From the NCBI RefSeq assembly GCF_016132545.1, contig NZ_CP066167.1, forward strand, positions 833,001 through 897,000: DNA of 64,000 nt, written 5' to 3'. Under the pieces are notes generated by a model. It had not been told where the DNA came from. It saw nothing but the letters and a program-made list of their open reading frames with translations, and made no database searches. Position numbers and translations under genes: made by a program. Below are positions 1 through 64,000 of the stretch, in pieces; position 1 is the first letter of the stretch, and each line of letters opens with the position of its first letter. This DNA comes from Spongiibacter nanhainus. Its GTDB lineage: Bacteria; Pseudomonadota; Gammaproteobacteria; Pseudomonadales; Spongiibacteraceae.

Positions 1-905
1 TTGAACCAGGGGAAGGCAAGGGGAAAGGCCGGATCGTGCCAGCGGCTGGCCAGCCAGCCGGCGTGGTGCATGATCCGCAGGCTGCGCAGAGGCTCGATTA
101 GTGCCAGCTCTTTGGGAGAAAAGTCGTAGAATTCATTGTAGCCTTCAACCAGCTCCAGCAGCGCCCGCTGCTGATTGTCGCGACTGCCCGACAGGAACAT
201 CCACAGGTCCTGAATGGCCGGGGCCATGCGACTGTCGTCCAGATCCACCAGCCAGGTCTCTTCACCCCGCCACAGAATATTGCCGACGTGGCCGTCGCCG
301 TGGCAGCGGATGTAGGTTGGCTGCACCGCATCGATGCGAGAGCGGGTTTCGTCCAACAATTGCCGGCTCAGACCTTGATAGGCCTCCCGCAGGGAGTCGG
401 GAATAAAGCCGTCCAGAATACGCTCCCGGCTGGTTTCGCCAAAGCTGTCGACATCCAGGGTGGGGCGGTTGTGATAAGGGCGGGTGGCGCCCACTAGATG
501 CAGCCGGCCGAACAGGCGTCCCAATTGGAACAGGTTGTCCAGGTCATCCAGGGCGGGAGCGTGTCCGCCTCGGCGGGGAAAGACCGAGAAGCGCTGGTCT
601 TCATAGTGAAACAGTGTTTGACCCTGGGCGTTGCGCCAGGGTGGAATCACCGGGATGTCGGCCTCGGCCAGCTCCCAGGTAAATTGGTGTTCTTCTTCAA
701 TCTGGGCGTCGCTCCAGCGATCAGGGCGATAAAACTTCACCACGATCGGCTCGGCGTCTTCCAGCCCAAATTGATAAACCCGATTTTCGTAGCTGTTCAG
801 AGCAAAAACTCGCAAGTCGCCGACAAAGCCTTGGCTTTCCACGGCGTCGACAACCCGGTCCGGGTTTAAGGTGGCGAAGGCCTGATGGCGATCCTGATCC
901 CCCAT
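1..905 (-). CDS. srkA: Stress response kinase A (SrkA/YihE family), 3' end cut by the window edge
   Basis: Aminoglycoside-phosphotransferase-fold protein kinase of the YihE/SrkA family, a cytoplasmic Ser/Thr kinase linked to envelope and oxidative stress survival. My reading of the minus strand from the ATG at 905 stays open to base 1, giving 301 codons. The E. coli protein has about 328, so only the C-terminal tail is missing. Visible motifs are an N-terminal NRVYQFGLED strand followed by VVKFYRP (the ATP-binding lysine), the catalytic loop HGDGHVGNILW (family form HGDCHxGN), and the metal-binding segment VDLDDSRMAPAIQDLW. The Cys of the HGDCH motif is Gly here. It lies downstream of comF on the same strand, as near the bio locus of pseudomonads. 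Confidence 0.88.
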   Translation of the reverse strand, partial: MGDQDRHQAFATLNPDRVVDAVESQGFVGDLRVFALNSYENRVYQFGLEDAEPIVVKFYRPDRWSDAQIEEEHQFTWELAEADIPVIPPWRNAQGQTLFHYEDQRFSVFPRRGGHAPALDDLDNLFQLGRLFGRLHLVGATRPYHNRPTLDVDSFGETSRERILDGFIPDSLREAYQGLSRQLLDETRSRIDAVQPTYIRCHGDGHVGNILWRGEETWLVDLDDSRMAPAIQDLWMFLSGSRDNQQRALLELVEGYNEFYDFSPKELALIEPLRSLRIMHHAGWLASRWHDPAFPLAFPWF

Positions 906-976
906 AACGGCAACCCTTTGCGTGAACGAGGGTCCTTTTTAAAGGTAGTGGCGGTGTTTAGCAAGCGCTTGCCGGA

Positions 977-1684
977 TTATGGTGTGCGGGCCAGGCACCA
1001 GACGTCGACCCGCCGGGCGCCGCAGTCTAGCAACAGTTTTGCCAGGGTGTTGGCGGTGCTGCCAGTGGTAACAACATCGTCAACCAGGGCGATATGCCGG
1101 GCGGAAAGCTCTGCGTCTGCTTTGGCAATAAAAGCCCGGCGCAGGTTGCGGCGCCGCTGGGCCGCGCTCAGCCCCTGTTGTGGTGGTGTGGCCCGCCGCC
1201 GGCGCAGTGGGTCAATAAGAGGGATGTCCAGCGCCCGGGCCAGGTCCTCGGCGATAAAACGGGATTGGTTAAAGCCCCTGAACAATTGCCGGCGCCAGTG
1301 AAGTGGCACCGGCAGGATCAAATCCGGGGCCGAGGCCAGAGCTCGGTCTTCCAACTGTTGTAGCCACAGCTGACTCAGCACCCGGGAATAGGGCAGCCTG
1401 CCGTGATGCTTGAGGCCGGTGATAAGGCGGTCAACCGGGAAGTCGTAGCGCAGCGGGCACAGGCAGCGCTGGAAGTGGGGTGGGGTGGTCAGGCACTGTC
1501 CACACATCGCGCCATCGTCGCCGTCCAGGGGCAGGGCGCAGCGGCGGCATTGCCGTTCCAGCCAGGGCAGCGAGCGTTCGCAGTCCGCGCACAGGTCGAG
1601 GTGGCGTCTCGAGCTTGCCATGCACAGCACGCATCGCCCCGGAAAAAGCTTGTAAATCAATCTATTGAGTGAGCTGTTAACCAC
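977..1684 (-). CDS. comF: ComF family phosphoribosyltransferase-like protein
   Basis: 235-residue ComF-type protein, related to a competence DNA-uptake factor in naturally transformable bacteria. It has an N-terminal zinc-ribbon-like region with CVLC, CADC, CRRC and CGQC pairs (about residues 18-66) and a C-terminal type I phosphoribosyltransferase fold with the PRPP loop VDDVVTTGST near residues 202-211. The family-typical GFNQS segment is present. It is divergent from bioB with about 150 bp between them, and srkA follows 71 bp downstream. Its role in DNA uptake here is inferred from the family only. Confidence 0.9.
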   Translation of the reverse strand: MVNSSLNRLIYKLFPGRCVLCMASSRRHLDLCADCERSLPWLERQCRRCALPLDGDDGAMCGQCLTTPPHFQRCLCPLRYDFPVDRLITGLKHHGRLPYSRVLSQLWLQQLEDRALASAPDLILPVPLHWRRQLFRGFNQSRFIAEDLARALDIPLIDPLRRRRATPPQQGLSAAQRRRNLRRAFIAKADAELSARHIALVDDVVTTGSTANTLAKLLLDCGARRVDVWCLARTP

Positions 1685-1759
1685 GGCGATCCCTGCGGGT
1701 TGACAGTGGGTGCCGGCGCTTTATCATAGGCGGTCTGCCACAGCATCGTTGCCGGCACA

Positions 1760-1825
1760 AAAGGGCTAGTAACACTATTGAAGACTAGTACGATAAAGGC
1801 TAGTACAAACAAGGCAAGTACAAAA
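1760..1825 (+). repeat. Four imperfect AAAGGCTAGTAC direct repeats in the bioB leader
   Basis: Directly before the bioB ribosome-binding site four related units follow each other: aaagggctagtaac (from 1760), gaagactagtacg (from 1780), aaaggctagtacaaa (from 1795) and aaggcaagtacaaa (from 1811), with a period of 15-20 bp. The shared core is (A)AGG/ACTAGTAC. The array lies in the 5' leader of the biotin operon, so an operator or an RNA-level role is possible. It does not look like the usual BirA or BioR operator. Function unknown. Confidence 0.5.
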
Positions 1826-1836
1826 AGGACAGCACC

Positions 1837-2895
1837 ATGACAGTTTCCCACGCCACCGAGCCACGCCAAAACTGGACACCAGAGGAAGTTCAGGCCCTGT
1901 TCGATCTGCCTTTCAACGATTTGCTGTTCCAGGCGCAAACGGTGCATCGCGCCAATTTTGACCCCAATGAGGTCCAGGTCAGCACGCTGCTGTCCATTAA
2001 AACTGGCGCTTGCCCGGAGGACTGTAAGTACTGCCCCCAGAGCAACCGCTACGACACCGGCCTGGAAAAAGAAAAATTGATGGAAGTGGAAAAAGTGCTC
2101 TCAGAAGCCCGGGATGCCAAGGCACAGGGTGCCAGCCGCTTCTGTATGGGCGCCGCCTGGCGCTCTCCCAAAAAGCGCGACATGCCCTATGTGACTGCCA
2201 TGGTCAAAGGCGTGAAGGAGCTGGGCCTGGAAACCTGTATGACCCTGGGTATGCTCAGTGACGAGCAGGCCAAAGAGCTGGCCGACGCCGGCCTGGACTA
2301 TTACAACCACAACCTCGACACCTCGCCGGAGTATTACGGCGAGATTATCACCACCCGCACCTACCAGGATCGTCTGACCACTCTGGGCCACGTCCGCGAT
2401 GCCGGCATCAAGGTGTGCAGTGGCGGTATTGTGGGCATGGGCGAAACCGTTAGCGATCGCGCCGGGCTGTTGATTCAACTGGCCAACCTGCCGGTGCAGC
2501 CGGAAAGCGTGCCCATCAATATGCTGGTGAAAGTCGAGGGCACGCCCCTGGCGGAACAGGCCGATCTGGATCCCTTCGATTTTATCCGCACCATCGCCGT
2601 GGCCCGGATCATGATGCCCAAATCCCACGTGCGCTTGTCTGCGGGGCGTGAGGAAATGAACGAGCAGATGCACGCCCTGGCCTATTTTGCCGGAGCCAAC
2701 TCCATCTTCTACGGCGAAAAGCTGCTTACCACTCCCAACCCGGAAGCCAACGAAGACATGATGCTGTTTAAGCGCCTGGGTATCCGTCCCGAGGAGCGCC
2801 ATGTCGAGCAGGATGACGCCGATCAGAGCGAGGCACTGCTGGGGCAGGTGGAAAAAGCGCAAAACGACAAGTTCTTCTACGACGCCACGGCCTAG
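1837..2895 (+). CDS. bioB: Biotin synthase
   Basis: Radical-SAM enzyme inserting sulfur into dethiobiotin, the last step of biotin synthesis. The 352 residues match the family. The 4Fe-4S/SAM cluster motif CPEDCKYC gives Cys59, Cys63 and Cys66. The YNHNLDT and GIVGMGE segments and the R/N residues around the 2Fe-2S site (RLSAGREEM) are present. The ATG at 1837 follows an AAGGA site. It is the first gene of bioB-bioF-bioHC-bioD, with bioF starting 3 bp after the stop. Confidence 0.97.
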
Positions 2896-2898
2896 GCC

Positions 2899-4083
2899 AT
2901 GATGGACGCCGTACTGCGGCGCCGGTTGCAAGAGCGTCAATCCCAATCCCGCTATCGGCGGCGGCGCACTGTCGCATCGCCCCAGGGGCGGGAAATCCAG
3001 CTCAACGGCCGCCGCGTCCTGCAATTCTGCAGCAACGATTACCTGGGCCTGGCCAATCACCCCGCGCTTGTCGACGCGATGCAGCAAACTGCGGATCGCC
3101 GCGGCGTTGGCGCTGGCGCTTCGCATCTGGTCTGTGGTCACTCCGATATTCACCATCAGCTGGAGCAGCGACTGGCTGCCATCACCGGCCGCGATCGGGC
3201 GCTGCTGTTCTCCACCGGCTACATGGCCAATCTGGGCACCGTCTCCGCGCTGTTGGGCAAGGGCGATCACATTTTAGAAGACCGCCTCAACCATGCATCA
3301 CTGCTGGATGCCGGCCTGCTCAGCGGTGCCCGCTTTCAACGCTTTCAACACAACAGCCTGGACGACCTGTCCCGCCGGTTGAGCAAACTCCCCGACGACG
3401 GTCAGCGCCTGATTGTGGTGGATGCCGTCTACAGTATGGATGGCGACCGGGCGCCGCTGGCGGAGCTGGCGTCCCTCAGTGCCCAGCACAATGCCTGGCT
3501 GATGGCGGACGACGCCCACGGCTTTGGGGTGTTGGGGGAGCACGGCGCTGGCAGTGCCCAAGAGGCGGGGCTGGATCAGCAGCAGCTGCCGGTGTTGATG
3601 GGGACATTGGGCAAGGCCATTGGCAGTTTCGGTGCCTTTGTCGCCGGCAGCGAAACCTTGATCGAGAGCCTGATTCAATTTGCCCGCCCCTATATCTATA
3701 CCACCGCCATGCCTCCTGCGGTGGCGGCGGCGACCTTGGCGGCGCTGGACCTACTTGAGACGGAAGCCTGGCGGCGTCAGCACCTCAGTTCGTTAATTAC
3801 CCGCTTTCGCACCGGCGCCCAGGCCCTGGGCTTGCCGCTGATGGCTTCTACCACAGCGATTCAGCCTCTGCTGGTGGGAGAAGAGGAGCGGGCACTGGCG
3901 ATTAGCCGGGACCTGGAAGAGCGCGGTGTGCTGATTTCCGCTATTCGCCCGCCCACTGTCCCCCAAGGTACATCCCGACTGCGTATAACGCTCTCCGCGG
4001 CCCACACTGAAAAGGACATCGATACACTGCTTGAGGTCTTGTCGGAGGCCTGGCAGCCGCAACACAGGAGCCCACAGGACTGA
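2899..4083 (+). CDS. bioF: 8-amino-7-oxononanoate synthase
   Basis: PLP enzyme condensing pimeloyl-ACP with alanine to give KAPA (7-keto-8-aminopelargonate). The 394 residues are typical. Visible landmarks are CSNDYLGLA near 44-52, His133 in NHAS, the DDAHGFG motif with Asp204/205 and His207, and the PLP lysine in GTLGKAIGSFG (Lys239). The start is an ATG 3 bp after bioB; a second ATG follows immediately. Its stop TGA shares one base with the next ATG, which suggests translational coupling. Confidence 0.96.
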   Translation: MMDAVLRRRLQERQSQSRYRRRRTVASPQGREIQLNGRRVLQFCSNDYLGLANHPALVDAMQQTADRRGVGAGASHLVCGHSDIHHQLEQRLAAITGRDRALLFSTGYMANLGTVSALLGKGDHILEDRLNHASLLDAGLLSGARFQRFQHNSLDDLSRRLSKLPDDGQRLIVVDAVYSMDGDRAPLAELASLSAQHNAWLMADDAHGFGVLGEHGAGSAQEAGLDQQQLPVLMGTLGKAIGSFGAFVAGSETLIESLIQFARPYIYTTAMPPAVAAATLAALDLLETEAWRRQHLSSLITRFRTGAQALGLPLMASTTAIQPLLVGEEERALAISRDLEERGVLISAIRPPTVPQGTSRLRITLSAAHTEKDIDTLLEVLSEAWQPQHRSPQD

Positions 4084-5678
4084 TGACGGCGGTGTATCGG
4101 GAGCGCCTGCCCGCCTTCAGCGCGGACGCAGGGGAGGTGGTCTTGCTCACTGGCTGGGCCAGCTCAAGCCATATTTGGCGTCACCTGCTGCCGGCCTTGC
4201 GGCGGGATTTTAATATTACCCTGCTGGATCTGCCACTGGACGCAGAGGACCCCCTTGCCGCGCTGTTGCCTTATCTTCCCCCGCGCGCGGTTTACCTGGG
4301 CTGGTCTCTGGGCGGGATGATCGCCACCCGTCTGGCGGCGCGTCATCCCCGGCGGGTCAGCGGTCTGGTCACCGTTGCCAGCAATAGCTGTTTTGTGGCC
4401 AATGACGCTTGGCCGGCGGCAATGGCGCCGGCGACCTTTGACAGTTTTTATCGTTTGTTTGAGCAGCGTCCTGATAAAGGCCTGTCGCGCTTCCAATTGC
4501 TGCAAAGCCACGGTGACGAGCAGCGGGATAGGGTCATGGCGGCCTTGTCTGGGTTGCCCCATACCCAGTCCCACAGTGCGCTGCTGACCGGTTTGAACTG
4601 GCTGCGGGACTGGGACAATACGTCCGAACTCACGCAAATCGCCTGTCCCACCATGCATGTGTTTGGCGAATCGGATGCCCTGGTGCCGGTGTCGGCTGCC
4701 ACTGCGATAGCGGAGCGTTGCGCCGATCAGCATTGCGAGGTCATGGCCGGCTGTGGGCACCTGCCCTTTGTGTCGCGGGCAGCGGATTTTTTGGCATGCT
4801 GCCAGCGCTTTTTTGAGCGCAGCGGATTACTGGGGGAGTCTGCACTCCAGCGGGAACAGCACTGGCTCAGCGACCGCCAATTTAAGCGCGACGTGGCGCG
4901 CTCTTTCAGTCGCGCAGCGCAGAGTTACGACAGTGTTGCAGAGTTGCAGCGGCGGGTGGCAGATCGCTTGTTGGCATCGCTGCCGGATTGCCGTGATAAA
5001 CGGCTGGTGGATTTGGGTTGCGGCACCGGTTATAGCCTGCCGGCCCTTGCCGAGCGGGCTGGCGGCGGCGAACTGCTCGCCCTGGATATTGCCGAGGGCA
5101 TGCTGGATTACGCCCGGCAGCGCTGCCAGCAAGCCGCTGACACTCAGGTCGATCAGTGGATTTGCGGAGATGCCGAGGACCTGCCCTTAGCGGACGACAG
5201 TGTCGATGTGATTTTTTCCAGCCTATCCCTGCAGTGGTGTCATAAGCCCGGCGCGCTCTACACTGAGCTGGAGCGGGTGCTGCGCCCGGGAGGCGTGGCG
5301 GTGATAGCGACTCTGGGCCCGGAGACCCTGCACGAGCTGCGGGCGGCGTGGCAGCAGGTGGACGGCTATGTTCACGTCAATGCCTTTGAGTCCCGAGCGA
5401 CCATTGAAGAGGCCATCCACGCCAGTCGGCTGCATTTGGACAGTTGGTTGGATATCCCCGAAGCCGTCTATTACCAGCGTCTCGGCGAGTTGACCCGGGA
5501 ACTGAAAAGCCTCGGCGCCCACAACGTCAACGATGGGCGCCCTGGCGGGCTGACCGGGCGGCAGCGATTGAGTCGTCTTACTGCAGCTTACGAGCAGTTC
5601 AGAGACGACGAAGGACGGTTACCGGCCAGTTATCAAGTTTGGAATATTACGGTGAGCAAGCCCTATGCCGAACACTGA
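4083..5678 (+). CDS. bioC: Bifunctional BioH-like carboxylesterase / malonyl-ACP O-methyltransferase BioC fusion
   Basis: One 531-codon frame joins two biotin enzymes. Residues about 1-245 form an alpha/beta hydrolase like BioH, which releases pimeloyl-ACP from its methyl ester. The nucleophile is Ser75 in GWSLGGM, with Asp198 in FGESDALVP and His226 in GCGHLPFV. Residues about 265-531 are BioC, which methylates malonyl-ACP to prime pimelate synthesis: QFKRDVARSFSRAAQSYD, the SAM motif VDLGCGTG at 309-316, and the C-terminal NDGRPGGLTG signature. There is no stop, frameshift or internal SD between the halves. The first (BioC) and last (BioH) special steps of pimelate synthesis are thus on one chain. 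Fusions of this kind exist in some gammaproteobacteria, to my recollection. Confidence 0.93.
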   Translation: MTAVYRERLPAFSADAGEVVLLTGWASSSHIWRHLLPALRRDFNITLLDLPLDAEDPLAALLPYLPPRAVYLGWSLGGMIATRLAARHPRRVSGLVTVASNSCFVANDAWPAAMAPATFDSFYRLFEQRPDKGLSRFQLLQSHGDEQRDRVMAALSGLPHTQSHSALLTGLNWLRDWDNTSELTQIACPTMHVFGESDALVPVSAATAIAERCADQHCEVMAGCGHLPFVSRAADFLACCQRFFERSGLLGESALQREQHWLSDRQFKRDVARSFSRAAQSYDSVAELQRRVADRLLASLPDCRDKRLVDLGCGTGYSLPALAERAGGGELLALDIAEGMLDYARQRCQQAADTQVDQWICGDAEDLPLADDSVDVIFSSLSLQWCHKPGALYTELERVLRPGGVAVIATLGPETLHELRAAWQQVDGYVHVNAFESRATIEEAIHASRLHLDSWLDIPEAVYYQRLGELTRELKSLGAHNVNDGRPGGLTGRQRLSRLTAAYEQFRDDEGRLPASYQVWNITVSKPYAEH

Positions 5679-6375
5679 TATCGCGGCTAAGCCGCGCCAT
5701 AAAAGCTATTTTATCGCCGGTACCGACACCGATGCCGGCAAAACCCTGGTGGCCACCGGCCTATTGCGTGCAGCCAAGCAGCGGGGGCTGCGAACCTTGG
5801 CAGTCAAGCCGGTGGCGGCGGGCGCGGAAATGAGCGACGGCGCGTTGCGCAACGACGACGCCTTGAACCTGGCGGCGGAAATTACCGAGGCATTGCCCTA
5901 CGCCCAGCTCAACCCGGTGGTTTTCGCGCCGCCGATTGCGCCCCATATCGCTGCCCAACAGGCCGGCAAGCGGGTCACGGTGGCCCAGCTGGCCGGCTTT
6001 TGTCGTGGGGTCATGATGCGCCCGGCGGATCTGTTACTGATCGAGGGTGCCGGCGGCTGGCGGGTGCCGGTCAACGACCGGGAAAGCCTCGCTGACCTGG
6101 CCGTGGAGCTGCAAGCGCCGGTGATACTGGTGGTGGGGATGAAGCTGGGCTGCCTCAATCACGCTTTACTGACGGCGGAGGCAATTCGGCGCGATGGCTT
6201 GACCCTGGCTGGCTGGGTGGCCAATCAGATCGATCCCAATATGGCCTGTGCGGACGAAAACTTTGCCAGTCTCGAGGCGCGCTTAATGGCGCCGTGCCTG
6301 GGGCGGGTTCCCCACCTTGGCGCCGCCACAGATTTGGATGCCGTGGCAAACTGCCTCGATATCTCTATTTTGTAA
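5665..6375 (+). CDS. bioD: Dethiobiotin synthetase
   Basis: ATP-dependent carboxylase closing the ureido ring of dethiobiotin from DAPA. It has 236 residues with the P-loop GTDTDAGKT at 19-27, the substrate loop lysine in VKPVAAG, and the EGAGGWRVP motif. The start overlaps the end of bioHC by 14 bp, consistent with coupled translation. It is the last gene of the operon. bioA is not here, so the DAPA aminotransferase must be encoded elsewhere. Confidence 0.95.
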   Translation: MPNTDIAAKPRHKSYFIAGTDTDAGKTLVATGLLRAAKQRGLRTLAVKPVAAGAEMSDGALRNDDALNLAAEITEALPYAQLNPVVFAPPIAPHIAAQQAGKRVTVAQLAGFCRGVMMRPADLLLIEGAGGWRVPVNDRESLADLAVELQAPVILVVGMKLGCLNHALLTAEAIRRDGLTLAGWVANQIDPNMACADENFASLEARLMAPCLGRVPHLGAATDLDAVANCLDISIL

Positions 6376-6480
6376 CCTAGTGCTACTTTGTAACTTACTG
6401 AAAATAATAATATTTTTTATTTTTTTCGCTAAATCCGTAACGAATTGACCGAAATGACATTCGGGGTGATCGTTTCGGCC

Positions 6481-6508
6481 TTGCGCGGCGTAGAAATCTC
6501 GCTATAGT
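6481..6508 (+). promoter_or_regulatory. Candidate sigma-70 promoter for the first acyl-CoA dehydrogenase
   Basis: TTGCGC at 6481 and TATAGT at 6503 are separated by 16 bp, about 80 bp upstream of the ATG at 6589. An inverted repeat CCGAA-N6-TTCGG lies just upstream at 6449-6464, and an AT-rich tract covers about 6400-6430. Together these suggest that the dehydrogenase gene has its own regulated promoter rather than reading through from bioD. Assigned by eye only. Confidence 0.4.
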
Positions 6509-6588
6509 TGTCACCGTCAACATTGCCGTGACGGCGCTGCGACCCAATGGTCGTGCTGCCGCCGGCCCGAACACGCGAGGTAACTACC

Positions 6589-8376
6589 ATGCCGCAGTAC
6601 AAGGCACCGACACGCGATATCGAATTTGTTTTAAAGGATGTGCTGGACAGCAGCAGCCACTACGCCGCACTGGCGGGTCGCGAAGAAGTCAGCGAAGACC
6701 TGCTCGACGCCATCATTACCGAGGGCGCAAAATTTTCTGAGAACGTGCTGTCACCCCTTAACCAAGTGGGTGACCAGGAAGGTTGCACTTGGTCGGAAGA
6801 GGGGGTCACCACGCCCACCGGCTTTAAAGAAGCCTATCAGCAATACGCCGAAGGCGGATGGCCTTCGATGACCGCCGACACTCAATTCGGTGGCCAGGGC
6901 CTGCCGCCGTCCGTCGGCATCGTGCTGACAGAAATGGTTAGCTCGGCGTGTTGGTCTTGGGGCATGTACACCGGCCTCAGTCAGTCTGCTGCCCGGTTGT
7001 TGGAGAACTACGCCAACGCCGAGCTGCAGGAAACGTATCTGCCCAAAATGACCGATGGCACCTGGGGCGGCACCATGTGCCTGACCGAGCCCCACTGTGG
7101 CTCTGACTTGGGTATTTTGCGCACCAAAGCTGAGCCCAATGCCGACGGCAGCTACAACATCACCGGCACCAAGATTTTTATCTCCGGTGGCGAGCACGAC
7201 ATGATGGAGAATATTGTCCATCTGGTGCTGGCGCGGATCGACGGCGCGCCGATGGGCACCAAGGGCATCTCTCTGTTCCTGGTACCCAAGTTCCTGCCGG
7301 ACGCGGCCAACAACATTGGCGATCGCAACGCGGTGCACTGTGGCAGCATTGAACACAAAATGGGTATCAAGGCCTCCGCGACCTGTGTGATGAACTTTGA
7401 CGGCGCCACCGGCTTCCTCGTGGGTGAGGAAAACCGCGGGCTTAACGCCATGTTCCATATGATGAACTCGGCGCGTTTGGGTACCGCACTGCAAGGTCTG
7501 TCAGCGGGTGAGCTGTCCTTCCAGGGTGCGCTGACCTATGCCCGCGAGCGTCTGCAAATGCGTTCTTTGACCGGCCCCAAAAATCCGGAAGGCCCTGCCG
7601 ATCCGCTGATTGTGCACCCCGATGTGCGGCGCATGTTGCTGACGCAAAAAGCGTTGGCCGAGGGCAGCCGTGCCTTTATTTACTGGGTAGCCCAGCTGGT
7701 CGACACTTTCTACTACGGTGCTGATGAAGAGGCCCGGGAAAACGCCGAAGAGTTGTCCGAGCTGCTGACCCCCATTGCCAAAGCCTTTGTCACCGAGACT
7801 GGTCTGGAGTCTGCCAACTACGGCATGCAGGTTTACGGTGGTCACGGTTACATCTCCGAATGGGGCATGGAGCAAATTGTCCGCGATCTGCGGATTGCGA
7901 CTCTCTATGAAGGTACCACCGGCATTCAGGCGCTGGATCTGTTGGGCCGCAAAGTGATGGGCACCGGCGGCAAACAGTTGATGGCCTTTACTAAGCTGAT
8001 CCACAAGTTCTGCAAGTCTCAGGAACACCGGGACGAAATGACGCCCTTTATCAATAAGTTGTCGGAACTCAACAGTGAATGGGGCGAAATAACCGCTAAA
8101 CTAGGCGAAAAAGCAATGGCCAACGCCGACGAAGTTGGCGCGGCATCGGTGGACTACCTGATGTACTCCGGTTACGTCGCGCTGGGCTTTATGTGGGCAA
8201 AAATGGCCGCAGTGGCTTTGGAAGGCGATCAAGATGATGCCTTCCTGAAAGCGAAGGTGCAGACCGCCCAGTTTTATTTCCAACGGATCCTGCCGCGCAC
8301 CGAATCCCATAAGCTGTCGATGCTCAATGGCGCCGACACCTTGATGGCGATGCCGGAAGACGCGTTCGCGTTCTAG
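6589..8376 (+). CDS. Acyl-CoA dehydrogenase, long form (AcylCoA_DH_N type)
   Basis: FAD-dependent alpha,beta-dehydrogenation of an acyl-CoA in beta-oxidation. The ATG at 6589 (595 residues) has a GAGG site upstream and begins MPQYKAPTRDIEFVL, the typical start of the long family with an extra N-terminal domain; an in-frame start 42 bases earlier has no good site. Motifs include CLTEPHCGSDLG, KIFISGGEHD, the GGHGYISEWG segment and the catalytic Glu441 in YEGTTGIQ, followed by a C-terminal helical extension. It has a close paralogue directly downstream. Pseudomonads carry similar genes beside bioD (PA0506-PA0508 region, from memory). Chain-length preference cannot be read here. Confidence 0.93.
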   Translation: MPQYKAPTRDIEFVLKDVLDSSSHYAALAGREEVSEDLLDAIITEGAKFSENVLSPLNQVGDQEGCTWSEEGVTTPTGFKEAYQQYAEGGWPSMTADTQFGGQGLPPSVGIVLTEMVSSACWSWGMYTGLSQSAARLLENYANAELQETYLPKMTDGTWGGTMCLTEPHCGSDLGILRTKAEPNADGSYNITGTKIFISGGEHDMMENIVHLVLARIDGAPMGTKGISLFLVPKFLPDAANNIGDRNAVHCGSIEHKMGIKASATCVMNFDGATGFLVGEENRGLNAMFHMMNSARLGTALQGLSAGELSFQGALTYARERLQMRSLTGPKNPEGPADPLIVHPDVRRMLLTQKALAEGSRAFIYWVAQLVDTFYYGADEEARENAEELSELLTPIAKAFVTETGLESANYGMQVYGGHGYISEWGMEQIVRDLRIATLYEGTTGIQALDLLGRKVMGTGGKQLMAFTKLIHKFCKSQEHRDEMTPFINKLSELNSEWGEITAKLGEKAMANADEVGAASVDYLMYSGYVALGFMWAKMAAVALEGDQDDAFLKAKVQTAQFYFQRILPRTESHKLSMLNGADTLMAMPEDAFAF

Positions 8377-8402
8377 TTTTTGCTGCGAAGTTTGCCGCAT
8401 TG

Positions 8403-8426
8403 CGCCGGAGCCGAGAGGTTCCGGCG
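8403..8426 (+). terminator. Hairpin between the two acyl-CoA dehydrogenase genes
   Basis: CGCCGGA (8403-8409) pairs with TCCGGCG (8420-8426) across a 10-base loop, followed by only three T. It could be a weak terminator or attenuator after the first dehydrogenase. Further on, a possible promoter (TTGCAT ... TAAACT, about 8468-8500) contains the small palindrome AATTGgaaaaCAATT. Confidence 0.4.
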
Positions 8427-8548
8427 TTTGTGCATCCGGCGCCTATTTGCGCAATAAGTGCCCATGCTTGCATAATTGGAAAACAATTCGGTGTAAACTT
8501 TGGCTACGCTGGTCCACTGACCAGAACCAATCGATTCGAGGTAAACTC

Positions 8549-10339
8549 ATGCCAGACTACAAAGCTCCCCTTCGCGATATGCAGTTCGTTCTTCACGAGG
8601 TGTTTGAGGCCGAAGCCCTGTGGCAGGGCATGCCGGAAACCGCCGAGGTAAACCGCGAATTGGCCGATGCCATTCTTGATGAAAGTGCCAAAATTAACGA
8701 GAACTTGGTGGCGCCTTTGAGCCAGCCTGGCCACGAAGAGGGTGTCCACTGGGACGACGGTATCGTCACCACCCCCAAAGGCTATCCCGAGGCCTTTAAA
8801 CAGCTGGCTGAAGGCGGCTGGGGCGGCCTATCTGGACCGCTGGATTTCGGCGGCCAGAATATGCCCAAGATGTTGGTGTTGTTGTTTGAGGAAATGCTCT
8901 ATTCCTCCAACATTGCCATGGGTCTCTATTTGACGCTGACCTCGGGTGCCGCACTGGCCATTGACAGCCATGCGTCCGAGGAGCTCAAGGAAAAATACCT
9001 GCCTAATATGTACAGCGGTAAATGGGCGGGTGCGATGTGCCTGACCGAGGCCCACGCCGGTACCGATCTAGGGATGATCCGCACCAAGGCTGAGCCCAAC
9101 GCCGATGGCAGTTACGCCATCACTGGCACCAAAATCTTTATCACCGGCGGTGACCACGACCTGACCGAGAATATCATTCACCTAGTGTTGGCAAAGTTGC
9201 CGGATGCGCCTGCCGGTTCCAAAGGTATCTCGCTGTTCCTGGTGCCCAAGGTCAAGGTCAATGACGACGGCAGCCTCGGTGACAGCAATGGCGTCAGCTG
9301 CGGCAGCATCGAGCACAAGATGGGGATCAATGCCTCTGCGACCTGTGTGATGAACTTCGACGGCGCTGAAGGCTACCTGGTCGGCGACGTCAACAAAGGC
9401 CTGCAGGGCATGTTCACCATGATGAACTACGAGCGTCTGTCGGTGGGTATTCAGGGCCTTAGTGCCGCGCAAGCCGCGTACCAGTGGTCTTGTGAATACG
9501 CCCGTGAGCGCCTGCAAAGCCGTTCTCCCTCTGGTCCCCAAAACGAAAGTGGGCCCGCTGATCCCATTATCGTTCATCCCGATGTGCGGCGTATGCTGAT
9601 GACTCAAAAAGCCTTCGTCGAGGCGGGGCGGGCCTTTGCCGTTTATGTCGGCAAGCAGTTGGACGTTGCCAAGTTCGGTGAAGGCGAGGCCAAGCAGAAA
9701 GCGGCCGGTATGGTCGAGCTGCTCACTCCGGTGGCCAAGGCCTTCCTGACCGACAAAGGCCTGGAGGGCACGGTACTGGGCCAGCAGTGTTTTGGTGGTC
9801 ACGGTTATATCCGCGAGTGGGGCATGGAGCAGTTGGTGCGTGATGTGCGCATCGCGCAAATCTACGAAGGCACCAACGGCATTCAGGCAATGGACCTGAT
9901 GGGACGCAAGGTGGCTTCCAACGGTGGCAACTACGTTGCGACTCTTATTCAGGAGATGCGTGACTTTGCCGACAGCGCCGCAGGTGTCGACGGCATGGAT
10001 GAATTTCTGTCGCCGATGACGGGTGCGATTGATACTCTCGAGGCACTGACCGCATTCGTGCTTGAGGGAGCGCAGGGTGGCGACGCCAACCTGATCGGCG
10101 CCTCTGCCAACGACTATCTACATGTGTTGGGCTACACCCTCTACAGCTATATGTGGGCAATGCAGACCAAGGCGATTTTGAGTGGCAACAGCCAGCAAGG
10201 TGAAGATTTTGATAAAGCCAAGCTGCAGACTGCTCGCTACTTTATGCAGCGCCTGTTGCCGCAGATCGACGCACTGGAATCATCAGTGCGCAGCGGCAGT
10301 GAGCTGATGATGGAGATTGATGAGGCGGCCTTCGTCTAA
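8549..10339 (+). CDS. Acyl-CoA dehydrogenase, long form (second paralogue)
   Basis: 596-residue paralogue of the preceding gene with the same architecture: N-terminal MPDYKAPLRDMQFVL domain, CLTEAHAGTDLG, KIFITGGDHD, GGHGYIREWG and catalytic Glu in YEGTNGIQ, plus the C-terminal helical domain. The ATG at 8549 follows CGAGGTAAACTC, nearly the same leader as the first copy (CGAGGTAACTACC), supporting a tandem duplication that included the ribosome-binding site. An in-frame upstream extension is not supported. A strong terminator follows. Likely role: beta-oxidation dehydrogenase with a different chain length or branching preference. Confidence 0.93.
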   Translation: MPDYKAPLRDMQFVLHEVFEAEALWQGMPETAEVNRELADAILDESAKINENLVAPLSQPGHEEGVHWDDGIVTTPKGYPEAFKQLAEGGWGGLSGPLDFGGQNMPKMLVLLFEEMLYSSNIAMGLYLTLTSGAALAIDSHASEELKEKYLPNMYSGKWAGAMCLTEAHAGTDLGMIRTKAEPNADGSYAITGTKIFITGGDHDLTENIIHLVLAKLPDAPAGSKGISLFLVPKVKVNDDGSLGDSNGVSCGSIEHKMGINASATCVMNFDGAEGYLVGDVNKGLQGMFTMMNYERLSVGIQGLSAAQAAYQWSCEYARERLQSRSPSGPQNESGPADPIIVHPDVRRMLMTQKAFVEAGRAFAVYVGKQLDVAKFGEGEAKQKAAGMVELLTPVAKAFLTDKGLEGTVLGQQCFGGHGYIREWGMEQLVRDVRIAQIYEGTNGIQAMDLMGRKVASNGGNYVATLIQEMRDFADSAAGVDGMDEFLSPMTGAIDTLEALTAFVLEGAQGGDANLIGASANDYLHVLGYTLYSYMWAMQTKAILSGNSQQGEDFDKAKLQTARYFMQRLLPQIDALESSVRSGSELMMEIDEAAFV

Positions 10340-10385
10340 GCACGGCTAGCTCGGGCGCGTTGACGCGCTTTGGACGACCTGCGCT

Positions 10386-10420
10386 AAACCCGTTGCCGAT
10401 GTTTCGGTAACGGGTTTTTT
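10386..10420 (+). terminator. Rho-independent terminator
   Basis: AACCCGTTgCCGA pairs with TCGGtAACGGGTT around a small loop and is followed by six T. It ends the acyl-CoA dehydrogenase transcript. It may also work for the convergent hydrolase gene ending at 10442. Confidence 0.88.
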
Positions 10421-10441
10421 GTGGGCGTCGCTTGCTGCGTG

Positions 10442-11353
10442 TCAGGCTATATCCCGACCAGTGTGCTTGTCGAGAAAGTCGAGCTGAATCGCCAGAACCT
10501 GCTCTAAAAACTTGCCGGTATAGACCTGAAAATGATTGCAGGGTAGTTCATGGTATTCACCCTGGGGAATGTCCTCGGCCATTTTTTTCGCCGACTGCGC
10601 GGGGGTAATACTGTCGTGTTTGCCGGCGATAATTAGTGTCGGGACTTTAATGCGGGACGCGTGGTGATTGGGGCTGAACAGGGGCAGCTTGAGGAACACC
10701 CGCGATAACACCTTGTTCTGCCACTGGGAGTGTTCGGGGACAATGCTAAACCAGCCGTCCCAGCACTCTTCACTGCTCATCGTGGCGTAGTCCCCCGGCC
10801 TGCCAACAACTGGGCTGTAGTGTTGATACCCCACTATCGAGCCGATCGTATCCGCAAGGCCGGAAACCGTCATCCGCAACAGGTTTTTCAGCGGAATGTT
10901 TCGCGCTGTCGCGATGCCGTTGATATGGGGTACTTGCGCCATAACCGCGGCAACCGGCACGTCCTCGCTGGCCAATTGCAACACGTGACCACCACTGAAT
11001 GAGGAGCCCCACAGCACGATTCGGGTGGGATCAATGCCGTCTAGCTTACCGACGTGGGCAATGGCATTGCGCCAGTCCTGCTGATGGCGTTTGGGGTCGA
11101 CCCAGTGCCGGGGAGTACCGTCGCTGTCGCCAAAACAACGGTAGTCAAAGTAATAGGCGGCAAAGCCGTGCTCGACAAAGTGGCGGGCTATTTCGGGTAG
11201 CTGGAAACTGCGCTCGGCCGCAAAGCCGTGGGCCAGAATAACGATGGGGTTCGGGCCTGGATTATCCGGTCGCAGCAGCGTTCCCCGGCAGGTCTCTCCG
11301 TGACTTTGAAAGTCGCTAAGTTGGCTGGAATAGCCGGCGGTGTCTTTAGCCAT
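10442..11353 (-). CDS. Alpha/beta hydrolase
   Basis: 303-residue soluble serine hydrolase. The start chosen is the ATG at 11353 because AGGAGCG stands just before it; an upstream in-frame extension of 48 codons lacks family features. It has an oxyanion-type HGFAAERSF loop near residue 42, the nucleophile motif GSSFSGGH (Ser118), an acid in AGKHDSITP and a terminal His in CNHFQVY. Such proteins hydrolyse esters or thioesters, but the substrate is unknown. The divergent intergenic region to the next gene contains a pair of TGTCGC repeats shared with other promoters of the catabolic cluster, so it probably belongs to that regulon. Confidence 0.85.
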   Translation of the reverse strand: MAKDTAGYSSQLSDFQSHGETCRGTLLRPDNPGPNPIVILAHGFAAERSFQLPEIARHFVEHGFAAYYFDYRCFGDSDGTPRHWVDPKRHQQDWRNAIAHVGKLDGIDPTRIVLWGSSFSGGHVLQLASEDVPVAAVMAQVPHINGIATARNIPLKNLLRMTVSGLADTIGSIVGYQHYSPVVGRPGDYATMSSEECWDGWFSIVPEHSQWQNKVLSRVFLKLPLFSPNHHASRIKVPTLIIAGKHDSITPAQSAKKMAEDIPQGEYHELPCNHFQVYTGKFLEQVLAIQLDFLDKHTGRDIA

Positions 11354-11441
11354 TTTCGCTCCTGTGATTTTTTTTGGTATGGCGGCGAATACGTGCAAGA
11401 TTAACAGTAATTGCGGCGGTTCAATGCATAATGTGGCCCGT

Positions 11442-11478
11442 TGTCGCGGATCAACATAAAACTTGTCGCCTGCAATCA
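11442..11478 (+). promoter_or_regulatory. Putative AraC-type operator, TGTCGC family, paired half-sites
   Basis: TGTCGCGGATCAACA (11442-11456) and TGTCGCCTGCAATCA (11464-11478) start 22 bp apart. The first matches 12 of 15 bases of the element at 16966. The pair lies between the divergent hydrolase (start 11353) and the small membrane protein (start 11540). Half-sites beginning TGTCGC are known for AraC-family ArgR-type activators of Pseudomonas. The binding protein here is inferred to be one of the two AraC regulators. Confidence 0.55.
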
Positions 11479-11539
11479 TCATGGCGGCACGGGTCAACTC
11501 CTATTATTAAATTCACTCGAATAACAAGAGAATTGTGCT

Positions 11540-11956
11540 ATGCAAAATGAACAAACCTGGAAGAATTTTTTCCGCTTCGCTGCGTTATTTAATTTCGCTG
11601 CGGCGCTGGCGCTATTGTTCGCCTCTGAGTTGTTTTTCTCGCTTTTGATGATGCCCGACCGGTTGACGATTGAGGCCTTGCCCTGGATTCATCAGTTTGC
11701 GGTGTTGGTGGCGACCTTTGGGGTAGGCTACTGGGCGATCTCTCAGGACCCGGCTGGTAAGCGAGACATAATCTGGATGGGTTGTCTGGGTAAAACCCTG
11801 GTGTTTTTGATGGCGTGGTTCGACTTTTTCTTTAATGACCTACCTATCGGCTTCCCTTTGTTAGTCGTTGCCGATTTGGCCTTTGCCGGCGTGTATTTTG
11901 TCTTCTTGCGCAGCTTGGGGCGCGGCACTGCATATCGGCGGGAAGTGATTCGCTAG
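11540..11956 (+). CDS. Small multi-pass membrane protein of unknown function
   Basis: 138 residues with about four hydrophobic helices (roughly 12-35, 46-66, 78-97 and 103-123) and charged ends; no catalytic motif recognised. It is AT-richer in codon use at the start but otherwise like its neighbours. It is divergent from the alpha/beta hydrolase and preceded by the paired TGTCGC repeats, so it may be induced with the catabolic cluster. A role in membrane passage or sensing of the substrate is only a guess. Confidence 0.7.
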   Translation: MQNEQTWKNFFRFAALFNFAAALALLFASELFFSLLMMPDRLTIEALPWIHQFAVLVATFGVGYWAISQDPAGKRDIIWMGCLGKTLVFLMAWFDFFFNDLPIGFPLLVVADLAFAGVYFVFLRSLGRGTAYRREVIR

Positions 11957-12025
11957 GTGCTTGTTGCGGGATTGACGGCTTGGCCTAGTCAATCCCCAAA
12001 GGCGTGTCGTTCGATACGTCGATGG

Positions 12026-12085
12026 GTAGGGCAATGAGTAGGGCAATGAGTAGGGCAGAGAGTATGGCAGACAGTAGGGCAGAGA
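12026..12085 (+). repeat. Five tandem copies of a 12-bp repeat
   Basis: GTAGGGCAATGA, GTAGGGCAATGA, GTAGGGCAGAGA, GTATGGCAGACA and GTAGGGCAGAGA follow without gaps, with a degenerate sixth copy to 12097. The array is between two convergent genes and is not part of a convincing gene. The unit is a multiple of three, so short spurious frames run through it. Probably a slippage-prone minisatellite. Confidence 0.85.
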
Positions 12086-12102
12086 GTGAGCCGATGAGTT
12101 GA

Positions 12103-12127
12103 AAGCCGGCGGCAAAGCCGCCGGCTT
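12103..12127. terminator. Perfect GC-rich hairpin between convergent genes
   Basis: AAGCCGGCGGC and GCCGCCGGCTT pair perfectly around an AAA loop. There is no strong T run on either side, so it is a hairpin that could stop transcription from both the membrane-protein gene and the reductase-like gene ending at 12134. Confidence 0.6.
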
Positions 12128-12133
12128 ATACGG

Positions 12134-13249
12134 TTAGTCCGGCAGGTTGGTGTAACCGGTTTTGTGGAAGTGCTCCAGCAGCTCTCTGTGGCCGAATGCG
12201 CCGGTCGCTGATTGGAAGCCTGCGGCTTTCAAGTCGCCGTTCAGCAAACGGGATGCTGACTCTGCACAAATCTCACCGGTAAAGGTGTAGGGCGCGTTCA
12301 GTGACAGCGGGAATACCGTTGTGACCTGGCGACCCTGGCCAATACAGGTGATCACTGTGCGGTGAATGTCACGGCTGTCTTTGGGGGGCTCCGCCGGCGT
12401 CATTTCGTCACCGTAGTTGTTGGTCAGTTCTTCCTTCTGCTCCTGAGTCATTCCCTGAGACTCTTCATTAAAGCGGTGAACCAGACCCACCACAGCCTCG
12501 ATGATTTCATCGCCAAAGGCAGTGAGTACCTTAAGGTTGCGGACGCGGTCATCGTGCTCGTACCAAACCGGCTCACAGCCACCGCTCCACGGCAGAGCCA
12601 GTTGCGGCTGTGACAAATGTGGAACACAGATGGTGTAATGACGGTCGCCTTGCCATTCCACCATCTCGTTGTCCTTGATGTAGTACTGCGGGTTGTTCAC
12701 CATGCGCAGGAAGGATCTGGTCGAGGCCTGAGAAGGCAGGGCGTTGTTGATTTGGTAAGTGATGTCGAGGGTGTCGACGCCTTCGGTTTCCAGAACCACT
12801 TCGGCTGCCAGCGCGCCTGCTACCCACATATAACTGTTGGCCGGGCTCAGCAGCAGGTTCTTTTCCGCAAAGGCTTTGCCGTACTTGTCGCGGGCGACGA
12901 TTGTAAAGTCCTGTTCGCCGGTGGTGTCGAGGTAGTGGCAGTTGGTCTCCAGGCACGCTTCAATAACGGGCCAGGCAAGTTGCATGAATGGGCCGGCGAC
13001 GTTGATGACTACTTCCACTTTTTCAAACAGTGGCACGAGTTCTTCACGGGTATTAGCCGCTTGAACAATGGTGGCTTCGTTGCAGGGGCGGCCCAGACGT
13101 TCCTCTACAATTTTAAGCGACGATTCCAATTTTGCTTGGTTACGTCCGGAGAAGTAAAAGGGCATATTGCGTTCGGCTAGGCACTCGGCTACCAGCTTTC
13201 CGGTATAACCGCTGCCGCCATACACAACAATTTTTGGTGATTCTGACAT
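12134..13249 (-). CDS. Saccharopine dehydrogenase-like / trans-acting enoyl reductase-like NAD(P)-binding protein
   Basis: 371 residues from the ATG at 13249 (AGGAG eight bases before); a longer frame lacks a site. The N-terminus KIVVYGGSGYTGKLVAECL is a Rossmann NAD(P)-binding fold of the saccharopine-dehydrogenase-like type. It continues with FSGRNQAKL, VVINVAGPF and CHYLDTTGEQDF, typical of this family, which includes mycobacterial trans-acting enoyl reductases for lipid chains. It is divergent from AraC regulator 1 across a paired TGCGAA...GGACA element. It may reduce an intermediate of the pathway; substrate unknown. Confidence 0.82.
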   Translation of the reverse strand: MSESPKIVVYGGSGYTGKLVAECLAERNMPFYFSGRNQAKLESSLKIVEERLGRPCNEATIVQAANTREELVPLFEKVEVVINVAGPFMQLAWPVIEACLETNCHYLDTTGEQDFTIVARDKYGKAFAEKNLLLSPANSYMWVAGALAAEVVLETEGVDTLDITYQINNALPSQASTRSFLRMVNNPQYYIKDNEMVEWQGDRHYTICVPHLSQPQLALPWSGGCEPVWYEHDDRVRNLKVLTAFGDEIIEAVVGLVHRFNEESQGMTQEQKEELTNNYGDEMTPAEPPKDSRDIHRTVITCIGQGRQVTTVFPLSLNAPYTFTGEICAESASRLLNGDLKAAGFQSATGAFGHRELLEHFHKTGYTNLPD

Positions 13250-13361
13250 CGTGAACTCCTTAGAATTATGTTGTTGGCTCGCCGCGATATCCAGCGCACA
13301 AGGTCGACTGGCCAACGCGATTAAGCCGTTTTAAAGTAACGGAGCGTTAAAAATTAGCGAA

Positions 13362-13397
13362 TGCGAAATGTGGACACGGCCTTGCGAAAAGCGGACA
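13362..13397 (+). promoter_or_regulatory. Putative AraC-type operator, TGCGAA-GGACA family, paired half-sites
   Basis: TGCGAAATGTGGACA (13362-13376) and TGCGAAAAGCGGACA (13383-13397) are direct repeats 21 bp apart, two helical turns, as AraC-family proteins prefer. They lie between the reductase-like gene (start 13249) and AraC regulator 1 (start 13465). The second half-site is identical to the one at 16807. The flanking GCGAA is also shared. Confidence 0.62.
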
Positions 13398-13464
13398 GTG
13401 GTGCTATTTTTTTAAACGGTGTTTTCGTAGAGATAAAAAGAAGTATTCGGAGCGCTAGTTAACA

Positions 13465-14463
13465 ATGAAACCTCGCTATCACTCGGCTAAAACCATCCTC
13501 GCACCGCTCAATGCAATGCGCTCAAAAGGTATTTCGGTAGCGCAGGCTTTGACGGGAACCGGCCTGTCACTATCAATACTCAATCGGCCTGAACAGCATG
13601 TGCATCTCAGTCAAGAGCTGGTTTTTCTGCGCAACCTGCGCACAGTCAGTCGAGACCCGATGGTCGGTCTCAAGGTGGGCGCGTGTTATCCCTTGAGTTT
13701 GTTTGGCATATACGGCTACGCCTTAATGAGTGCGCAGAACGTGGGAGAAGCGCTGCGTTTGGCATATCAGTTCGTGGAGCTGAGTTTTGCCTTCTACGAC
13801 CATGAATTTACTGCTGAAGACGATGTGCTGGTAATGACCATGCAGGCGCAGGAGTATGCCGACGAGGATATTCCTATGCTGAACGAGCGCGAGGTCATGG
13901 CGACAATGATGATTTTGCGGGGGCTATTGGGGGATGATTTTTCGCCGCTTAAAGTACAGTTTTCCCATTCGCCTCAAGGGAAAAAATTGATTTATCGAGA
14001 GTTGCTAAATTGCGCGGTAGAGTTCGATTGCGACAGCAATAATATTCAGTTGCCCATGGCAGTGTTGGAGACGCCTCTGCTGCAGTGTGATAGCGACACT
14101 GCGGCTTTGTGTATTGATCGCTGTGAGCGATTGAAGGCGCGCCTGGATGAGGAAGTCAGCATTGTTGACGAGGTGCGGGAGCGCCTCTTACTGCGCCCCG
14201 GCTATTTTCCCAATATCGAATCCCTCGCTGCACAGCTCAATATTTCAGGGCGCACGCTGCGCCGACGTCTGGCAGAGCAAAATACCGGATATCAACAGAT
14301 TGTCGACCAGATCCGTTACGAACTGGCCAGGGAGTATTTAAGCGGTACTGATATCGGTATAGAACAAATTTCGGCGTTGCTGGGTTACAGCGATCCAGCG
14401 CATTTTTCCCACGCATTTCGCCGCTGGTCCGGCAGTTCGCCCTCGTGCTTCAGAGACCAATAG
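13465..14463 (+). CDS. AraC family transcriptional regulator 1 (Arabinose_bd N-terminal domain)
   Basis: 332 residues. Residues about 20-200 resemble the 'arabinose-binding' effector domain found in OruR/ArgR-like regulators. Residues about 235-330 hold two helix-turn-helix motifs: SLAAQLNISGRTLRRRLAEQ and ISALLGYSDPAHFSHAFRRW. Likely a ligand-responsive activator of the catabolic cluster. Its own promoter contains the paired 21-bp repeats, suggesting autoregulation. It ends inside the 3' end of the convergent second AraC gene (14-bp overlap). Confidence 0.9.
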   Translation: MKPRYHSAKTILAPLNAMRSKGISVAQALTGTGLSLSILNRPEQHVHLSQELVFLRNLRTVSRDPMVGLKVGACYPLSLFGIYGYALMSAQNVGEALRLAYQFVELSFAFYDHEFTAEDDVLVMTMQAQEYADEDIPMLNEREVMATMMILRGLLGDDFSPLKVQFSHSPQGKKLIYRELLNCAVEFDCDSNNIQLPMAVLETPLLQCDSDTAALCIDRCERLKARLDEEVSIVDEVRERLLLRPGYFPNIESLAAQLNISGRTLRRRLAEQNTGYQQIVDQIRYELAREYLSGTDIGIEQISALLGYSDPAHFSHAFRRWSGSSPSCFRDQ

Positions 14464-15487
14464 CCACCTTGTGACGAACCTCTGAAGGATTGTCGCCGGT
14501 CCAGCGTTTATAGGCGTGGCAAAAGCTGGAAGCGTCGGCATAACCCAGTCGCACCGCAATGTCCTCCAGTGTGAACTGGGTGCTCTGTAAATACTCGATG
14601 GCCAGGTTTTTACGGATGTCTTCGAGAATGTCCTTGTAACTGGTGTCTTCCTGTCTGAGCTTTCGCTGGACGGTACGGGGCGTCATGCCCAGATAGTCGG
14701 CAATGGTCTCCAGGGTAAAGATTTCCCGGGGTGACGACAGGATGTGATTGCGCACTATGTCTGAGAATGTGTAGTTTCTAGCCAGCTGTGCGCAGATTTT
14801 TTCGCACTCTTTGTCGTAAATACGGGACGTCTCCGGTTCGGACTGGGCCAGTGGCTCGTAGAGGGTGTCGGCGGCAAAGGTGTAGCGGTTTTCCTCGGCT
14901 TCAAAAATAACCGGGCATTGAAAATAGCGCTCATACTCCTCGGCGTAGCTGGGCTTCGGGTGTTTAAGACGAACCTCTTGAACGGGAATGTCCCGACCCA
15001 GGGCCTCTTTGAAAATGGTATGGGAGGCGACCAGTCCACGGTCAATCATGTACTGATGACTGCCGCCCAGATCCCGCAACTTGTCAAGACTGACGTGGGC
15101 CTTGCCGTCACGCACTGTGGTAATCCATTGCATGTAGGTCCAGGTCATCAGAATGTTCTTGTAGAGAACTGTCATGCCTCTTAGCAGGTCTGGGCTGGTC
15201 ATCACCGCCAGTCCAAGCAGCCCGTAAGCAGAGAGGTGGTAACGGCTACCTACCACTAAACCCAGGTCGGGGCGATCCAAGGCCAGTATGACTTGTTCCG
15301 TAAAGCCCAGCTCTTGATGGGGGGTAAGTTGATAGGTTGTGCTGCCGAGAGAGTCCGGCGGGATGTGGGCCTTCTCCAGCAGGGCTATCGGGTCAATATC
15401 GTGCTCTTTTAGGAGCGTAATCAACGGGTTAAGGCCATGGATCAGATGCCGTGCCGGTGGCGTATTTAAAGATGAGCGCAGCTCCAT
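14450..15487 (-). CDS. AraC family transcriptional regulator 2 (Arabinose_bd N-terminal domain)
   Basis: 345 residues, only distantly similar to regulator 1 but with the same layout: effector domain about 20-210, then helix-turn-helix motifs ETIADYLGMTPRTVQRKLRQE and IAVRLGYADASSFCHAYKRW near residues 258-330. It converges on regulator 1 with a 14-bp tail overlap (14450-14463). A TGTCGTAAATTAACA element stands 35 bp upstream of its ATG, in position for autoregulation. It is the natural candidate to bind the TGTCGC family, although the assignment of protein to motif is not proven. Confidence 0.9.
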   Translation of the reverse strand: MELRSSLNTPPARHLIHGLNPLITLLKEHDIDPIALLEKAHIPPDSLGSTTYQLTPHQELGFTEQVILALDRPDLGLVVGSRYHLSAYGLLGLAVMTSPDLLRGMTVLYKNILMTWTYMQWITTVRDGKAHVSLDKLRDLGGSHQYMIDRGLVASHTIFKEALGRDIPVQEVRLKHPKPSYAEEYERYFQCPVIFEAEENRYTFAADTLYEPLAQSEPETSRIYDKECEKICAQLARNYTFSDIVRNHILSSPREIFTLETIADYLGMTPRTVQRKLRQEDTSYKDILEDIRKNLAIEYLQSTQFTLEDIAVRLGYADASSFCHAYKRWTGDNPSEVRHKVAIGL

Positions 15488-15521
15488 GAATGACGTAACT
15501 CTTATTGGTGTTATTTATCGA

Positions 15522-15542
15522 TGTCGTAAATTAACAATCAAT
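15522..15542 (+). promoter_or_regulatory. TGTCGTAAATTAACA element upstream of AraC regulator 2
   Basis: This element and its downstream CAAT match the element at 16966-16986 at 18 of 21 positions. It is 35 bp upstream of the minus-strand start at 15487. A second half-site 22 bp further is poor. Likely an autoregulatory site. Confidence 0.5.
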
Positions 15543-15652
15543 GGTGGCGGTGTAAACGCTTTCCTGTCCGGAGGGCGGTCCGCTTTGTGACCGCCTTCTA
15601 GGATTTAAGCAATTCCGCCAGTCCTAGACGTACCCGCGGCAAAAATGGATCA

Positions 15653-15675
15653 GCCCGGCGGATATCCGGCCGGGC
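15653..15675 (-). terminator. Hairpin downstream of the NmrA-like gene
   Basis: GCCCGG (15653-15658) and CCGGGC (15670-15675) can pair. Read on the minus strand the hairpin is followed after a few bases by a run of T (ATTTTT), so it may end the transcript of the NmrA-like gene that stops at 15698. Confidence 0.45.
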
Positions 15676-15697
15676 GTCAAGCCGCTAGGGTGGGGAG

Positions 15698-16642
15698 TTA
15701 GACCAGTTGTTGCATCATTTCTGCCGCCGGCTCAATGATCTCGGCAATGGCTGTTTTTAACGGCGTGCCTTGAAATTCTGGCAGGTGTCTACCGTTCCAG
15801 TTTGCCCACAGTGGCATGCCCTCGGGGCATTCGGCGCCGGCGATGCCGATAGGTAGCAGTAGATCCCGAACAAAGCCCGGGCCGGACTCATCGCGCATTT
15901 TTTTCATTTCTTCTGCGTTCATATAGACGCGCTCGACCTTTCTTCCCAATACGGCTTCCCGCTCGGCCAATAACTCATTCCAGCTCATATAGGCAGTGGC
16001 GGCGACGGGGCACTGAGCGTTGCGGGATAGCGGATGGGCCAGGACGTGGGGGATGATGCGCCCGACATCTCGACCGCAAGACCAGGACACTTTCCGGTCG
16101 CCGTCTATCGGTACGACGACGGGCTCAACCATGTAATATTCGGGCCACAGACCTGCGGGAATGATGGTGTAGTCCATTCCAGAGAGTTCTATTACCCTGC
16201 GCAGGAAGGCCTTCTGTTTTGCCATGGTGCGATGCGGATGTGATGTTGGCCAGAATTGCTCCCATTCGTAGATATAGCCAAATTCCGAGGGGACAAAACG
16301 CTCTACACCCGCTTCCTTTGCGGCAAAGATAAGTGGGTACTGGGATTCCGTTGCCGATATCGGTACGCAGGAGACTAGGTAGTCTGTGCCCTGCAGTGCC
16401 GGTATGAGCTCGACGTGATCTGTGACATCAGCCTCGATGATTCTAACGCCGCGGGCAGTCCAGTCCTGCCATAGTTGTTGCTTTTCGGCATCCTCTTTGG
16501 AGACACCCGAGGACGATTTTTCAGTCTGCCCTGGTTTGCGTTTTAGCACCTGTACTTCAAAGTCGGGATGCTCGATACACTCGTTTACACAGGCTTGGCC
16601 GGCGGTGCCTGAGGCGGCGAACACGGTTATCGTCTTCTTCAT
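15698..16642 (-). CDS. NmrA-like / isoflavone reductase-type NAD(P)-binding protein
   Basis: 314 residues. The N-terminus KKTITVFAASGTAGQACVNECI is an atypical short-chain-type Rossmann fold (GxxGxxG). It is followed by VLKRKPG, the sheet DYLVSCVPI and EAGVERFVPSEFGY, characteristic of NmrA and aromatic alcohol or isoflavone reductases. The catalytic Lys region HRTMAKQKAFLRRVI matches the reductase subgroup. It is divergent from the acyl-CoA dehydrogenase operon, with two kinds of putative operators between. Reduction of a pathway intermediate or redox sensing are both possible. Confidence 0.82.
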   Translation of the reverse strand: MKKTITVFAASGTAGQACVNECIEHPDFEVQVLKRKPGQTEKSSSGVSKEDAEKQQLWQDWTARGVRIIEADVTDHVELIPALQGTDYLVSCVPISATESQYPLIFAAKEAGVERFVPSEFGYIYEWEQFWPTSHPHRTMAKQKAFLRRVIELSGMDYTIIPAGLWPEYYMVEPVVVPIDGDRKVSWSCGRDVGRIIPHVLAHPLSRNAQCPVAATAYMSWNELLAEREAVLGRKVERVYMNAEEMKKMRDESGPGFVRDLLLPIGIAGAECPEGMPLWANWNGRHLPEFQGTPLKTAIAEIIEPAAEMMQQLV

Positions 16643-16806
16643 AGCTTTCTCCAGTATCTTATTGCTTATTGTTCTGCGGGCGTATTTTGCGGAAGCCCCG
16701 CTACGTTATCGCGCCATTTAGTGCTGTGAAGATGTCCTAAATGACGCCGGATTGTATTGGCTTAAAGCGATGATTAGAAAATAGCGAAGTCGGCAAAAGG
16801 GGCGAA

Positions 16807-16842
16807 TGCGAAAAGCGGACACGTGCTTGCGAATTTTGGCCA
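16807..16842 (+). promoter_or_regulatory. Putative AraC-type operator, TGCGAA-GGACA family, second copy
   Basis: TGCGAAAAGCGGACA (16807-16821) and TGCGAATTTTGGCCA (16828-16842) start 21 bp apart, repeating the arrangement at 13362-13397. The preceding GCGAA is also conserved. It lies about 165 bp upstream of the NmrA-like start and about 240 bp upstream of the dehydrogenase start. No other copy was seen in the window by eye. Confidence 0.62.
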
Positions 16843-16965
16843 GTCGCTCTTGTTAAGGCAAACCGCTTCATTAATTACGGTGAGCTGGATCGCATACTCC
16901 CAACGTTAAACAGCGGCGGTGGCTTGGGGTTTTTGGCTTGTACGGGCGGTGCGTCCTGTTAGTGC

Positions 16966-17002
16966 TGTCGCAAATTAACAGCCAATCTGTCTGCTACTAA
17001 CA
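16966..17002 (+). promoter_or_regulatory. Putative AraC-type operator, TGTCGC family, best paired copy
   Basis: TGTCGCAAATTAACA (16966-16980) and TGTCTGCTACTAACA (16988-17002) start 22 bp apart and end 77 bp upstream of the ATG at 17080, a good position for activation. The rest of the 437-bp divergent spacer (16643-17079) holds the other operator pair at 16807-16842 and no gene. Confidence 0.58.
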
Positions 17003-17079
17003 TCTTCTCCCTGCTACCTATTGGCTATTCTGAGCTCATCCAAATTTCTCTAACAACGATAAAAGTTGAGGATGTCACA

Positions 17080-18408
17080 ATGAGTAACGCTGCTGCTCAA
17101 GCTGTAGATTCAAGTAACACAGACTATCGGAATCTCGACGCACCTGTGTATAACTGGCCGGATGTTCCCAAGGGCAGTTTCACTATCACGGGTGCTGAGG
17201 CGACTCTGCCCGAACATATTGCCGAGTTTCAAAAGACCTTGCGTGACTTTGCCATCAACGTCATGCGTCCAATTGGTTTGAAACTGGACAAAATGACCCC
17301 GGAAGAAGTTATTGCTGAAGACTCTCCGTATTGGGAGTTCCGCAAAAAATACCTGGAATTAGGTGTAACCGTCGAGGCAATGATGGAGCTCGAGCCTAAC
17401 GAGGCGGCACTACTGTTCTCCATTTTGTTCGAAGAGTTGGGCTACGGCGATGCCGGTTTGGCTATTTCCGTGGCGGCGGGAATTCTGCCCCAGTGGCTGA
17501 GTGCCAAGTTCGGCCGCATGGATTTGTATAAAGAATTTCCTGATGAAGTTCTCGGCTGTTGGGGTATTACCGAACCCGATCACGGTAGCGATACCTTGGA
17601 CCCCAGTAAGGCCGCCGCATCACCGGTGGGCGACTATGGCCGGCCCAATTTGGTGGCGGATCTTACTGGCGACGATATTGTACTCAACGGCCAAAAGTCG
17701 GCGTGGGTATCCAACGGCGTTATCGCCGACGTATGTATTGTTTACTGCGCTGCCGATGTGGGTAATGGTCCCGATCCTACCCGCGGCGCGACTATCGTCT
17801 TCCCCATGAACTTGCCTGGCATTTCCCGGGGTAAACCTTTGGATAAGTTGGGGCAGCGAGCCCTGAACCAGGGGGAAATCTTCTTTGATAACGTGAAGAT
17901 ACCCAGAAAATATTTGCTTGCCGGCCCAGAAGACTATCAGCGTGCGCTGTACTGTATCCACTCTGAGGCCAACGCGCTGATGGGCTCGGTATTTGCGGGC
18001 TTGGCGCAGGCGGCGGCGGAGGCTGCATTGGATTATGCCCACGAGCGTAAAGCGGGCGGGGTAAAAATCATTCATCACCAGTCTGTTAAAACGCGTCTCT
18101 TCCATATGTTCCGCAAAGTGGAAGTGTCCCGAGCCCTTACCCGCCGGGTGCTGGCTTACAACAATGACGCTGCGGTAGCGGTGCCATCGCTGTGTTCGGC
18201 GATGTTTGCAAAAACGACTTCTACCCAAAACTGCTTTGAGGTGACCAGCGACGCGCTACAGATTTTTGGCGGCAACGGGCTTACCAAGGAGTACCCCATT
18301 GAGAAAATGTTGCGTGATGCTCGTGCCTCTATGATCGAGGACGGCTGTAACGAAGTTATTGCCATTAAGGGCGGTGCTTACCTCATCGATGAAGATAAGT
18401 TGGGTTAA
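17080..18408 (+). CDS. Acyl-CoA dehydrogenase (short form) of the catabolic operon
   Basis: 442 residues; standard acyl-CoA dehydrogenase with an N-terminal helical domain, the FAD/substrate segment WGITEPDHGSDT, GQKSAWVSNG, and the C-terminal GGNGLTKEYPIEKMLRDARA motif. The usual YEGT segment is replaced by IEDGCNEV, which still supplies a Glu, so activity is plausible but with altered active-site spacing. First gene of a dehydrogenase-thiolase-ligase operon, 9 bp before the thiolase, behind the TGTCGC operator pair. It oxidises an acyl-CoA, perhaps the side chain of a larger hydrophobic acid. Confidence 0.9.
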   Translation: MSNAAAQAVDSSNTDYRNLDAPVYNWPDVPKGSFTITGAEATLPEHIAEFQKTLRDFAINVMRPIGLKLDKMTPEEVIAEDSPYWEFRKKYLELGVTVEAMMELEPNEAALLFSILFEELGYGDAGLAISVAAGILPQWLSAKFGRMDLYKEFPDEVLGCWGITEPDHGSDTLDPSKAAASPVGDYGRPNLVADLTGDDIVLNGQKSAWVSNGVIADVCIVYCAADVGNGPDPTRGATIVFPMNLPGISRGKPLDKLGQRALNQGEIFFDNVKIPRKYLLAGPEDYQRALYCIHSEANALMGSVFAGLAQAAAEAALDYAHERKAGGVKIIHHQSVKTRLFHMFRKVEVSRALTRRVLAYNNDAAVAVPSLCSAMFAKTTSTQNCFEVTSDALQIFGGNGLTKEYPIEKMLRDARASMIEDGCNEVIAIKGGAYLIDEDKLG

Positions 18409-18417
18409 GGATTCAGC

Positions 18418-19653
18418 ATGAAGCAAAATGCCTACGTAGCAGGGGTCGGGATGACCCCTTTTGGCAACGCCATGGGGACGACGCTGAGCGACTTGGCTGG
18501 CGCCGCTATTCGCGAAGCCATCAAAGATGCCGGAATCTCGGACAAACAGTTGCAGGCGGCCTACATGGGTAATGCCGCAGCTGGGGTGATCACTGGGCAG
18601 GTTTGTGTGCCGGGACAAGTGGTTCTGCGACATCAGGGTATCGGCCGGATTCCGGTTATTAATGTGGAGAACGCCTGTGCTACGTCTGCTACCGCATTTC
18701 AGCAGGCTTGCACCATGGTGACCCTGGGGGCTTACGATGCGGTGCTGGTATGTGGCTATGAAAAGCTCTACAGCGATGATAAGGCCAAAACCTTTTCGGT
18801 GTTTACCGGCGCGATGGATGTTGATGACCTGGATCGCATAAAGCAAAAACTCCAGGCTCGCAATGATGCCATTGGCGTGGATCTCGACATGAGTCAGGCG
18901 GGGGTTTCCCGCTCCATTTTTATTGATATCTATGCCACCTGGGCACGGGAGCACATGGCCAAGTGGGGGACTTCTCAGCGGCAGCTGGCCGCCGTCTCCG
19001 CCAAAAATTCTTACCACGGCAGTCTCAACCCTCTATCCCAGTTCCGGGATGTGGTGTCAGTCGACGATGTGATGTCGGCGCGGCCCATTGTTGACCCTCT
19101 CACTTTGCCGATGTGCGCCCCTATCGGTGATGGTGCGGCTGCGGTGGTTGTTGTCAGCGAGTCCATGGCTAAGAAGCTGGGAATGGCGCGCTGCGTGCGG
19201 GTTAGGGCAGCGAGCTTGAATAGCGGCTGGGACCTGGCTGAAGAGGAGGCAGATATTGTTCCCCAGTTGGCAGAGCAAATCTATAGCGATGCGGAACTTG
19301 GGCCTGAAGACCTGAGCTGTGTTGAGTTGCACGACGCCTCTGCAATATCAGAAATCAAGTATTACGAATTCCTCGGATTGTGCGGCAATGGCGAAGGTGG
19401 CGATTTTGTCGAGTCCGGCGCCTCAACCCTGGGCGGAAAAGTGCCGGTCAACACATCTGGGGGATTGATGCGCAAGGGGCATCCCATCGGTGCAACTGGT
19501 GCAGCGCAAATCGTCGAATTGGTTACCCAGTTGCGAGGAGAGGCAGGTGATCGACAAGTAGACGGTGCCGATGTTGCCCTGGCTGAAAACGGTGGTGGTT
19601 ATATCGGCTCCGATGTGGCTGCCTTGGTATTGAGCGTCCTGTCTAAAAAATAA
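18418..19653 (+). CDS. SCP2-type thiolase / lipid-transfer protein-like acetyl-CoA acyltransferase
   Basis: 411 residues of the thiolase superfamily. Cys87 in NVENACATSA is the acylated cysteine; GHPIGATG and a terminal NGGG motif complete the site. The segment ELHDASAISEIKYYEFLGL replaces the classical second motif and is typical of SCP2-type thiolases and Ltp proteins. Those cleave 3-ketoacyl-CoA or act in retro-aldol side-chain removal of steroids and branched acids. It stands between the dehydrogenase and the CoA ligase, 11 bp before the latter. Confidence 0.88.
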   Translation: MKQNAYVAGVGMTPFGNAMGTTLSDLAGAAIREAIKDAGISDKQLQAAYMGNAAAGVITGQVCVPGQVVLRHQGIGRIPVINVENACATSATAFQQACTMVTLGAYDAVLVCGYEKLYSDDKAKTFSVFTGAMDVDDLDRIKQKLQARNDAIGVDLDMSQAGVSRSIFIDIYATWAREHMAKWGTSQRQLAAVSAKNSYHGSLNPLSQFRDVVSVDDVMSARPIVDPLTLPMCAPIGDGAAAVVVVSESMAKKLGMARCVRVRAASLNSGWDLAEEEADIVPQLAEQIYSDAELGPEDLSCVELHDASAISEIKYYEFLGLCGNGEGGDFVESGASTLGGKVPVNTSGGLMRKGHPIGATGAAQIVELVTQLRGEAGDRQVDGADVALAENGGGYIGSDVAALVLSVLSKK

Positions 19654-19664
19654 AAAGGTGTTCT

Positions 19665-21293
19665 ATGAGAGACGAGCGGATACTGGCGAATTTAATCGAA
19701 GCTAAAGCTGAGACCAAGCCAGATTTTAATGTGCTGACATTTGTAAATATTCTTCCCTCTGGCGAGTTTGACGACGAAACCCGCAGCTACCAGCAATTGT
19801 GGGATGAGGGGCAGCGGGTCGCGAATGCGCTGGTTAACGAAGGCATGGACCCCGGCGATAGTTTTGCGATTATGATGCAAAACCACCCTGAGTTTATCGA
19901 TGCGATGGTAGGTAGCTCGATTGCTGCTACCGTCTTTGTGCCTATCGACCCCCGCACCCGCGGAGACAAGCTCAACTACATGTTGCGCTGGGCAGACTGT
20001 AAAGGCGTATTCTGCGCCGATTATTGCCTGCCACAAGTCCTTGAGGTGTGTCAGCAGTTAGAGGACATTCGCTGGATTTGGGTGTTGGATACCGGTGAGG
20101 GCGTCAGGCTGCCAGACTCTCGGGTGGCGCTAACTAATTTTGCCCATATACAGGCGTCCAGTTGCTCGCCGATGAGCTGTCGCGTTGAGTCGCCGGAAGA
20201 AATCATGCAGATGCTTTATACCTCGGGGACAACTGGCGACCCCAAAGCCATCCGCGCACCCTATCTCCGCTTTGATGCCGTCTCCTCCCTTGGGCCTATG
20301 ATCGGTTTGCGGGAAGATGACAAGCCCTATTCCGGTTTATCGCTGACCCATGCCAACGCACAGTTAATCACGCTTGGAAACAGCCTGAAAATGGAGCTGC
20401 CCAGTGTATTCAGCCGTAAATTCACCAAATCCAGGCTTTGGGATATCTGTCGTCATTACGGCTGCACGATGTTTAACCTGCTGGGCGGTATGACCACGGC
20501 AATTTATAGTGAACCTCGAAAAGAAAATGATGCTGATAACCCGGTACGCTACATCCTTAGCGCCGGTATGCCAGCAGCCATTTGGGAGGACTTCAGTCAG
20601 CGCTTTGGTGTTGAGTTGTTTGAGTTCTATGCCGCTGCGGAAGGTGGGATGATGATGAACCCGCCAGGCACTGGTCCGGTTGGCAGTATTGGTAAGCCGC
20701 CTGCCAACCTTCATGCGTGGATCATCGATGAAGAGGGCAATGAATGTGGCCCCGGTGAGCGAGGAGAGATCGTCTTTCAGTCGGTTGATCCAGATATGCC
20801 TTTGAAAATCGAGTACTACAAAAACCCCGATGCATCAGCAAAAAAAGTGCGTGATGGCGTGCTGCATATGGGCGACATAGGTCATCGGGATGAGAATGGT
20901 TGGTTCTATTTTGATAGCCGCAAAGGTGATGAGATTCGCAGAAACGGTGACTTTATCGATATTGCAAGAATCGAAAAAGTGATCGCCGAGTTTGACGACG
21001 TCGCGGATGTGTTTGTTTATGGCATACCGGCGGCCAGCGGTGTGCCGGGTGAGAAGGATGTAGTGGCTGCCGTCGTCCCGGTGGAGGCGAGGGTATTCAA
21101 CCCGGACAACCTTTTGGGGCATTGTCGTCGAGCATTGGGGCGCACCGAGCTACCCAGCTATGTTCAGGTTATGTCAGAGATACCGAAAACGGCATCAGAG
21201 AAGCCTCAAATGCGTTTTTGCTATGAGCATTTTCAGGCACAACCTAACCATATTTATCGCTTTGATATACCTCAGATCAGTGTCGCAAATTGA
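19665..21293 (+). CDS. Class I adenylate-forming acyl-CoA ligase
   Basis: 542 residues. ATP loop YTSGTTGDPK at 185-194, the EFYAAAEGG motif, GDIGHRDENGWFYFDSRKGDEIRR hinge region, and a C-terminal lysine in PKTASEKPQ. It activates a carboxylic acid as acyl-AMP and then acyl-CoA; nearest in style to carnitine/crotonobetaine-CoA or FadD-type ligases, without a clear substrate signature. It supplies the operon's CoA ester. The last codons and stop overlap another TGTCGCAAATT element (21281-21295). Confidence 0.88.
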   Translation: MRDERILANLIEAKAETKPDFNVLTFVNILPSGEFDDETRSYQQLWDEGQRVANALVNEGMDPGDSFAIMMQNHPEFIDAMVGSSIAATVFVPIDPRTRGDKLNYMLRWADCKGVFCADYCLPQVLEVCQQLEDIRWIWVLDTGEGVRLPDSRVALTNFAHIQASSCSPMSCRVESPEEIMQMLYTSGTTGDPKAIRAPYLRFDAVSSLGPMIGLREDDKPYSGLSLTHANAQLITLGNSLKMELPSVFSRKFTKSRLWDICRHYGCTMFNLLGGMTTAIYSEPRKENDADNPVRYILSAGMPAAIWEDFSQRFGVELFEFYAAAEGGMMMNPPGTGPVGSIGKPPANLHAWIIDEEGNECGPGERGEIVFQSVDPDMPLKIEYYKNPDASAKKVRDGVLHMGDIGHRDENGWFYFDSRKGDEIRRNGDFIDIARIEKVIAEFDDVADVFVYGIPAASGVPGEKDVVAAVVPVEARVFNPDNLLGHCRRALGRTELPSYVQVMSEIPKTASEKPQMRFCYEHFQAQPNHIYRFDIPQISVAN

Positions 21294-21332
21294 CATTGAA
21301 AGGGTCGCATCCCGTCATTGTTGGGATGCGAC
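21281..21332. promoter_or_regulatory. TGTCGC elements and perfect 10-bp inverted repeat after the CoA ligase
   Basis: TGTCGCAAATTGACA (21281-21295) overlaps the ligase stop, and GGTCGCATCCCGTCA begins 22 bp later (21303). GTCGCATCCC (21304-21313) and GGGATGCGAC (21323-21332) form a perfect inverted repeat, so the minus strand reads TGTCGCATCCCAACA, again like the family. No T run follows, so this is more likely an operator cluster than a simple terminator. It lies 125-180 bp upstream of the RND gene. Confidence 0.5.
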
Positions 21333-21410
21333 ACCAACAATAAGCTTGATGCTAGATAAAGAAACATAACTAAGCATTAACTAACGTCGAAACCAAGTTG
21401 TTATATGTTG

Positions 21411-21447
21411 AGTCGCAAAAAAACAAGAAATGCGATTCACGCTAACC
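21411..21447 (+). promoter_or_regulatory. Degenerate TGTCGC-family pair just before the RND gene
   Basis: AGTCGCAAAAAAACA (21411-21425) matches the family at 12 of 15 positions. A poor second half CGATTCACGCTAACC starts 22 bp later. It ends 11 bp before the ATG at 21459, so if bound it might repress rather than activate. Confidence 0.35.
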
Positions 21448-21458
21448 GGGGAAAATAA

Positions 21459-23930
21459 ATGAATACAATACGAGCCCGTATAGCCATGGCCGTTCTGCGT
21501 CACCGCGGCATCGCCTGGCTGCTGTTCGGGGCGGTGACACTCTTTTTCGCGGTAGGCTTAAAGAACGTTACCTTGGAAACGGTCTTTTCAGATTTGCTGC
21601 CCAAAGATGACCCCTTTATCCATGTTTTTAAGGACCATCCCAATTTTGGGAACCCCTTGACGTACACCATAATGGTGAAAAATAAAAACGGCGATATCTA
21701 CAACCCCGACACTTTGCAAAAGGTGTGGAACCTTACACGGGATATTGACTTAACACCGGGTGTGGATCACGACCAGATATTGTCAATCGCCTCTTCCAAG
21801 GCCCGTTACGCCACAGCGACGCCCTTTGGTATCGATGCGCAGCCCTTGATGGGTGACTCTGTACCAAAATCGTCAGAAGAAATCGCACAACTGAAGGAGA
21901 ATGTCCGGAAGTCACCCAACGCGCGGGCATTTCTGATTTCGAAAGATGAGACTGCGACACTGGTGTCGGCCACTTTTATTGAACAGCGCCTGGACTACGG
22001 CGTGGCTTTTGACTTTGTGCAAAAAATTGCCGATGAAGCTCGCGACGATCAGCACGAAATTTATGTTGCTGGCCAGCCTGCGCTGACGGGTTGGGTCTAC
22101 GAATACCAGCATCAGATGATAGGTATTTTTGCGGCGACCCTTAGTGCCTTGGTGGTAGCGCTGATTTTGTACACCCAAAATGTTGCCGGCGTAGTTACGC
22201 CCGTATTCGCCAGTATTATCGCGGCAATCTGGGGTTTCGGCTTTGCGGGTTGGATGGGGCTTTCCATCGAGCCCTTGCTGATGATTGTACCGCTGCTGTT
22301 AATAGCGCGGTCATTTAGTCACTGCGTGCAATTTACCGAACGCTATTACGAAATTTACGATCAGGTTGGCGATAAAGTTCGCGCCGCTGAAATTACCACC
22401 AGTGTCATGATGGCGCCGTCGGTGCTGGGTGTAATCACTGACGCCGCCGGTATTTTGCTAATATCCATTGCACCGATTCCCGCCATGGAACGCTTTGCAT
22501 TTTTCTGCGGATTCTGGGCGATGATGCTGGTTCCAACCGGCGTATTCTTGGCTCCGCTATTGTTGTCAATTCTGCCTGCGCCTAAGAATATCGATAAAAT
22601 TGTTTCTGAGCAGTCTGGTGGTATTCACGGGCGCATTAAGGGCGTTCTCGAAAGTATTTCAACGCTCTCACAAGGGCGCCGGGCGCGCTATACAGCGGGT
22701 GTCTTCCTTGTGGTAGGGGTTTTCTCTGTCTACCACGCTTTCAATATTCAGATTGGTAACCCCGTAGAGGGCAGTAATCTGCTATGGGAAGACTCTGAAT
22801 TTAATACCTCGGTCGCAGAAATTAACAACCATTTTCCAGGTGTTAATACCCTCGAGATCATCATTGAAGATAAGGATGATGGCAATTCGGATCGGGTCGC
22901 AAAACAGGCTGATGCGGTATCTGTGATGCTGCAAATACAGCGGATTATGGAGTCTGGGGAAAATCCGCCACGGGCTACGCTGTCCTTTGCCGATTACCTT
23001 ATGGATGCAAATCGCCTGATCTCAGGTGGCCACCCCAAATGGTTGCCGCTGGATAACAACGATGCCGCGGTAAATGCAGCGGCGTCGGCAGTGCTTATGG
23101 GCACAAGTCCTAAAGCCTTTTCCAATGTCGTTGACTTTGAACTGCAGAACTCCACGGTGTCATTCTGGTACCCGGACAATAAGCAGGATACGGTGGATCA
23201 CGCATTGGCCAGTGCCCGCGCAGCGGTAGAAGTTGTCGGCACCGAGCACGACACCTTCACGGTGCGCTTGGGTAGCGGCACGATTGCGATTCAGCAGGCA
23301 ATTAACCATGTGGTCGAGCGTTATCATTGGGCCATTATGGGTTTGCTTAACCTGGTTATCCTCTGTGTCTCCAGTTACGCCTATAAATCGATTGTGGCCG
23401 GTGTCGTGCTGCTGCTGCCGGTCAACCTGTCCAACATGATTTTGACAACCTGCATGTCATTTATGGGTATCGGCCTCGATATCAACTCGCTGATGGTGGC
23501 CGCTATCGGTGTGGGTGTAGGTATCGACTACGGTATCTATCTCCTCAGTCGTATCTGTGAGGAGTATCACGAGCGGGAAGATTACGGTAAGGCCATAACG
23601 GCGGCGCTAACCACCACCGGCAAAGCAATCATGTTTACTGCCAGTATTATGCTGCTGGGTATTCTGCCCTGGTATTTCCTCTCTGGCCTAAAATTCCTAG
23701 CCGATATGGGGCTGCTGTTGGTGCTGGTTATGCTGATCAACATGGTGATTGCCCTGGTCGTATTGCCACTTTTGGTGTGGTTGATTAAGCCCAAGTTTGT
23801 ATCCAGCAAAGATATTTTGGTGTTGGGCGAAGGGATCGACGTCGGCAAGTTGCTTGCCGAAGAGGACGGTCGTGAGAAGAAGGGAGCTTCAGGCAGTAAT
23901 TTTGCTGTCGCGGCGGCGGTGGATTCCTGA
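21459..23930 (+). CDS. RND superfamily (MMPL-type) transporter
   Basis: 823 residues with two repeats of the RND/MMPL design: TM near 17-34, a periplasmic loop to about 215, a TM bundle about 218-372, TM about 411-427, a second loop to about 625, and a TM bundle about 632-780. The C-terminal half has GVGIDYGIYLLSRI, the helix-4-like segment with the acidic residue of this family. Proteins of this type (HpnN, MmpL relatives) move lipids or hydrophobic compounds and may use proton motive force. No separate TolC or membrane fusion protein is nearby; DUF1329, propeller and DUF1302 genes follow instead. Direction of transport is unknown. Confidence 0.9.
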   Translation: MNTIRARIAMAVLRHRGIAWLLFGAVTLFFAVGLKNVTLETVFSDLLPKDDPFIHVFKDHPNFGNPLTYTIMVKNKNGDIYNPDTLQKVWNLTRDIDLTPGVDHDQILSIASSKARYATATPFGIDAQPLMGDSVPKSSEEIAQLKENVRKSPNARAFLISKDETATLVSATFIEQRLDYGVAFDFVQKIADEARDDQHEIYVAGQPALTGWVYEYQHQMIGIFAATLSALVVALILYTQNVAGVVTPVFASIIAAIWGFGFAGWMGLSIEPLLMIVPLLLIARSFSHCVQFTERYYEIYDQVGDKVRAAEITTSVMMAPSVLGVITDAAGILLISIAPIPAMERFAFFCGFWAMMLVPTGVFLAPLLLSILPAPKNIDKIVSEQSGGIHGRIKGVLESISTLSQGRRARYTAGVFLVVGVFSVYHAFNIQIGNPVEGSNLLWEDSEFNTSVAEINNHFPGVNTLEIIIEDKDDGNSDRVAKQADAVSVMLQIQRIMESGENPPRATLSFADYLMDANRLISGGHPKWLPLDNNDAAVNAAASAVLMGTSPKAFSNVVDFELQNSTVSFWYPDNKQDTVDHALASARAAVEVVGTEHDTFTVRLGSGTIAIQQAINHVVERYHWAIMGLLNLVILCVSSYAYKSIVAGVVLLLPVNLSNMILTTCMSFMGIGLDINSLMVAAIGVGVGIDYGIYLLSRICEEYHEREDYGKAITAALTTTGKAIMFTASIMLLGILPWYFLSGLKFLADMGLLLVLVMLINMVIALVVLPLLVWLIKPKFVSSKDILVLGEGIDVGKLLAEEDGREKKGASGSNFAVAAAVDS

Positions 23931-24015
23931 TTCGCCGTCAGCTTTGAGCAACAAACGATGTTTGAACCGTTAAATTGAGTCAAAAGTAAATAGGGGGCTA
24001 CCCCTGGAGGTAAAA

Positions 24016-25398
24016 ATGCATATAAGAAAATACGATTTTGACTACAGTCGCCGCTTTTTCTTGGAAAAGACCGCTAAAGGTCTGGGTGGCGCCGGCGTTT
24101 TGGGATCAATGTGGCCAATGGTCGCCCACTCCGGTGAATGGAACAAAGCTTACCCCGAAGAGCTGACCTCTATTGAAGCCCATACCAAGGGCAAAGTAAA
24201 ACCCGGTGATGTTATCACTGCCGACAATGTCGAGCATGTCGAGCACCTCCTGGACCCGGTTGCGGCTATGCAGGTCAAGACTATGGGGCGCCGTATTCAT
24301 ATCGTTGAGCCGGTTAAAGATGTCAGCCAGTTGATGCCAGCAAGCTTTTTGGAGGCGACCCTGCGTAACTCCGGAAATGCAGTGTTGGACAAAAATGGCA
24401 ATGTCTACAACAAGGATGGTAGCCCCTGGAACGGTGGTATGCCTTTCCCCAATCCTAAAAACGGTGTTGAGGCGACCTACAATCTTACCTTGAGTTGGGG
24501 GCGCCACGATTATTCTCAATACGCAGTGCGCGATTGGGATATTGATGATGACGGTGACCTGTCGTACCAGTACGACTTCGTGTGGTGTGAATTGAATACC
24601 ACCGGTCGCAGTGACGGTAAGGTGTGGCGCGACAAGAAAGACCTGCTTCGTTATCAATCGGTGTTCTTTACCGCACCTAACGACAGTGCGGGTACGTCCT
24701 TTTTGAACGTCTGGCACTATGATCAGCGTAAATTCCCAGACCTGCACGGCTATATTCCGGCCTTCCGTCGGGTTCGCCAATTCCCCACCAACCAGCGATT
24801 CGAGCCTCTTGTTCCAGGTATTACGCTCTATCTGTCCGACGCCTGGGCAGCCGGTGATCCCCTGCAAACCTGGGGCAATTACAAAATTGTCGGTCGCCAG
24901 CCTATGCTGGGAACCATTGGGCCCCGAAATTTCCATGGCGGCTATAACGACAACTGGGAGAAACCCGTTCACGGTGGCCCCAAAGGTCAGACATTCTTTG
25001 ATACCTACATGGAGTTGGTGCCGGAGTGTCTGGTTGTCGATGCTGAGCCTACTGGCTATTCCCGCGCGCCGGTTGGCAAAAAGCGCACCTGGATCGATGT
25101 GCGCAACCAGATGTATGTGGCCTATAACACCTTCGATCGTCGCGGCGATATCTGGAAATCCTTCGAGCCGCACTACGCCCTGCAGTCCAACGACAAGACA
25201 ACGATAATGGATGGTGATCATCCCGCGTGGTCCTGGTCGAGTGTGCACAGCTACGATGTGCAGTCTGCTCGCATGAGCCGCTTTGTACAGGCGAAAACGG
25301 TAACCGGTGGTTACGACAGCCACTACAACGAAGATCGTACCGACGTTTACAACAAGTACCTGACTATTCAGGCCATGCAACGTCTGGGGGCTACCTAA
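24016..25398 (+). CDS. DUF1329 family protein with Tat signal, copy 1
   Basis: 460 residues. The N-terminus has a twin-arginine signal, SRRFFLE at 11-17, followed by a small hydrophobic Gly/Ala stretch and no lipobox. The mature part is DUF1329, a family thought to have a LolA/LolB-like half-barrel fold able to hold a lipid; that fold is from memory and not derived here. Conserved segments shared with copy 2 include SIEAHTKGKVKPGD, LLRYQSVFFT, TSFLN.WHYDQ and RFEPLVPG. The start ATG has a strong GGAGG. Its stop overlaps the next start. Confidence 0.86.
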   Translation: MHIRKYDFDYSRRFFLEKTAKGLGGAGVLGSMWPMVAHSGEWNKAYPEELTSIEAHTKGKVKPGDVITADNVEHVEHLLDPVAAMQVKTMGRRIHIVEPVKDVSQLMPASFLEATLRNSGNAVLDKNGNVYNKDGSPWNGGMPFPNPKNGVEATYNLTLSWGRHDYSQYAVRDWDIDDDGDLSYQYDFVWCELNTTGRSDGKVWRDKKDLLRYQSVFFTAPNDSAGTSFLNVWHYDQRKFPDLHGYIPAFRRVRQFPTNQRFEPLVPGITLYLSDAWAAGDPLQTWGNYKIVGRQPMLGTIGPRNFHGGYNDNWEKPVHGGPKGQTFFDTYMELVPECLVVDAEPTGYSRAPVGKKRTWIDVRNQMYVAYNTFDRRGDIWKSFEPHYALQSNDKTTIMDGDHPAWSWSSVHSYDVQSARMSRFVQAKTVTGGYDSHYNEDRTDVYNKYLTIQAMQRLGAT

Positions 25399-26330
25399 TG
25401 AAAGCGGTACGCGCCTTACTGACCCTGTCGCTCGTGGTGGCGACAGGGCAGGGATTTGCCAGCGACGAGGGCCTTATCTATCAAGGTACCGCCCACGATG
25501 CGTTCTTTGGCATAGACGTCACTGAGCGCGGGCTAGTCGCCGTTGGCGCAGGTGGCCTCTACAGCATCAGCGCCAATGGCAAGGACTGGCAGCACACATC
25601 AATCGCGTCGCCCGACGTTTCACTGCTGTCCGTAACCGAAAAAGGAGGCGATGCCCTGGCAGTGGGTCAGGGTGGGGTGGTGATGCGCCGGGACGGCGAT
25701 CGCTGGAGCGAAGTTGCCACGCCGACAAAAGAGCGACTGCTGTCTGTGGCGCAAGGGAAGGGCGGCCTGGCGTTGGCGGTCGGCGGCTTCGGCACCGTAC
25801 TTCGGTCCGTCGATGGCGGCAATAGCTGGGAAAAGCTGACTATCGATTGGGAGTCTCTGATTCAGCAACCCTACGAGCCGCACGTCTACAACTGCCTGGT
25901 TGATGCTAAGGGCGACATCTTTATTGTCGGCGAATTTGGCATGATTGCTCGCTCTCAGGACCGAGGGGATACCTGGCAAGCCTTGAATAGCGGTGAAGAG
26001 TCGCTTTTTGGCATCGCTATTAATGCATCCGGTATCGGCGTTGCAGTGGGACAAAGTGGCCTTGTCCTGCGCAGCGGTGATGGCGGCGAGAGCTGGCAGG
26101 AGCTGGACTCCCAGACCGGAGCCATACTGTTGGATGTCGCGGTCCGCGACGATGGCGCTGCCGTAGTCAGCGGTATTCGCGAAGCGCTGGCAGTATCGGC
26201 CAGTGGCCGGACAGTCAGGCGCCTGAACAGTCCAGAGTTCTTGGAGGACTGGTTTGTGGATGTGGCGGTATTCCAGCGTGACTTCTACCTCGTGGGGCAA
26301 CAGGCCCAAGTGGTTAAAGTAAAACTCTAA
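25398..26330 (+). CDS. YCF48-type seven-repeat beta-propeller, exported
   Basis: 310 residues starting at an ATG that shares the last A of the upstream stop codon (TAATG). A Sec signal peptide covers about residues 1-22 (MKAVRALLTLSLVVATGQGFA). The mature protein is seven repeats of about 40 residues with the pattern ...VAVG..G.V.RS.DGG.SW..L, as in YCF48/HCF136 and BNR-like propellers, which fits one seven-bladed propeller. It is found routinely beside RND, DUF1329 and DUF1302 genes; a scaffold or adaptor role in the periplasm is inferred. Confidence 0.85.
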   Translation: MKAVRALLTLSLVVATGQGFASDEGLIYQGTAHDAFFGIDVTERGLVAVGAGGLYSISANGKDWQHTSIASPDVSLLSVTEKGGDALAVGQGGVVMRRDGDRWSEVATPTKERLLSVAQGKGGLALAVGGFGTVLRSVDGGNSWEKLTIDWESLIQQPYEPHVYNCLVDAKGDIFIVGEFGMIARSQDRGDTWQALNSGEESLFGIAINASGIGVAVGQSGLVLRSGDGGESWQELDSQTGAILLDVAVRDDGAAVVSGIREALAVSASGRTVRRLNSPEFLEDWFVDVAVFQRDFYLVGQQAQVVKVKL

Positions 26331-26364
26331 TTACATACATGATCTTTGGTATGGGGACTAAATT

Positions 26365-28218
26365 GTGAAAATAAAAACTCATCATAAGCTTGTGACTGTC
26401 CTCGGTGCAGCGCTCGGTAGTGCACCGGTTTGGGGAGCCAGCGGTGAAGCCTTAGGTATAGACTATACATTTAGCGGTATGATCAGGCTCGAAGCCGGCT
26501 TGAAAACAGTCGACGAAGAAAACCCCTTTAATCAGCGTGGCAACCTATTTAACGGCAAAGAAGTCCAGCGTAACGGCGGTCTGCCAGTACTGGGTTTGCC
26601 GCTTCCCTCATTGACAGCGGACACTGCGACCCGCAACGGCGTGCCCGCCGATAACGACTTTAATCAGACTCAGGTCCGCATAGAAAATACGCTGCAGCTA
26701 CGCTTCAGCGACAGCTTCTCCGGAACCATTAAAATGCGCGGTATTTTTGATGCGGCGGAGTACGACGAATTCGATCCGGACGATGTCGACAGTAATCGCG
26801 TCGGTTATTTGTACGAGGACGGTCCAAACTATTTCGAAAATGACGACTTCGACGACGGTGGTTCGCAGCATCCGCTAGAGGTCGCCGGTGAACAGTACAT
26901 GGTGGATTTTCCGTCACTGTATTTGGACTACCAAAAGGGGCCGCTGCTGATCCGTACTGGTAATCAGCAGGTGGCTTGGGGCCAGGCGCTGTTTTTCCGG
27001 GTGATGGATGTTGCCAACGGCCTGGACCTTCGCCGTCACTTGATTCTTGATTTTGCCTCCGAGGAATACGCTGACGAACGGATGTCCGCGCCCGGAATCC
27101 GGGCCTCCTATCAATTTGCCTCGGGCTGGGAGCTGGACACCTTTATTCAAATGTTTCTGCCTTCGGTTTTGCCAAACCCAGAAACGCCCTACAACGTTAT
27201 TCCCACACAGTTTACCGTTCACGACCGTTACGAGAACTACGATGAGGAGTTCAACTCCGGGTTTCGTTTGAAAGGCTACTTTGGCGACTTCGGTGTGCAG
27301 TTTATGTATACCAACCGCTACAATCCGGATGGGGTGTTCCGTTGGACCAAGTCCAATGTTAATCGGGGGGTACCTATTATTCCTGGCTCTGGCGCGATCC
27401 TGGCAGAGACTCCTCTGGAGCGTGATCCTACCGGTGTGTGGAGTGCGGAAGAGTGGTTTACCTACTCCGGTATGGCTCGCCTCGATGGGATTGAGGGCCT
27501 TAACAAGCTGATCACAGACTTCCCGTCTTCCATGTTGTTGGGGGCAACGCCGGTACAAAACTTTGAGCAAGCCAACCAAGAGCTGGACTTCTTCTTCCAG
27601 GTCGCTGGCCCGCTCCGGGGGCACATAGAGCGCACCTACCACCGCGAAGATGTCTTCGCCACCGGCTTTAGTTACGTATTTTCTGGCGAGCCGGGCAGTT
27701 GGACTGATCAGCTGATTATGAACTTAGAGATCTCCTACACGCCTGACAAAACCTTCACGTCAATCGATCTGGGGCAGGAGTATATCGTCGAAGACGAATA
27801 TGTTTCTGCACTGGTGTTGGAAAAATATCAGCGCTTCAGCTCGTCCTTTCCGGCGACCTATCTGGTATTTCAGTGGATGCACCGCAGCGAGTCTGACCTG
27901 CTCGGCCGTCACTTAAGTGGCATGGGTGGCTCGGTCAACAACGCCCCCAAAGGTGTCGATGGCGGCTGGGATGGTTTGGTACTGGCGGCGCAACAGCCCT
28001 TCCCCGGTCTGGTGTGGCGGGCCGATTTCTCCATGCTTTACGACACCCGGGGCGGTTTGTTTATACAGCCGGCGCTGAAGTGGAAACCCAGCGGTAACTT
28101 GAATGTTGAGTTCTACTATAACTATCTGGACGGCTCGTTGGGTGATGAGAACGAAAACATTATCGAAACCATCGAATACGCCGAGGAGTTTGGTCTCCGG
28201 GTCGCATACCAATACTGA
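26365..28218 (+). CDS. DUF1302 family protein, predicted outer-membrane beta-barrel
   Basis: 617 residues from a GTG start with a GGGGA site. A signal peptide ends near residue 25 (PVWGA). The rest is rich in alternating aromatic/polar strands and ends RVAYQY, the terminal aromatic typical of proteins inserted by Bam. Size and composition fit DUF1302, a family predicted to form large barrels. It is placed to let a hydrophobic compound cross the outer membrane in partnership with the periplasmic proteins before it. Not demonstrated experimentally as far as I know. Confidence 0.85.
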   Translation: MKIKTHHKLVTVLGAALGSAPVWGASGEALGIDYTFSGMIRLEAGLKTVDEENPFNQRGNLFNGKEVQRNGGLPVLGLPLPSLTADTATRNGVPADNDFNQTQVRIENTLQLRFSDSFSGTIKMRGIFDAAEYDEFDPDDVDSNRVGYLYEDGPNYFENDDFDDGGSQHPLEVAGEQYMVDFPSLYLDYQKGPLLIRTGNQQVAWGQALFFRVMDVANGLDLRRHLILDFASEEYADERMSAPGIRASYQFASGWELDTFIQMFLPSVLPNPETPYNVIPTQFTVHDRYENYDEEFNSGFRLKGYFGDFGVQFMYTNRYNPDGVFRWTKSNVNRGVPIIPGSGAILAETPLERDPTGVWSAEEWFTYSGMARLDGIEGLNKLITDFPSSMLLGATPVQNFEQANQELDFFFQVAGPLRGHIERTYHREDVFATGFSYVFSGEPGSWTDQLIMNLEISYTPDKTFTSIDLGQEYIVEDEYVSALVLEKYQRFSSSFPATYLVFQWMHRSESDLLGRHLSGMGGSVNNAPKGVDGGWDGLVLAAQQPFPGLVWRADFSMLYDTRGGLFIQPALKWKPSGNLNVEFYYNYLDGSLGDENENIIETIEYAEEFGLRVAYQY

Positions 28219-28260
28219 TTGAAGCGACGTAAACAAATTTCAGCCTGAATGGGACATTTG

Positions 28261-28286
28261 CGGCGGCGTCATGCCGCCGGTTTTTT
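28261..28286 (+). terminator. Rho-independent terminator inside the transport gene run
   Basis: GGCGGC (28262-28267) pairs with GCCGCC (28273-28278) around GTCAT and is followed by GG and six T. It separates DUF1302 from the second DUF1329 gene, only 26 bp before the latter's ATG, so it may act as an attenuator that lowers expression of the downstream genes. Confidence 0.8.
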
Positions 28287-28312
28287 CCTTATCATGCTAA
28301 GTGAAGGTGGTT

Positions 28313-29692
28313 ATGAGTTTTGTCATCCCCCGTTACGGAAGGCAGTTCGCACGCAGGGAGTTTTTAAAGCTCGGTGCGGGTTTCGCCGGCGCCGGTGTGC
28401 TGTCGCCATTGTGGGCTGCGATGGAGGAACACGGCGAGATCAATAAGGCTTACCCGGAAGAGTTGCTGTCCATAGAGGCCTATACCAAGGGCAGGCTTAA
28501 AGCCGGTGACTATATCGACGTCAACAACGTCGAGCTAGTGAAAGAGCTATTGGAGCCGGTTAAGTACTACCAGGTTAAAAACATGGGCCGGCGCTTAAAG
28601 CTGCGGGAGACGACTCAGGAAGTAATGAGGCTCAGCCCCTACGAGTACATGGAGGCAAGCTTTAAGCACCGCGGACTGGCGCGCTTTGACGAGAAGGGCA
28701 ACGTGGTTACCGGTGAAGGTAAGCCCTGGATCGGCGGCTTGCCGTTTCCCGATGCCAAGACCGGGGTCGAGTTTTTTGCCGGTTTAACCATGAGTTGGGG
28801 TCGCCACGATGCGTCGTTCTACCCGATTCGGGAATACGACCTCAACCTTGAAGGCAAGGTGACCTATGGCTACGAACTGGGCTGGGCAGAATATGCGCCG
28901 GTCGGACGAGTCAGCTTTCCCGACGTGTACTGGGAAGGGCACGAAGACATGCTGCGCTACCAAAGCGTGTTCTTTACCCAGCCCAATAGCGTTCGGGGTA
29001 CATCCTTTCTGAACAACTGGCACTACGACCAGCATAAGTTTCCCGAGTTATTCGGCTACATCCCGGATTTTAAGCGTATCCGTCGTTACCCCACCGACCA
29101 GCGCTTTGAGCCCTTGGTGCCCGGATCCAGCCTGTATCTGTCAGACGCCTGGGGCGCTGGCGATCCGCTCCATACCTGGGGCAAATACCGCATCACTTGG
29201 CGGGGGCCCTTGCTGGGTGCTGTGAGCGGGGCGTGGGAGAGCACCGATGACAATTGGCAGCACGGTGTGCACGGCGGTCCACAGGGGCAGACCTTCTGGG
29301 ATACCGAACTGGAACTGGTGCCAGAAGCGATTGCCGTTGATGCCGAACCGGTTGGTTTTCCCCGTGCGCCGGTAGGGCGAAAGCGGGTGTGGTTTGACGC
29401 CCGTACTCAGTTGCCACTGGGTATGGTGACTTACGACCGCCGTGGCGAGTTATTTAGATCCTTTGACGGTGCTTATGGGCTTTACGAGAAGCCCGATGGC
29501 CAGCGGGTGATGGACGGCAAGCACACCTATTGGTCCTGGGGCCACGCCCAGGCCTTTGATGTGCAGTCGGGCAAAATGACACGTATCGAGCAACTGGCCT
29601 CTATCGGCAACGGCCACCGCATGAAAGTGAACGACGAAGATATCTATTCCCGATATTTGACCAATACCGCGTTGCGGCGACTCGGGAACTAG
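28313..29692 (+). CDS. DUF1329 family protein with Tat signal, copy 2
   Basis: 459 residues from the ATG at 28313, preceded by GAAGGTGG; a GTG 12 bases earlier is the alternative. Twin-arginine signal ARREFLKL near residues 13-20, then a GA-rich hydrophobic stretch. It is clearly a paralogue of the protein at 24016, sharing INKAYPEELLSIEAYTKGRLKAGD-like and WHYDQHKFPELFGYIPDF-like segments over its whole length. It sits behind a terminator, so its expression may differ from copy 1. The two copies might carry different substrates or form a pair. Confidence 0.86.
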   Translation: MSFVIPRYGRQFARREFLKLGAGFAGAGVLSPLWAAMEEHGEINKAYPEELLSIEAYTKGRLKAGDYIDVNNVELVKELLEPVKYYQVKNMGRRLKLRETTQEVMRLSPYEYMEASFKHRGLARFDEKGNVVTGEGKPWIGGLPFPDAKTGVEFFAGLTMSWGRHDASFYPIREYDLNLEGKVTYGYELGWAEYAPVGRVSFPDVYWEGHEDMLRYQSVFFTQPNSVRGTSFLNNWHYDQHKFPELFGYIPDFKRIRRYPTDQRFEPLVPGSSLYLSDAWGAGDPLHTWGKYRITWRGPLLGAVSGAWESTDDNWQHGVHGGPQGQTFWDTELELVPEAIAVDAEPVGFPRAPVGRKRVWFDARTQLPLGMVTYDRRGELFRSFDGAYGLYEKPDGQRVMDGKHTYWSWGHAQAFDVQSGKMTRIEQLASIGNGHRMKVNDEDIYSRYLTNTALRRLGN

Positions 29693-29741
29693 ACGCCCAA
29701 TAACAGAACTAGTAATCCATTATTAGAATCAGGAAGTAGCG

Positions 29742-30737
29742 ATGAGCGATGTATATCAGGCCCTGGTGGCCAAACGCAGTGACACCGGGCTCAGTGTTGG
29801 CTTTGAGCAGCTGGGTGCTGATGAGATCGGCGATGGTGATGTCGAAGTAGCCGTGGAGTACTCCACCCTCAATTACAAAGACGGACTGGCCATCTCCGAT
29901 GCCATCCCCATCGTTCAGGCGCCTTCGTTAATTCTGGGAATCGATATGGCGGGTACTGTTGTGTCCTCTCAGTCTGACCGCTTTCGGGTTGGCGACAGGG
30001 TGGTACTAAACGGCTACGGCGCCTCAGAAACCCACAATGGTGGTTACACCCAGCGCCTGCGAACCCGCAGCGAGTATCTGGTACCGCTGCCGTCGCGTTT
30101 CACTACCAAGCAGGCGATGATTATCGGTACAGCCGGCTATACCGCCATGTTGTCGATTATGCGCCTTGAATCACTGGGTATTATGCCTGAGTCCGGTGAG
30201 GTTCTGGTGACCGGCGCCTCTGGCGGCGTGGGTACGGTGGCAATCATGCTGCTTGCCACCATGGGCTATCGGGTTACCGCCTCAACAGGGCGGCTGCAAG
30301 AAACCGACTTTCTCAAGAGCCTGGGCGCGACCGCGGTGATCGATCGCAACGAGCTGTCCGAGCCCGGTGAAATGATGCAGGAACCGCGCTGGGCCGCCGC
30401 AGTTGATTCCTGTGGCAGTCACACCCTTGCCAATGTGCTGGCGCGGATGCACTACGACGGTGTAGTGACCGCCTGTGGCCTGGCACAGGGTCTGGATTTG
30501 CCCGGCAACATGATGCCCTTTGCGCTGCGCAATGTGGCGCTGTTGGGGGTCGACTCCGTTCATGCGCCGATGCAGCGCCGCCAAGAAGCCTGGGAGCGAC
30601 TGGCCAAGACCGTCGATATGGAAAAGCTGGAAGCGCTGGCTGTTGAAATTCCCTTTGCACAAATACCCGAAGCGGCGGGACAAATACTGCAGGGGCAAAT
30701 ACGCGGACGGGCCATCGTCGATATTGCCGGCGTCTAG
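29742..30737 (+). CDS. AcuI/YhdH-type acrylyl-CoA reductase-like quinone oxidoreductase
   Basis: 331 residues, zinc-free medium-chain dehydrogenase. YSTLNYKDGLAI near 40-51, GIDMAGTV, NGGYTQRLRT, the NADPH-binding VTGASGGVGTVAIMLLATMGY near 156-176 and GVDSVHAPMQRR mark the AcuI/YhdH branch, which reduces acryloyl-CoA to propionyl-CoA with NADPH. In this cluster it may reduce a short or branched enoyl-CoA released by the thiolase step. The gene begins a run with two SDR genes. Confidence 0.85.
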   Translation: MSDVYQALVAKRSDTGLSVGFEQLGADEIGDGDVEVAVEYSTLNYKDGLAISDAIPIVQAPSLILGIDMAGTVVSSQSDRFRVGDRVVLNGYGASETHNGGYTQRLRTRSEYLVPLPSRFTTKQAMIIGTAGYTAMLSIMRLESLGIMPESGEVLVTGASGGVGTVAIMLLATMGYRVTASTGRLQETDFLKSLGATAVIDRNELSEPGEMMQEPRWAAAVDSCGSHTLANVLARMHYDGVVTACGLAQGLDLPGNMMPFALRNVALLGVDSVHAPMQRRQEAWERLAKTVDMEKLEALAVEIPFAQIPEAAGQILQGQIRGRAIVDIAGV

Positions 30738-30773
30738 GGCGAATCGCGGCTTATTACAAGAGGTAGAAGAATA

Positions 30774-31595
30774 ATGAAAATGGGACTAGATGCTTTTTCC
30801 CTGGCCGGGAAGGTGGCTGTGGTGACCGGCGCCGGTGCCGGTATTGGCGCCGCCGTGGCGCGTTGTTACGCGGACGCCGGTGCCGCTGTAGCGCTTACGG
30901 ATATTGATGCCCAGCGCTGTGAGGCAGTGGCCGCTGAATTGCGAGAGGGGGGCGCGGTTGTGTTTACCCTCACCATGGATGTCAGCCGTGAGTCGGACTG
31001 GGAGCAGTTGTGCTCGGCGCTGGAAGATTGGAAGGGGCGCTGGGATGTGCTGCTCAATAATGCGGGGATCTATATCGGTGGCAGCGTTGGATCCAATACC
31101 ACAGAACAATTGCAGCGTATTCACGATATCAACGTGGCATCGGTCTTTTTGGGCACCCGTTTTGCCGCCGCCGCCATGAAACCGGGTGGGACTTTTGGTC
31201 ACGGTGGTTCGATTATCAATCTGTCCTCCATTGCCGGGCTGATCGGTGTGCCCGGTCATAGCATCTATGGTGCCAGTAAAGGCGCGGTGGCGTCTTTTAG
31301 CCGCCACGCCGCGGTGGAGTTTGCCCGCTTTGGCTACGGTGTTCGGGTTAACTCATTGCACCCGGGGCTGATCGATACGGCGATGGGCCATATGGTGTTG
31401 CAGGATTTTGTCGATGTGGGCCTGGCTCCAGACACTGATACTGCGTTGTCTATGCTGCGCGACCAAATGATTCCCTGCGGCAGGCTGGGCACGGTGGAGG
31501 ATGTGGCCAATGCGGCGCTGTTTTTGGCAGCAGATGCCAGCAGTTACGTCACCGGCACAGAGCTGACTGTGGATGGCGGTTTTGTCGCGGCGTAA
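30774..31595 (+). CDS. Short-chain dehydrogenase/reductase 1
   Basis: 273 residues, classical SDR. TGAGAGIGAAVA (NAD(P) loop, near 19-30), an acid in TDIDAQRC suggesting NAD preference, NNAG, catalytic Ser in LSSIAG and YGASK. The C-terminus ends GTELTVDGGFVAA. The start at 30774 follows AAGAGGTAGAAG. It is 36 bp after the AcuI-like gene and 31 bp before the second SDR; together they could oxidise hydroxyacyl-CoA or alcohol intermediates. Confidence 0.87.
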   Translation: MKMGLDAFSLAGKVAVVTGAGAGIGAAVARCYADAGAAVALTDIDAQRCEAVAAELREGGAVVFTLTMDVSRESDWEQLCSALEDWKGRWDVLLNNAGIYIGGSVGSNTTEQLQRIHDINVASVFLGTRFAAAAMKPGGTFGHGGSIINLSSIAGLIGVPGHSIYGASKGAVASFSRHAAVEFARFGYGVRVNSLHPGLIDTAMGHMVLQDFVDVGLAPDTDTALSMLRDQMIPCGRLGTVEDVANAALFLAADASSYVTGTELTVDGGFVAA

Positions 31596-31626
31596 GGTCA
31601 CGGCCCTACTCGATGGAGAGAGATAG

Positions 31627-32397
31627 ATGGACTGCACAGGTAAAGTCGTTTTGGTCACTGGCGCGGCCAGTGGTATTGGCGCCGCCAGTTGTCGCGCCCT
31701 GGCCGCTCGCGGCGCAAAAATCGCGCTGAGCGATATCGATGTCGATACCGGCGAGGCGCTGGTTAATGAGTTGCGCGAGTCCGGCGCAGAGGCCGCCTTT
31801 ATCCCCCTGGATGTCAGAGACGAGGCACAGTGGCGGACTGCGGTGGACCAGGTGCTTGCCCAGTTTGGCGCGCTGGACGGCCTGGTCAATAACGCCGGGA
31901 TTGCCGCGATCTGCGGCATTGAGGAGGAAACCCTCGAGGGGTGGCGGCGCACCCAGGATATCAATACCGATGCCGTGTTTCTCGGTTGCCGGGAAGCCGT
32001 GCGGGTGATGAAAGGACGGGGCGGTAGCATTGTTAACGTGTCCTCTATCGAAGGGATTGTCGGCGACCCGATGTTGCCGGCCTACAACGCCAGCAAAGGC
32101 GCCGTCCGCGCTCTCACCAAGTCTCTGGCGCTGTACTGTGCCGAGAATGGCACCGGCATTCGGGTGAATTCCCTGCACCCCGGTTATGTCGCCACGCCTC
32201 TGGTCAGCGGAGCGCTGGACAAACTAGCTGCCGCCGAGGCGGAGGCCTTTGCCAATAGAGTGGTGGCCAGTATTCCGATGGGGCGTATGGCAGAAGCGGA
32301 CGAAATTGCCGAGGGCGTGGTGTTCTTGATCTCGGAGAGTTCTCGCTACATGACGGGGTCGGAATTGATTATGGATGGCGGCTATACCGCCAGATAA
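31627..32397 (+). CDS. Short-chain dehydrogenase/reductase 2
   Basis: 256 residues, classical SDR with TGAASGIGAASC, SDIDVDTG (acidic residue for NAD), NNAG, Ser in VSSIEG and YNASK, and the terminal GSELIMDGGYTAR. It is paralogous to SDR 1 in layout but not a recent copy. A GGAGAGAG site precedes the ATG. Probably a 3-hydroxyacyl-CoA or hydroxysteroid-type dehydrogenase; the substrate cannot be told from the sequence. Confidence 0.87.
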   Translation: MDCTGKVVLVTGAASGIGAASCRALAARGAKIALSDIDVDTGEALVNELRESGAEAAFIPLDVRDEAQWRTAVDQVLAQFGALDGLVNNAGIAAICGIEEETLEGWRRTQDINTDAVFLGCREAVRVMKGRGGSIVNVSSIEGIVGDPMLPAYNASKGAVRALTKSLALYCAENGTGIRVNSLHPGYVATPLVSGALDKLAAAEAEAFANRVVASIPMGRMAEADEIAEGVVFLISESSRYMTGSELIMDGGYTAR

Positions 32398-32446
32398 AAA
32401 TACTGTTTTACCGATGTTTACAACGACAAAGTGGAGAGGTGTAGAA

Positions 32447-32848
32447 ATGATGAAGGTTATTCGTAATTTACTGTGTGCTTTTATGCTGACGGCTGTGGCC
32501 AATGTGGCGACGGCTCAAGAGATTCCCATTTTGGGAGCTCTGATCCCTATCGATTCTACCGGTGGTGGCCTACTTGGCCTGGATTTGCTGGGTGGTCTCG
32601 GCGCCGGCGGTGCCGGTCTGGATTCGTTGTATAGCATTCCTGTTGTCGGCGGCGTGCTCAGTGGTGCGCTACTTCAGGGGGCTATGCCGGTGCTGCAGAC
32701 TATCCTCAGCCCCGAGTTTCTGACCGACCCAACCCCAGTGCTGGCGTTACTGAGCCCCGAAGCTATAGATGGCGCCACTATTTTGGTGACAGCCATCCTG
32801 GGCGGTGTAACTGCGCCCCTGACCGGTGGGGCCCTGCCCGGTCTGTGA
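32447..32848 (+). CDS. Small secreted Gly/Leu-rich protein of unknown function
   Basis: 133 residues from the first of two adjacent ATG codons with GGAGAGGTG upstream; a longer frame begins inside SDR 2 and is not supported. A Sec signal ends at about residue 24 (NVATAQ). The mature part is rich in Gly, Leu, Pro and Ala, with no Cys and few charges: GGGLLGLDLLGGLGAGGAG, then an amphipathic SPEFLTDPTPVLALLSPEAID region. It closes the catabolic gene run before a strong terminator. Not recognised. It may bind the hydrophobic substrate or the envelope. Confidence 0.7.
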   Translation: MMKVIRNLLCAFMLTAVANVATAQEIPILGALIPIDSTGGGLLGLDLLGGLGAGGAGLDSLYSIPVVGGVLSGALLQGAMPVLQTILSPEFLTDPTPVLALLSPEAIDGATILVTAILGGVTAPLTGGALPGL

Positions 32849-32911
32849 TCGGTTTGGGCTAATAAGTTTCTGCTTACAAGCAAATACCACCCCTAGAAAG
32901 GTGCCTACCTG

Positions 32912-32938
32912 GCCCGGCTTATGCCGGGTCTTTTTTTA
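32912..32938 (+). terminator. Rho-independent terminator closing the catabolic region
   Basis: CCCGGC and GCCGGG pair around TTAT and are followed by TC and seven T. It marks the right border of the accessory catabolic run. Confidence 0.9.
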
Positions 32939-33037
32939 TTCTGGAAAAGCGCTCAGCCACCGGAAATCTGCCCCGAGATTTGCCATAATAGTGGGCGTGG
33001 GGCGGTATCGATCCCCGATTTTGTCAGTGGTGGCACC

Positions 33038-33226
33038 ATGGAAAACGAGCACAACAAACTTTATCCCGAGGACCAGGCTCGGGTGGATCAGTACCTGCAG
33101 TCCGGCTTCAACGATGTGGAACGCAAACCCTTTCGCCCATTGAAGCTGCTGGGCATTCTGGTGTTGGCGGTATCGTCAATGACGGGTCTCAGCCTGCTGT
33201 TAGCCTGGGCAACTGGAATCTATTGA
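33038..33226 (+). CDS. DUF3094 family small membrane protein
   Basis: 62 residues: a hydrophilic start with YPEDQARVDQYLQSGFNDVERKPFRP followed by one transmembrane helix (about residues 36-58). The VERKPFRP segment before the helix is the hallmark of DUF3094, a small family of pseudomonads and relatives. Function unknown. The ATG at 33038 is chosen to match the family length. Confidence 0.82.
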   Translation: MENEHNKLYPEDQARVDQYLQSGFNDVERKPFRPLKLLGILVLAVSSMTGLSLLLAWATGIY

Positions 33227-33241
33227 GGCCAGCCTCCGGTG

Positions 33242-33856
33242 TCAGCGCCGCAGTGCGGTAATCAACTCGCCGATGTTCTCTCGATCGGTGAAGAGAATTC
33301 GCTCAAATTGTGACTCCCACAGCGTTCGCACCCGGTCATCGCAATACTGGGTGACCGTCAGTACCCGCTTGCCGCGGGGTGAGCTGAATTGGTACTCGCC
33401 TGCGCGACAGGTGGGGGTGCTTTTATCGATATAGCGATAGCGCAGGTCGCCGGGGAAGTTGCCGATGTCGTTGGCGTTGACGGCGTAAGTCTGTGAGCGG
33501 GCTATTTGGCCGTCTTTGATGACCTTGGTGATGTTGAAGCTTTCAATCACCGGATAGTAAAAGTTCAGGTCGTAGCTGTGCAGCCGTATACGGTGGTCCT
33601 GGGCTTTTTCCACCTCGGCTCGCAATTCCTCGATCAGGGCGGGCAATTGCTCTTCGCTGGCGTCGACGATGCGGTGGTAAATGCTGGCAGTGGATTGCGC
33701 CGTATCGATCAGGGATTTCCAGGCACCGGGCTGATCAGCCAGCCAGCGGGCCTTGTCTTCTTCCAGCACTTCGTAGGTTTCGCGCTCGGTCGTATAGATA
33801 GGCGCTGACGAGCACGCTGAAAGCAGCACAACGAGAATTAACGCCAAACCCTTCAT
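33242..33856 (-). CDS. Predicted lipoprotein of unknown function
   Basis: 204 residues. The signal ends in a lipobox, LLSACSS, with Cys15 as the lipid-modified residue; the +2 Ser suggests outer-membrane sorting. The mature part has a helical region with EELRAEVEKAQDHR and a later basic beta-rich region containing two Cys (Cys in PTCRAG and QYCDD) that may form a disulfide. No family recognised. It faces the DUF3094 gene tail to tail. Confidence 0.72.
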   Translation of the reverse strand: MKGLALILVVLLSACSSAPIYTTERETYEVLEEDKARWLADQPGAWKSLIDTAQSTASIYHRIVDASEEQLPALIEELRAEVEKAQDHRIRLHSYDLNFYYPVIESFNITKVIKDGQIARSQTYAVNANDIGNFPGDLRYRYIDKSTPTCRAGEYQFSSPRGKRVLTVTQYCDDRVRTLWESQFERILFTDRENIGELITALRR

Positions 33857-34001
33857 ATTCCAATCGCCCCGCGGCGGGCCCCGCCGCCACTGTGTGTGTT
33901 GCTACGCTGTGGTGTTACGCCATGGGTATCGGCGCGGGCGGGGAGAAGTGGACTCCGTATTTGTGCGGATGGTAATGGCGGATCGGCTGTAGTGACTGAG
34001 A

Positions 34002-35783
34002 TTAGTCGATAAGCGGAAAATCCACCGTGCCCACCAATTCGGCGGGGATAGGGGCTTGCAGCAGGCTGCCAAGGTAGGTGTTGTAAGGGTGAAAGCCGTA
34101 AACCATTAGCCCAAGGGTGTCGCCCTCGCTCACCTCGGCAGCCAGCCCCACTAATTCCAGCAGTTTTACCCCGGTGCCTTTAACTGGCAATACTTGCTCG
34201 TTGAGCAGCTCGGCATCGCCACCTCCGGCGGGAATTATACCGATGCCAAAATAGAGAGTGTTGTCGTCGCCGTTACCACCGGCAATTGCCAAGTTGGCCA
34301 GGGGGATGCCGGTCAAGGCACCGGGGGCTTCCGCGGTAAAGACTGGGATGAATTGTCCTGGGGCGACTAGCTTTTGGACTAACTCTGAGGGCAGTAAATT
34401 GATGATGTCGTCGGCATAATCCGCCAGGGTGGCAGGGTCGGAAAGACCGCTCAACACTCCCTCAAGGACGCTTTGCCCTTCGGCGGGGAGCCCCTGAAGC
34501 ACGGTGAGCAGAGTCTGTAGCGGCAATCCGGTCAAAAGGTCGACTAGTGTGCTGGGTGCCCCTGGAGTCACTGTGGTCAACGGTACATTGGCGATTTGTC
34601 CGCCACGGGGGACCTCGCTCAGAGTGCGACCACTATCTGTACCCGGGATACTGAAGCAAATATCTGGCAGCGCTGGCGTCGGCTGCCCCAGCAGTTTGCT
34701 GCGCAGGAAGGCCATGGCCATATCTCGGGTGTTGAACTGGGTTGCGCCACAGTTGAGCACCGGCTCGGTGCCAAACAGAATCAACTCACCAGCGGTTTGC
34801 AGTGCGGGCAAGATGTGGCCGTCACGTTGAATAAACAAGTGCGCTTCATTGCCTGCATCCCGCCAGCATTCGTAGTTGGCGACCGCCTCATTCATGTTAA
34901 AGAGGGCGTCGTTGCTACCCTGAATAAACAACGCATCGGCTCCAGATGGTGACCGCCCCTGTTCGCGTTCACAGAAAGACCGAGGGCCGTTTCCTGCCAA
35001 GCGGGCGACCGTTTCCGGGTCGATATCGCCGGTGGTGGTGGCGGCAAAAATCGCTTCGAGCAGGTAGGGTTCCAGGTTGCCCTGTGATGCCACAGTGAGA
35101 AAGTCCAGCCACAGGCTGTTGGGGACGCTGTTGGCATACAGGCTGTAAGGCAGGTGATTCCAGGTTGCCAATGGCACCAGGGCATCAAAGCGGTCATCGA
35201 CACCAGAGCAAACAGTTTGAAATCCGCCGCCGTAGGACAGACCTATCGCGCCCACTTGGGGGTCGCCGTTGCGATGGCTCAGGTTGACCAGGTTGCTTTC
35301 GGCCCAGTCGAGAATGGCAGACACATTGCGGCAATCGATATCCGGGTCCATTACCGTGATGCTGCCGGTGCTGTCGCCAAAGCCGCGCTGATCGAAGCTG
35401 ATAACGTAAAAGCCCTCTTCCAGCCAGGCGCGCTTGGCCACATCGCCGGACACGTCGCCCGAGATAAAGGCGCTGATGGGGTCGGGATTCTCCAAGTCGG
35501 TGATACGGCTAAGGCCAAAACCGTGGCCGTGCACAATCAGCGGGGTCGCTCGGCCGGTGGGGTTGTCGGGTACGAATACGGTAAAGGCAATATCTTCGCC
35601 GTCTTCGGCGGTGATGATCTGATCGTAAAACGTCTTTTGTTCTATCGATCCGCCGCCGCTGATTTGGCCGCCACTATTGCTGCTGCCGCCCGAGGATGAC
35701 GAGCTGGAACCGCCACAGGCGCTTAACAGGAGCAGGGATGACAATATGACCAGACAAAGCTGTCGACCTGGGTGGGTTTTCAT
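34002..35783 (-). CDS. Lipoprotein alpha/beta hydrolase (CocE/S15-like) with C-terminal extension
   Basis: 593 residues. Lipobox LLSACGG (Cys23) followed by a Ser/Gly linker of about 25 residues. The hydrolase domain has VHGHGFGLS, SFDQRGFGDS, the nucleophile Ser183 in GLSYGGG, an acid in FIQGSNDALF and His in RDGHILP. Residues from about 400 form a Leu/Gly-rich extension (DLLTGLPLQTLLTVLQGLP...) and a beta-rich domain. It resembles S15/CocE-type esterases or peptidases anchored in the outer membrane. It may release acids from esters at the cell surface. Confidence 0.8.
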   Translation of the reverse strand: MKTHPGRQLCLVILSSLLLLSACGGSSSSSSGGSSNSGGQISGGGSIEQKTFYDQIITAEDGEDIAFTVFVPDNPTGRATPLIVHGHGFGLSRITDLENPDPISAFISGDVSGDVAKRAWLEEGFYVISFDQRGFGDSTGSITVMDPDIDCRNVSAILDWAESNLVNLSHRNGDPQVGAIGLSYGGGFQTVCSGVDDRFDALVPLATWNHLPYSLYANSVPNSLWLDFLTVASQGNLEPYLLEAIFAATTTGDIDPETVARLAGNGPRSFCEREQGRSPSGADALFIQGSNDALFNMNEAVANYECWRDAGNEAHLFIQRDGHILPALQTAGELILFGTEPVLNCGATQFNTRDMAMAFLRSKLLGQPTPALPDICFSIPGTDSGRTLSEVPRGGQIANVPLTTVTPGAPSTLVDLLTGLPLQTLLTVLQGLPAEGQSVLEGVLSGLSDPATLADYADDIINLLPSELVQKLVAPGQFIPVFTAEAPGALTGIPLANLAIAGGNGDDNTLYFGIGIIPAGGGDAELLNEQVLPVKGTGVKLLELVGLAAEVSEGDTLGLMVYGFHPYNTYLGSLLQAPIPAELVGTVDFPLID

Positions 35784-35912
35784 TCGAGGCTCACTTATTG
35801 CACTGATTATTCGATGTATTCGTCAATTATGATAGCGCGGCTGCTGCCAAACAAGGCTGTGCTTGACGTAGTATGACTGTCATTTCAGTCAACCCGCAGG
35901 GAGAGGCAGTTA

Positions 35913-36407
35913 GTGGAGAGCTCGGATTTGCAGTTTGTTTTGGCGGATTATCGGTCGTCGCGAGATTGCCAGGCGATTCTGCAGCTGATGGATATTTACG
36001 CCCGGGACCCCATGGGAGGTGGAAAGCCCCTGGCGACCGAAGTGGCCGACCGGCTCTGCGAAGGGCTAGCGACTTTCCCCGGAGCTTGCACGGTGCTGGC
36101 GTGGTGGGAGTTGCGTCCCATTGGGTTAATCAATGCCTTTCCGGGCTACTCCACCTTTGCAGCACGCCCTTTGCTCAATATTCACGATGTGGTGGTGGAA
36201 CCGGCTTGGCGGGGGCGGCGGATTTTTGACTGCATGTTATCGGTGCTGGAACAGGTTGCCCGAGAGCGTGGTTGCTGCAAGCTGACCCTTGAGGTTTTGT
36301 CCGGCAATGAGGTGGCGCGACGGGTGTATCAACGCAATGGTTTCGACGACTATCAGCTCGACGCGAGCCAAGGCACAGCGCAGTTTATGCAAAAACCGAT
36401 TGCTTAG
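35913..36407 (+). CDS. GNAT family N-acetyltransferase
   Basis: 164 residues from a GTG start with GGGAGAGG upstream. The acetyl-CoA motif A reads VVEPAWRGRRIFDCML (near 92-107), and the later LEVLSGNEVARRVYQRNGF segment is the typical GNAT helix and strand pair. Substrate unknown. It stands alone, divergent from the lipoprotein hydrolase. Confidence 0.85.
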   Translation: MESSDLQFVLADYRSSRDCQAILQLMDIYARDPMGGGKPLATEVADRLCEGLATFPGACTVLAWWELRPIGLINAFPGYSTFAARPLLNIHDVVVEPAWRGRRIFDCMLSVLEQVARERGCCKLTLEVLSGNEVARRVYQRNGFDDYQLDASQGTAQFMQKPIA

Positions 36408-36581
36408 ACGATCGGGGATGGGGCCGACCTGCACCGTGCGCTGGCGGTGGTTGTCATCGTTTTTGACTGGTTTCCCTGTTTCGTCCGCGATATGCTCGTT
36501 GCGGTCTGTATGTTACTTATCCGCTCTTTTTTGACCCATTCAGAGATTTCCAGATACCCGCAAGGAAAGAGGATGTAGTGT

Positions 36582-37031
36582 ATGAAAGGATCTATTTTGG
36601 ATTATCAGCCCGACAGTCGAAGCGGAGTGATTTCCGGTGAGGACGGGCAGCGTTATCAGTTCGATGCGTCTCAGTGGCAAGGCAGCGATGAGATAAGCGC
36701 CGGGCGCAGTATCGATTTTGTCGCCAATGGCGATAAGGCTGAAAGCATCTACCCCGACAAAGCGGCGGTTAGTAATACCGCTTCAACCAAAAAGATTGCT
36801 GCGGCGCTGCTGGCTTTCTTTCTTGGGGCCTTCGGTGCCCACAAGTTCTACTTGGGTTACACCAAACAAGGTATCATCATGTTGGTGGTGTTCTTGCTCG
36901 GTTTCATCATGCTGGGCTTGCCTTCCATCGTAATAGGCATCATCGCTTTCGTGGAGTTCGTAATCTACCTGACCAAGTCAGATGACGAATTCGATCGTAT
37001 CTACGTGCAAGGTGTGCGGCCCTGGTTTTGA
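36582..37031 (+). CDS. TM2 domain protein with cold-shock-like N-terminus
   Basis: 149 residues. Residues 1-58 (MKGSILDYQPDSRSGVISGEDGQRYQF...) look like a small OB/cold-shock-type domain. Residues about 70-125 are a TM2 domain: lysines, a hydrophobic helix, the GAFGAHKFYLGY turn and a second helix. Such fusions occur in proteobacteria; the role is unknown. The AGGATG site precedes the ATG at 36582. The 174-bp gap before it shows no gene. Confidence 0.82.
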   Translation: MKGSILDYQPDSRSGVISGEDGQRYQFDASQWQGSDEISAGRSIDFVANGDKAESIYPDKAAVSNTASTKKIAAALLAFFLGAFGAHKFYLGYTKQGIIMLVVFLLGFIMLGLPSIVIGIIAFVEFVIYLTKSDDEFDRIYVQGVRPWF

Positions 37032-37090
37032 TCGACACGCGGGGTGGCGCGGCCTGGCGCTGTCCCGCCAGGTTTGCGGTTTAGGTGTCT

Positions 37091-37798
37091 ATGTCTTATC
37101 AGCGAATTGTCGTACTCACGGGCGCGGGAATCTCCGCCGAGTCGGGCATTAAAACGTTTCGGGCCAGCGACGGCTTGTGGGAAGAGCACCGCATCGAGGA
37201 TGTGGCCACCCCGGAGGGCTTTGCCGCGAATCCGGCCATGGTTCACCAGTTCTACAACGGGCGCCGCCGGCAACTGCTTGGCGGCGACGTGGCGCCCAAC
37301 CCGGCCCACCTGGCGCTGGCGGAGCTGGAGCGCCGTTTCAATGGCGACTTTATGCTGGTCACCCAGAATATCGACAATCTTCACGAGCGGGCCGGTTCGG
37401 TCAATGTGGTGCATATGCACGGCGAGTTGCTGAAGATGCGATGTGCTCATACCGATCAAGTGTTTCCAATCGAGGGCGACATAGCGCTGGATGATCGCTG
37501 CGCCTGCTGTGGGTTGCGGCAGTGCCTGCGGCCCCATGTTGTGTGGTTTGGTGAGATGCCTCTGCAGATGGATGATATCTACGGGGCGCTGGATGCCTGC
37601 GATCTGTTTGTGTCGATTGGCACCTCGGGCAATGTATACCCAGCGGCGGGTTTTGTTCAGGTGGCCCGGGCCGCCGGTGCACACACGCTGGAAATCAACC
37701 TCGAACCCTCCGCCACTGAGTCACTGTTTGCCGAGAAGCGCTACGGCTTGGCCAGTGAAGAGCTGCCCCGTTTTGTCTCCGAGCTGCTGTCCGACTAG
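37091..37798 (+). CDS. cobB: NAD-dependent protein deacylase, SIRT5-like class
   Basis: 235 residues, Sir2 family. [10 protein letters not shown] near 11-20, [12 protein letters not shown], catalytic His110 in HMHGEL, and one zinc-site cluster RCACCG. Tyr55 and Arg58 (HQFYNGRRR) fit the YxxR pair that gives class III sirtuins a preference for succinyl or malonyl lysine, and RPHVVWFGE matches E. coli CobB. An upstream GTG (37085) is a possible alternative start. It removes acyl groups from lysines and so could regulate CoA-ligase activity. Confidence 0.92.
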
Positions 37799-37860
37799 CG
37801 GGCTGTTGAATTCCGCTTTCAACGCTGCAGTGGCAACGTAGATAGGAAATCAGCAGCCTG

Positions 37861-38604
37861 CTAGGCGTTTTTGGCCGGCGCGTCTTTAAGTCGCTCCACC
37901 CACATCAAGGTGCCGCCGCATACCGCAGCCGGCATGATAATCAGGTTCAATAGCGGGATCATGGTGCCCACCATGACCAGCGCGCCAAAGCTAAAACTGG
38001 TGGCCCGCTGGCTGCCGGTGCGTCTCCGGGACTCGGAGAAGGCCATGCCCCGGTTGTCCATGGGGTAGTCCAGGTATTCAATCGCCATCATCCAGGCGTT
38101 CATGGCAAACCACAGCAGCGGTGATAGCGGCGAGATCACAAAGCTGGCAATCAGGGTGACTATGGCAAAGCCCAGGTAGTAGAGCAGCTTGTGGCATTCC
38201 CTGCCGATACTGCGGGGAAAACTGGCGATGGCCTGGAGAATTGTCTCCCTGCCTGCGACTTCCTCGCCGGTCAACATTTCCTCGACCTTTTCAGAGAGCA
38301 GGCCGTTAAAGGGCGCGGCAATAAGGTTGGCCACGGTGCTGAATACATACATCACAATTACCAGCACTAGTATTACCGCCAGTGGCCACAGCAACCACTC
38401 TAAAAAGCTCAGCCACTGGGGCAGCCAAGCCATCACCTGGCCGATCCACTGCCCGAGCTTGTCCAGGGTCAAGTAGCTCAAGGTGCCAAAGATCAACACA
38501 TTGACCAGAATCGGCAGTATCACAAACAGGCGGATGCCCGGTTCTCGCAGTAATGAAAAGCCGCGCTTCAGGTACTGGGGGCCACTCAGTGGGGGCTGGG
38601 TCAT
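37861..38604 (-). CDS. cysZ: Sulfate transporter CysZ family protein
   Basis: 247 residues from the ATG at 38604, which has GGAG six bases before; an ATG 12 bases further up (38616) is possible. It has several hydrophobic helices, the opening GFSLLREPGIRLFVILPILVNVLIFG that is typical of CysZ, the FNGLLSEKVEE segment, and a conserved PLSPLLWFAMNAWMMAIEYLDYPMDNRG stretch. A sulfate uptake role is inferred by family. Convergent with the sirtuin gene. Confidence 0.88.
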   Translation of the reverse strand: MTQPPLSGPQYLKRGFSLLREPGIRLFVILPILVNVLIFGTLSYLTLDKLGQWIGQVMAWLPQWLSFLEWLLWPLAVILVLVIVMYVFSTVANLIAAPFNGLLSEKVEEMLTGEEVAGRETILQAIASFPRSIGRECHKLLYYLGFAIVTLIASFVISPLSPLLWFAMNAWMMAIEYLDYPMDNRGMAFSESRRRTGSQRATSFSFGALVMVGTMIPLLNLIIMPAAVCGGTLMWVERLKDAPAKNA

Positions 38605-38731
38605 AGGGTTCTCCATACGGACTTTCCGACATCATATGACCCGCTTAGAGCGTTTCCAAGTATTGGGGTTCGGGGTATGCTGAAGTCCGTTGTGAACGAG
38701 CACCGTTAACGTATATGCGGAGGTATCTGTG

Positions 38732-38992
38732 ATGGGAATGCGCGTTTGTGTTTTGGCGGTTTTGCTTGGTGTGGGAGTGACCGTGTGGGCAGCCCCCCCT
38801 GTCACCCTGGCGGGAGCATCAGCATTGAGTGTTGGCCAGCAGGTCAAGGTCGACATTCCCCGGGGACACTACAAAGTGGGCGACAGAATTGACCTAATCG
38901 ATAAAGACGCTGGGGCAGTGGTCCAATGCCGGGTTGTGAAGGTAGTCGGTGGTGGTCAGTTGGTGCTCAAAGTCATACCCGAGGAAAGCTGA
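38732..38992 (+). CDS. Small exported protein, unknown
   Basis: 86 residues from the ATG at 38732 with GGAGG at 38719-38723 (eight bases spacing). A signal peptide ends near residue 21 (VWAA). The mature part contains VGQQVKVDIPRGHYKVGDRIDLIDKDAG and a C-terminal strand pair, which could be a small beta-barrel. Directly abuts the next gene (TGA then ATG), so the two are likely coupled. Confidence 0.68.
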   Translation: MGMRVCVLAVLLGVGVTVWAAPPVTLAGASALSVGQQVKVDIPRGHYKVGDRIDLIDKDAGAVVQCRVVKVVGGGQLVLKVIPEES

Positions 38993-39376
38993 ATGAGAAA
39001 AATTGAGGGTGGTGCAGGGCTGGCGTTAATTTGTCTGTCGATCTGTTTATTTGGCTCGTCAGCGGTGCTTGCTGATGAGATGACCAGGGCAATCGAGCAA
39101 ATGTGCGCCAAAACCAAGGCTTGCATGCAAGAGCGTTTTGGTGGTTCTGAGCAGGTCTCTCCCGAAATGAAAGCCATGATCATGCAGCAGATGGGCATGG
39201 CCTGTGATTATATGGCTGCCCAGTATGCCTCGGCCCCCAAAGGTCACCCTATTTACCAGCCGGCACTACAGTGCCTGAAGTCGATGGCGGCAATGAGCTG
39301 CGATGAGCTGGACGCTATCGATGATAACCCCACCCCAGAGTGCGAACGATACGAAGAGGTGTCCGAGCGGTACTAA
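38993..39376 (+). CDS. Small exported Cys-containing protein, unknown
   Basis: 127 residues, starting immediately after the previous stop codon. A signal sequence covers about residues 1-27 (to VLADE). The mature protein has six Cys (two in CAKTKACM, plus MACDY, LQCLK, MSCDE and PECER), which suggests three disulfides in a helical bundle. Coupled to the small gene before it. Not recognised. Confidence 0.68.
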   Translation: MRKIEGGAGLALICLSICLFGSSAVLADEMTRAIEQMCAKTKACMQERFGGSEQVSPEMKAMIMQQMGMACDYMAAQYASAPKGHPIYQPALQCLKSMAAMSCDELDAIDDNPTPECERYEEVSERY

Positions 39377-39381
39377 AATGG

Positions 39382-39397
39382 CCTCCCGGCCGGGAGG
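39382..39397. terminator. Perfect 16-bp palindrome CCTCCCGG-CCGGGAGG between convergent genes
   Basis: A self-complementary GC-rich element between the stop of the exported protein (39376) and the stop of the CWC protein (39403). Read on the minus strand it is followed by CCATTTT, so it may end the CWC transcript; it can also serve as a two-way stop. Confidence 0.5.
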
Positions 39398-39402
39398 TGC
39401 GT

Positions 39403-39645
39403 TCACGGCGCCGTCGTAGCACCGCAGCCCGGGCAGAGACAGCGGCTGCCGTCGCCGGCTTTTTCCCGGGCCGCGCTGGATATGCTCTGCGTCATACACC
39501 AGCAGTCGCTTGGGTTGCGGCCCATCGCGACGTAGCAGTTATTGTCTCCGCCACATAGCGGGCAGCGAGAGGCTGTCGAGGAGGCGCTCTGGGCGTCCTT
39601 GTCGGGCGTAAAGGTCTGGGCTTTGGCTGGCTTTACAGGTCTCAT
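39403..39645 (-). CDS. Cysteine-rich CWC family protein
   Basis: 80 residues. The pattern CPLCGGDNNCYVAMG...CWC...CLCPGC is that of the small Cys-rich CWC family, probably a metal-binding zinc-ribbon-like domain. Start ATG at 39645; an upstream in-frame start would run into the divergent smrA start. No good Shine-Dalgarno is visible. Function unknown. Confidence 0.75.
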   Translation of the reverse strand: MRPVKPAKAQTFTPDKDAQSASSTASRCPLCGGDNNCYVAMGRNPSDCWCMTQSISSAAREKAGDGSRCLCPGCGATTAP

Positions 39646-39695
39646 CGTTCGATAATACCGCGAAGTTTCCATTTCTGCCGAAGGAGGGCGCGACA

Positions 39696-40277
39696 ATGAG
39701 CGATGATGAACGCCTATTCGACGAGGAAATGGCTGGGGTAAAACCGCTGCAGACCGAGCAGCGGGTCAATATTAAGCGCAATGTTAACGACCCTGCCAGT
39801 GTCGAGGCGCGCCGCCAGGCGGCGACTGCCCGAGAAGGGAAGCGCAATTTTCTCACCACCAGCGAAATTCCGCTGTTGGACCCCTACTACCTGTTGGAGT
39901 ACCGGCGGGAAGGAGTGCAGCACGGGGTGTTTCGCAAACTCAAGCAGGGTAAGTATGCGATAGAAGCGCGACTGGACCTGCACAAAATGACCGTTGAGCA
40001 GGCCAGTAAGCAGGTGTTTGAGTTTATTCGCGAGGCGATGGCTGTGGACCTGCGCACAGTGATGATTGTTCACGGTCGCGGCCACCGCAATGCCTCTGGG
40101 GGCGCAGTTTTAAAGTCCTACATCAACCACTGGTTGCCAGAGATGAGTGAGGTGCAGGCCTTTAGCAGCGCCCAGCCCCAGCACGGCGGGGCCGGGGCGG
40201 TGTATGTGATGCTGCGCAAAAGTGAGCGCAAAAAGCAGGAAAATCGCGACCGCTTGGCCCGGGGGCGGGGAAACTAG
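39696..40277 (+). CDS. smrA: Smr domain DNA endonuclease-like protein
   Basis: 193 residues. A basic N-terminal region of about 90 residues, then the Smr domain: LDLHKMTVEQA (near 93-103), VMIVHGRGHRN (121-131, the HGxG motif) and HGGAGAVYVML at the end. These are the YfcN/SmrA-type small MutS-related domains without the mismatch-recognition part. A GGAGG site is 8 bases before the ATG. Confidence 0.87.
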   Translation: MSDDERLFDEEMAGVKPLQTEQRVNIKRNVNDPASVEARRQAATAREGKRNFLTTSEIPLLDPYYLLEYRREGVQHGVFRKLKQGKYAIEARLDLHKMTVEQASKQVFEFIREAMAVDLRTVMIVHGRGHRNASGGAVLKSYINHWLPEMSEVQAFSSAQPQHGGAGAVYVMLRKSERKKQENRDRLARGRGN

Positions 40278-40299
40278 CCGGCTGGTAACGGCGCGGCCC

Positions 40300-40590
40300 T
40301 TATTGGGCGCCGCGCTGCTGCAAGACCTCGGCAAACTTGCCGGATTTGCGGTGCTCTTTGACGTAACTCAAGACGGTGCGGCCTTCACCGTCGGCGGCAT
40401 TGATGTCGCCCTGGGCGTCCAGGAACATGTCCAGGAACAGGGCGAAATCGTCGGCCCGCATGCTTTGATAGGCTTTGAGTAATTTGTGGAAGTCGGCGTT
40501 CTCTCCGGCTTTGGGCTGCACGTCCAAAAAGGCCCTCACCCGGTCTTCTGTCCACACCTCGTCCAGTACTTTCTCTTTGTCTTTCTTCAT
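40300..40590 (-). CDS. PA4642-like conserved small protein
   Basis: 96 residues, highly charged and helical: KKDKEKVLDEVWTEDRVRAFL, then QPKAGENADFHKLLKAYQSMRADDFALFLDMFLDAQGDINAADGEGRTVLSYVKEHRKSG. The last part reads like a single ankyrin-type repeat. The family is a conserved hypothetical of pseudomonads. It follows gatB on the minus strand with 33 bp between. Confidence 0.75.
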   Translation of the reverse strand: MKKDKEKVLDEVWTEDRVRAFLDVQPKAGENADFHKLLKAYQSMRADDFALFLDMFLDAQGDINAADGEGRTVLSYVKEHRKSGKFAEVLQQRGAQ

Positions 40591-40623
40591 CGTGTCTCTC
40601 GTATCGTGTCTTTCGCGCAGGGC

Positions 40624-42072
40624 TTAGCCCTGAAGTTTTTTGTTCAGTAATTGATTGACCATGCCGGGGTTGGCCTGGCCCTTGGAGGCCTTCATCACCT
40701 GGCCGACAAAATAGCCGATCAGTTTCTTTTGCTTGCCTTCATCAGCGGCCCGGTACTGCTCGACCTGGTCGGGGCTATTGGCAATCACCTCGTCGATCAT
40801 CGCCTCCAGGGCGCCGCTGTCAGACACCTGCTTCAGGCCTTTCTTGTCGATAATGTCATCGGCGCTGTCACCCTCGCGATTCCACAGGGCCTCAAACACC
40901 TGTTTGGCGATCTTGCCGGAAATCGTGTTGTCGCGGATGCGCTGAATCAAGCCGCCCAGTTGCTGGGCGGAAACCGGGCTGTGGGAAATGCCCAGGCCAT
41001 CTTTGTTGAGTGCCGCCGACAGTTCGCCGTTGATCCAGTTGGCGGCCAGCTTGGCGTCGCCGGCGGTGTCGGCGACGGTTTCAAAATAATCTGCCACCTG
41101 GCGCTCGCTGGTAAGCAGCCCGGCATCGTAGGCAGACAGCTCGTATTGGCTTTCAAAGCGATGGCGTTTGGCATCGGGCAATTCGGGCAGGTTGTCCCGC
41201 AGCTGGTCGATCAGTGCCTGATCAATGCTCACCGGCAACAGGTCTGGGCAGGGGAAGTAACGGTAGTCGTTGGCTTCCTCTTTGCTGCGCATGGAGCGGG
41301 TTTCATTCTTGTCGCTGTCGTAGAGGCGGGTTTCCTGTACTACCATGCCGCCGTCTTCCAGCAGGTCGATCTGGCGTTGGGCCTCGACCTTGATAGCGCG
41401 CTCCACAAAGCGGAAGGAGTTGATGTTTTTGATCTCTGCGCGGGTGCCGTACTCCTCTTCGCCCTTGAGGCGCACCGACACGTTGGCGTCGCAGCGCATG
41501 GAACCTTGGGACATATCGCCGTCGGAAATCCCCAGGTAGGTCACAATGGCGTGGATTTTCCGCAGGTAGGCCACCGCTTCCTCGGCGCTGCGCATATCCG
41601 GCTCGGAGACAATCTCTATCAGAGGAGTGCCGGCGCGGTTGAGGTCGATGCCGGACATCCCCGAAAAATCCTCGTGCAGGGATTTTCCGGCGTCTTCTTC
41701 CAGGTGGGCGTGGTGAAGACGAATGGAGCGGCTGCTGCCGTCTTCCAACTGAATTTCCACCACGCCGGGGCCGACGATGGGGGCCGCCATCTGGCTGGTT
41801 TGGTAACCCTTGGGCAGGTCGGGGTAAAAGTAGTTTTTGCGTTCGAAAATCGACGCCCGCTCAATCTCAGCGTCCACCGCCAAGCCAAATTGAATGGCGT
41901 CTTTGACCGCTTCTTCGTTAAGCACCGGCAGGGTGCCGGGCAGGGCCAAGTCGACGGCACAGGCCTGGGAGTTAGGAGCGGCGCCAAAGGCGGTGCTGGC
42001 ACCGGAAAAGATTTTCGACTTGGTGGTGAGCTGAACGTGGACTTCCAGCCCGATTACGGTTTCCCATTGCAT
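40624..42072 (-). CDS. gatB: Asp-tRNA(Asn)/Glu-tRNA(Gln) amidotransferase subunit B
   Basis: 482 residues. Begins [15 protein letters not shown], with the family signature [19 protein letters not shown] segment [15 protein letters not shown] and the C-terminal YqeY/GatB domain. It binds mischarged Glu-tRNA(Gln) or Asp-tRNA(Asn) and activates the acyl group for amidation. It is the third gene of gatC-gatA-gatB, 6 bp after gatA. Confidence 0.97.
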
Positions 42073-42078
42073 GGTGTT

Positions 42079-43551
42079 CTAGTCCTCGTCTGCCACCGCG
42101 TGGCGGGTATGCCAGTCGCTGACCTGTTGATAGCGGTGGGCGGCGCCCAGCAGGCCGGCCTCGTCAAAGTCTTGACCGATCAGCTGTAGGCCAATGGGTT
42201 TGCCGCCGGTAAAGCCAGCGGGCATGGACAGGGCGGGCAAGCCCGCCAGGTTGACGGCGATGGTGTAGATATCTTCCAGGTACATAGTCACCGGGTCGCT
42301 GACTTTTTCCCCCAGGCCAAAGGCCGGGTTGGGGGTGGTGGGGCCGGCAATAAAATCCACCTGTTTAAATGCGTCGACAAAATCCTGCTTGATCAGCCGT
42401 CGAATCTGCTGGGCTTTGCGATAGTAAGCGTCGTAGAAGCCGGCGGACAGCGCATAGGTGCCCACCAAAATGCGACGCTTGACCTCTTCGCCGAAGCCCT
42501 CTTCCCGAGTTCGGGTGTAAAGATCGTCCAGGTCTTTGGGATTGTCGCAGCGGTAGCCATAGCGCACCCCGTCAAAGCGGGACAGATTGCTGGATGCTTC
42601 CGCCGGGGCGATCACGTAGTAGCAGGGCACCGCCAGCTCGGTGTGGGGCAGGCTGATCTCCACCAGCTCGGCGCCCAGCTTGCGGTATTCCTCCAGTGCG
42701 GCGTGGACGGCGTCGCCGATAGCGCTGTCCAGTCCCTCGCCAAAATACTCTTTGGGTAGGCCTATTTTTATGCCGTTTAGGTCGCGGTCCAGTTGGCTGC
42801 GATAGTCGGGCACCGCCAGGTCCATGCTGGTGCTGTCGGCGGGGTCAAAGCCCGCCATGGCTTGCAGTAAAATGGCGCAATCCTCGGCGGTGCGGGCCAT
42901 GGGGCCGCCCTGGTCGAGGCTGGAGGCAAAGGCGATCATGCCGTAGCGGGATACTCGGCCGTAGGTGGGCTTGAGGCCGGTCAAACCGCACAGAGCGGCG
43001 GGTTGGCGAATCGAGCCGCCAGTGTCGGTGCCGGTCGCCGCGGGGGCCAGGCCGGCGGCCACGGCTGCAGCGGAACCGCCGGAGGAGCCGCCAGGGACGC
43101 AGTCGGGGTTCCAGGGGTTGCGTACCGGGCCGTAGTAACTGGTCTCGTTGGAGGAGCCCATGGCAAATTCGTCTAGGTTGGTTTTGCCCAGCGTTACTGC
43201 GCCCGCTGCAGCCATTTTGTTGACTACTGTGGCGTTGTAGGGGGCGATAAAGTTGTCCAGCATCTTGGACGCGCAACTGGTTCGGATGCCGTCGGAACAG
43301 AAGATATCTTTGTGGGCCAGGGGTAGGCCGCACAGGGCGCCAGCTTCACCTTTGGCGCGGGCGGCATCGGCGGCCTGGGCCTGGGCTATAGCCTGCTCGG
43401 GGGTGACGGTAATAAAACTGTTGATTTGAGCATCGCGGCGGTCGATGGCATCAAGATAGCGGCGGGTGATGTCCTCACTGGAGAACTCGCCGCTGTCCAG
43501 GCCGCGCAAAATCTCGGCGACGGTAAAGTTGGGCATAGTTGTTTCGCTCAC
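42079..43551 (-). CDS. gatA: Asp-tRNA(Asn)/Glu-tRNA(Gln) amidotransferase subunit A
   Basis: 490 residues of the amidase-signature family. Lys81 (LAHKD), Ser156 (GGSSGGS) and nucleophile Ser180 (GTDTGGS) give the Ser-cisSer-Lys triad; this subunit frees ammonia from glutamine or asparagine. The ATG at 43551 has a possible later start (Met6). The gene is 27 bp after gatC. Confidence 0.97.
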
Positions 43552-43578
43552 TGGCTGGCCAGGGGCCAGCCGAATAGG

Positions 43579-43866
43579 TTAATCGATGACCTTGGGAACC
43601 AGGTAAAGGCCGTCTTCGGTTTGGGGGGCGATGGCTTGGAAGCGCTCGCGCTGGTCGGTTTCAGTAACCGCGTCGGGACGCAGGCGCTGCATCGCATCGT
43701 GGGGGTTGGCCATCGGCGGGATGTCCGAGGTGTCCACGGCCTGCATGGTGTCCACCATATTGAGGATGTCGCCAATGCGCTGGCGCAGCTCCTCGACGCT
43801 GCTGTCGTCAATATGGATACGGGCCAGACGCGCCAGTTTGGCAATATCGTTTTGTTCTAGGCTCAT
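43579..43866 (-). CDS. gatC: Asp-tRNA(Asn)/Glu-tRNA(Gln) amidotransferase subunit C
   Basis: 95 residues, the small subunit that wraps around GatA and GatB. The start MSLEQNDIAKLARLARI and the MVDTMQAVDTSDIPPMANP segment are typical. First gene of the gatCAB operon, divergent from mreB. Confidence 0.95.
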   Translation of the reverse strand: MSLEQNDIAKLARLARIHIDDSSVEELRQRIGDILNMVDTMQAVDTSDIPPMANPHDAMQRLRPDAVTETDQRERFQAIAPQTEDGLYLVPKVID

Positions 43867-45333
<1,467 letters not shown>

Positions 45334-45393
45334 TAAAACGCACCCGGCACAACCCTGAGACAGGCACGGCCTGGGTGGCGGGAGGACGCAGCA

Positions 45394-46293
45394 ATTAAAC
45401 CGGTATTCTCCAAACAGCCCTCGGTCGGCGGCAGATTGCTGGTGTTGGGCGGCCTGTCGCTGGTGTTGGTGCTGGTGGGGAGTCGGCTGGACTTTATGGC
45501 GCCGCTGCGCAGCCAACTTTCTGTGGTCTCCGCTCCTTTTTACTGGCTTCTCGATGTTCCCCACCGTATTGGCGACCAATTCAGCGGCATGTTGACCAGC
45601 CGCCGGGAGCTGGTTGCCGAAAACGAGCGCCTGCGGGCCGAGGCGCTGATCCTTAACGCCAAACTTCAGAAATATATCGAGCTTCGCGCCGAAAACGTGC
45701 GGCTGCGCGGGCTGATGAATTCTGCAGAGCGCCTCAGTGACACGGTGGTGGTGGCCGAGGTGGTGGGGGTGGCTTCCGACCCAAGCCGGCACAAATTGAC
45801 CGTCGACAAGGGCACCGACCAGGGCGCCTATGTGGGTCAACCGGTAATCGATGCCAATGGCCTGTTGGGGCAGTTGGTAGAGGTTGGCAAGATACACAGC
45901 CGGGTGCTGCTGATCACCGACAGTGCCCATGCGCTGCCGGTCCGGGTCAGCCGCAACGGGCTCAGAGCGGTGGCCGAGGGCACCGGTTTGATTGACGAGC
46001 TGTCGCTGGCCCATGTTGCCGCTACTACGGATATTCGGGTGGGTGACCTGCTGGTCAGCTCCGGGCTGGGTGGTCGCTTTCCTTCGGGCTATCCGGTGGG
46101 TGAGGTCACCGAGGTCACCATCGACCCGGGCAAGCCCTTTGCTGAAGTCCGGGCCCGGCCAATGGCCAAGCTGGATCGCAGTCGCAACGTGTTGTTGGTA
46201 TTTGGCAATGTTGCCTCTCAAGAAGCGCCCAGTCCCATCGCCGGCGGCGATGATGCCCAATCAAGCGACGAGTCGTCTGGGGCGGCGCCGTGA
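45394..46293 (+). CDS. mreC: Rod shape-determining protein MreC (probable ATT start)
   Basis: About 299 residues. The first canonical in-frame start is a TTG at 45436, but that would cut off the conserved N-terminus. Fourteen codons upstream, an ATT at 45394 reads IKPVFSKQPSVGGR, matching the MKPxFSRGPS opening of MreC, and has GGAGG eight bases before. Hence a rare AUU start is likely. Then come a TM helix, a coiled coil (about residues 65-115, RRELVAENERLRAEALI), and the beta domain; a short acidic tail ends the protein. It links MreB to the periplasmic cell-wall enzymes. The stop overlaps mreD. Confidence 0.9.
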   Translation: MKPVFSKQPSVGGRLLVLGGLSLVLVLVGSRLDFMAPLRSQLSVVSAPFYWLLDVPHRIGDQFSGMLTSRRELVAENERLRAEALILNAKLQKYIELRAENVRLRGLMNSAERLSDTVVVAEVVGVASDPSRHKLTVDKGTDQGAYVGQPVIDANGLLGQLVEVGKIHSRVLLITDSAHALPVRVSRNGLRAVAEGTGLIDELSLAHVAATTDIRVGDLLVSSGLGGRFPSGYPVGEVTEVTIDPGKPFAEVRARPMAKLDRSRNVLLVFGNVASQEAPSPIAGGDDAQSSDESSGAAP

Positions 46294-46787
46294 ATATGGA
46301 CACCTCTCAGCAGCATCACGGCCTGTGGCTGATTGGCATAACCATTTTGCTGGCCTTGTTGCTTTCGCTGGTGCCGATGGAGGGCGTATCGGCCTGGGCG
46401 AGACCTGACTGGCTGCTGTTGGTGATGTTCTTCTGGCTACTGGCGCTGCCCGGTCAGATCGGGGTGGTGACGTGCTGGTTCTGCGGTTTGTTGCAAGACA
46501 TTCTCTACGGCGCGGTGCTGGGGCAAAATGCCTTTGCGATGGCTGTCATCGCCTACATTGTGTTGGTGTCCTATCAGCGTTTGCGTATGTTTAGCTTGCA
46601 CAAGCAGGCGGCCTTGGTTGCGCTGTTGGCGCTGTTTCGTATTTTGGTGGACCAGTGGGCGCAGAACATTAACGGCGTGACGCAGACCCATTGGCTGGTA
46701 TTTTTGCCGGCGCTGACAACCTGTTTACTGTGGTTTGTTATCAGGCCGGCGATCGGCTGGCTGCAGCGCATGGTGGTGGTGTTTTGA
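46290..46787 (+). CDS. mreD: Rod shape-determining protein MreD
   Basis: 165 residues, about five TM helices, with the family's short hydrophilic opening and the GLLQDILYGAVLGQNAF motif. The GTG at 46290 overlaps the mreC stop (GTGA); an ATG at 46296 is an alternative. Third member of the elongation complex operon. Confidence 0.92.
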   Translation: MNMDTSQQHHGLWLIGITILLALLLSLVPMEGVSAWARPDWLLLVMFFWLLALPGQIGVVTCWFCGLLQDILYGAVLGQNAFAMAVIAYIVLVSYQRLRMFSLHKQAALVALLALFRILVDQWAQNINGVTQTHWLVFLPALTTCLLWFVIRPAIGWLQRMVVVF

Positions 46788-47410
46788 GCGGGTTCCTTAC
46801 CCTGAATTGCCCATTGATTCTTGGGTCGCGCTCGCCGCGACGGGCGGAGCTACTGTCTCAAGTGGGTCTGAGCTACAGCGTTCGCGCCGCCGATATTGAT
46901 GAAACCCCTCGGGATCAGGAGTTCCCCGCTGACTACGTGATGCGTATGGCGCGAGAAAAAGCTGCGGCACTGACCGCCCCTGAGTCCTCGGCGGTGCTGA
47001 CGGCGGATACCTCGGTGGTTATCGACAATGCGATACTTGGCAAACCCGCTGATGATGCCGATGCCGCCGCGATGCTCAGGCGCCTGAGTGGTCGATGCCA
47101 TCAGGTGATGTCGGCTGTCGCGCTGCGCTATCGAGGCGTAGAGAGTCATAGCTGCGTGGTGACTGAAGTGCAGTTTGCCTCGCTGGAAGAGAATGAGATT
47201 GCCGCTTATGTTGCCGCCGGCGAAGGGCGCGATAAGGCCGGCAGTTATGCCATTCAAGGCCAGGCGGCGGCCTTTGTCGAGGCCATTCGCGGCAGCTACT
47301 CCGGTGTGGTGGGCCTGCCTTTGCACGAGACCATTACCCTGTTGCGTAATGCCGGCGTCCTGGCTTGCCTTCCTCCTTGCAACCCGCCTTGCGATAAGAT
47401 GTCACTATGA
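46784..47410 (+). CDS. maf: Maf-type nucleoside triphosphate pyrophosphatase
   Basis: 208 residues from a TTG at 46784 that overlaps the mreD stop (TTGA). The start is placed so that LILGSRSPRRAELLSQ (near 11-26), the Maf signature, opens the protein; the longer upstream frame runs into mreD. ADTSVVID and KAGSYAIQGQAA follow. It hydrolyses dTTP/UTP or modified nucleotides, by family. The last ATGA overlaps rng. Confidence 0.92.
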   Translation: MSGFLTLNCPLILGSRSPRRAELLSQVGLSYSVRAADIDETPRDQEFPADYVMRMAREKAAALTAPESSAVLTADTSVVIDNAILGKPADDADAAAMLRRLSGRCHQVMSAVALRYRGVESHSCVVTEVQFASLEENEIAAYVAAGEGRDKAGSYAIQGQAAAFVEAIRGSYSGVVGLPLHETITLLRNAGVLACLPPCNPPCDKMSL

Positions 47411-48885
47411 GCGAAGAAATACTGATCAACGTCACCCCTGTCGAGACCCGTGTGGCGGTGGTGGAAAATGGCGTGTTGCAGGAAGTCTATATCGAGCGCA
47501 CCCGGGCCAAGGGGATTGTTGGCAACATCTACCAGGGCAAGGTGGTGCGGGTGTTGCCGGGGATGCAGGCGGCCTTCGTCGACATCGGCCTGGAGCGCAC
47601 CAGCTTTATTCACGCTTCGGATATTGCGGTGCTGGATCGTGATGACGGTGAGCACGCCGATATTCGCAGCAAAATACGCGAAGGGCAGCAGCTGACCGTT
47701 CAGGTGACTAAAGACCCGATTGGCACCAAGGGGGCACGGCTAAGCACTCGCCTTTCCGTGTCTTCCCGCTATCTGGTGTATATGCCCAATGCGGCCCACA
47801 TTGGCGTGTCCCACCGCATTGACGACGAGGAAGAGCGACAGCGACTGCGGGAGTTGTTGGAGCAGTCGGTCCGCGCCCAGCTGGATTTGGCAGAGGACGA
47901 CCCCATTACCGATGGCTTTATATTGCGCACTGCTGCTGAGGGCGCCGGCTCAGAGGAGTTGATGGCCGACGTGCAATTTTTGCAGCGTCTGTGGATGGCC
48001 GTGGAGCGGCGCATGAATCGGGACAGTGCCCCGGCGGTGATCTACGAGGATCTGCCGCTGTTCATGCGTACCATGCGGGATTTGGTCCGGCCCGGTCTCG
48101 AAAAAATCCGCATCGATTCCCGGGAGAGCTTTCAGCGGGTCGATCAGTTTACCGAAGACTATCTGCCAGAAATTCGCGATTGCCTGGAATATTACCCCGG
48201 CGAACGCCCCATTTTTGATCTCTACAGTGTTGAAGATGAAATTCAGCGCGCTCTGGGCCGCAAGGTAGAGCTCAAATCCGGCGGTTATCTGATCATCGAT
48301 CAGACTGAGGCGATGACCACCATCGACGTCAATACCGGCGCCTTTGTCGGCCACAGAAACTTGGAAGAGACCATTTTCAAGACCAATTTGGAGGCCGCCG
48401 CGGCTCTGGCGCGGCAGCTGCGATTGCGCAACCTCGGCGGCATTATCATCATCGACTTTATCGATATGCGCGACGCCGAACACCGACGCCAAGTGCTGCG
48501 GGCGCTGGAGCGGGCGATGGAAAAGGACTACGCCAAAACCAGCATTACCGGCGTGTCGGAGCTGGGATTGGTGGAAATGACCCGCAAGCGCACCCGGGAA
48601 AGCCTGGAACATGTGCTCTGTGAAACCTGTCAATATTGTAGCGGCCGGGGTTCATTAAAATCACCGGAAACCGTGTGTTACGAAATCTTTCGGGAAATTC
48701 TGCGGGAAGCCCGGGCCTACGAGAGCAAGAACCTCATGGTGCTGGCCTCTCAAGAGGTGGTGGACCGCTTGCTGGACGAGGAGTCGGCCAGCGTTGCCGA
48801 CCTGGAAGAGTTTATCGGCGCCAGTATTCAGTTTCAGGTGGAGGCCATGTACACCCAGGAGCAGTTTGATGTCATTCTTTTATAG
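47407..48885 (+). CDS. rng: Ribonuclease G
   Basis: 492 residues. S1 domain near 36-125 (GNIYQGKVVRVLPGMQAAFVDIG), the catalytic core with Asp in IDQTEAMTTIDVNTG and IIDFIDMRDAEHR, and the zinc-link CETCQYCSGRG. It processes the 5' end of 16S rRNA and other RNAs. The start overlaps maf by four bases (ATGA). Confidence 0.96.
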   Translation: MSEEILINVTPVETRVAVVENGVLQEVYIERTRAKGIVGNIYQGKVVRVLPGMQAAFVDIGLERTSFIHASDIAVLDRDDGEHADIRSKIREGQQLTVQVTKDPIGTKGARLSTRLSVSSRYLVYMPNAAHIGVSHRIDDEEERQRLRELLEQSVRAQLDLAEDDPITDGFILRTAAEGAGSEELMADVQFLQRLWMAVERRMNRDSAPAVIYEDLPLFMRTMRDLVRPGLEKIRIDSRESFQRVDQFTEDYLPEIRDCLEYYPGERPIFDLYSVEDEIQRALGRKVELKSGGYLIIDQTEAMTTIDVNTGAFVGHRNLEETIFKTNLEAAAALARQLRLRNLGGIIIIDFIDMRDAEHRRQVLRALERAMEKDYAKTSITGVSELGLVEMTRKRTRESLEHVLCETCQYCSGRGSLKSPETVCYEIFREILREARAYESKNLMVLASQEVVDRLLDEESASVADLEEFIGASIQFQVEAMYTQEQFDVILL

Positions 48886-48931
48886 CGGCCGTTGTTACCG
48901 ACTCCAGCGCGCTACGGGCTAGCGAGCCGGG

Positions 48932-52894
<3,963 letters not shown>

Positions 52895-52949
52895 CTTGTC
52901 TCCCAGTTTGGCATCTGGTCGCCAGTTCGGGTACATGGACCGCAGTATC

Positions 52950-52989
52950 GTTGTTTCTGGATGGGCTAAGTTGTTTCTGGGTGGGCTAA
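52950..52989 (+). repeat. Tandem 20-bp direct repeat before the nit gene
   Basis: GTTGTTTCTGGATGGGCTAA (52950-52969) is followed directly by GTTGTTTCTGGGTGGGCTAA (52970-52989), differing at one base. It ends 24 bp before the ATG at 53014, between the yhdP stop and nit. Probably a local duplication; might affect the leader of nit. Confidence 0.85.
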
Positions 52990-53013
52990 TCCAAAGCAGT
53001 GGAAGGAGAAAGT

Positions 53014-53817
53014 ATGCGAGTCGCCGCCGTGCAGATGGTGTCGGGAAAAGATTTGGCCGACAACCTCGACACAGCCTCGGCGCTGATTGCCGATGCCGCT
53101 GGCCAGGGTGCCAAACTGGTGGTGTTGCCAGAGAATTTTGCGCTGTTTACCGGCGGCACTGCGATTGCTGAGTTGGCGGCGGCGGAAGCCGAAAATGGCC
53201 GCCTTAGAGCGACCATGGCTGGCTGGGCGCGCCGCCACCGCATTATTGTGGTGGGTGGCACAATACCGCTGCCTTCAGAGGATGGCCGGGTGTATGCCTG
53301 TAGCTTCGTTTACAGCGAGGAGGGCAAAGAGCTCGGCTGCTATCGCAAGGTACATCTTTTTGATGCCCAGGTGGGAGATGGCCAGGGGCGGTATTGTGAA
53401 TCAGACAGCTACGCCCCCGGTAACAGCGTGTTCACCGTGCCCACGTCGCTGGGACGTTTGGGCGTTGCGGTCTGTTACGACATGCGCTTTCCCGAGATGA
53501 TCCGGCTGATGCTGGCTGAGGGCATGGATATCCTCGCTGTGCCCGCTGCCTTTACGCGCAAAACCGGCTGGGCTCACTGGTTGCCACTATTGCGGGCCCG
53601 GGCCATCGAAAACCAGGTATTGGTTATCGGTGCCAATCAAGGGGGTGTCCACAGCCCCCGACGTCAGACCTCCGGCGGCTCGGTGATTATCGATAGCTGG
53701 GGAACGGTGCTGGCGGAAATGCCGCTGGGAAAAGGCCTGGTTTGCGCCGAGGCAAACATGGCGGAGCAGGCTGCCCTGCGCCAGCAGATGCCGGTGGCGG
53801 AGCACCGACGGTTCTAG
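53014..53817 (+). CDS. Carbon-nitrogen hydrolase, Nit1/deaminated-glutathione amidase type
   Basis: 267 residues from the ATG at 53014 with GGAAGGAG before it. Catalytic triad Glu40 (LPENF), Lys112 (YRKVHLFD) and Cys154 (VCYDMRFPE). The substrate is probably an omega-amide or deaminated glutathione, as in the Nit1 group, which repairs metabolites. In Pseudomonas this gene is followed by tldD and yjgA; here yjgA follows directly, on the opposite strand. Confidence 0.92.
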   Translation: MRVAAVQMVSGKDLADNLDTASALIADAAGQGAKLVVLPENFALFTGGTAIAELAAAEAENGRLRATMAGWARRHRIIVVGGTIPLPSEDGRVYACSFVYSEEGKELGCYRKVHLFDAQVGDGQGRYCESDSYAPGNSVFTVPTSLGRLGVAVCYDMRFPEMIRLMLAEGMDILAVPAAFTRKTGWAHWLPLLRARAIENQVLVIGANQGGVHSPRRQTSGGSVIIDSWGTVLAEMPLGKGLVCAEANMAEQAALRQQMPVAEHRRF

Positions 53818-53833
53818 GGCCTGTTCACACTAA

Positions 53834-54343
53834 TTAATCGGCCTCCAGCTCCTGCAACTCCCGCAGGTATTTAAACAACTTGCGCTTGGCGGCCGGTGGT
53901 TTGTTGGCGGCGCTGTCTTTGCCAATCTGAATAACCAACTGACGCAAACGCTGGCGATCGGAGTCGGGGAAACGTTGTATGACCAGCTCCACGCCATCGT
54001 GGCCTTTTTCTGCAACTTGATCTCGGAGCGCCTCTAACTCGTGAAACTGCCGGGCCAGTGCTTTTTGACCCTGTTCCAGCGCTGTTAGTCCCGCTTCAAT
54101 ATCGCTGGTGTCGGTGTTGCGCATCAGCTTGCCGATATATTGCATCTGTCGGCGCTTGCCCTCCCGGCTCTTGATACGCCGGGCGGTATGGATGGCGTCT
54201 GCCAAAGTGTCGTCGTCGATGGGAATCTTGGCCAGGTCGGCGTCACTGAGGCCAACCAACTGCTCGCCCAATTGTTGCAGGGCGTGCATGATCTTCTTTT
54301 TCTCGGTTTTACTCAGCAGTTCTTCGTCGTCGTGTTCGGACAT
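53834..54343 (-). CDS. darP: Ribosome-associated protein YjgA (DarP, DUF615)
   Basis: 169 residues. The opening of acidic and basic residues with SKTEKKKIMHALQQLGEQLVGLSDADLAKIP is the DUF615 pattern. RRIKSREGKRRQMQYIGKLMR follows, and a basic C-terminus. It assists late assembly of the 50S subunit. It is convergent with nit and next to mgtE on the minus strand. Confidence 0.92.
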   Translation of the reverse strand: MSEHDDEELLSKTEKKKIMHALQQLGEQLVGLSDADLAKIPIDDDTLADAIHTARRIKSREGKRRQMQYIGKLMRNTDTSDIEAGLTALEQGQKALARQFHELEALRDQVAEKGHDGVELVIQRFPDSDRQRLRQLVIQIGKDSAANKPPAAKRKLFKYLRELQELEAD

Positions 54344-54400
54344 GGTATCCCGCTATTGCTAATCGTGTGCCAGGGTCGGCTCTTGTATCAAGGTCAGCCG

Positions 54401-55759
54401 CTAGGCGTAAAAATAGGTGGCTAGCCCCAGGAAGGACATAAAGCCCACCACGTCGGTGACCGTGGTGAGTACAACACCGCCGGCCAGGGCGGGATCGATG
54501 TTCAATGACTTCATAATCAGCGGCAATATCGCACCGGCCAGGGCGGCAGTAATTAAATTGATGACCATGGCGGCGGCGATGATGGCGCCGATCAGTGGAT
54601 CTTCAAACCACAGGGTCGCGGCCCCGGCGACGATAAGCGCCCAGATCAGGCCGTTAATGGCGCCCACCAGCATTTCCCGGTTGATCAACCAGCGGCTGTT
54701 GTTGCGGCTGATGTGGCCCAGTGCCATACCCCGTATCACCACGGTGAGGGTTTGGGTGCCGGCGACGCCACCCATACTGGCAACAATGGGCATCAGCACG
54801 GCCAGTGCGACGACTTTCTCGATGGTGCCTTCGAACAGATTGATGACGCCAGAGGCGACAAAGGCAGTCAGCAGATTGATACCCAGCCAAATGGCCCGGC
54901 GGGGCGCAGTACTCAGTACCGAGGCAAAGGTGTCCTCATCCTCGTCGAGACCCGCCATGCTCATTAGTGAGTGGTCGGACTCTTCGCGGATAACGTCTAC
55001 CACGTCATCGATGGTAATCCGGCCCAGGAGGTAGTGGTTTTCGTCCACTACCGGTGCCGATACCCAGTCGAAACGTTCGAACAGGCTGGCGACTTCCCGG
55101 GCAGACTTAGTGGCCTGGATGGGCTCCACCTCGGTGTCCATGATTTCCCGCACCGTGACGCTGGGGTCAGAGACCAGCATTTTGCGCAGCGATAACAAGC
55201 CGATAAATTGATCGTTGCGGTTAACCACCAGCAAGCTATCAGTCATCTCCGGCAAGCTTTCGTGGCGGCGCAGGTAGCGCAGGGCGACGTCCAGGGTGAT
55301 GTTGGGCCGCACCGTAATGGTGTCGGTGTTCATCAAGCCGCCAGCGGTGTCCTCGTCGTAGGACAGCACGTGCTCAATCCGGACCCTGTCTTGGTGGTCC
55401 ATAGAGTCGAGGACTTCGCGGATTACCCGGTCGGGAAGCTGCTGCAGGATGTCGGCGATGTCATCCGCTTCCAGCCCTTCGGTAATGGTGGCGACTTCCT
55501 CGGCATCCATTTGCCGCAGGAATTGCGCCTGGACCTCATCGTTCAGGTGCTGAAGGATGTCCCCCTCGTTCTCGATATCCACCAGCTGCCAGAGAATGCC
55601 CCGTAAGGTGTGGGGGGTGGATTCGATCAGGTGGGCGGCGTCGGCGGGGGGCAGGCCATTAAGCATGCGCCGGATTTGCAGAAAACCGCCGGAACTCAGC
55701 GCCTCGTTCAGCGATTCGAGGCGGCTGTCGGTGTGGTGCTTTTCTGCAGGTTGGGCCAT
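54401..55759 (-). CDS. mgtE: Magnesium transporter MgtE
   Basis: 452 residues. N-domain helical superhelix (about 1-130), two CBS domains (about 135-255) that act as the Mg sensor, then a five-helix TM domain from about 290 with GGVAGTQTLTVVIRGMALG, the pore region. It passes Mg2+ inwards and closes at high internal Mg. It lies 170 bp downstream of the HPr gene on the same strand, likely under its own promoter. Confidence 0.95.
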   Translation of the reverse strand: MAQPAEKHHTDSRLESLNEALSSGGFLQIRRMLNGLPPADAAHLIESTPHTLRGILWQLVDIENEGDILQHLNDEVQAQFLRQMDAEEVATITEGLEADDIADILQQLPDRVIREVLDSMDHQDRVRIEHVLSYDEDTAGGLMNTDTITVRPNITLDVALRYLRRHESLPEMTDSLLVVNRNDQFIGLLSLRKMLVSDPSVTVREIMDTEVEPIQATKSAREVASLFERFDWVSAPVVDENHYLLGRITIDDVVDVIREESDHSLMSMAGLDEDEDTFASVLSTAPRRAIWLGINLLTAFVASGVINLFEGTIEKVVALAVLMPIVASMGGVAGTQTLTVVIRGMALGHISRNNSRWLINREMLVGAINGLIWALIVAGAATLWFEDPLIGAIIAAAMVINLITAALAGAILPLIMKSLNIDPALAGGVVLTTVTDVVGFMSFLGLATYFYA

Positions 55760-55830
55760 GCCGTTCCCTTATCGCCAGACAGGTCAGTGGTCGGGGTGGT
55801 CGCGGCTGAAATTATCCTAGAAAGGACGCG

Positions 55831-55863
55831 GGACAACAATTGTCCGTGACCACAAATATTGTG
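55831..55863. promoter_or_regulatory. Two adjacent small palindromes upstream of mgtE
   Basis: GGACAA-CAA-TTGTCC (55831-55845) and CACAA-ATA-TTGTG (55851-55863) are perfect inverted repeats 20 bp apart, about 72-104 bp upstream of the mgtE start. They could be operator sites for mgtE, or RNA stems at the end of the HPr transcript. No function can be assigned. Confidence 0.35.
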
Positions 55864-55930
55864 TACAAGAACCAGGGAACTCGGTGCGCCGCGTATGGCT
55901 GTTCACAGACCGCCTTCTTGATATTCAGGT

Positions 55931-56200
55931 CTATTCAGGCTCGTCGAAGCGGTTATTGATCAGCGTGGTGATCGCCTCAAGGGCCGCGTCGGCGTCGTCG
56001 CCCTCGCAACGGATGATGATATCAGTTCCACGACTGGCCGCCAGCATCATTACTGCCATAATGCTTTTGCCGTCGACAAATTTCTCCGACACGCCAATCT
56101 CGACGTGGGCACCAAACGCTGCGGCGGTGGAAACCAGTTTTGAGGCAGCCCGGGCGTGTAGGCCCAGCTTGTTTATTATTGTCAGTTGCTGTTCAACCAT
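55931..56200 (-). CDS. ptsO: Nitrogen-PTS phosphocarrier HPr-like protein NPr
   Basis: 89 residues from the ATG at 56200, which gives the family length; a longer in-frame version lies across rapZ. His15 in KLGLHARAA is the phosphorylation site, and GKSIMAVMMLAA is the regulatory helix with Ser. It passes phosphate from PtsP to PtsN in the nitrogen PTS. Downstream of rapZ by about 50 bp. Confidence 0.93.
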   Translation of the reverse strand: MVEQQLTIINKLGLHARAASKLVSTAAAFGAHVEIGVSEKFVDGKSIMAVMMLAASRGTDIIIRCEGDDADAALEAITTLINNRFDEPE

Positions 56201-56252
56201 GTAGCTCAACCATCGGCTCACTTTTGGGGTAGGGAGACACGCTAGGTCCAGT

Positions 56253-57113
56253 TCAACTGGACCCAAGTTCGCGGTGGCGAACTTGCAGATTGGGATAGCG
56301 ATCGCGCAGTGACAGGGCCAGCCTTTCGACCATGTATACTGAGCGATGTTGGCCACCGGTGCAACCGATGGCCACAGTGAAGTAGCTGCGATTGCCGGCC
56401 TCTATGCGCGGCAGCCAACGCTGCAAATAGTGCAGGATGTCGTCGTACATCGCGTTGACTTCGTCTTGTTGATCGAGAAAATCCCGCACCGCGTCGTCGC
56501 GGCCGGTAAGCCGGCGCAGGTCTTCATTCCAGTGGGGGTTGGGCAGCATGCGCAGGTCGAAGACCTGGTCGGCGTCAATGGGTAGGGCGCGCTTAAAACC
56601 GAAAGATTTGAGCTGCACCGCCAGTCGGCTGTTGTCGACGCCCAGAATACGGTCGCGAATGGTGCTACGCAGGTCGTGGACGGACATATCGCTGCTGTCT
56701 ATGGTCAACGAAGACTCGATAACAATGGGTTCCAGCAGCGCCGATTCCAGTTTGATGACATCGGCCAGGGGCTGTGCGTCGGTGGTCAGTGGGTGCCGGC
56801 GACGGGTTTCGCTGAAGCGTTTGATGAGTTTGTCGTCGGCAGCATCCAAAAAAATAATACGCAGATCCGCATAGTGGCGAACCTGTTGGCACAGCGACTG
56901 AAACTGGGAAAGTTCATCCTTTGAATTGCGGGCGTCGATACACACCGCGACTTGCTGATGTACTTTCAGCGGGCTTTTGGACAATTCTTTGACCAGGGTA
57001 GGCAGCAGCGACACCGGCAGATTGTCAATGGCGTAGAAGCCCTCGTCCTCAAGTTGATGGAGTGCGGTACTTTTTCCCGACCCAGAGCGGCCGCTGAGGA
57101 TGATGAGTTTCAT
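56253..57113 (-). CDS. rapZ: RNase adapter protein RapZ
   Basis: 286 residues. Walker A GRSGSGKST at 8-16, then the LxxxLxxxLPxxRHxLxP-like region with MPIDADQVFDLRMLPNPHWNEDLR, and the C-terminal GCTGGQHRSVYMVERLA. In E. coli it directs RNase E to a small RNA controlling glmS. It is the fourth gene of the rpoN-hpf-ptsN-rapZ-ptsO run. Confidence 0.95.
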   Translation of the reverse strand: MKLIILSGRSGSGKSTALHQLEDEGFYAIDNLPVSLLPTLVKELSKSPLKVHQQVAVCIDARNSKDELSQFQSLCQQVRHYADLRIIFLDAADDKLIKRFSETRRRHPLTTDAQPLADVIKLESALLEPIVIESSLTIDSSDMSVHDLRSTIRDRILGVDNSRLAVQLKSFGFKRALPIDADQVFDLRMLPNPHWNEDLRRLTGRDDAVRDFLDQQDEVNAMYDDILHYLQRWLPRIEAGNRSYFTVAIGCTGGQHRSVYMVERLALSLRDRYPNLQVRHRELGSS

Positions 57114-57139
57114 GATCAGTGTACGCTATGTTTTTAGGC

Positions 57140-57586
57140 TTAGGCGGTGGCTCGCTGGTAGAGTACTTTGTCACTGTTGGCGTTGCGCAGGGCCTGGCGA
57201 TATTCCGCCTCGTTAAAAGCCGTGGCCAGTTGGCCCAGCACTTTGACGTGCTCGTCGTGGGCCTCGTTGGGCACAATCAGCGCGAACACCAAATCCACAG
57301 GTTCGTCGTCGATGGACTCGAATTCGATGGGTTGATCGAGGGTGAGCAACAGACCGGTAATGACCTGACAGTGTTCACTGCGGCAATGGGGGATGGCGAC
57401 GCCGTGACCAATGCCGGTGCTGCCCAGTTTTTCTCTGGCCAGTAAGTTGTTAAACAGTTCGTCGGCGCTCAGGTGTGAGTCGTCTTCGCTGAGCAGCTCG
57501 GAGACAAGCTCCAGCAGGCGTTTTTTGCTGTTAACGGACGCACCTTGATGGGTGCGCCCTGGTGACAAAATGGATTCAAAGCTCAT
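57140..57586 (-). CDS. ptsN: PTS IIA-like nitrogen regulatory protein PtsN
   Basis: 148 residues, EIIA-Ntr. His67 in GVAIPHCRSEHC is the phospho-acceptor. The protein receives phosphate from NPr and acts on potassium channels and other regulators. Gap of 26 bp to rapZ. Confidence 0.94.
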   Translation of the reverse strand: MSFESILSPGRTHQGASVNSKKRLLELVSELLSEDDSHLSADELFNNLLAREKLGSTGIGHGVAIPHCRSEHCQVITGLLLTLDQPIEFESIDDEPVDLVFALIVPNEAHDEHVKVLGQLATAFNEAEYRQALRNANSDKVLYQRATA

Positions 57587-57616
57587 AGTGGGTCCGAAAA
57601 GGACATGATCGGGGCC

Positions 57617-57904
57617 TCAGCGGCCCAGATTTTTTTCCTTGTGTTTGATTAACTGCCGATCCAGCTTGTCGGTGAGGCTGTCGATGGCGGCGTACATATC
57701 TTCCGACTCACAGGTGGCAAACAGGTCGGCACCGGCAACATGTACCGTGGCCTCAGCTTTTTGTACCAGTTTTTCCACCGACAGGGTGACGTCGGTATTG
57801 GTGATGTTATCGAAGTGTCGTTGCAATTTGGCTAACTTGGTATTGACGTATTCACGCAGTGCTGGGGTAACGTCGACATGATGACCACTGACAGTAATCT
57901 GCAT
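57617..57904 (-). CDS. hpf: Ribosome hibernation promoting factor, short form
   Basis: 95 residues from the ATG at 57904, with AAGGAG seven bases upstream. QITVSGHHVDVTPALREYVNTKLAKLQRHF is the standard opening; only the N-terminal domain is present, so it is the short form that promotes 100S dimers in E. coli-like bacteria. Between rpoN and ptsN. Confidence 0.94.
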   Translation of the reverse strand: MQITVSGHHVDVTPALREYVNTKLAKLQRHFDNITNTDVTLSVEKLVQKAEATVHVAGADLFATCESEDMYAAIDSLTDKLDRQLIKHKEKNLGR

Positions 57905-57985
57905 AATTAGCTCCTTGATTACACATATCAAAACGGCGCCTCACGGCGTGGTTATCATGGTCACAGCGCTGTAGCGCTGTGGCCC

Positions 57986-59494
57986 CTATACCAGTCTTTT
58001 CCGCTCGTTAGAGGGCGGTATGACCAGTGATTCCCGATATTTTGCGATGGTGCGCCGAGCCACTTTAATACCCTGTTCGGCTAATAGCTCGGTGATTTTG
58101 CTGTCGCTGAGGGGTTTGCGGGGGTTTTCTGCAGCGATCAGCTTTTTAATTAGGGCGCGAATGGCGGTGGAGGAGCACTCGCCGCCGGTATCCGTGGAGA
58201 CATGGCTGGAGAAAAAGTACTTCAGCTCAAAAATGCCTCTGGGAGTGTGCATGTACTTTTGCGTTGTGACCCGTGAGATCGTGGACTCGTGCATCCCCAC
58301 GGCGTCGGCAATGTCGTGCAGCACCAATGGCTTCATCGCTTCTTCACCGTATTCCAGGAAGCCGCGTTGGTATTCGACAATTTTGCTGGCGACTTTCATC
58401 AGAGTTTCATTGCGGCTCTGCAGGCTTTTGATAAACCATCGGGCCTCTTGCAGGTTGTCGCGAATGTAGTCGTTGTCGCTACTGTTTTTGCTCTGCTTGG
58501 CAAGCGCCGCGTAGCGGGCGTTGATCTGTATTTTGGGGGCGATATCGGGGTTGAGTTCCACCAACCAACGCCCTTCTTTTTTGCTGACAAATACGTCGGG
58601 TACCACGTATTCGGTATCGTCGCTGCCAATACTGTCGCCGGGAGTGGGGTTGAGGCTTTGGATCAGTCTCAGCACATCCCGCAGCTGATCCTCTTTAATC
58701 CGGCAGCGGCGCATAATTTGGTTGTAATCCCGATTGCCCAGCTGCGCCATGTACTGGGTCACAATCAGCATGGCTTCATCGAGAAAGGGAGTCTCCGGGT
58801 CCAGCTGCCGCAGTTGTATGGTCAGGCATTCCTGCAGGTCTCGGCCGCCGACTCCGGGCGGATCCAGTTGTTGGACCAGGTGCAGAACGGCAGTGACCTC
58901 TTCGATCTCAACGTCTTCGTGGTTGATGGCATCTACCACGTCCTCGGGGGAGATGGTGAGACGGCCTTTTTCGTCGATGGCATCGACGATGGCGTCGGCA
59001 ATCTGTAAGTCCAACTCGGAGAGGCGGCTCAGGTTGAGCTGCCAGCGTAGGTGATCCTGAAGCGAGTCGGAACTGCCGTGGCGATAGTCAGCGCTGAACT
59101 CACCATCGTCGGCGGGGGTGCTGCCAGTAGCGGGGCCACTGCTTTGGAACACGTCGTCCCACTGACTATCTACCGGCAAATCCTCGGGGATATCGCTGCG
59201 CTCTGCCCATTCGCTGTCGCTGTCGGGGCTGGTGGCCTCGGATTCCGTCTTTGCCTTGGCAGTCTCGGTTTCGCTGAGGGTGTTGTTTTCAGCGTTGTTC
59301 TCGCTCTGGCGCTCGGCGGCGTCGCTGTTGTCCGGACCGTCCTCGTCCACTTCCAGAAGCGGGTTTGAGTCCAGGGCGGACTGAATTTCTTGCTGTAAAT
59401 CGAGGGTGGATAGCTGAAGTAAACGAATCGCCTGTTGCAGCTGGGGGGTCATGGTCAATTGCTGACCGACTTTGAGCTGGAGCGATTGTTTCAT
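57986..59494 (-). CDS. rpoN: RNA polymerase sigma-54 factor
   Basis: 502 residues. The Gln/Leu-rich activator region at 1-45 ([28 protein letters not shown]), an acidic linker rich in Ser, Glu and Asp (about 50-125), the core-binding and HTH parts, and the RpoN box [12 protein letters not shown] near the end. It directs transcription from -24/-12 promoters. The 169-bp gap to lptB on the upstream side suggests its own promoter. Confidence 0.97.
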
Positions 59495-59663
59495 AGGCAG
59501 TGGCTTCTACAACTTAGTTCACTGGTGTGGTGAAAACCCTGGGGTTTCCGGTGTCGGGGCGTATCCCTCGTCACGTTTCCAGTGTAGTCCGGAGTGTGGC
59601 GCGCTGCAATAGTGCGACAAGCAATTGCTGTGCCGATTTTTTGATCAACGGCGGGCTCTGATT

Positions 59664-60389
59664 TTATAGAGTGAATTTGTCGCCCAGGTAGATGTCCCGC
59701 ACGATTTGGCTATCGAGGACGGTTTCAGTATCGCCCTCGGCGACGATACGGCCCTCACCGACGATGTAGGCCTTTTCGCAAATATGTAGAGTCTCCCGCA
59801 CGTTGTGGTCGGTAATCAACACGCCGATACCGCGCTGTTGGAGATGCAGGATGATCTGTTGAATATCGTTGACCGAAATGGGGTCGACACCGGCAAAGGG
59901 CTCGTCCAGCAGAATGAAGCTGGGCTCAGTCGCCAATGCCCTGGCAATTTCCACCCGTCGGCGCTCACCGCCTGACAGTGACATGCCCATGGATTTGCGG
60001 ATATGGGTAATGTGGAATTCCTGCAGTAGCGCCTCCAGCTGGTCCTTGCGCTGTTTGCGGTTGAGGTCCTTGCGCGTCTGCAGAATGGCCATGATGTTGT
60101 CGGCAACGCTGAGCTTGCGGAATACCGAGGCTTCCTGGGGCAGGTAGCCCACCCCGTGTTTGGCCCGTCCCTGGATGGAGAGTCGGGTCAAATCCCGCCC
60201 GTCCAGGCAAATGTTGCCCCGGTCGGGGTTGACGATGCCGACAATCATGTAAAAGCAGGTGGTCTTGCCGGCGCCATTGGGGCCGAGCAGTCCCACGATT
60301 TCTCCACTGCTAATGGACAGTGACACGTCTTTGATGATGTGGCGGCCGCCGTAGGCTTTGGCAAGGTGGTTGGCTTCCAGTACCGGCAT
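59664..60389 (-). CDS. lptB: LPS export ABC transporter ATPase LptB
   Basis: 241 residues. Walker [11 protein letters not shown]-loop PQEASVF, signature [13 protein letters not shown], Walker [10 protein letters not shown] and the H-loop TDHNVRE. It powers LPS extraction together with LptF and LptG (not in this window). The start ATG overlaps the lptA stop. Confidence 0.96.
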
Positions 60390-61054
60390 CAGTCAGCGTC
60401 CTCGTCAGGGCTGGTCGAAGAGGGCGAGCTCTGGCTGGGTTTGGGCTGCGGCGCGCTGCTGGGGGGAGCGGTCTCCGCCGGCCCTGCGGAGCCGGTTTTG
60501 GCGGGGGCAGTGGTGCTCTGGTCTTCGTCGTCGCTGTTGTTTTGAGGTTGCAGCGTCATCTGTACCCGTTTGTCTTTTTGATTGCTGCCGCCATCAGCCA
60601 CCACCAGTTGTTTGCGGCCGCTGTAAACGATGCGGTCGCCGCTGATCGTGGAGCCCTGGTGTTGAATGCGGGCGTTTTGCTGCAGCAGGATTTCCTCAGC
60701 GTCCAGCTCGTATTCGATCAGATTGGCGCTGGCCTCCACAATGCCCTCACCGCTGCGGGGCTGTTGCTCAAAGCGCGCGGGGTTGCCCCGGGCGACGACT
60801 TTGGTCACTTTGCGGTCCGACTCGATAATGATGACCTGGTCGGCAGCAATCTTTAGCGAGCCCTGACTCATCCTCACATTACCGGTGTAGATACCCTGGT
60901 TGTTCTCGTAAGTTGCCCGGTCGGAGCTCAAGTTAATGCTTTGCCGGCGGTCCTCAGGTAGCGCTGTTACAGCGCTAACCAAGCTCAACAGCATTACTGC
61001 GGCAACACAGCGCCGCGCCAGGTAACGGGTTGATAGGGCTTTATTGGGGATCAT
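60389..61054 (-). CDS. lptA: LPS transport periplasmic protein LptA, with low-complexity tail
   Basis: 221 residues from the ATG at 61054, inside the end of lptC (14-bp overlap). A signal peptide ends near residue 32, then OstA-like strands ([23 protein letters not shown]). From about residue 173 the protein is a Ser/Pro/Asp/Thr-rich tail of about 50 residues. It forms the periplasmic LPS bridge between LptC and LptD. The tail is longer than in E. coli. Confidence 0.92.
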
Positions 61055-61613
61055 AGTGCCCCCTGACTTGGTCAAGCAGTTCCACTCGCTCGTCGCTGAG
61101 GCTGGCTCGCATACCTACTGATTCAGTTTGACCATTCTTAAAGGTTAGAGACAAAGCTGACTCGGTGTGAACTCGGCTGCTTTCCAGATCAATGTGCAGG
61201 ACGGCGGTGTCGATTTGCGCTTCCCGAATCAGGTCCCGGACCACCACATCTCGCTGCAATTGCAAGTTTTGTCCGTCCGGCGACAGGCGGCCTTGCTCGG
61301 CCTCGGCAGTCCAGGGACGCTGGTCGCCGATATTGCCAATATAGTAGGGCTCGCTGAGCACAATGGTGCCGTTGTGGATCAGACGCTCGGCGGTTTCCGC
61401 CCGCCAGCGGTAGGCGATGGCGCCGTCCTCACGGTATTTAAGTCCGGTGATGCCGGTGAGGTGGGAGTCCACATCGGGCACCGGCTCAAACTGGTCGACA
61501 ATACTCAGTTTGCCGCTGTCGCTGAACTGGGTGAGGTACAAGCCGGTGCCGGTAATCGCCAGCAGGCCGGAGATCACAGAGAATACAGCGGTGCGCAGCG
61601 AGCGGGTGGCCAT
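61041..61613 (-). CDS. lptC: LPS export protein LptC
   Basis: 190 residues. An N-terminal TM helix (about 9-30) anchors a beta-jellyroll with LKYREDGAIAYRWRAETAERL and FKNGQTESVGMRASLSDERVELLDQVRG segments. It receives LPS from the LptBFG transporter. Two bp after kdsC. Confidence 0.92.
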   Translation of the reverse strand: MATRSLRTAVFSVISGLLAITGTGLYLTQFSDSGKLSIVDQFEPVPDVDSHLTGITGLKYREDGAIAYRWRAETAERLIHNGTIVLSEPYYIGNIGDQRPWTAEAEQGRLSPDGQNLQLQRDVVVRDLIREAQIDTAVLHIDLESSRVHTESALSLTFKNGQTESVGMRASLSDERVELLDQVRGHYDPQ

Positions 61614-61615
61614 AA

Positions 61616-62137
61616 TTAGAGGTAGGCCTCTAGCGACGATGTCAGCAGCCCCTTGGCCTCAAGGATGACCTCGCAGACTTCTCTGATGGCGCCGCTGCCA
61701 CCGGCTGCCCGGGTTTGCAGGTCGGCGTGGGCGGCGACAAAGTGATGGCCATTGGCGACGGTAACGCCGAGGCCTGCAGCGCGGATGGCGCCGAGGTCGG
61801 GGAGATCGTCGCCGACATAGGCGACTTGGCTGAGCTCCAGTTGCTGGTCGCGACACAGCTCTTCCAGGGCAACGCGTTTGTCTTCCCGGCCTTGGTAAAT
61901 TAGCTCAATACCCAGTTCGGCGGCCCGCCGGGCCACCAGCTCCGAGCGCCGACCGGTAATCAGCGCTGGCGTTACCCCAGCGTCACGCAGCAATTTGATG
62001 CCCAACCCGTCTAAAATCGAAAAGGCCTTCATTTCTTCGCCGCTATTGCCGAAGTACAGGCTGCCATTAGTAAGCACACCGTCCACATCCATGGCCAGCA
62101 GAGTCACAGCTTTAGCTTTTTCGGTGATGCTTTGCAT
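61616..62137 (-). CDS. kdsC: 3-deoxy-D-manno-octulosonate 8-phosphate phosphatase
   Basis: 173 residues, HAD family of the cap-less KdsC type. MDVDGVLTNG (nucleophile Asp), TGRRSE, and GDDLPDLGAI complete the site. It releases phosphate from KDO-8-P for LPS core synthesis. Follows kdsD after 63 bp. Confidence 0.95.
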   Translation of the reverse strand: MQSITEKAKAVTLLAMDVDGVLTNGSLYFGNSGEEMKAFSILDGLGIKLLRDAGVTPALITGRRSELVARRAAELGIELIYQGREDKRVALEELCRDQQLELSQVAYVGDDLPDLGAIRAAGLGVTVANGHHFVAAHADLQTRAAGGSGAIREVCEVILEAKGLLTSSLEAYL

Positions 62138-62200
62138 AGTGGTTCGTTGTTGCCTTTTGCTTGAGTATAGTGGGTATAGCGGTTTTTTCAGTGGCGGCGC

Positions 62201-63169
62201 TTACGCGACGCCGGCTTTCAGCAGGTCGTGAGTGTGCACGACGCCCACCGGCGAACCCCTGTCGTCCACTGCCACCAATACCGTGATTTTATTGTCTTCC
62301 ATTATACGCAGTGCTTCCGCCGCCATGGTGCCCGGTTTGATACTGCGGGCGTTGCGGGTCATAACGTCATCGATAGGGCAGTGACGCACATCAATATCGC
62401 GATCGATGGCCCGACGCAGATCGCCATCTGTAAAGATTCCTAGCAGCTTGCCATCGGCATCCACCACCGTGGTTACACCCAGCGCTTTGCTGCTCATCTC
62501 CAACAGTGCGCCGCTCAAGGGCGTGCCACTACGGACCTTGGGTATAGCGTCGCCGGTGTGCATGATCTGGTCAACTTTCAGCAGCAAACGCCGTCCCAGC
62601 GCGCCGCCGGGATGGGAAAAGGCAAAGTCGTCGGCAGTAAAGCCGCGGGCTTCCAGTAGGGCGATAGCCAGGGCGTCTCCCATTACCAGTGACACTGTGG
62701 TGCTGGAAGTGGGCGCCAGATTCAGGGGGCAGGCTTCCTCTTCAACACCGACGTCCAGGTGGGCATCGGCGCTGGTGGCCAGTTCAGACTTGGGGTTGCC
62801 GGTCAGGGCTATGACCGGTACGGCCAGTAGCTTCAGTAGAGGCAGCAGGGTGACCAGCTCTGAGGTGGAGCCCGAGTTGGACAGTGCAATGACCACATCG
62901 CCGGAGGTAATCATACCCATATCGCCGTGGCTGGCTTCGCCGGGATGGACAAAAAATGCGGGCGTGCCCGTGCTGGCCAGAGTGGCGGCAATCTTGTTGC
63001 CGATGTGGCCGCTTTTGCCCATGCCAGTCACCACGACTCGACCCTGGCAATTCAGTAGGATGTCGCAGGCTCGGCTGAAACTGTCGTCGACGCGCTCGCC
63101 AAGGGCGGCGACGGCGTCCCGCTCCATGTTGATGACGCGCTGTGCAGACTGAATGTAGGAAACGGTCAT
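62201..63169 (-). CDS. kdsD: Arabinose-5-phosphate isomerase
   Basis: 322 residues from the ATG at 63169; longer versions have no support. SIS domain (GMGKSGHIGNKIAATLASTGTPAFFVHP, about 50-77) and two CBS domains in the C-terminal 120 residues. It makes arabinose-5-phosphate for KDO synthesis. First gene of kdsD-kdsC-lptC-lptA-lptB, divergent from mlaC. Confidence 0.95.
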   Translation of the reverse strand: MTVSYIQSAQRVINMERDAVAALGERVDDSFSRACDILLNCQGRVVVTGMGKSGHIGNKIAATLASTGTPAFFVHPGEASHGDMGMITSGDVVIALSNSGSTSELVTLLPLLKLLAVPVIALTGNPKSELATSADAHLDVGVEEEACPLNLAPTSSTTVSLVMGDALAIALLEARGFTADDFAFSHPGGALGRRLLLKVDQIMHTGDAIPKVRSGTPLSGALLEMSSKALGVTTVVDADGKLLGIFTDGDLRRAIDRDIDVRHCPIDDVMTRNARSIKPGTMAAEALRIMEDNKITVLVAVDDRGSPVGVVHTHDLLKAGVA

Positions 63170-63385
63170 AGTGAGTCGGGTAACCTGTTGATGGTCAAGC
63201 GCTGTCCACTGTTCAGCTGGGGCTAAGGTAGGGCGCCTATAATAGTGATCAATGTGAAAAATTAACAGGTCTGTCGCACGGCAATACAGGGAGCCAATGC
63301 CGTAGAATGCGGTCAAAGCGTTCGCGGCCCTGACAATCAGCATCCAATGGGTCGATGAGTGACGAGTTCAAAACAAGGGGAAGAC

Positions 63386-64000
63386 ATGATTAAACGCATA
63401 TTGCTGGCTGCCACCATGATGGTTCTGGGCTTGTCCCTGAGCGCTCAGGCAGAAGACGTGGATAAAAAGCCCGGCCCCTATGAGGTCGTTGCGGGCACTA
63501 CCGAGGAGTTAGTCAAAGAAATTGAGGCCGCTCGAGAGTACTACGACGAAGACCCAGAGCGCTTCAATCAGCGGGTTCGTGAGATGCTGGACGAAGTCGT
63601 GGACTTTCAAAGCTTTGCTCGGGGCGTAATGGGCCGCTACGGTAGCCGTGCCTACTATCAAAGCTTGCAAAGCGAAGAAGCGAAAGCGCGCTTTCGCGAT
63701 CGGGTGATTCGTTTTACCGAAAGCTTTAAAGATGGCCTGATCAACACCTATGCCAAGGGTCTGCTGGCGTTTAACGGCAATCGCATCGAGGTTTTGCCTC
63801 TGGCCGAGGATGCCGACCTGTCGGGCAGCGTTGGGGTGCGTCAGCACATTTACGGTGACCGGCCCAAGCCCTATGAGGTGGTTTACACCCTTCGCAAAGA
63901 CAGCAATGGCGAGTGGAAACTGCGCAATGTCATTATCGAGGGGCTGAATTTAGGACGCATCTACCAGAATCAGTTCAACGCAGCGGTGCGCACTCACGAT
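63386..64000 (+). CDS. mlaC: MlaC-type phospholipid-binding protein, cut at the right edge
   Basis: 205 codons visible, close to the E. coli length of 211, so nearly complete. ATG at 63386 after AAGGGGAAG. A signal peptide ends around residue 22 (SAQA). The mature part (FNQRVREMLDEVVDFQSFARGVMG, FTESFKDGLINTYAKGL, WKLRNVIIEGLNLGRIYQNQF) is the MlaC/Ttg2D family that shuttles phospholipids across the periplasm. In Pseudomonas, mlaFED lie between kdsD and mlaC; they are absent here. Confidence 0.93.
   Translation, partial: MIKRILLAATMMVLGLSLSAQAEDVDKKPGPYEVVAGTTEELVKEIEAAREYYDEDPERFNQRVREMLDEVVDFQSFARGVMGRYGSRAYYQSLQSEEAKARFRDRVIRFTESFKDGLINTYAKGLLAFNGNRIEVLPLAEDADLSGSVGVRQHIYGDRPKPYEVVYTLRKDSNGEWKLRNVIIEGLNLGRIYQNQFNAAVRTHD

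Follow-up and report, generated by a model that had tools for sequence, protein, structure and literature searches.

The AmeABCD system of Castellaniella defragrans 65Phen, described and deleted in 2018, is encoded by four genes in the order A-B-C-D within a catabolic island and comprises a DUF1302 protein (AmeA), a single DUF1329 protein (AmeB), a YCF48/COG4447 protein (AmeC) and an HAE3 RND transporter (AmeD) (PMC6394551). The deletion mutant grew poorly on apolar monoterpenes and accumulated slightly more dye; it grew normally on perillyl alcohol, aldehyde and acid, and its real-time Nile Red efflux equaled that of the wild type; published work on AmeABCD-type systems leans to export (PMC6394551). 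For P. putida, a 2024 study proposed a transport system made up of these components, PP_0765/PP_0766 and PP_2018/PP_2019, with a DUF1302 and a DUF1329 protein plus a periplasmic protein and an efflux transporter, whose contacts were predicted by AlphaFold, part of them weakly (PMC10866462). A 'Nanopod' cluster of the benzene-degrading ORM2a, an anaerobic member of the Desulfobacterota, likewise encodes a porin-like protein, a DUF1329 protein, YCF48 and an MMPL transporter, and is highly expressed on a hydrophobic substrate (PMC13101534). Four-gene sets have also been predicted to be under phenol regulators and interpreted as tolerance genes (PMC6449761).

Here we analyzed a window of 64,000 nucleotides from Spongiibacter nanhainus (contig NZ_CP066167.1, positions 833,001 to 897,000), in which positions 21459-29692 carry five genes, all on the + strand, in the order RND, DUF1329 (D1), YCF48, DUF1302 and a second DUF1329 (D2) (Table 1). 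Genes for an acyl-CoA dehydrogenase, a thiolase and an AMP ligase lie upstream, and an AcuI-like reductase and two SDRs lie downstream, the setting given in the original prediction. The locus shares with AmeABCD an HAE3-type RND and adjacent DUF1302, DUF1329 and YCF48 genes, but with five genes, the RND first and two DUF1329 proteins it is an AmeABCD variant and not a strict member. It differs from the P. putida system, whose two pairs lie apart judging from their locus numbers and for which one DUF1329 is named, in being a single five-gene run, and from the ORM2a cluster, which has additional genes, among them one for a universal stress protein, and for which one DUF1329 is listed (PMC13101534). 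The general idea is thus not new, the same kind of system having been published for AmeABCD (PMC6394551) and P. putida (PMC10866462), and the version with two DUF1329 carriers is a variant of that published kind. Among the Pfam matches of 30 window genes scanned (1837-43551) there was no MFP or TolC-type channel, and the cassette does not have the MFP and TolC in the operon that characterize an HAE1 tripartite RND pump. We conclude that the five genes probably constitute a single trans-envelope transport cassette, AmeABCD-like but with two carriers, whose cargo would be the substrate of the adjacent acyl-CoA pathway or a toxic intermediate.

Table 1. Features of the cassette and its surroundings (positions are those of the window).
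Feature	Position	Strand	Remarks
AraC-family regulator	13465..14463	+	
AraC-family regulator	14450..15487	-	
15-bp repeated site TGTCGTAAATTAACA	15522..15536	+	upstream of AraC-family gene 14450-15487(-)
15-bp repeated site TGTCGCAAATTAACA	16966..16980	+	before acyl-CoA dehydrogenase gene
Acyl-CoA dehydrogenase	17080..18408	+	first gene of neighboring pathway operon
Thiolase / lipid-transfer-protein-like	18418..19653	+	
AMP-forming acyl-CoA ligase	19665..21293	+	
15-bp repeated site TGTCGCAAATTGACA, putative operator	21281..21295	+	before RND gene, overlaps ligase stop
10-bp inverted repeat GTCGCATCCC/GGGATGCGAC	21304..21332	.	AMP ligase-RND gap; read directly
RND transporter, HAE3/MMPL type, 823 aa	21459..23930	+	PF03176 E 7e-25
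D1, first DUF1329 (460 aa) with twin-arginine signal and a LolA-like predicted fold	24016..25398	+	PF07044 211 bits
Exported 310-aa protein, YCF48-like (propeller family)	25398..26330	+	PF14870 47 bits
DUF1302, 617 aa; beta barrel of porin/OprD-like fold predicted in the outer membrane	26365..28218	+	PF06980 89.7 bits
Terminator-like hairpin with T run	28261..28286	+	DUF1302-D2 gap
D2, second DUF1329, twin-arginine signal	28313..29692	+	PF07044 158 bits; alternative GTG start 28301
Acrylyl-CoA-reductase-family (AcuI/YhdH-like) reductase	29742..30737	+	
SDR reductase	30774..31595	+	
SDR reductase	31627..32397	+	

The RND protein has about 12 hydrophobic segments once overlapping peaks are merged. 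Its MMPL Pfam match exceeds the cut-off, and its best NCBIfam match is the HAE3 model TIGR00921 (E 1.8e-46, residues 14-479), at 158.6 bits against a cut-off of 351.9. TM4 carries R284, S287, H288 and Q291 and TM10 carries Asp690-Tyr691, and all six residues are conserved in each of the 74 relatives (from 92 RND hits) that entered the alignment. We rejected the idea that this TM4/TM10 relay is unique to the variant, as two other compared RNDs of the genome likewise have no TM4 Asp; S-H-x-x-Q and D-Y are common to distant YCF48-linked RNDs, so the relay marks a wider family and not the window variant.

Both DUF1329 proteins had been predicted to be Tat-exported, and both bear twin-arginine motifs (SRRFFLEK in D1, ARREFLK in D2). 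Excluding L087, L025 and L047 from the signal and position comparison, we found RR within the first 70 residues in 44 of 44 D1 relatives and 29 of 29 D2 relatives, of which 42 and 28, respectively, fit a stricter Tat-like motif. D2 probably starts at the ATG at 28313 instead of at 28301. The predicted model of D1 (pLDDT 85.0, pTM 0.86) matched LolA3 (9tp6) with a Z of 23.2 and an rmsd of 2.3 over 238 aligned residues, the solved DUF1329 structure 4z48 with a Z of 20.9, and LolA/LolB with Z of about 9-11, and its match to PF17131, of the LolA-like superfamily, reached 32.3 bits (cut-off 30). Profile match and predicted structure together place D1 in the LolA fold. D1 nonetheless differs from LolA/LolB in an extra N-terminal part of ~100 residues, in its gene neighbors and in its twin-arginine signal, LolA being exported via Sec. 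As strand alternation in DUF1329 revealed no clear hydrophobic face, we set aside a cavity argument built on it.

The window's D1 and D2 share 51% identity, and sequence comparison indicates that they are old paralogs with fixed positions in the module. In a tree built from 83 of 92 DUF1329 hits, the D2 group had a support of 82/93 (not starred), with L047, a gene in the D2 position, falling outside it, and the D1 rows did not form one clade (4 changes). A 424-aa antisense frame within D1 (24106-25380) was judged a codon-bias artefact.

The YCF48 gene most likely begins at 25398, with an ATG overlapping the D1 stop, replacing 25227. Its product matches solved Ycf48 chains (E 6e-11), and the family match and export signal bear out the earlier description of an exported propeller-family protein. 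The predicted DUF1302 model (pLDDT 85.6, pTM 0.85) is a porin/OprD-like barrel, consistent with the outer-membrane location proposed for it. Campylobacter MOMP and other porins ranked first in Foldseek; the match to OccK3 had a Z of 21.6 (rmsd 3.3 A, 300 aligned), OprD/Occ channels as a group gave fold Z of about 20-21.6 at 7-11% identity, and a sequence search of solved chains at E up to 1 found no match. The most conserved stretch of DUF1302 is a loop, residues 202-241.

The original prediction had been staked beforehand on a DUF1302 barrel, on a hydrophobic cavity in DUF1329 and on co-occurrence above chance; the barrel was predicted, the co-occurrence was strong, and for DUF1329 the finding was a LolA-like fold. 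This genome carries three copies of the five-gene order. Among related loci, it was seen in 22 of the 50 whose sequence extends 7.5 kb or more beyond the RND. These 50 loci come from the best 80 of 97 relatives, a set that leans to close kin because it was retrieved by RND similarity, and the counts are not independent because many loci are near-copies of one another. Every DUF1302 gene (3) and every DUF1329 gene (6) found in the genome lies in one of the three complete modules, and the modules have different neighbors. Co-occurrence of the parts had been attributed to gammaproteobacteria; the parts do occur together, but their distribution is wider. The exact five-gene order of the window is found on the betaproteobacterial Methylibium petroleiphilum PM1 plasmid RPME01 (NC_008826.1, L121), with identities of 55% for the RND, 58% for D1 and 56% for D2. 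The PM1 module adjoins an alkane 1-monooxygenase cluster and a LuxR gene, whereas the window module adjoins an acyl-CoA operon and AraC genes; it is annotated gene by gene, and we found no mention of it in the portion of the literature covered. A Cupriavidus pBB2 plasmid set has the Ame gene order, and its RND is 24.6% identical to that of the window. Our plasmid survey examined 4 of 26 records with an RND relative, and a Pseudomonas veronii plasmid carries YCF48 and RND pieces near phenol hydroxylase genes.

Across 21 genomes of the family, the 24 RNDs that belong to modules are accompanied by 48 full-length DUF1329 genes, and 23 of the 24 RNDs have a same-strand DUF1329 both at 79-167 bp and at 4.4-4.9 kb downstream. 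Two genomes retain the pathway operon without an adjoining module, which indicates that the module is not indispensable: in G149 the operon is intact and the module is a decayed remnant, while nothing else in that genome exceeds 30% identity to D2 or the RND, and in G152 the adjoining site is empty.

The 15-bp repeated site has three exact matches genome-wide, all at the window locus, and five one-mismatch copies elsewhere in the genome compared to two for a control pattern. In 18 relatives we counted 22 exact copies: 9 of the 10 loci with a module bear two apiece, and 6 of 7 genomes that lack the operon bear none. The exception among the latter, G155, has one exact copy elsewhere, and G145 has a single site. 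On this sequence evidence, the cassette and the adjacent degradation pathway appear to be under a common genetic switch, with the 15-bp site as a putative operator and the identity of its binding regulator a matter of inference. Within the module, the hairpin between DUF1302 and D2 is present at 18 of 29 loci under stricter input rules, compared to 0.83 in shuffles, and at 19 of 30 under looser rules; the 11 gaps without it include that of this genome's third module (L008). In the portion of the open-access DUF1329/DUF1302 literature covered, we found no report of a putative 15-bp operator preceding the RND gene as well as the pathway operon, of the DUF1302-D2 hairpin, or of relatives with the operon but without an adjoining module.

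Together, the predicted folds, the co-occurrence and the repeated site held in common with the acyl-CoA operon back the proposal of an envelope route without TolC or an MFP. That route had been tentatively assigned to a hydrophobic acid or lipid; a dedicated envelope-spanning route is supported, but an acid ligand is not favored by the normal growth of the ameABCD mutant on perillic acid (PMC6394551). The gene content of the operon (dehydrogenase, Ltp-like thiolase, ligase, AcuI-like reductase and SDRs) pointed to no single compound, and among the best 25 NCBIfam matches of each, those of the ligase, thiolase and dehydrogenase all fell below cut-off. A substrate class only is suggested: an acid that at some step of the pathway is converted to its CoA ester.

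From these computed results we infer a path in which the RND would take a hydrophobic molecule out of the inner membrane, proton-driven through Asp690-Tyr691 of TM10 and Ser287-His288 of TM4, with YCF48 seated on the RND or assembling it. The soluble LolA-fold DUF1329 proteins would carry the molecule across the periplasm, and the DUF1302 barrel would convey it across the outer membrane. D1 and D2 may be two specialized carriers, the level of D2 being set separately by the hairpin ahead of it. An extended form of this model is speculative and rather unlikely to hold in full: a modular plug-in transporter would combine two specialized LolA-type carriers with a single RND and a single porin-like barrel, the recurrent hairpin would set D2 dose by read-through or mRNA processing, a copy of the pathway operator would wire the module to its pathway, and the periplasmic hand-over of hydrophobic catabolites from one membrane to the other would resemble that of LolA-LolB.

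RND proteins mostly transport outward, and OprD/Occ channels function in uptake. The solved folds nearest to DUF1302 by VIA being OprD/Occ channels, the same parts could work inward and supply the acyl-CoA ligase in the cytoplasm with a hydrophobic acid, ester or hydrocarbon from outside, and the 15-bp site common to the module and the ligase/dehydrogenase/thiolase operon would suit such uptake. The exporter AlgE, however, is almost as near to DUF1302 in fold (Z 19.3), G149 retains its pathway operon without the module, and published dye data tend toward export (PMC6394551), all of which, with the usual direction of RND transport, makes uptake a minority view in our judgment. We consider outward movement somewhat likelier; it would rid the membrane of surplus substrate or intermediate. 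The ligand could also be a membrane lipid, and not a catabolic substrate, with the module shifting it from one membrane to the other while the cell grows on hydrophobic compounds. LolA/LolB, HpnN, BstA and MmpL3 are concerned with lipid movement, and D1 resembles the first two while the HpnN, BstA and MmpL3 models match the RND weakly; such envelope maintenance is nevertheless improbable given that neighbors vary among the three module copies, that the window copy has its repeated site in common with one pathway operon, and that a D2 relative was not found in 7 of the 21 family genomes and was a fragment only in one further.

The roles of the two carriers are a separate matter. D1 and D2 may act in parallel on different ligands (e.g. 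substrate and intermediate) with no relay, the hairpin tuning their ratio, a doubtful but credible arrangement given their divergence into anciently separate groups. Either can be absent from a locus: a single DUF1329 lies within 7.5 kb after the RND at 10 of 50 loci, 5 of which carry a further DUF1329 farther off in the same stretch, D1 is missing at two (L017 and L079), and a D2-type gene adjoins a second RND at four (L023, L039, L042 and L043). These loci argue against an obligatory D1-then-D2 series, and the strict form of that series is weakened accordingly. Against parallel carriers, both genes are kept in 24 of 24 family modules, as expected from joint need, just six positions divide the D1 and D2 groups at the 85% level, and genes absent at a locus may sit elsewhere in the genome.

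The cassette bears on how hydrocarbons, terpenes and similar greasy substrates pass through a two-membrane envelope, and on whether RND systems of the AmeABCD kind protect or feed cells. Through its shared repeated site, the full set of five parts is linked to a single pathway, and relatives carrying the same pathway operon with the module present or absent offer a natural comparison. In an environmental marine bacterium, the locus yields specific predictions: particular RND residues (TM4 Ser-His and TM10 Asp-Tyr), a periplasm with two carriers and a hairpin acting on dosage.

All five genes of the module (the RND transporter, the first DUF1329 gene D1, YCF48, DUF1302 and the second DUF1329 gene D2) were recovered as open reading frames at the positions of the original prediction and matched the families it named. 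YCF48 is better begun at an ATG that overlaps the D1 stop, and the D2 start has probably to be moved as well. Both D1 and D2 have twin-arginine motifs, and YCF48 and DUF1302 carry signal-like N-termini as read from the sequence. The closest relatives of D1 in our DUF1329 tree come from Neomelitea, Zhongshania and a Spongiibacteraceae bacterium. The lower GC content of the region of catabolic and transport genes could reflect acquired DNA.

Coordinates of module features in the window and at compared loci (L-numbers) of related genomes (G-numbers)
Feature	Location	Strand	Description
Module	window 21459-29692	+	RND-D1-YCF48-DUF1302-D2
YCF48 start	window 25398
D2 start	window 28313		probable
Catabolic and transport genes	window 10001-30000		GC 0.50-0.56, against 0.55-0.62 in the remaining window
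DUF5938/saccharopine-dehydrogenase-like gene	window 12134-13315	-	beside the AraC genes
Inverted repeat GTCGCATCCC/GGGATGCGAC	window 21304-21332		perfect, 10 bp, no T run; between ligase and RND
Decayed module, G149	L125:9743-10349		RND start beside D2 end
Empty site, G152	L127:10837-11046		clean; ligase and AcuI-like gene ~200 bp apart
Divergent DUF1329, G155	L126:8978-18622		closest to D2 types; divergent from RND, not downstream
Second RND	L023:17194-20701		D2-type DUF1329, then directly an RND ~60% identical to the first
Second module copy, Methylibium PM1 plasmid	L121:23363-30382		inverted; DUF1302 split around the IS3-type element ISMpe1

The genome (4.08 Mb on one contig, of which the window is bases 833001-897000) contains three complete modules in the same gene order; outside these, no DUF1329 gene (six in total) or DUF1302 gene (three) was found. 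Identity between copies is 57-78% for RND, 44-73% for DUF1302 and only 33-39% for YCF48, and each has its own surroundings. The window copy lies next to the acyl-CoA operon; the second copy (L007) is accompanied by an AraC gene, a zinc-type reductase and a 466-aa gene whose oxidoreductase matches are weak and sub-threshold; and another (L008) has beside it a LuxR/MalT-type regulator and an acetoacetyl-CoA-ligase-like gene that scores under the cut-off of its model. D2 proteins are 60-72% identical across copies, and each is less similar to the D1 of its own module (43-55%). In a tree of 83 DUF1329 sequences, 29 of 30 D2-position genes and four others formed one group (support 82/93, not starred) containing no D1-position genes; the D1 genes lay outside it and were not one clade. 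Both kinds are present in alpha- and gammaproteobacterial families.

The predicted co-occurrence of the genes held in a survey of the best 80 of 97 relatives, of which the 50 loci with at least 7.5 kb beyond RND were used for order counts. The five genes occurred in order at 22 of these (one with an extra RND) and RND-DUF1329-YCF48-DUF1302 at ten, five of which have another DUF1329 elsewhere in the stretch; three had no partner gene beyond RND within the stretches examined. The 21 genomes of the window's family hold 24 module RNDs against 48 full-length DUF1329 genes, and in 23 modules the first DUF1329 gene starts 79-167 bp and the second 4.4-4.9 kb downstream of RND on the same strand, with one DUF1329 gene divergent in the remaining module. 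A betaproteobacterial plasmid also carries the five genes in module order. D2 relatives of any sort were found in only 5 of 143 genomes of the class sample, the window's own included, so the module is patchy. Separately, the left ends of L039, L042 and L043 show the D2-type DUF1329 and second RND seen in L023, cut by the stretch end, and a record titled Klebsiella pneumoniae (MAG; L055), probably mislabelled or mis-binned, has an RND relative at 55%.

A terminator-like hairpin occupies the window's DUF1302-D2 gap. Such hairpins occur in this gap at 18 of 29 loci, where shuffled sequences would give 0.83 (at most 3 in 60), at 2 of 49 loci in the YCF48-DUF1302 gap and at none of 47 in the RND-D1 gap. 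Lineages differ in the hairpin sequence, the genome's own third module is among the loci without it, and the full 102-base DUF1302-D2 stretch folds only moderately above shuffles (z -1.93). As only ~26 bases separate the T run from the D2 start in the window, too few for a promoter, we infer that the hairpin may be a partial read-through or mRNA-stability element that sets D2 apart.

The window's flanks (two AraC, acyl-CoA dehydrogenase, thiolase and ligase genes on one side; AcuI-like and two SDR genes on the other) recur at six related loci in five genomes, and at a seventh, where the contig ends just after D2, the left flank matches. Relatives with these flanks have the DUF5938-like gene in the same place (72-83% identical). 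The 15-bp sequence TGTCGYAAATTRACA has three exact matches genome-wide, all within the window cluster, one close to an AraC gene and the others ahead of the dehydrogenase gene and RND. With one mismatch, five sites lie outside the cluster versus two matches of a control pattern. Among 22 exact sites in 18 other genomes, module-bearing loci have two each at nine of ten and one at the tenth (G145); at those nine the second site is in the ligase-RND interval, and in G154 it overlaps the end of the ligase gene, as it does in the window. One exact site each is retained by G149 and G152, where the module is gone from this position, and exact sites are absent from six of seven operon-less genomes, the exception, G155, having one elsewhere. 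TGTCGYAAATTRACA is a putative operator that the AraC proteins may bind.

Across 12 genomes there are 13 copies of the pathway ligase (identity at least 64%), and the module adjoins 11 of these copies. In G149 the pathway frames are all full-length despite decay of the module, and a TGTCGYAAATTRACA copy with one further mismatch persists before the RND remnant. The ligase-AcuI interval of G152 has no TGTCGYAAATTRACA match allowing up to three mismatches; another module is present elsewhere in that genome. These losses beside an intact operon indicate that the module behaves like a removable cassette.

The same four families make up AmeABCD of Castellaniella defragrans. In that study (PMC6394551), ameABCD deletion impaired growth on apolar monoterpenes, a defect relieved by acetate, with no growth defect reported on perillyl alcohol, aldehyde or acid; Nile Red accumulation was slightly higher in de-energised mutant cells, and real-time efflux showed no difference from wild type. 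Other reports describe a proposed P. putida transport system (PP_0765/0766/2018/2019) required on Tween 20 (PMC10866462), four-gene sets predicted to be controlled by phenol regulators and interpreted as tolerance genes (PMC6449761), and a similar cluster expressed by a benzene degrader, citing a Delftia DUF1329 deletion that impaired phenanthrene growth (PMC13101534). The Methylibium PM1 plasmid has the exact five-gene order near alkane 1-monooxygenase, rubredoxin and LuxR genes, which by order and product appear to be the MTBE monooxygenase cluster outlined in PMC4517660. Cupriavidus pBB2 has the Ame gene order, whereas Aromatoleum plasmid 2 has a different four-gene order adjoining acyl-CoA genes. 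In the covered portions of the open-access DUF1329/DUF1302 literature we found no description of a pair of long-diverged carriers at set positions, a repeated site shared by pathway operon and RND, a hairpin upstream of D2 or natural empty sites.

Structure prediction favors the barrel proposed for DUF1302: the model (mean pLDDT 85.6) has OprD/Occ channels as top VIA matches (Z ~21, rmsd ~3.3 A, ~300 aligned), AlgE next, and MOMP, chitoporin and general porins head the Foldseek list. Residues 202-241 are the most conserved of the protein. The D1 model (pLDDT 85.0) matches LolA3 (Z 23.2), DUF1329 structure 4z48 (Z 20.9) and LolA/LolB (~9-11), the best matches starting at residue 146 or later and covering little of the N-terminal part. 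In RND, TM4 Ser287-His288 and TM10 Asp690-Tyr691 are kept in all 74 aligned relatives, and S-H-x-x-Q and D-Y also in nearly all more distant relatives compared, with L120 the exception. YCF48 adjoins RND at 27 of 29 phylum-survey loci examined; L120 lacks it, and the L092 stretch ends before the position. This adjacency makes RND plus YCF48 look like the core of the wider family. The module itself is a real, co-inherited, predicted transport set, and a variant of an already published kind.
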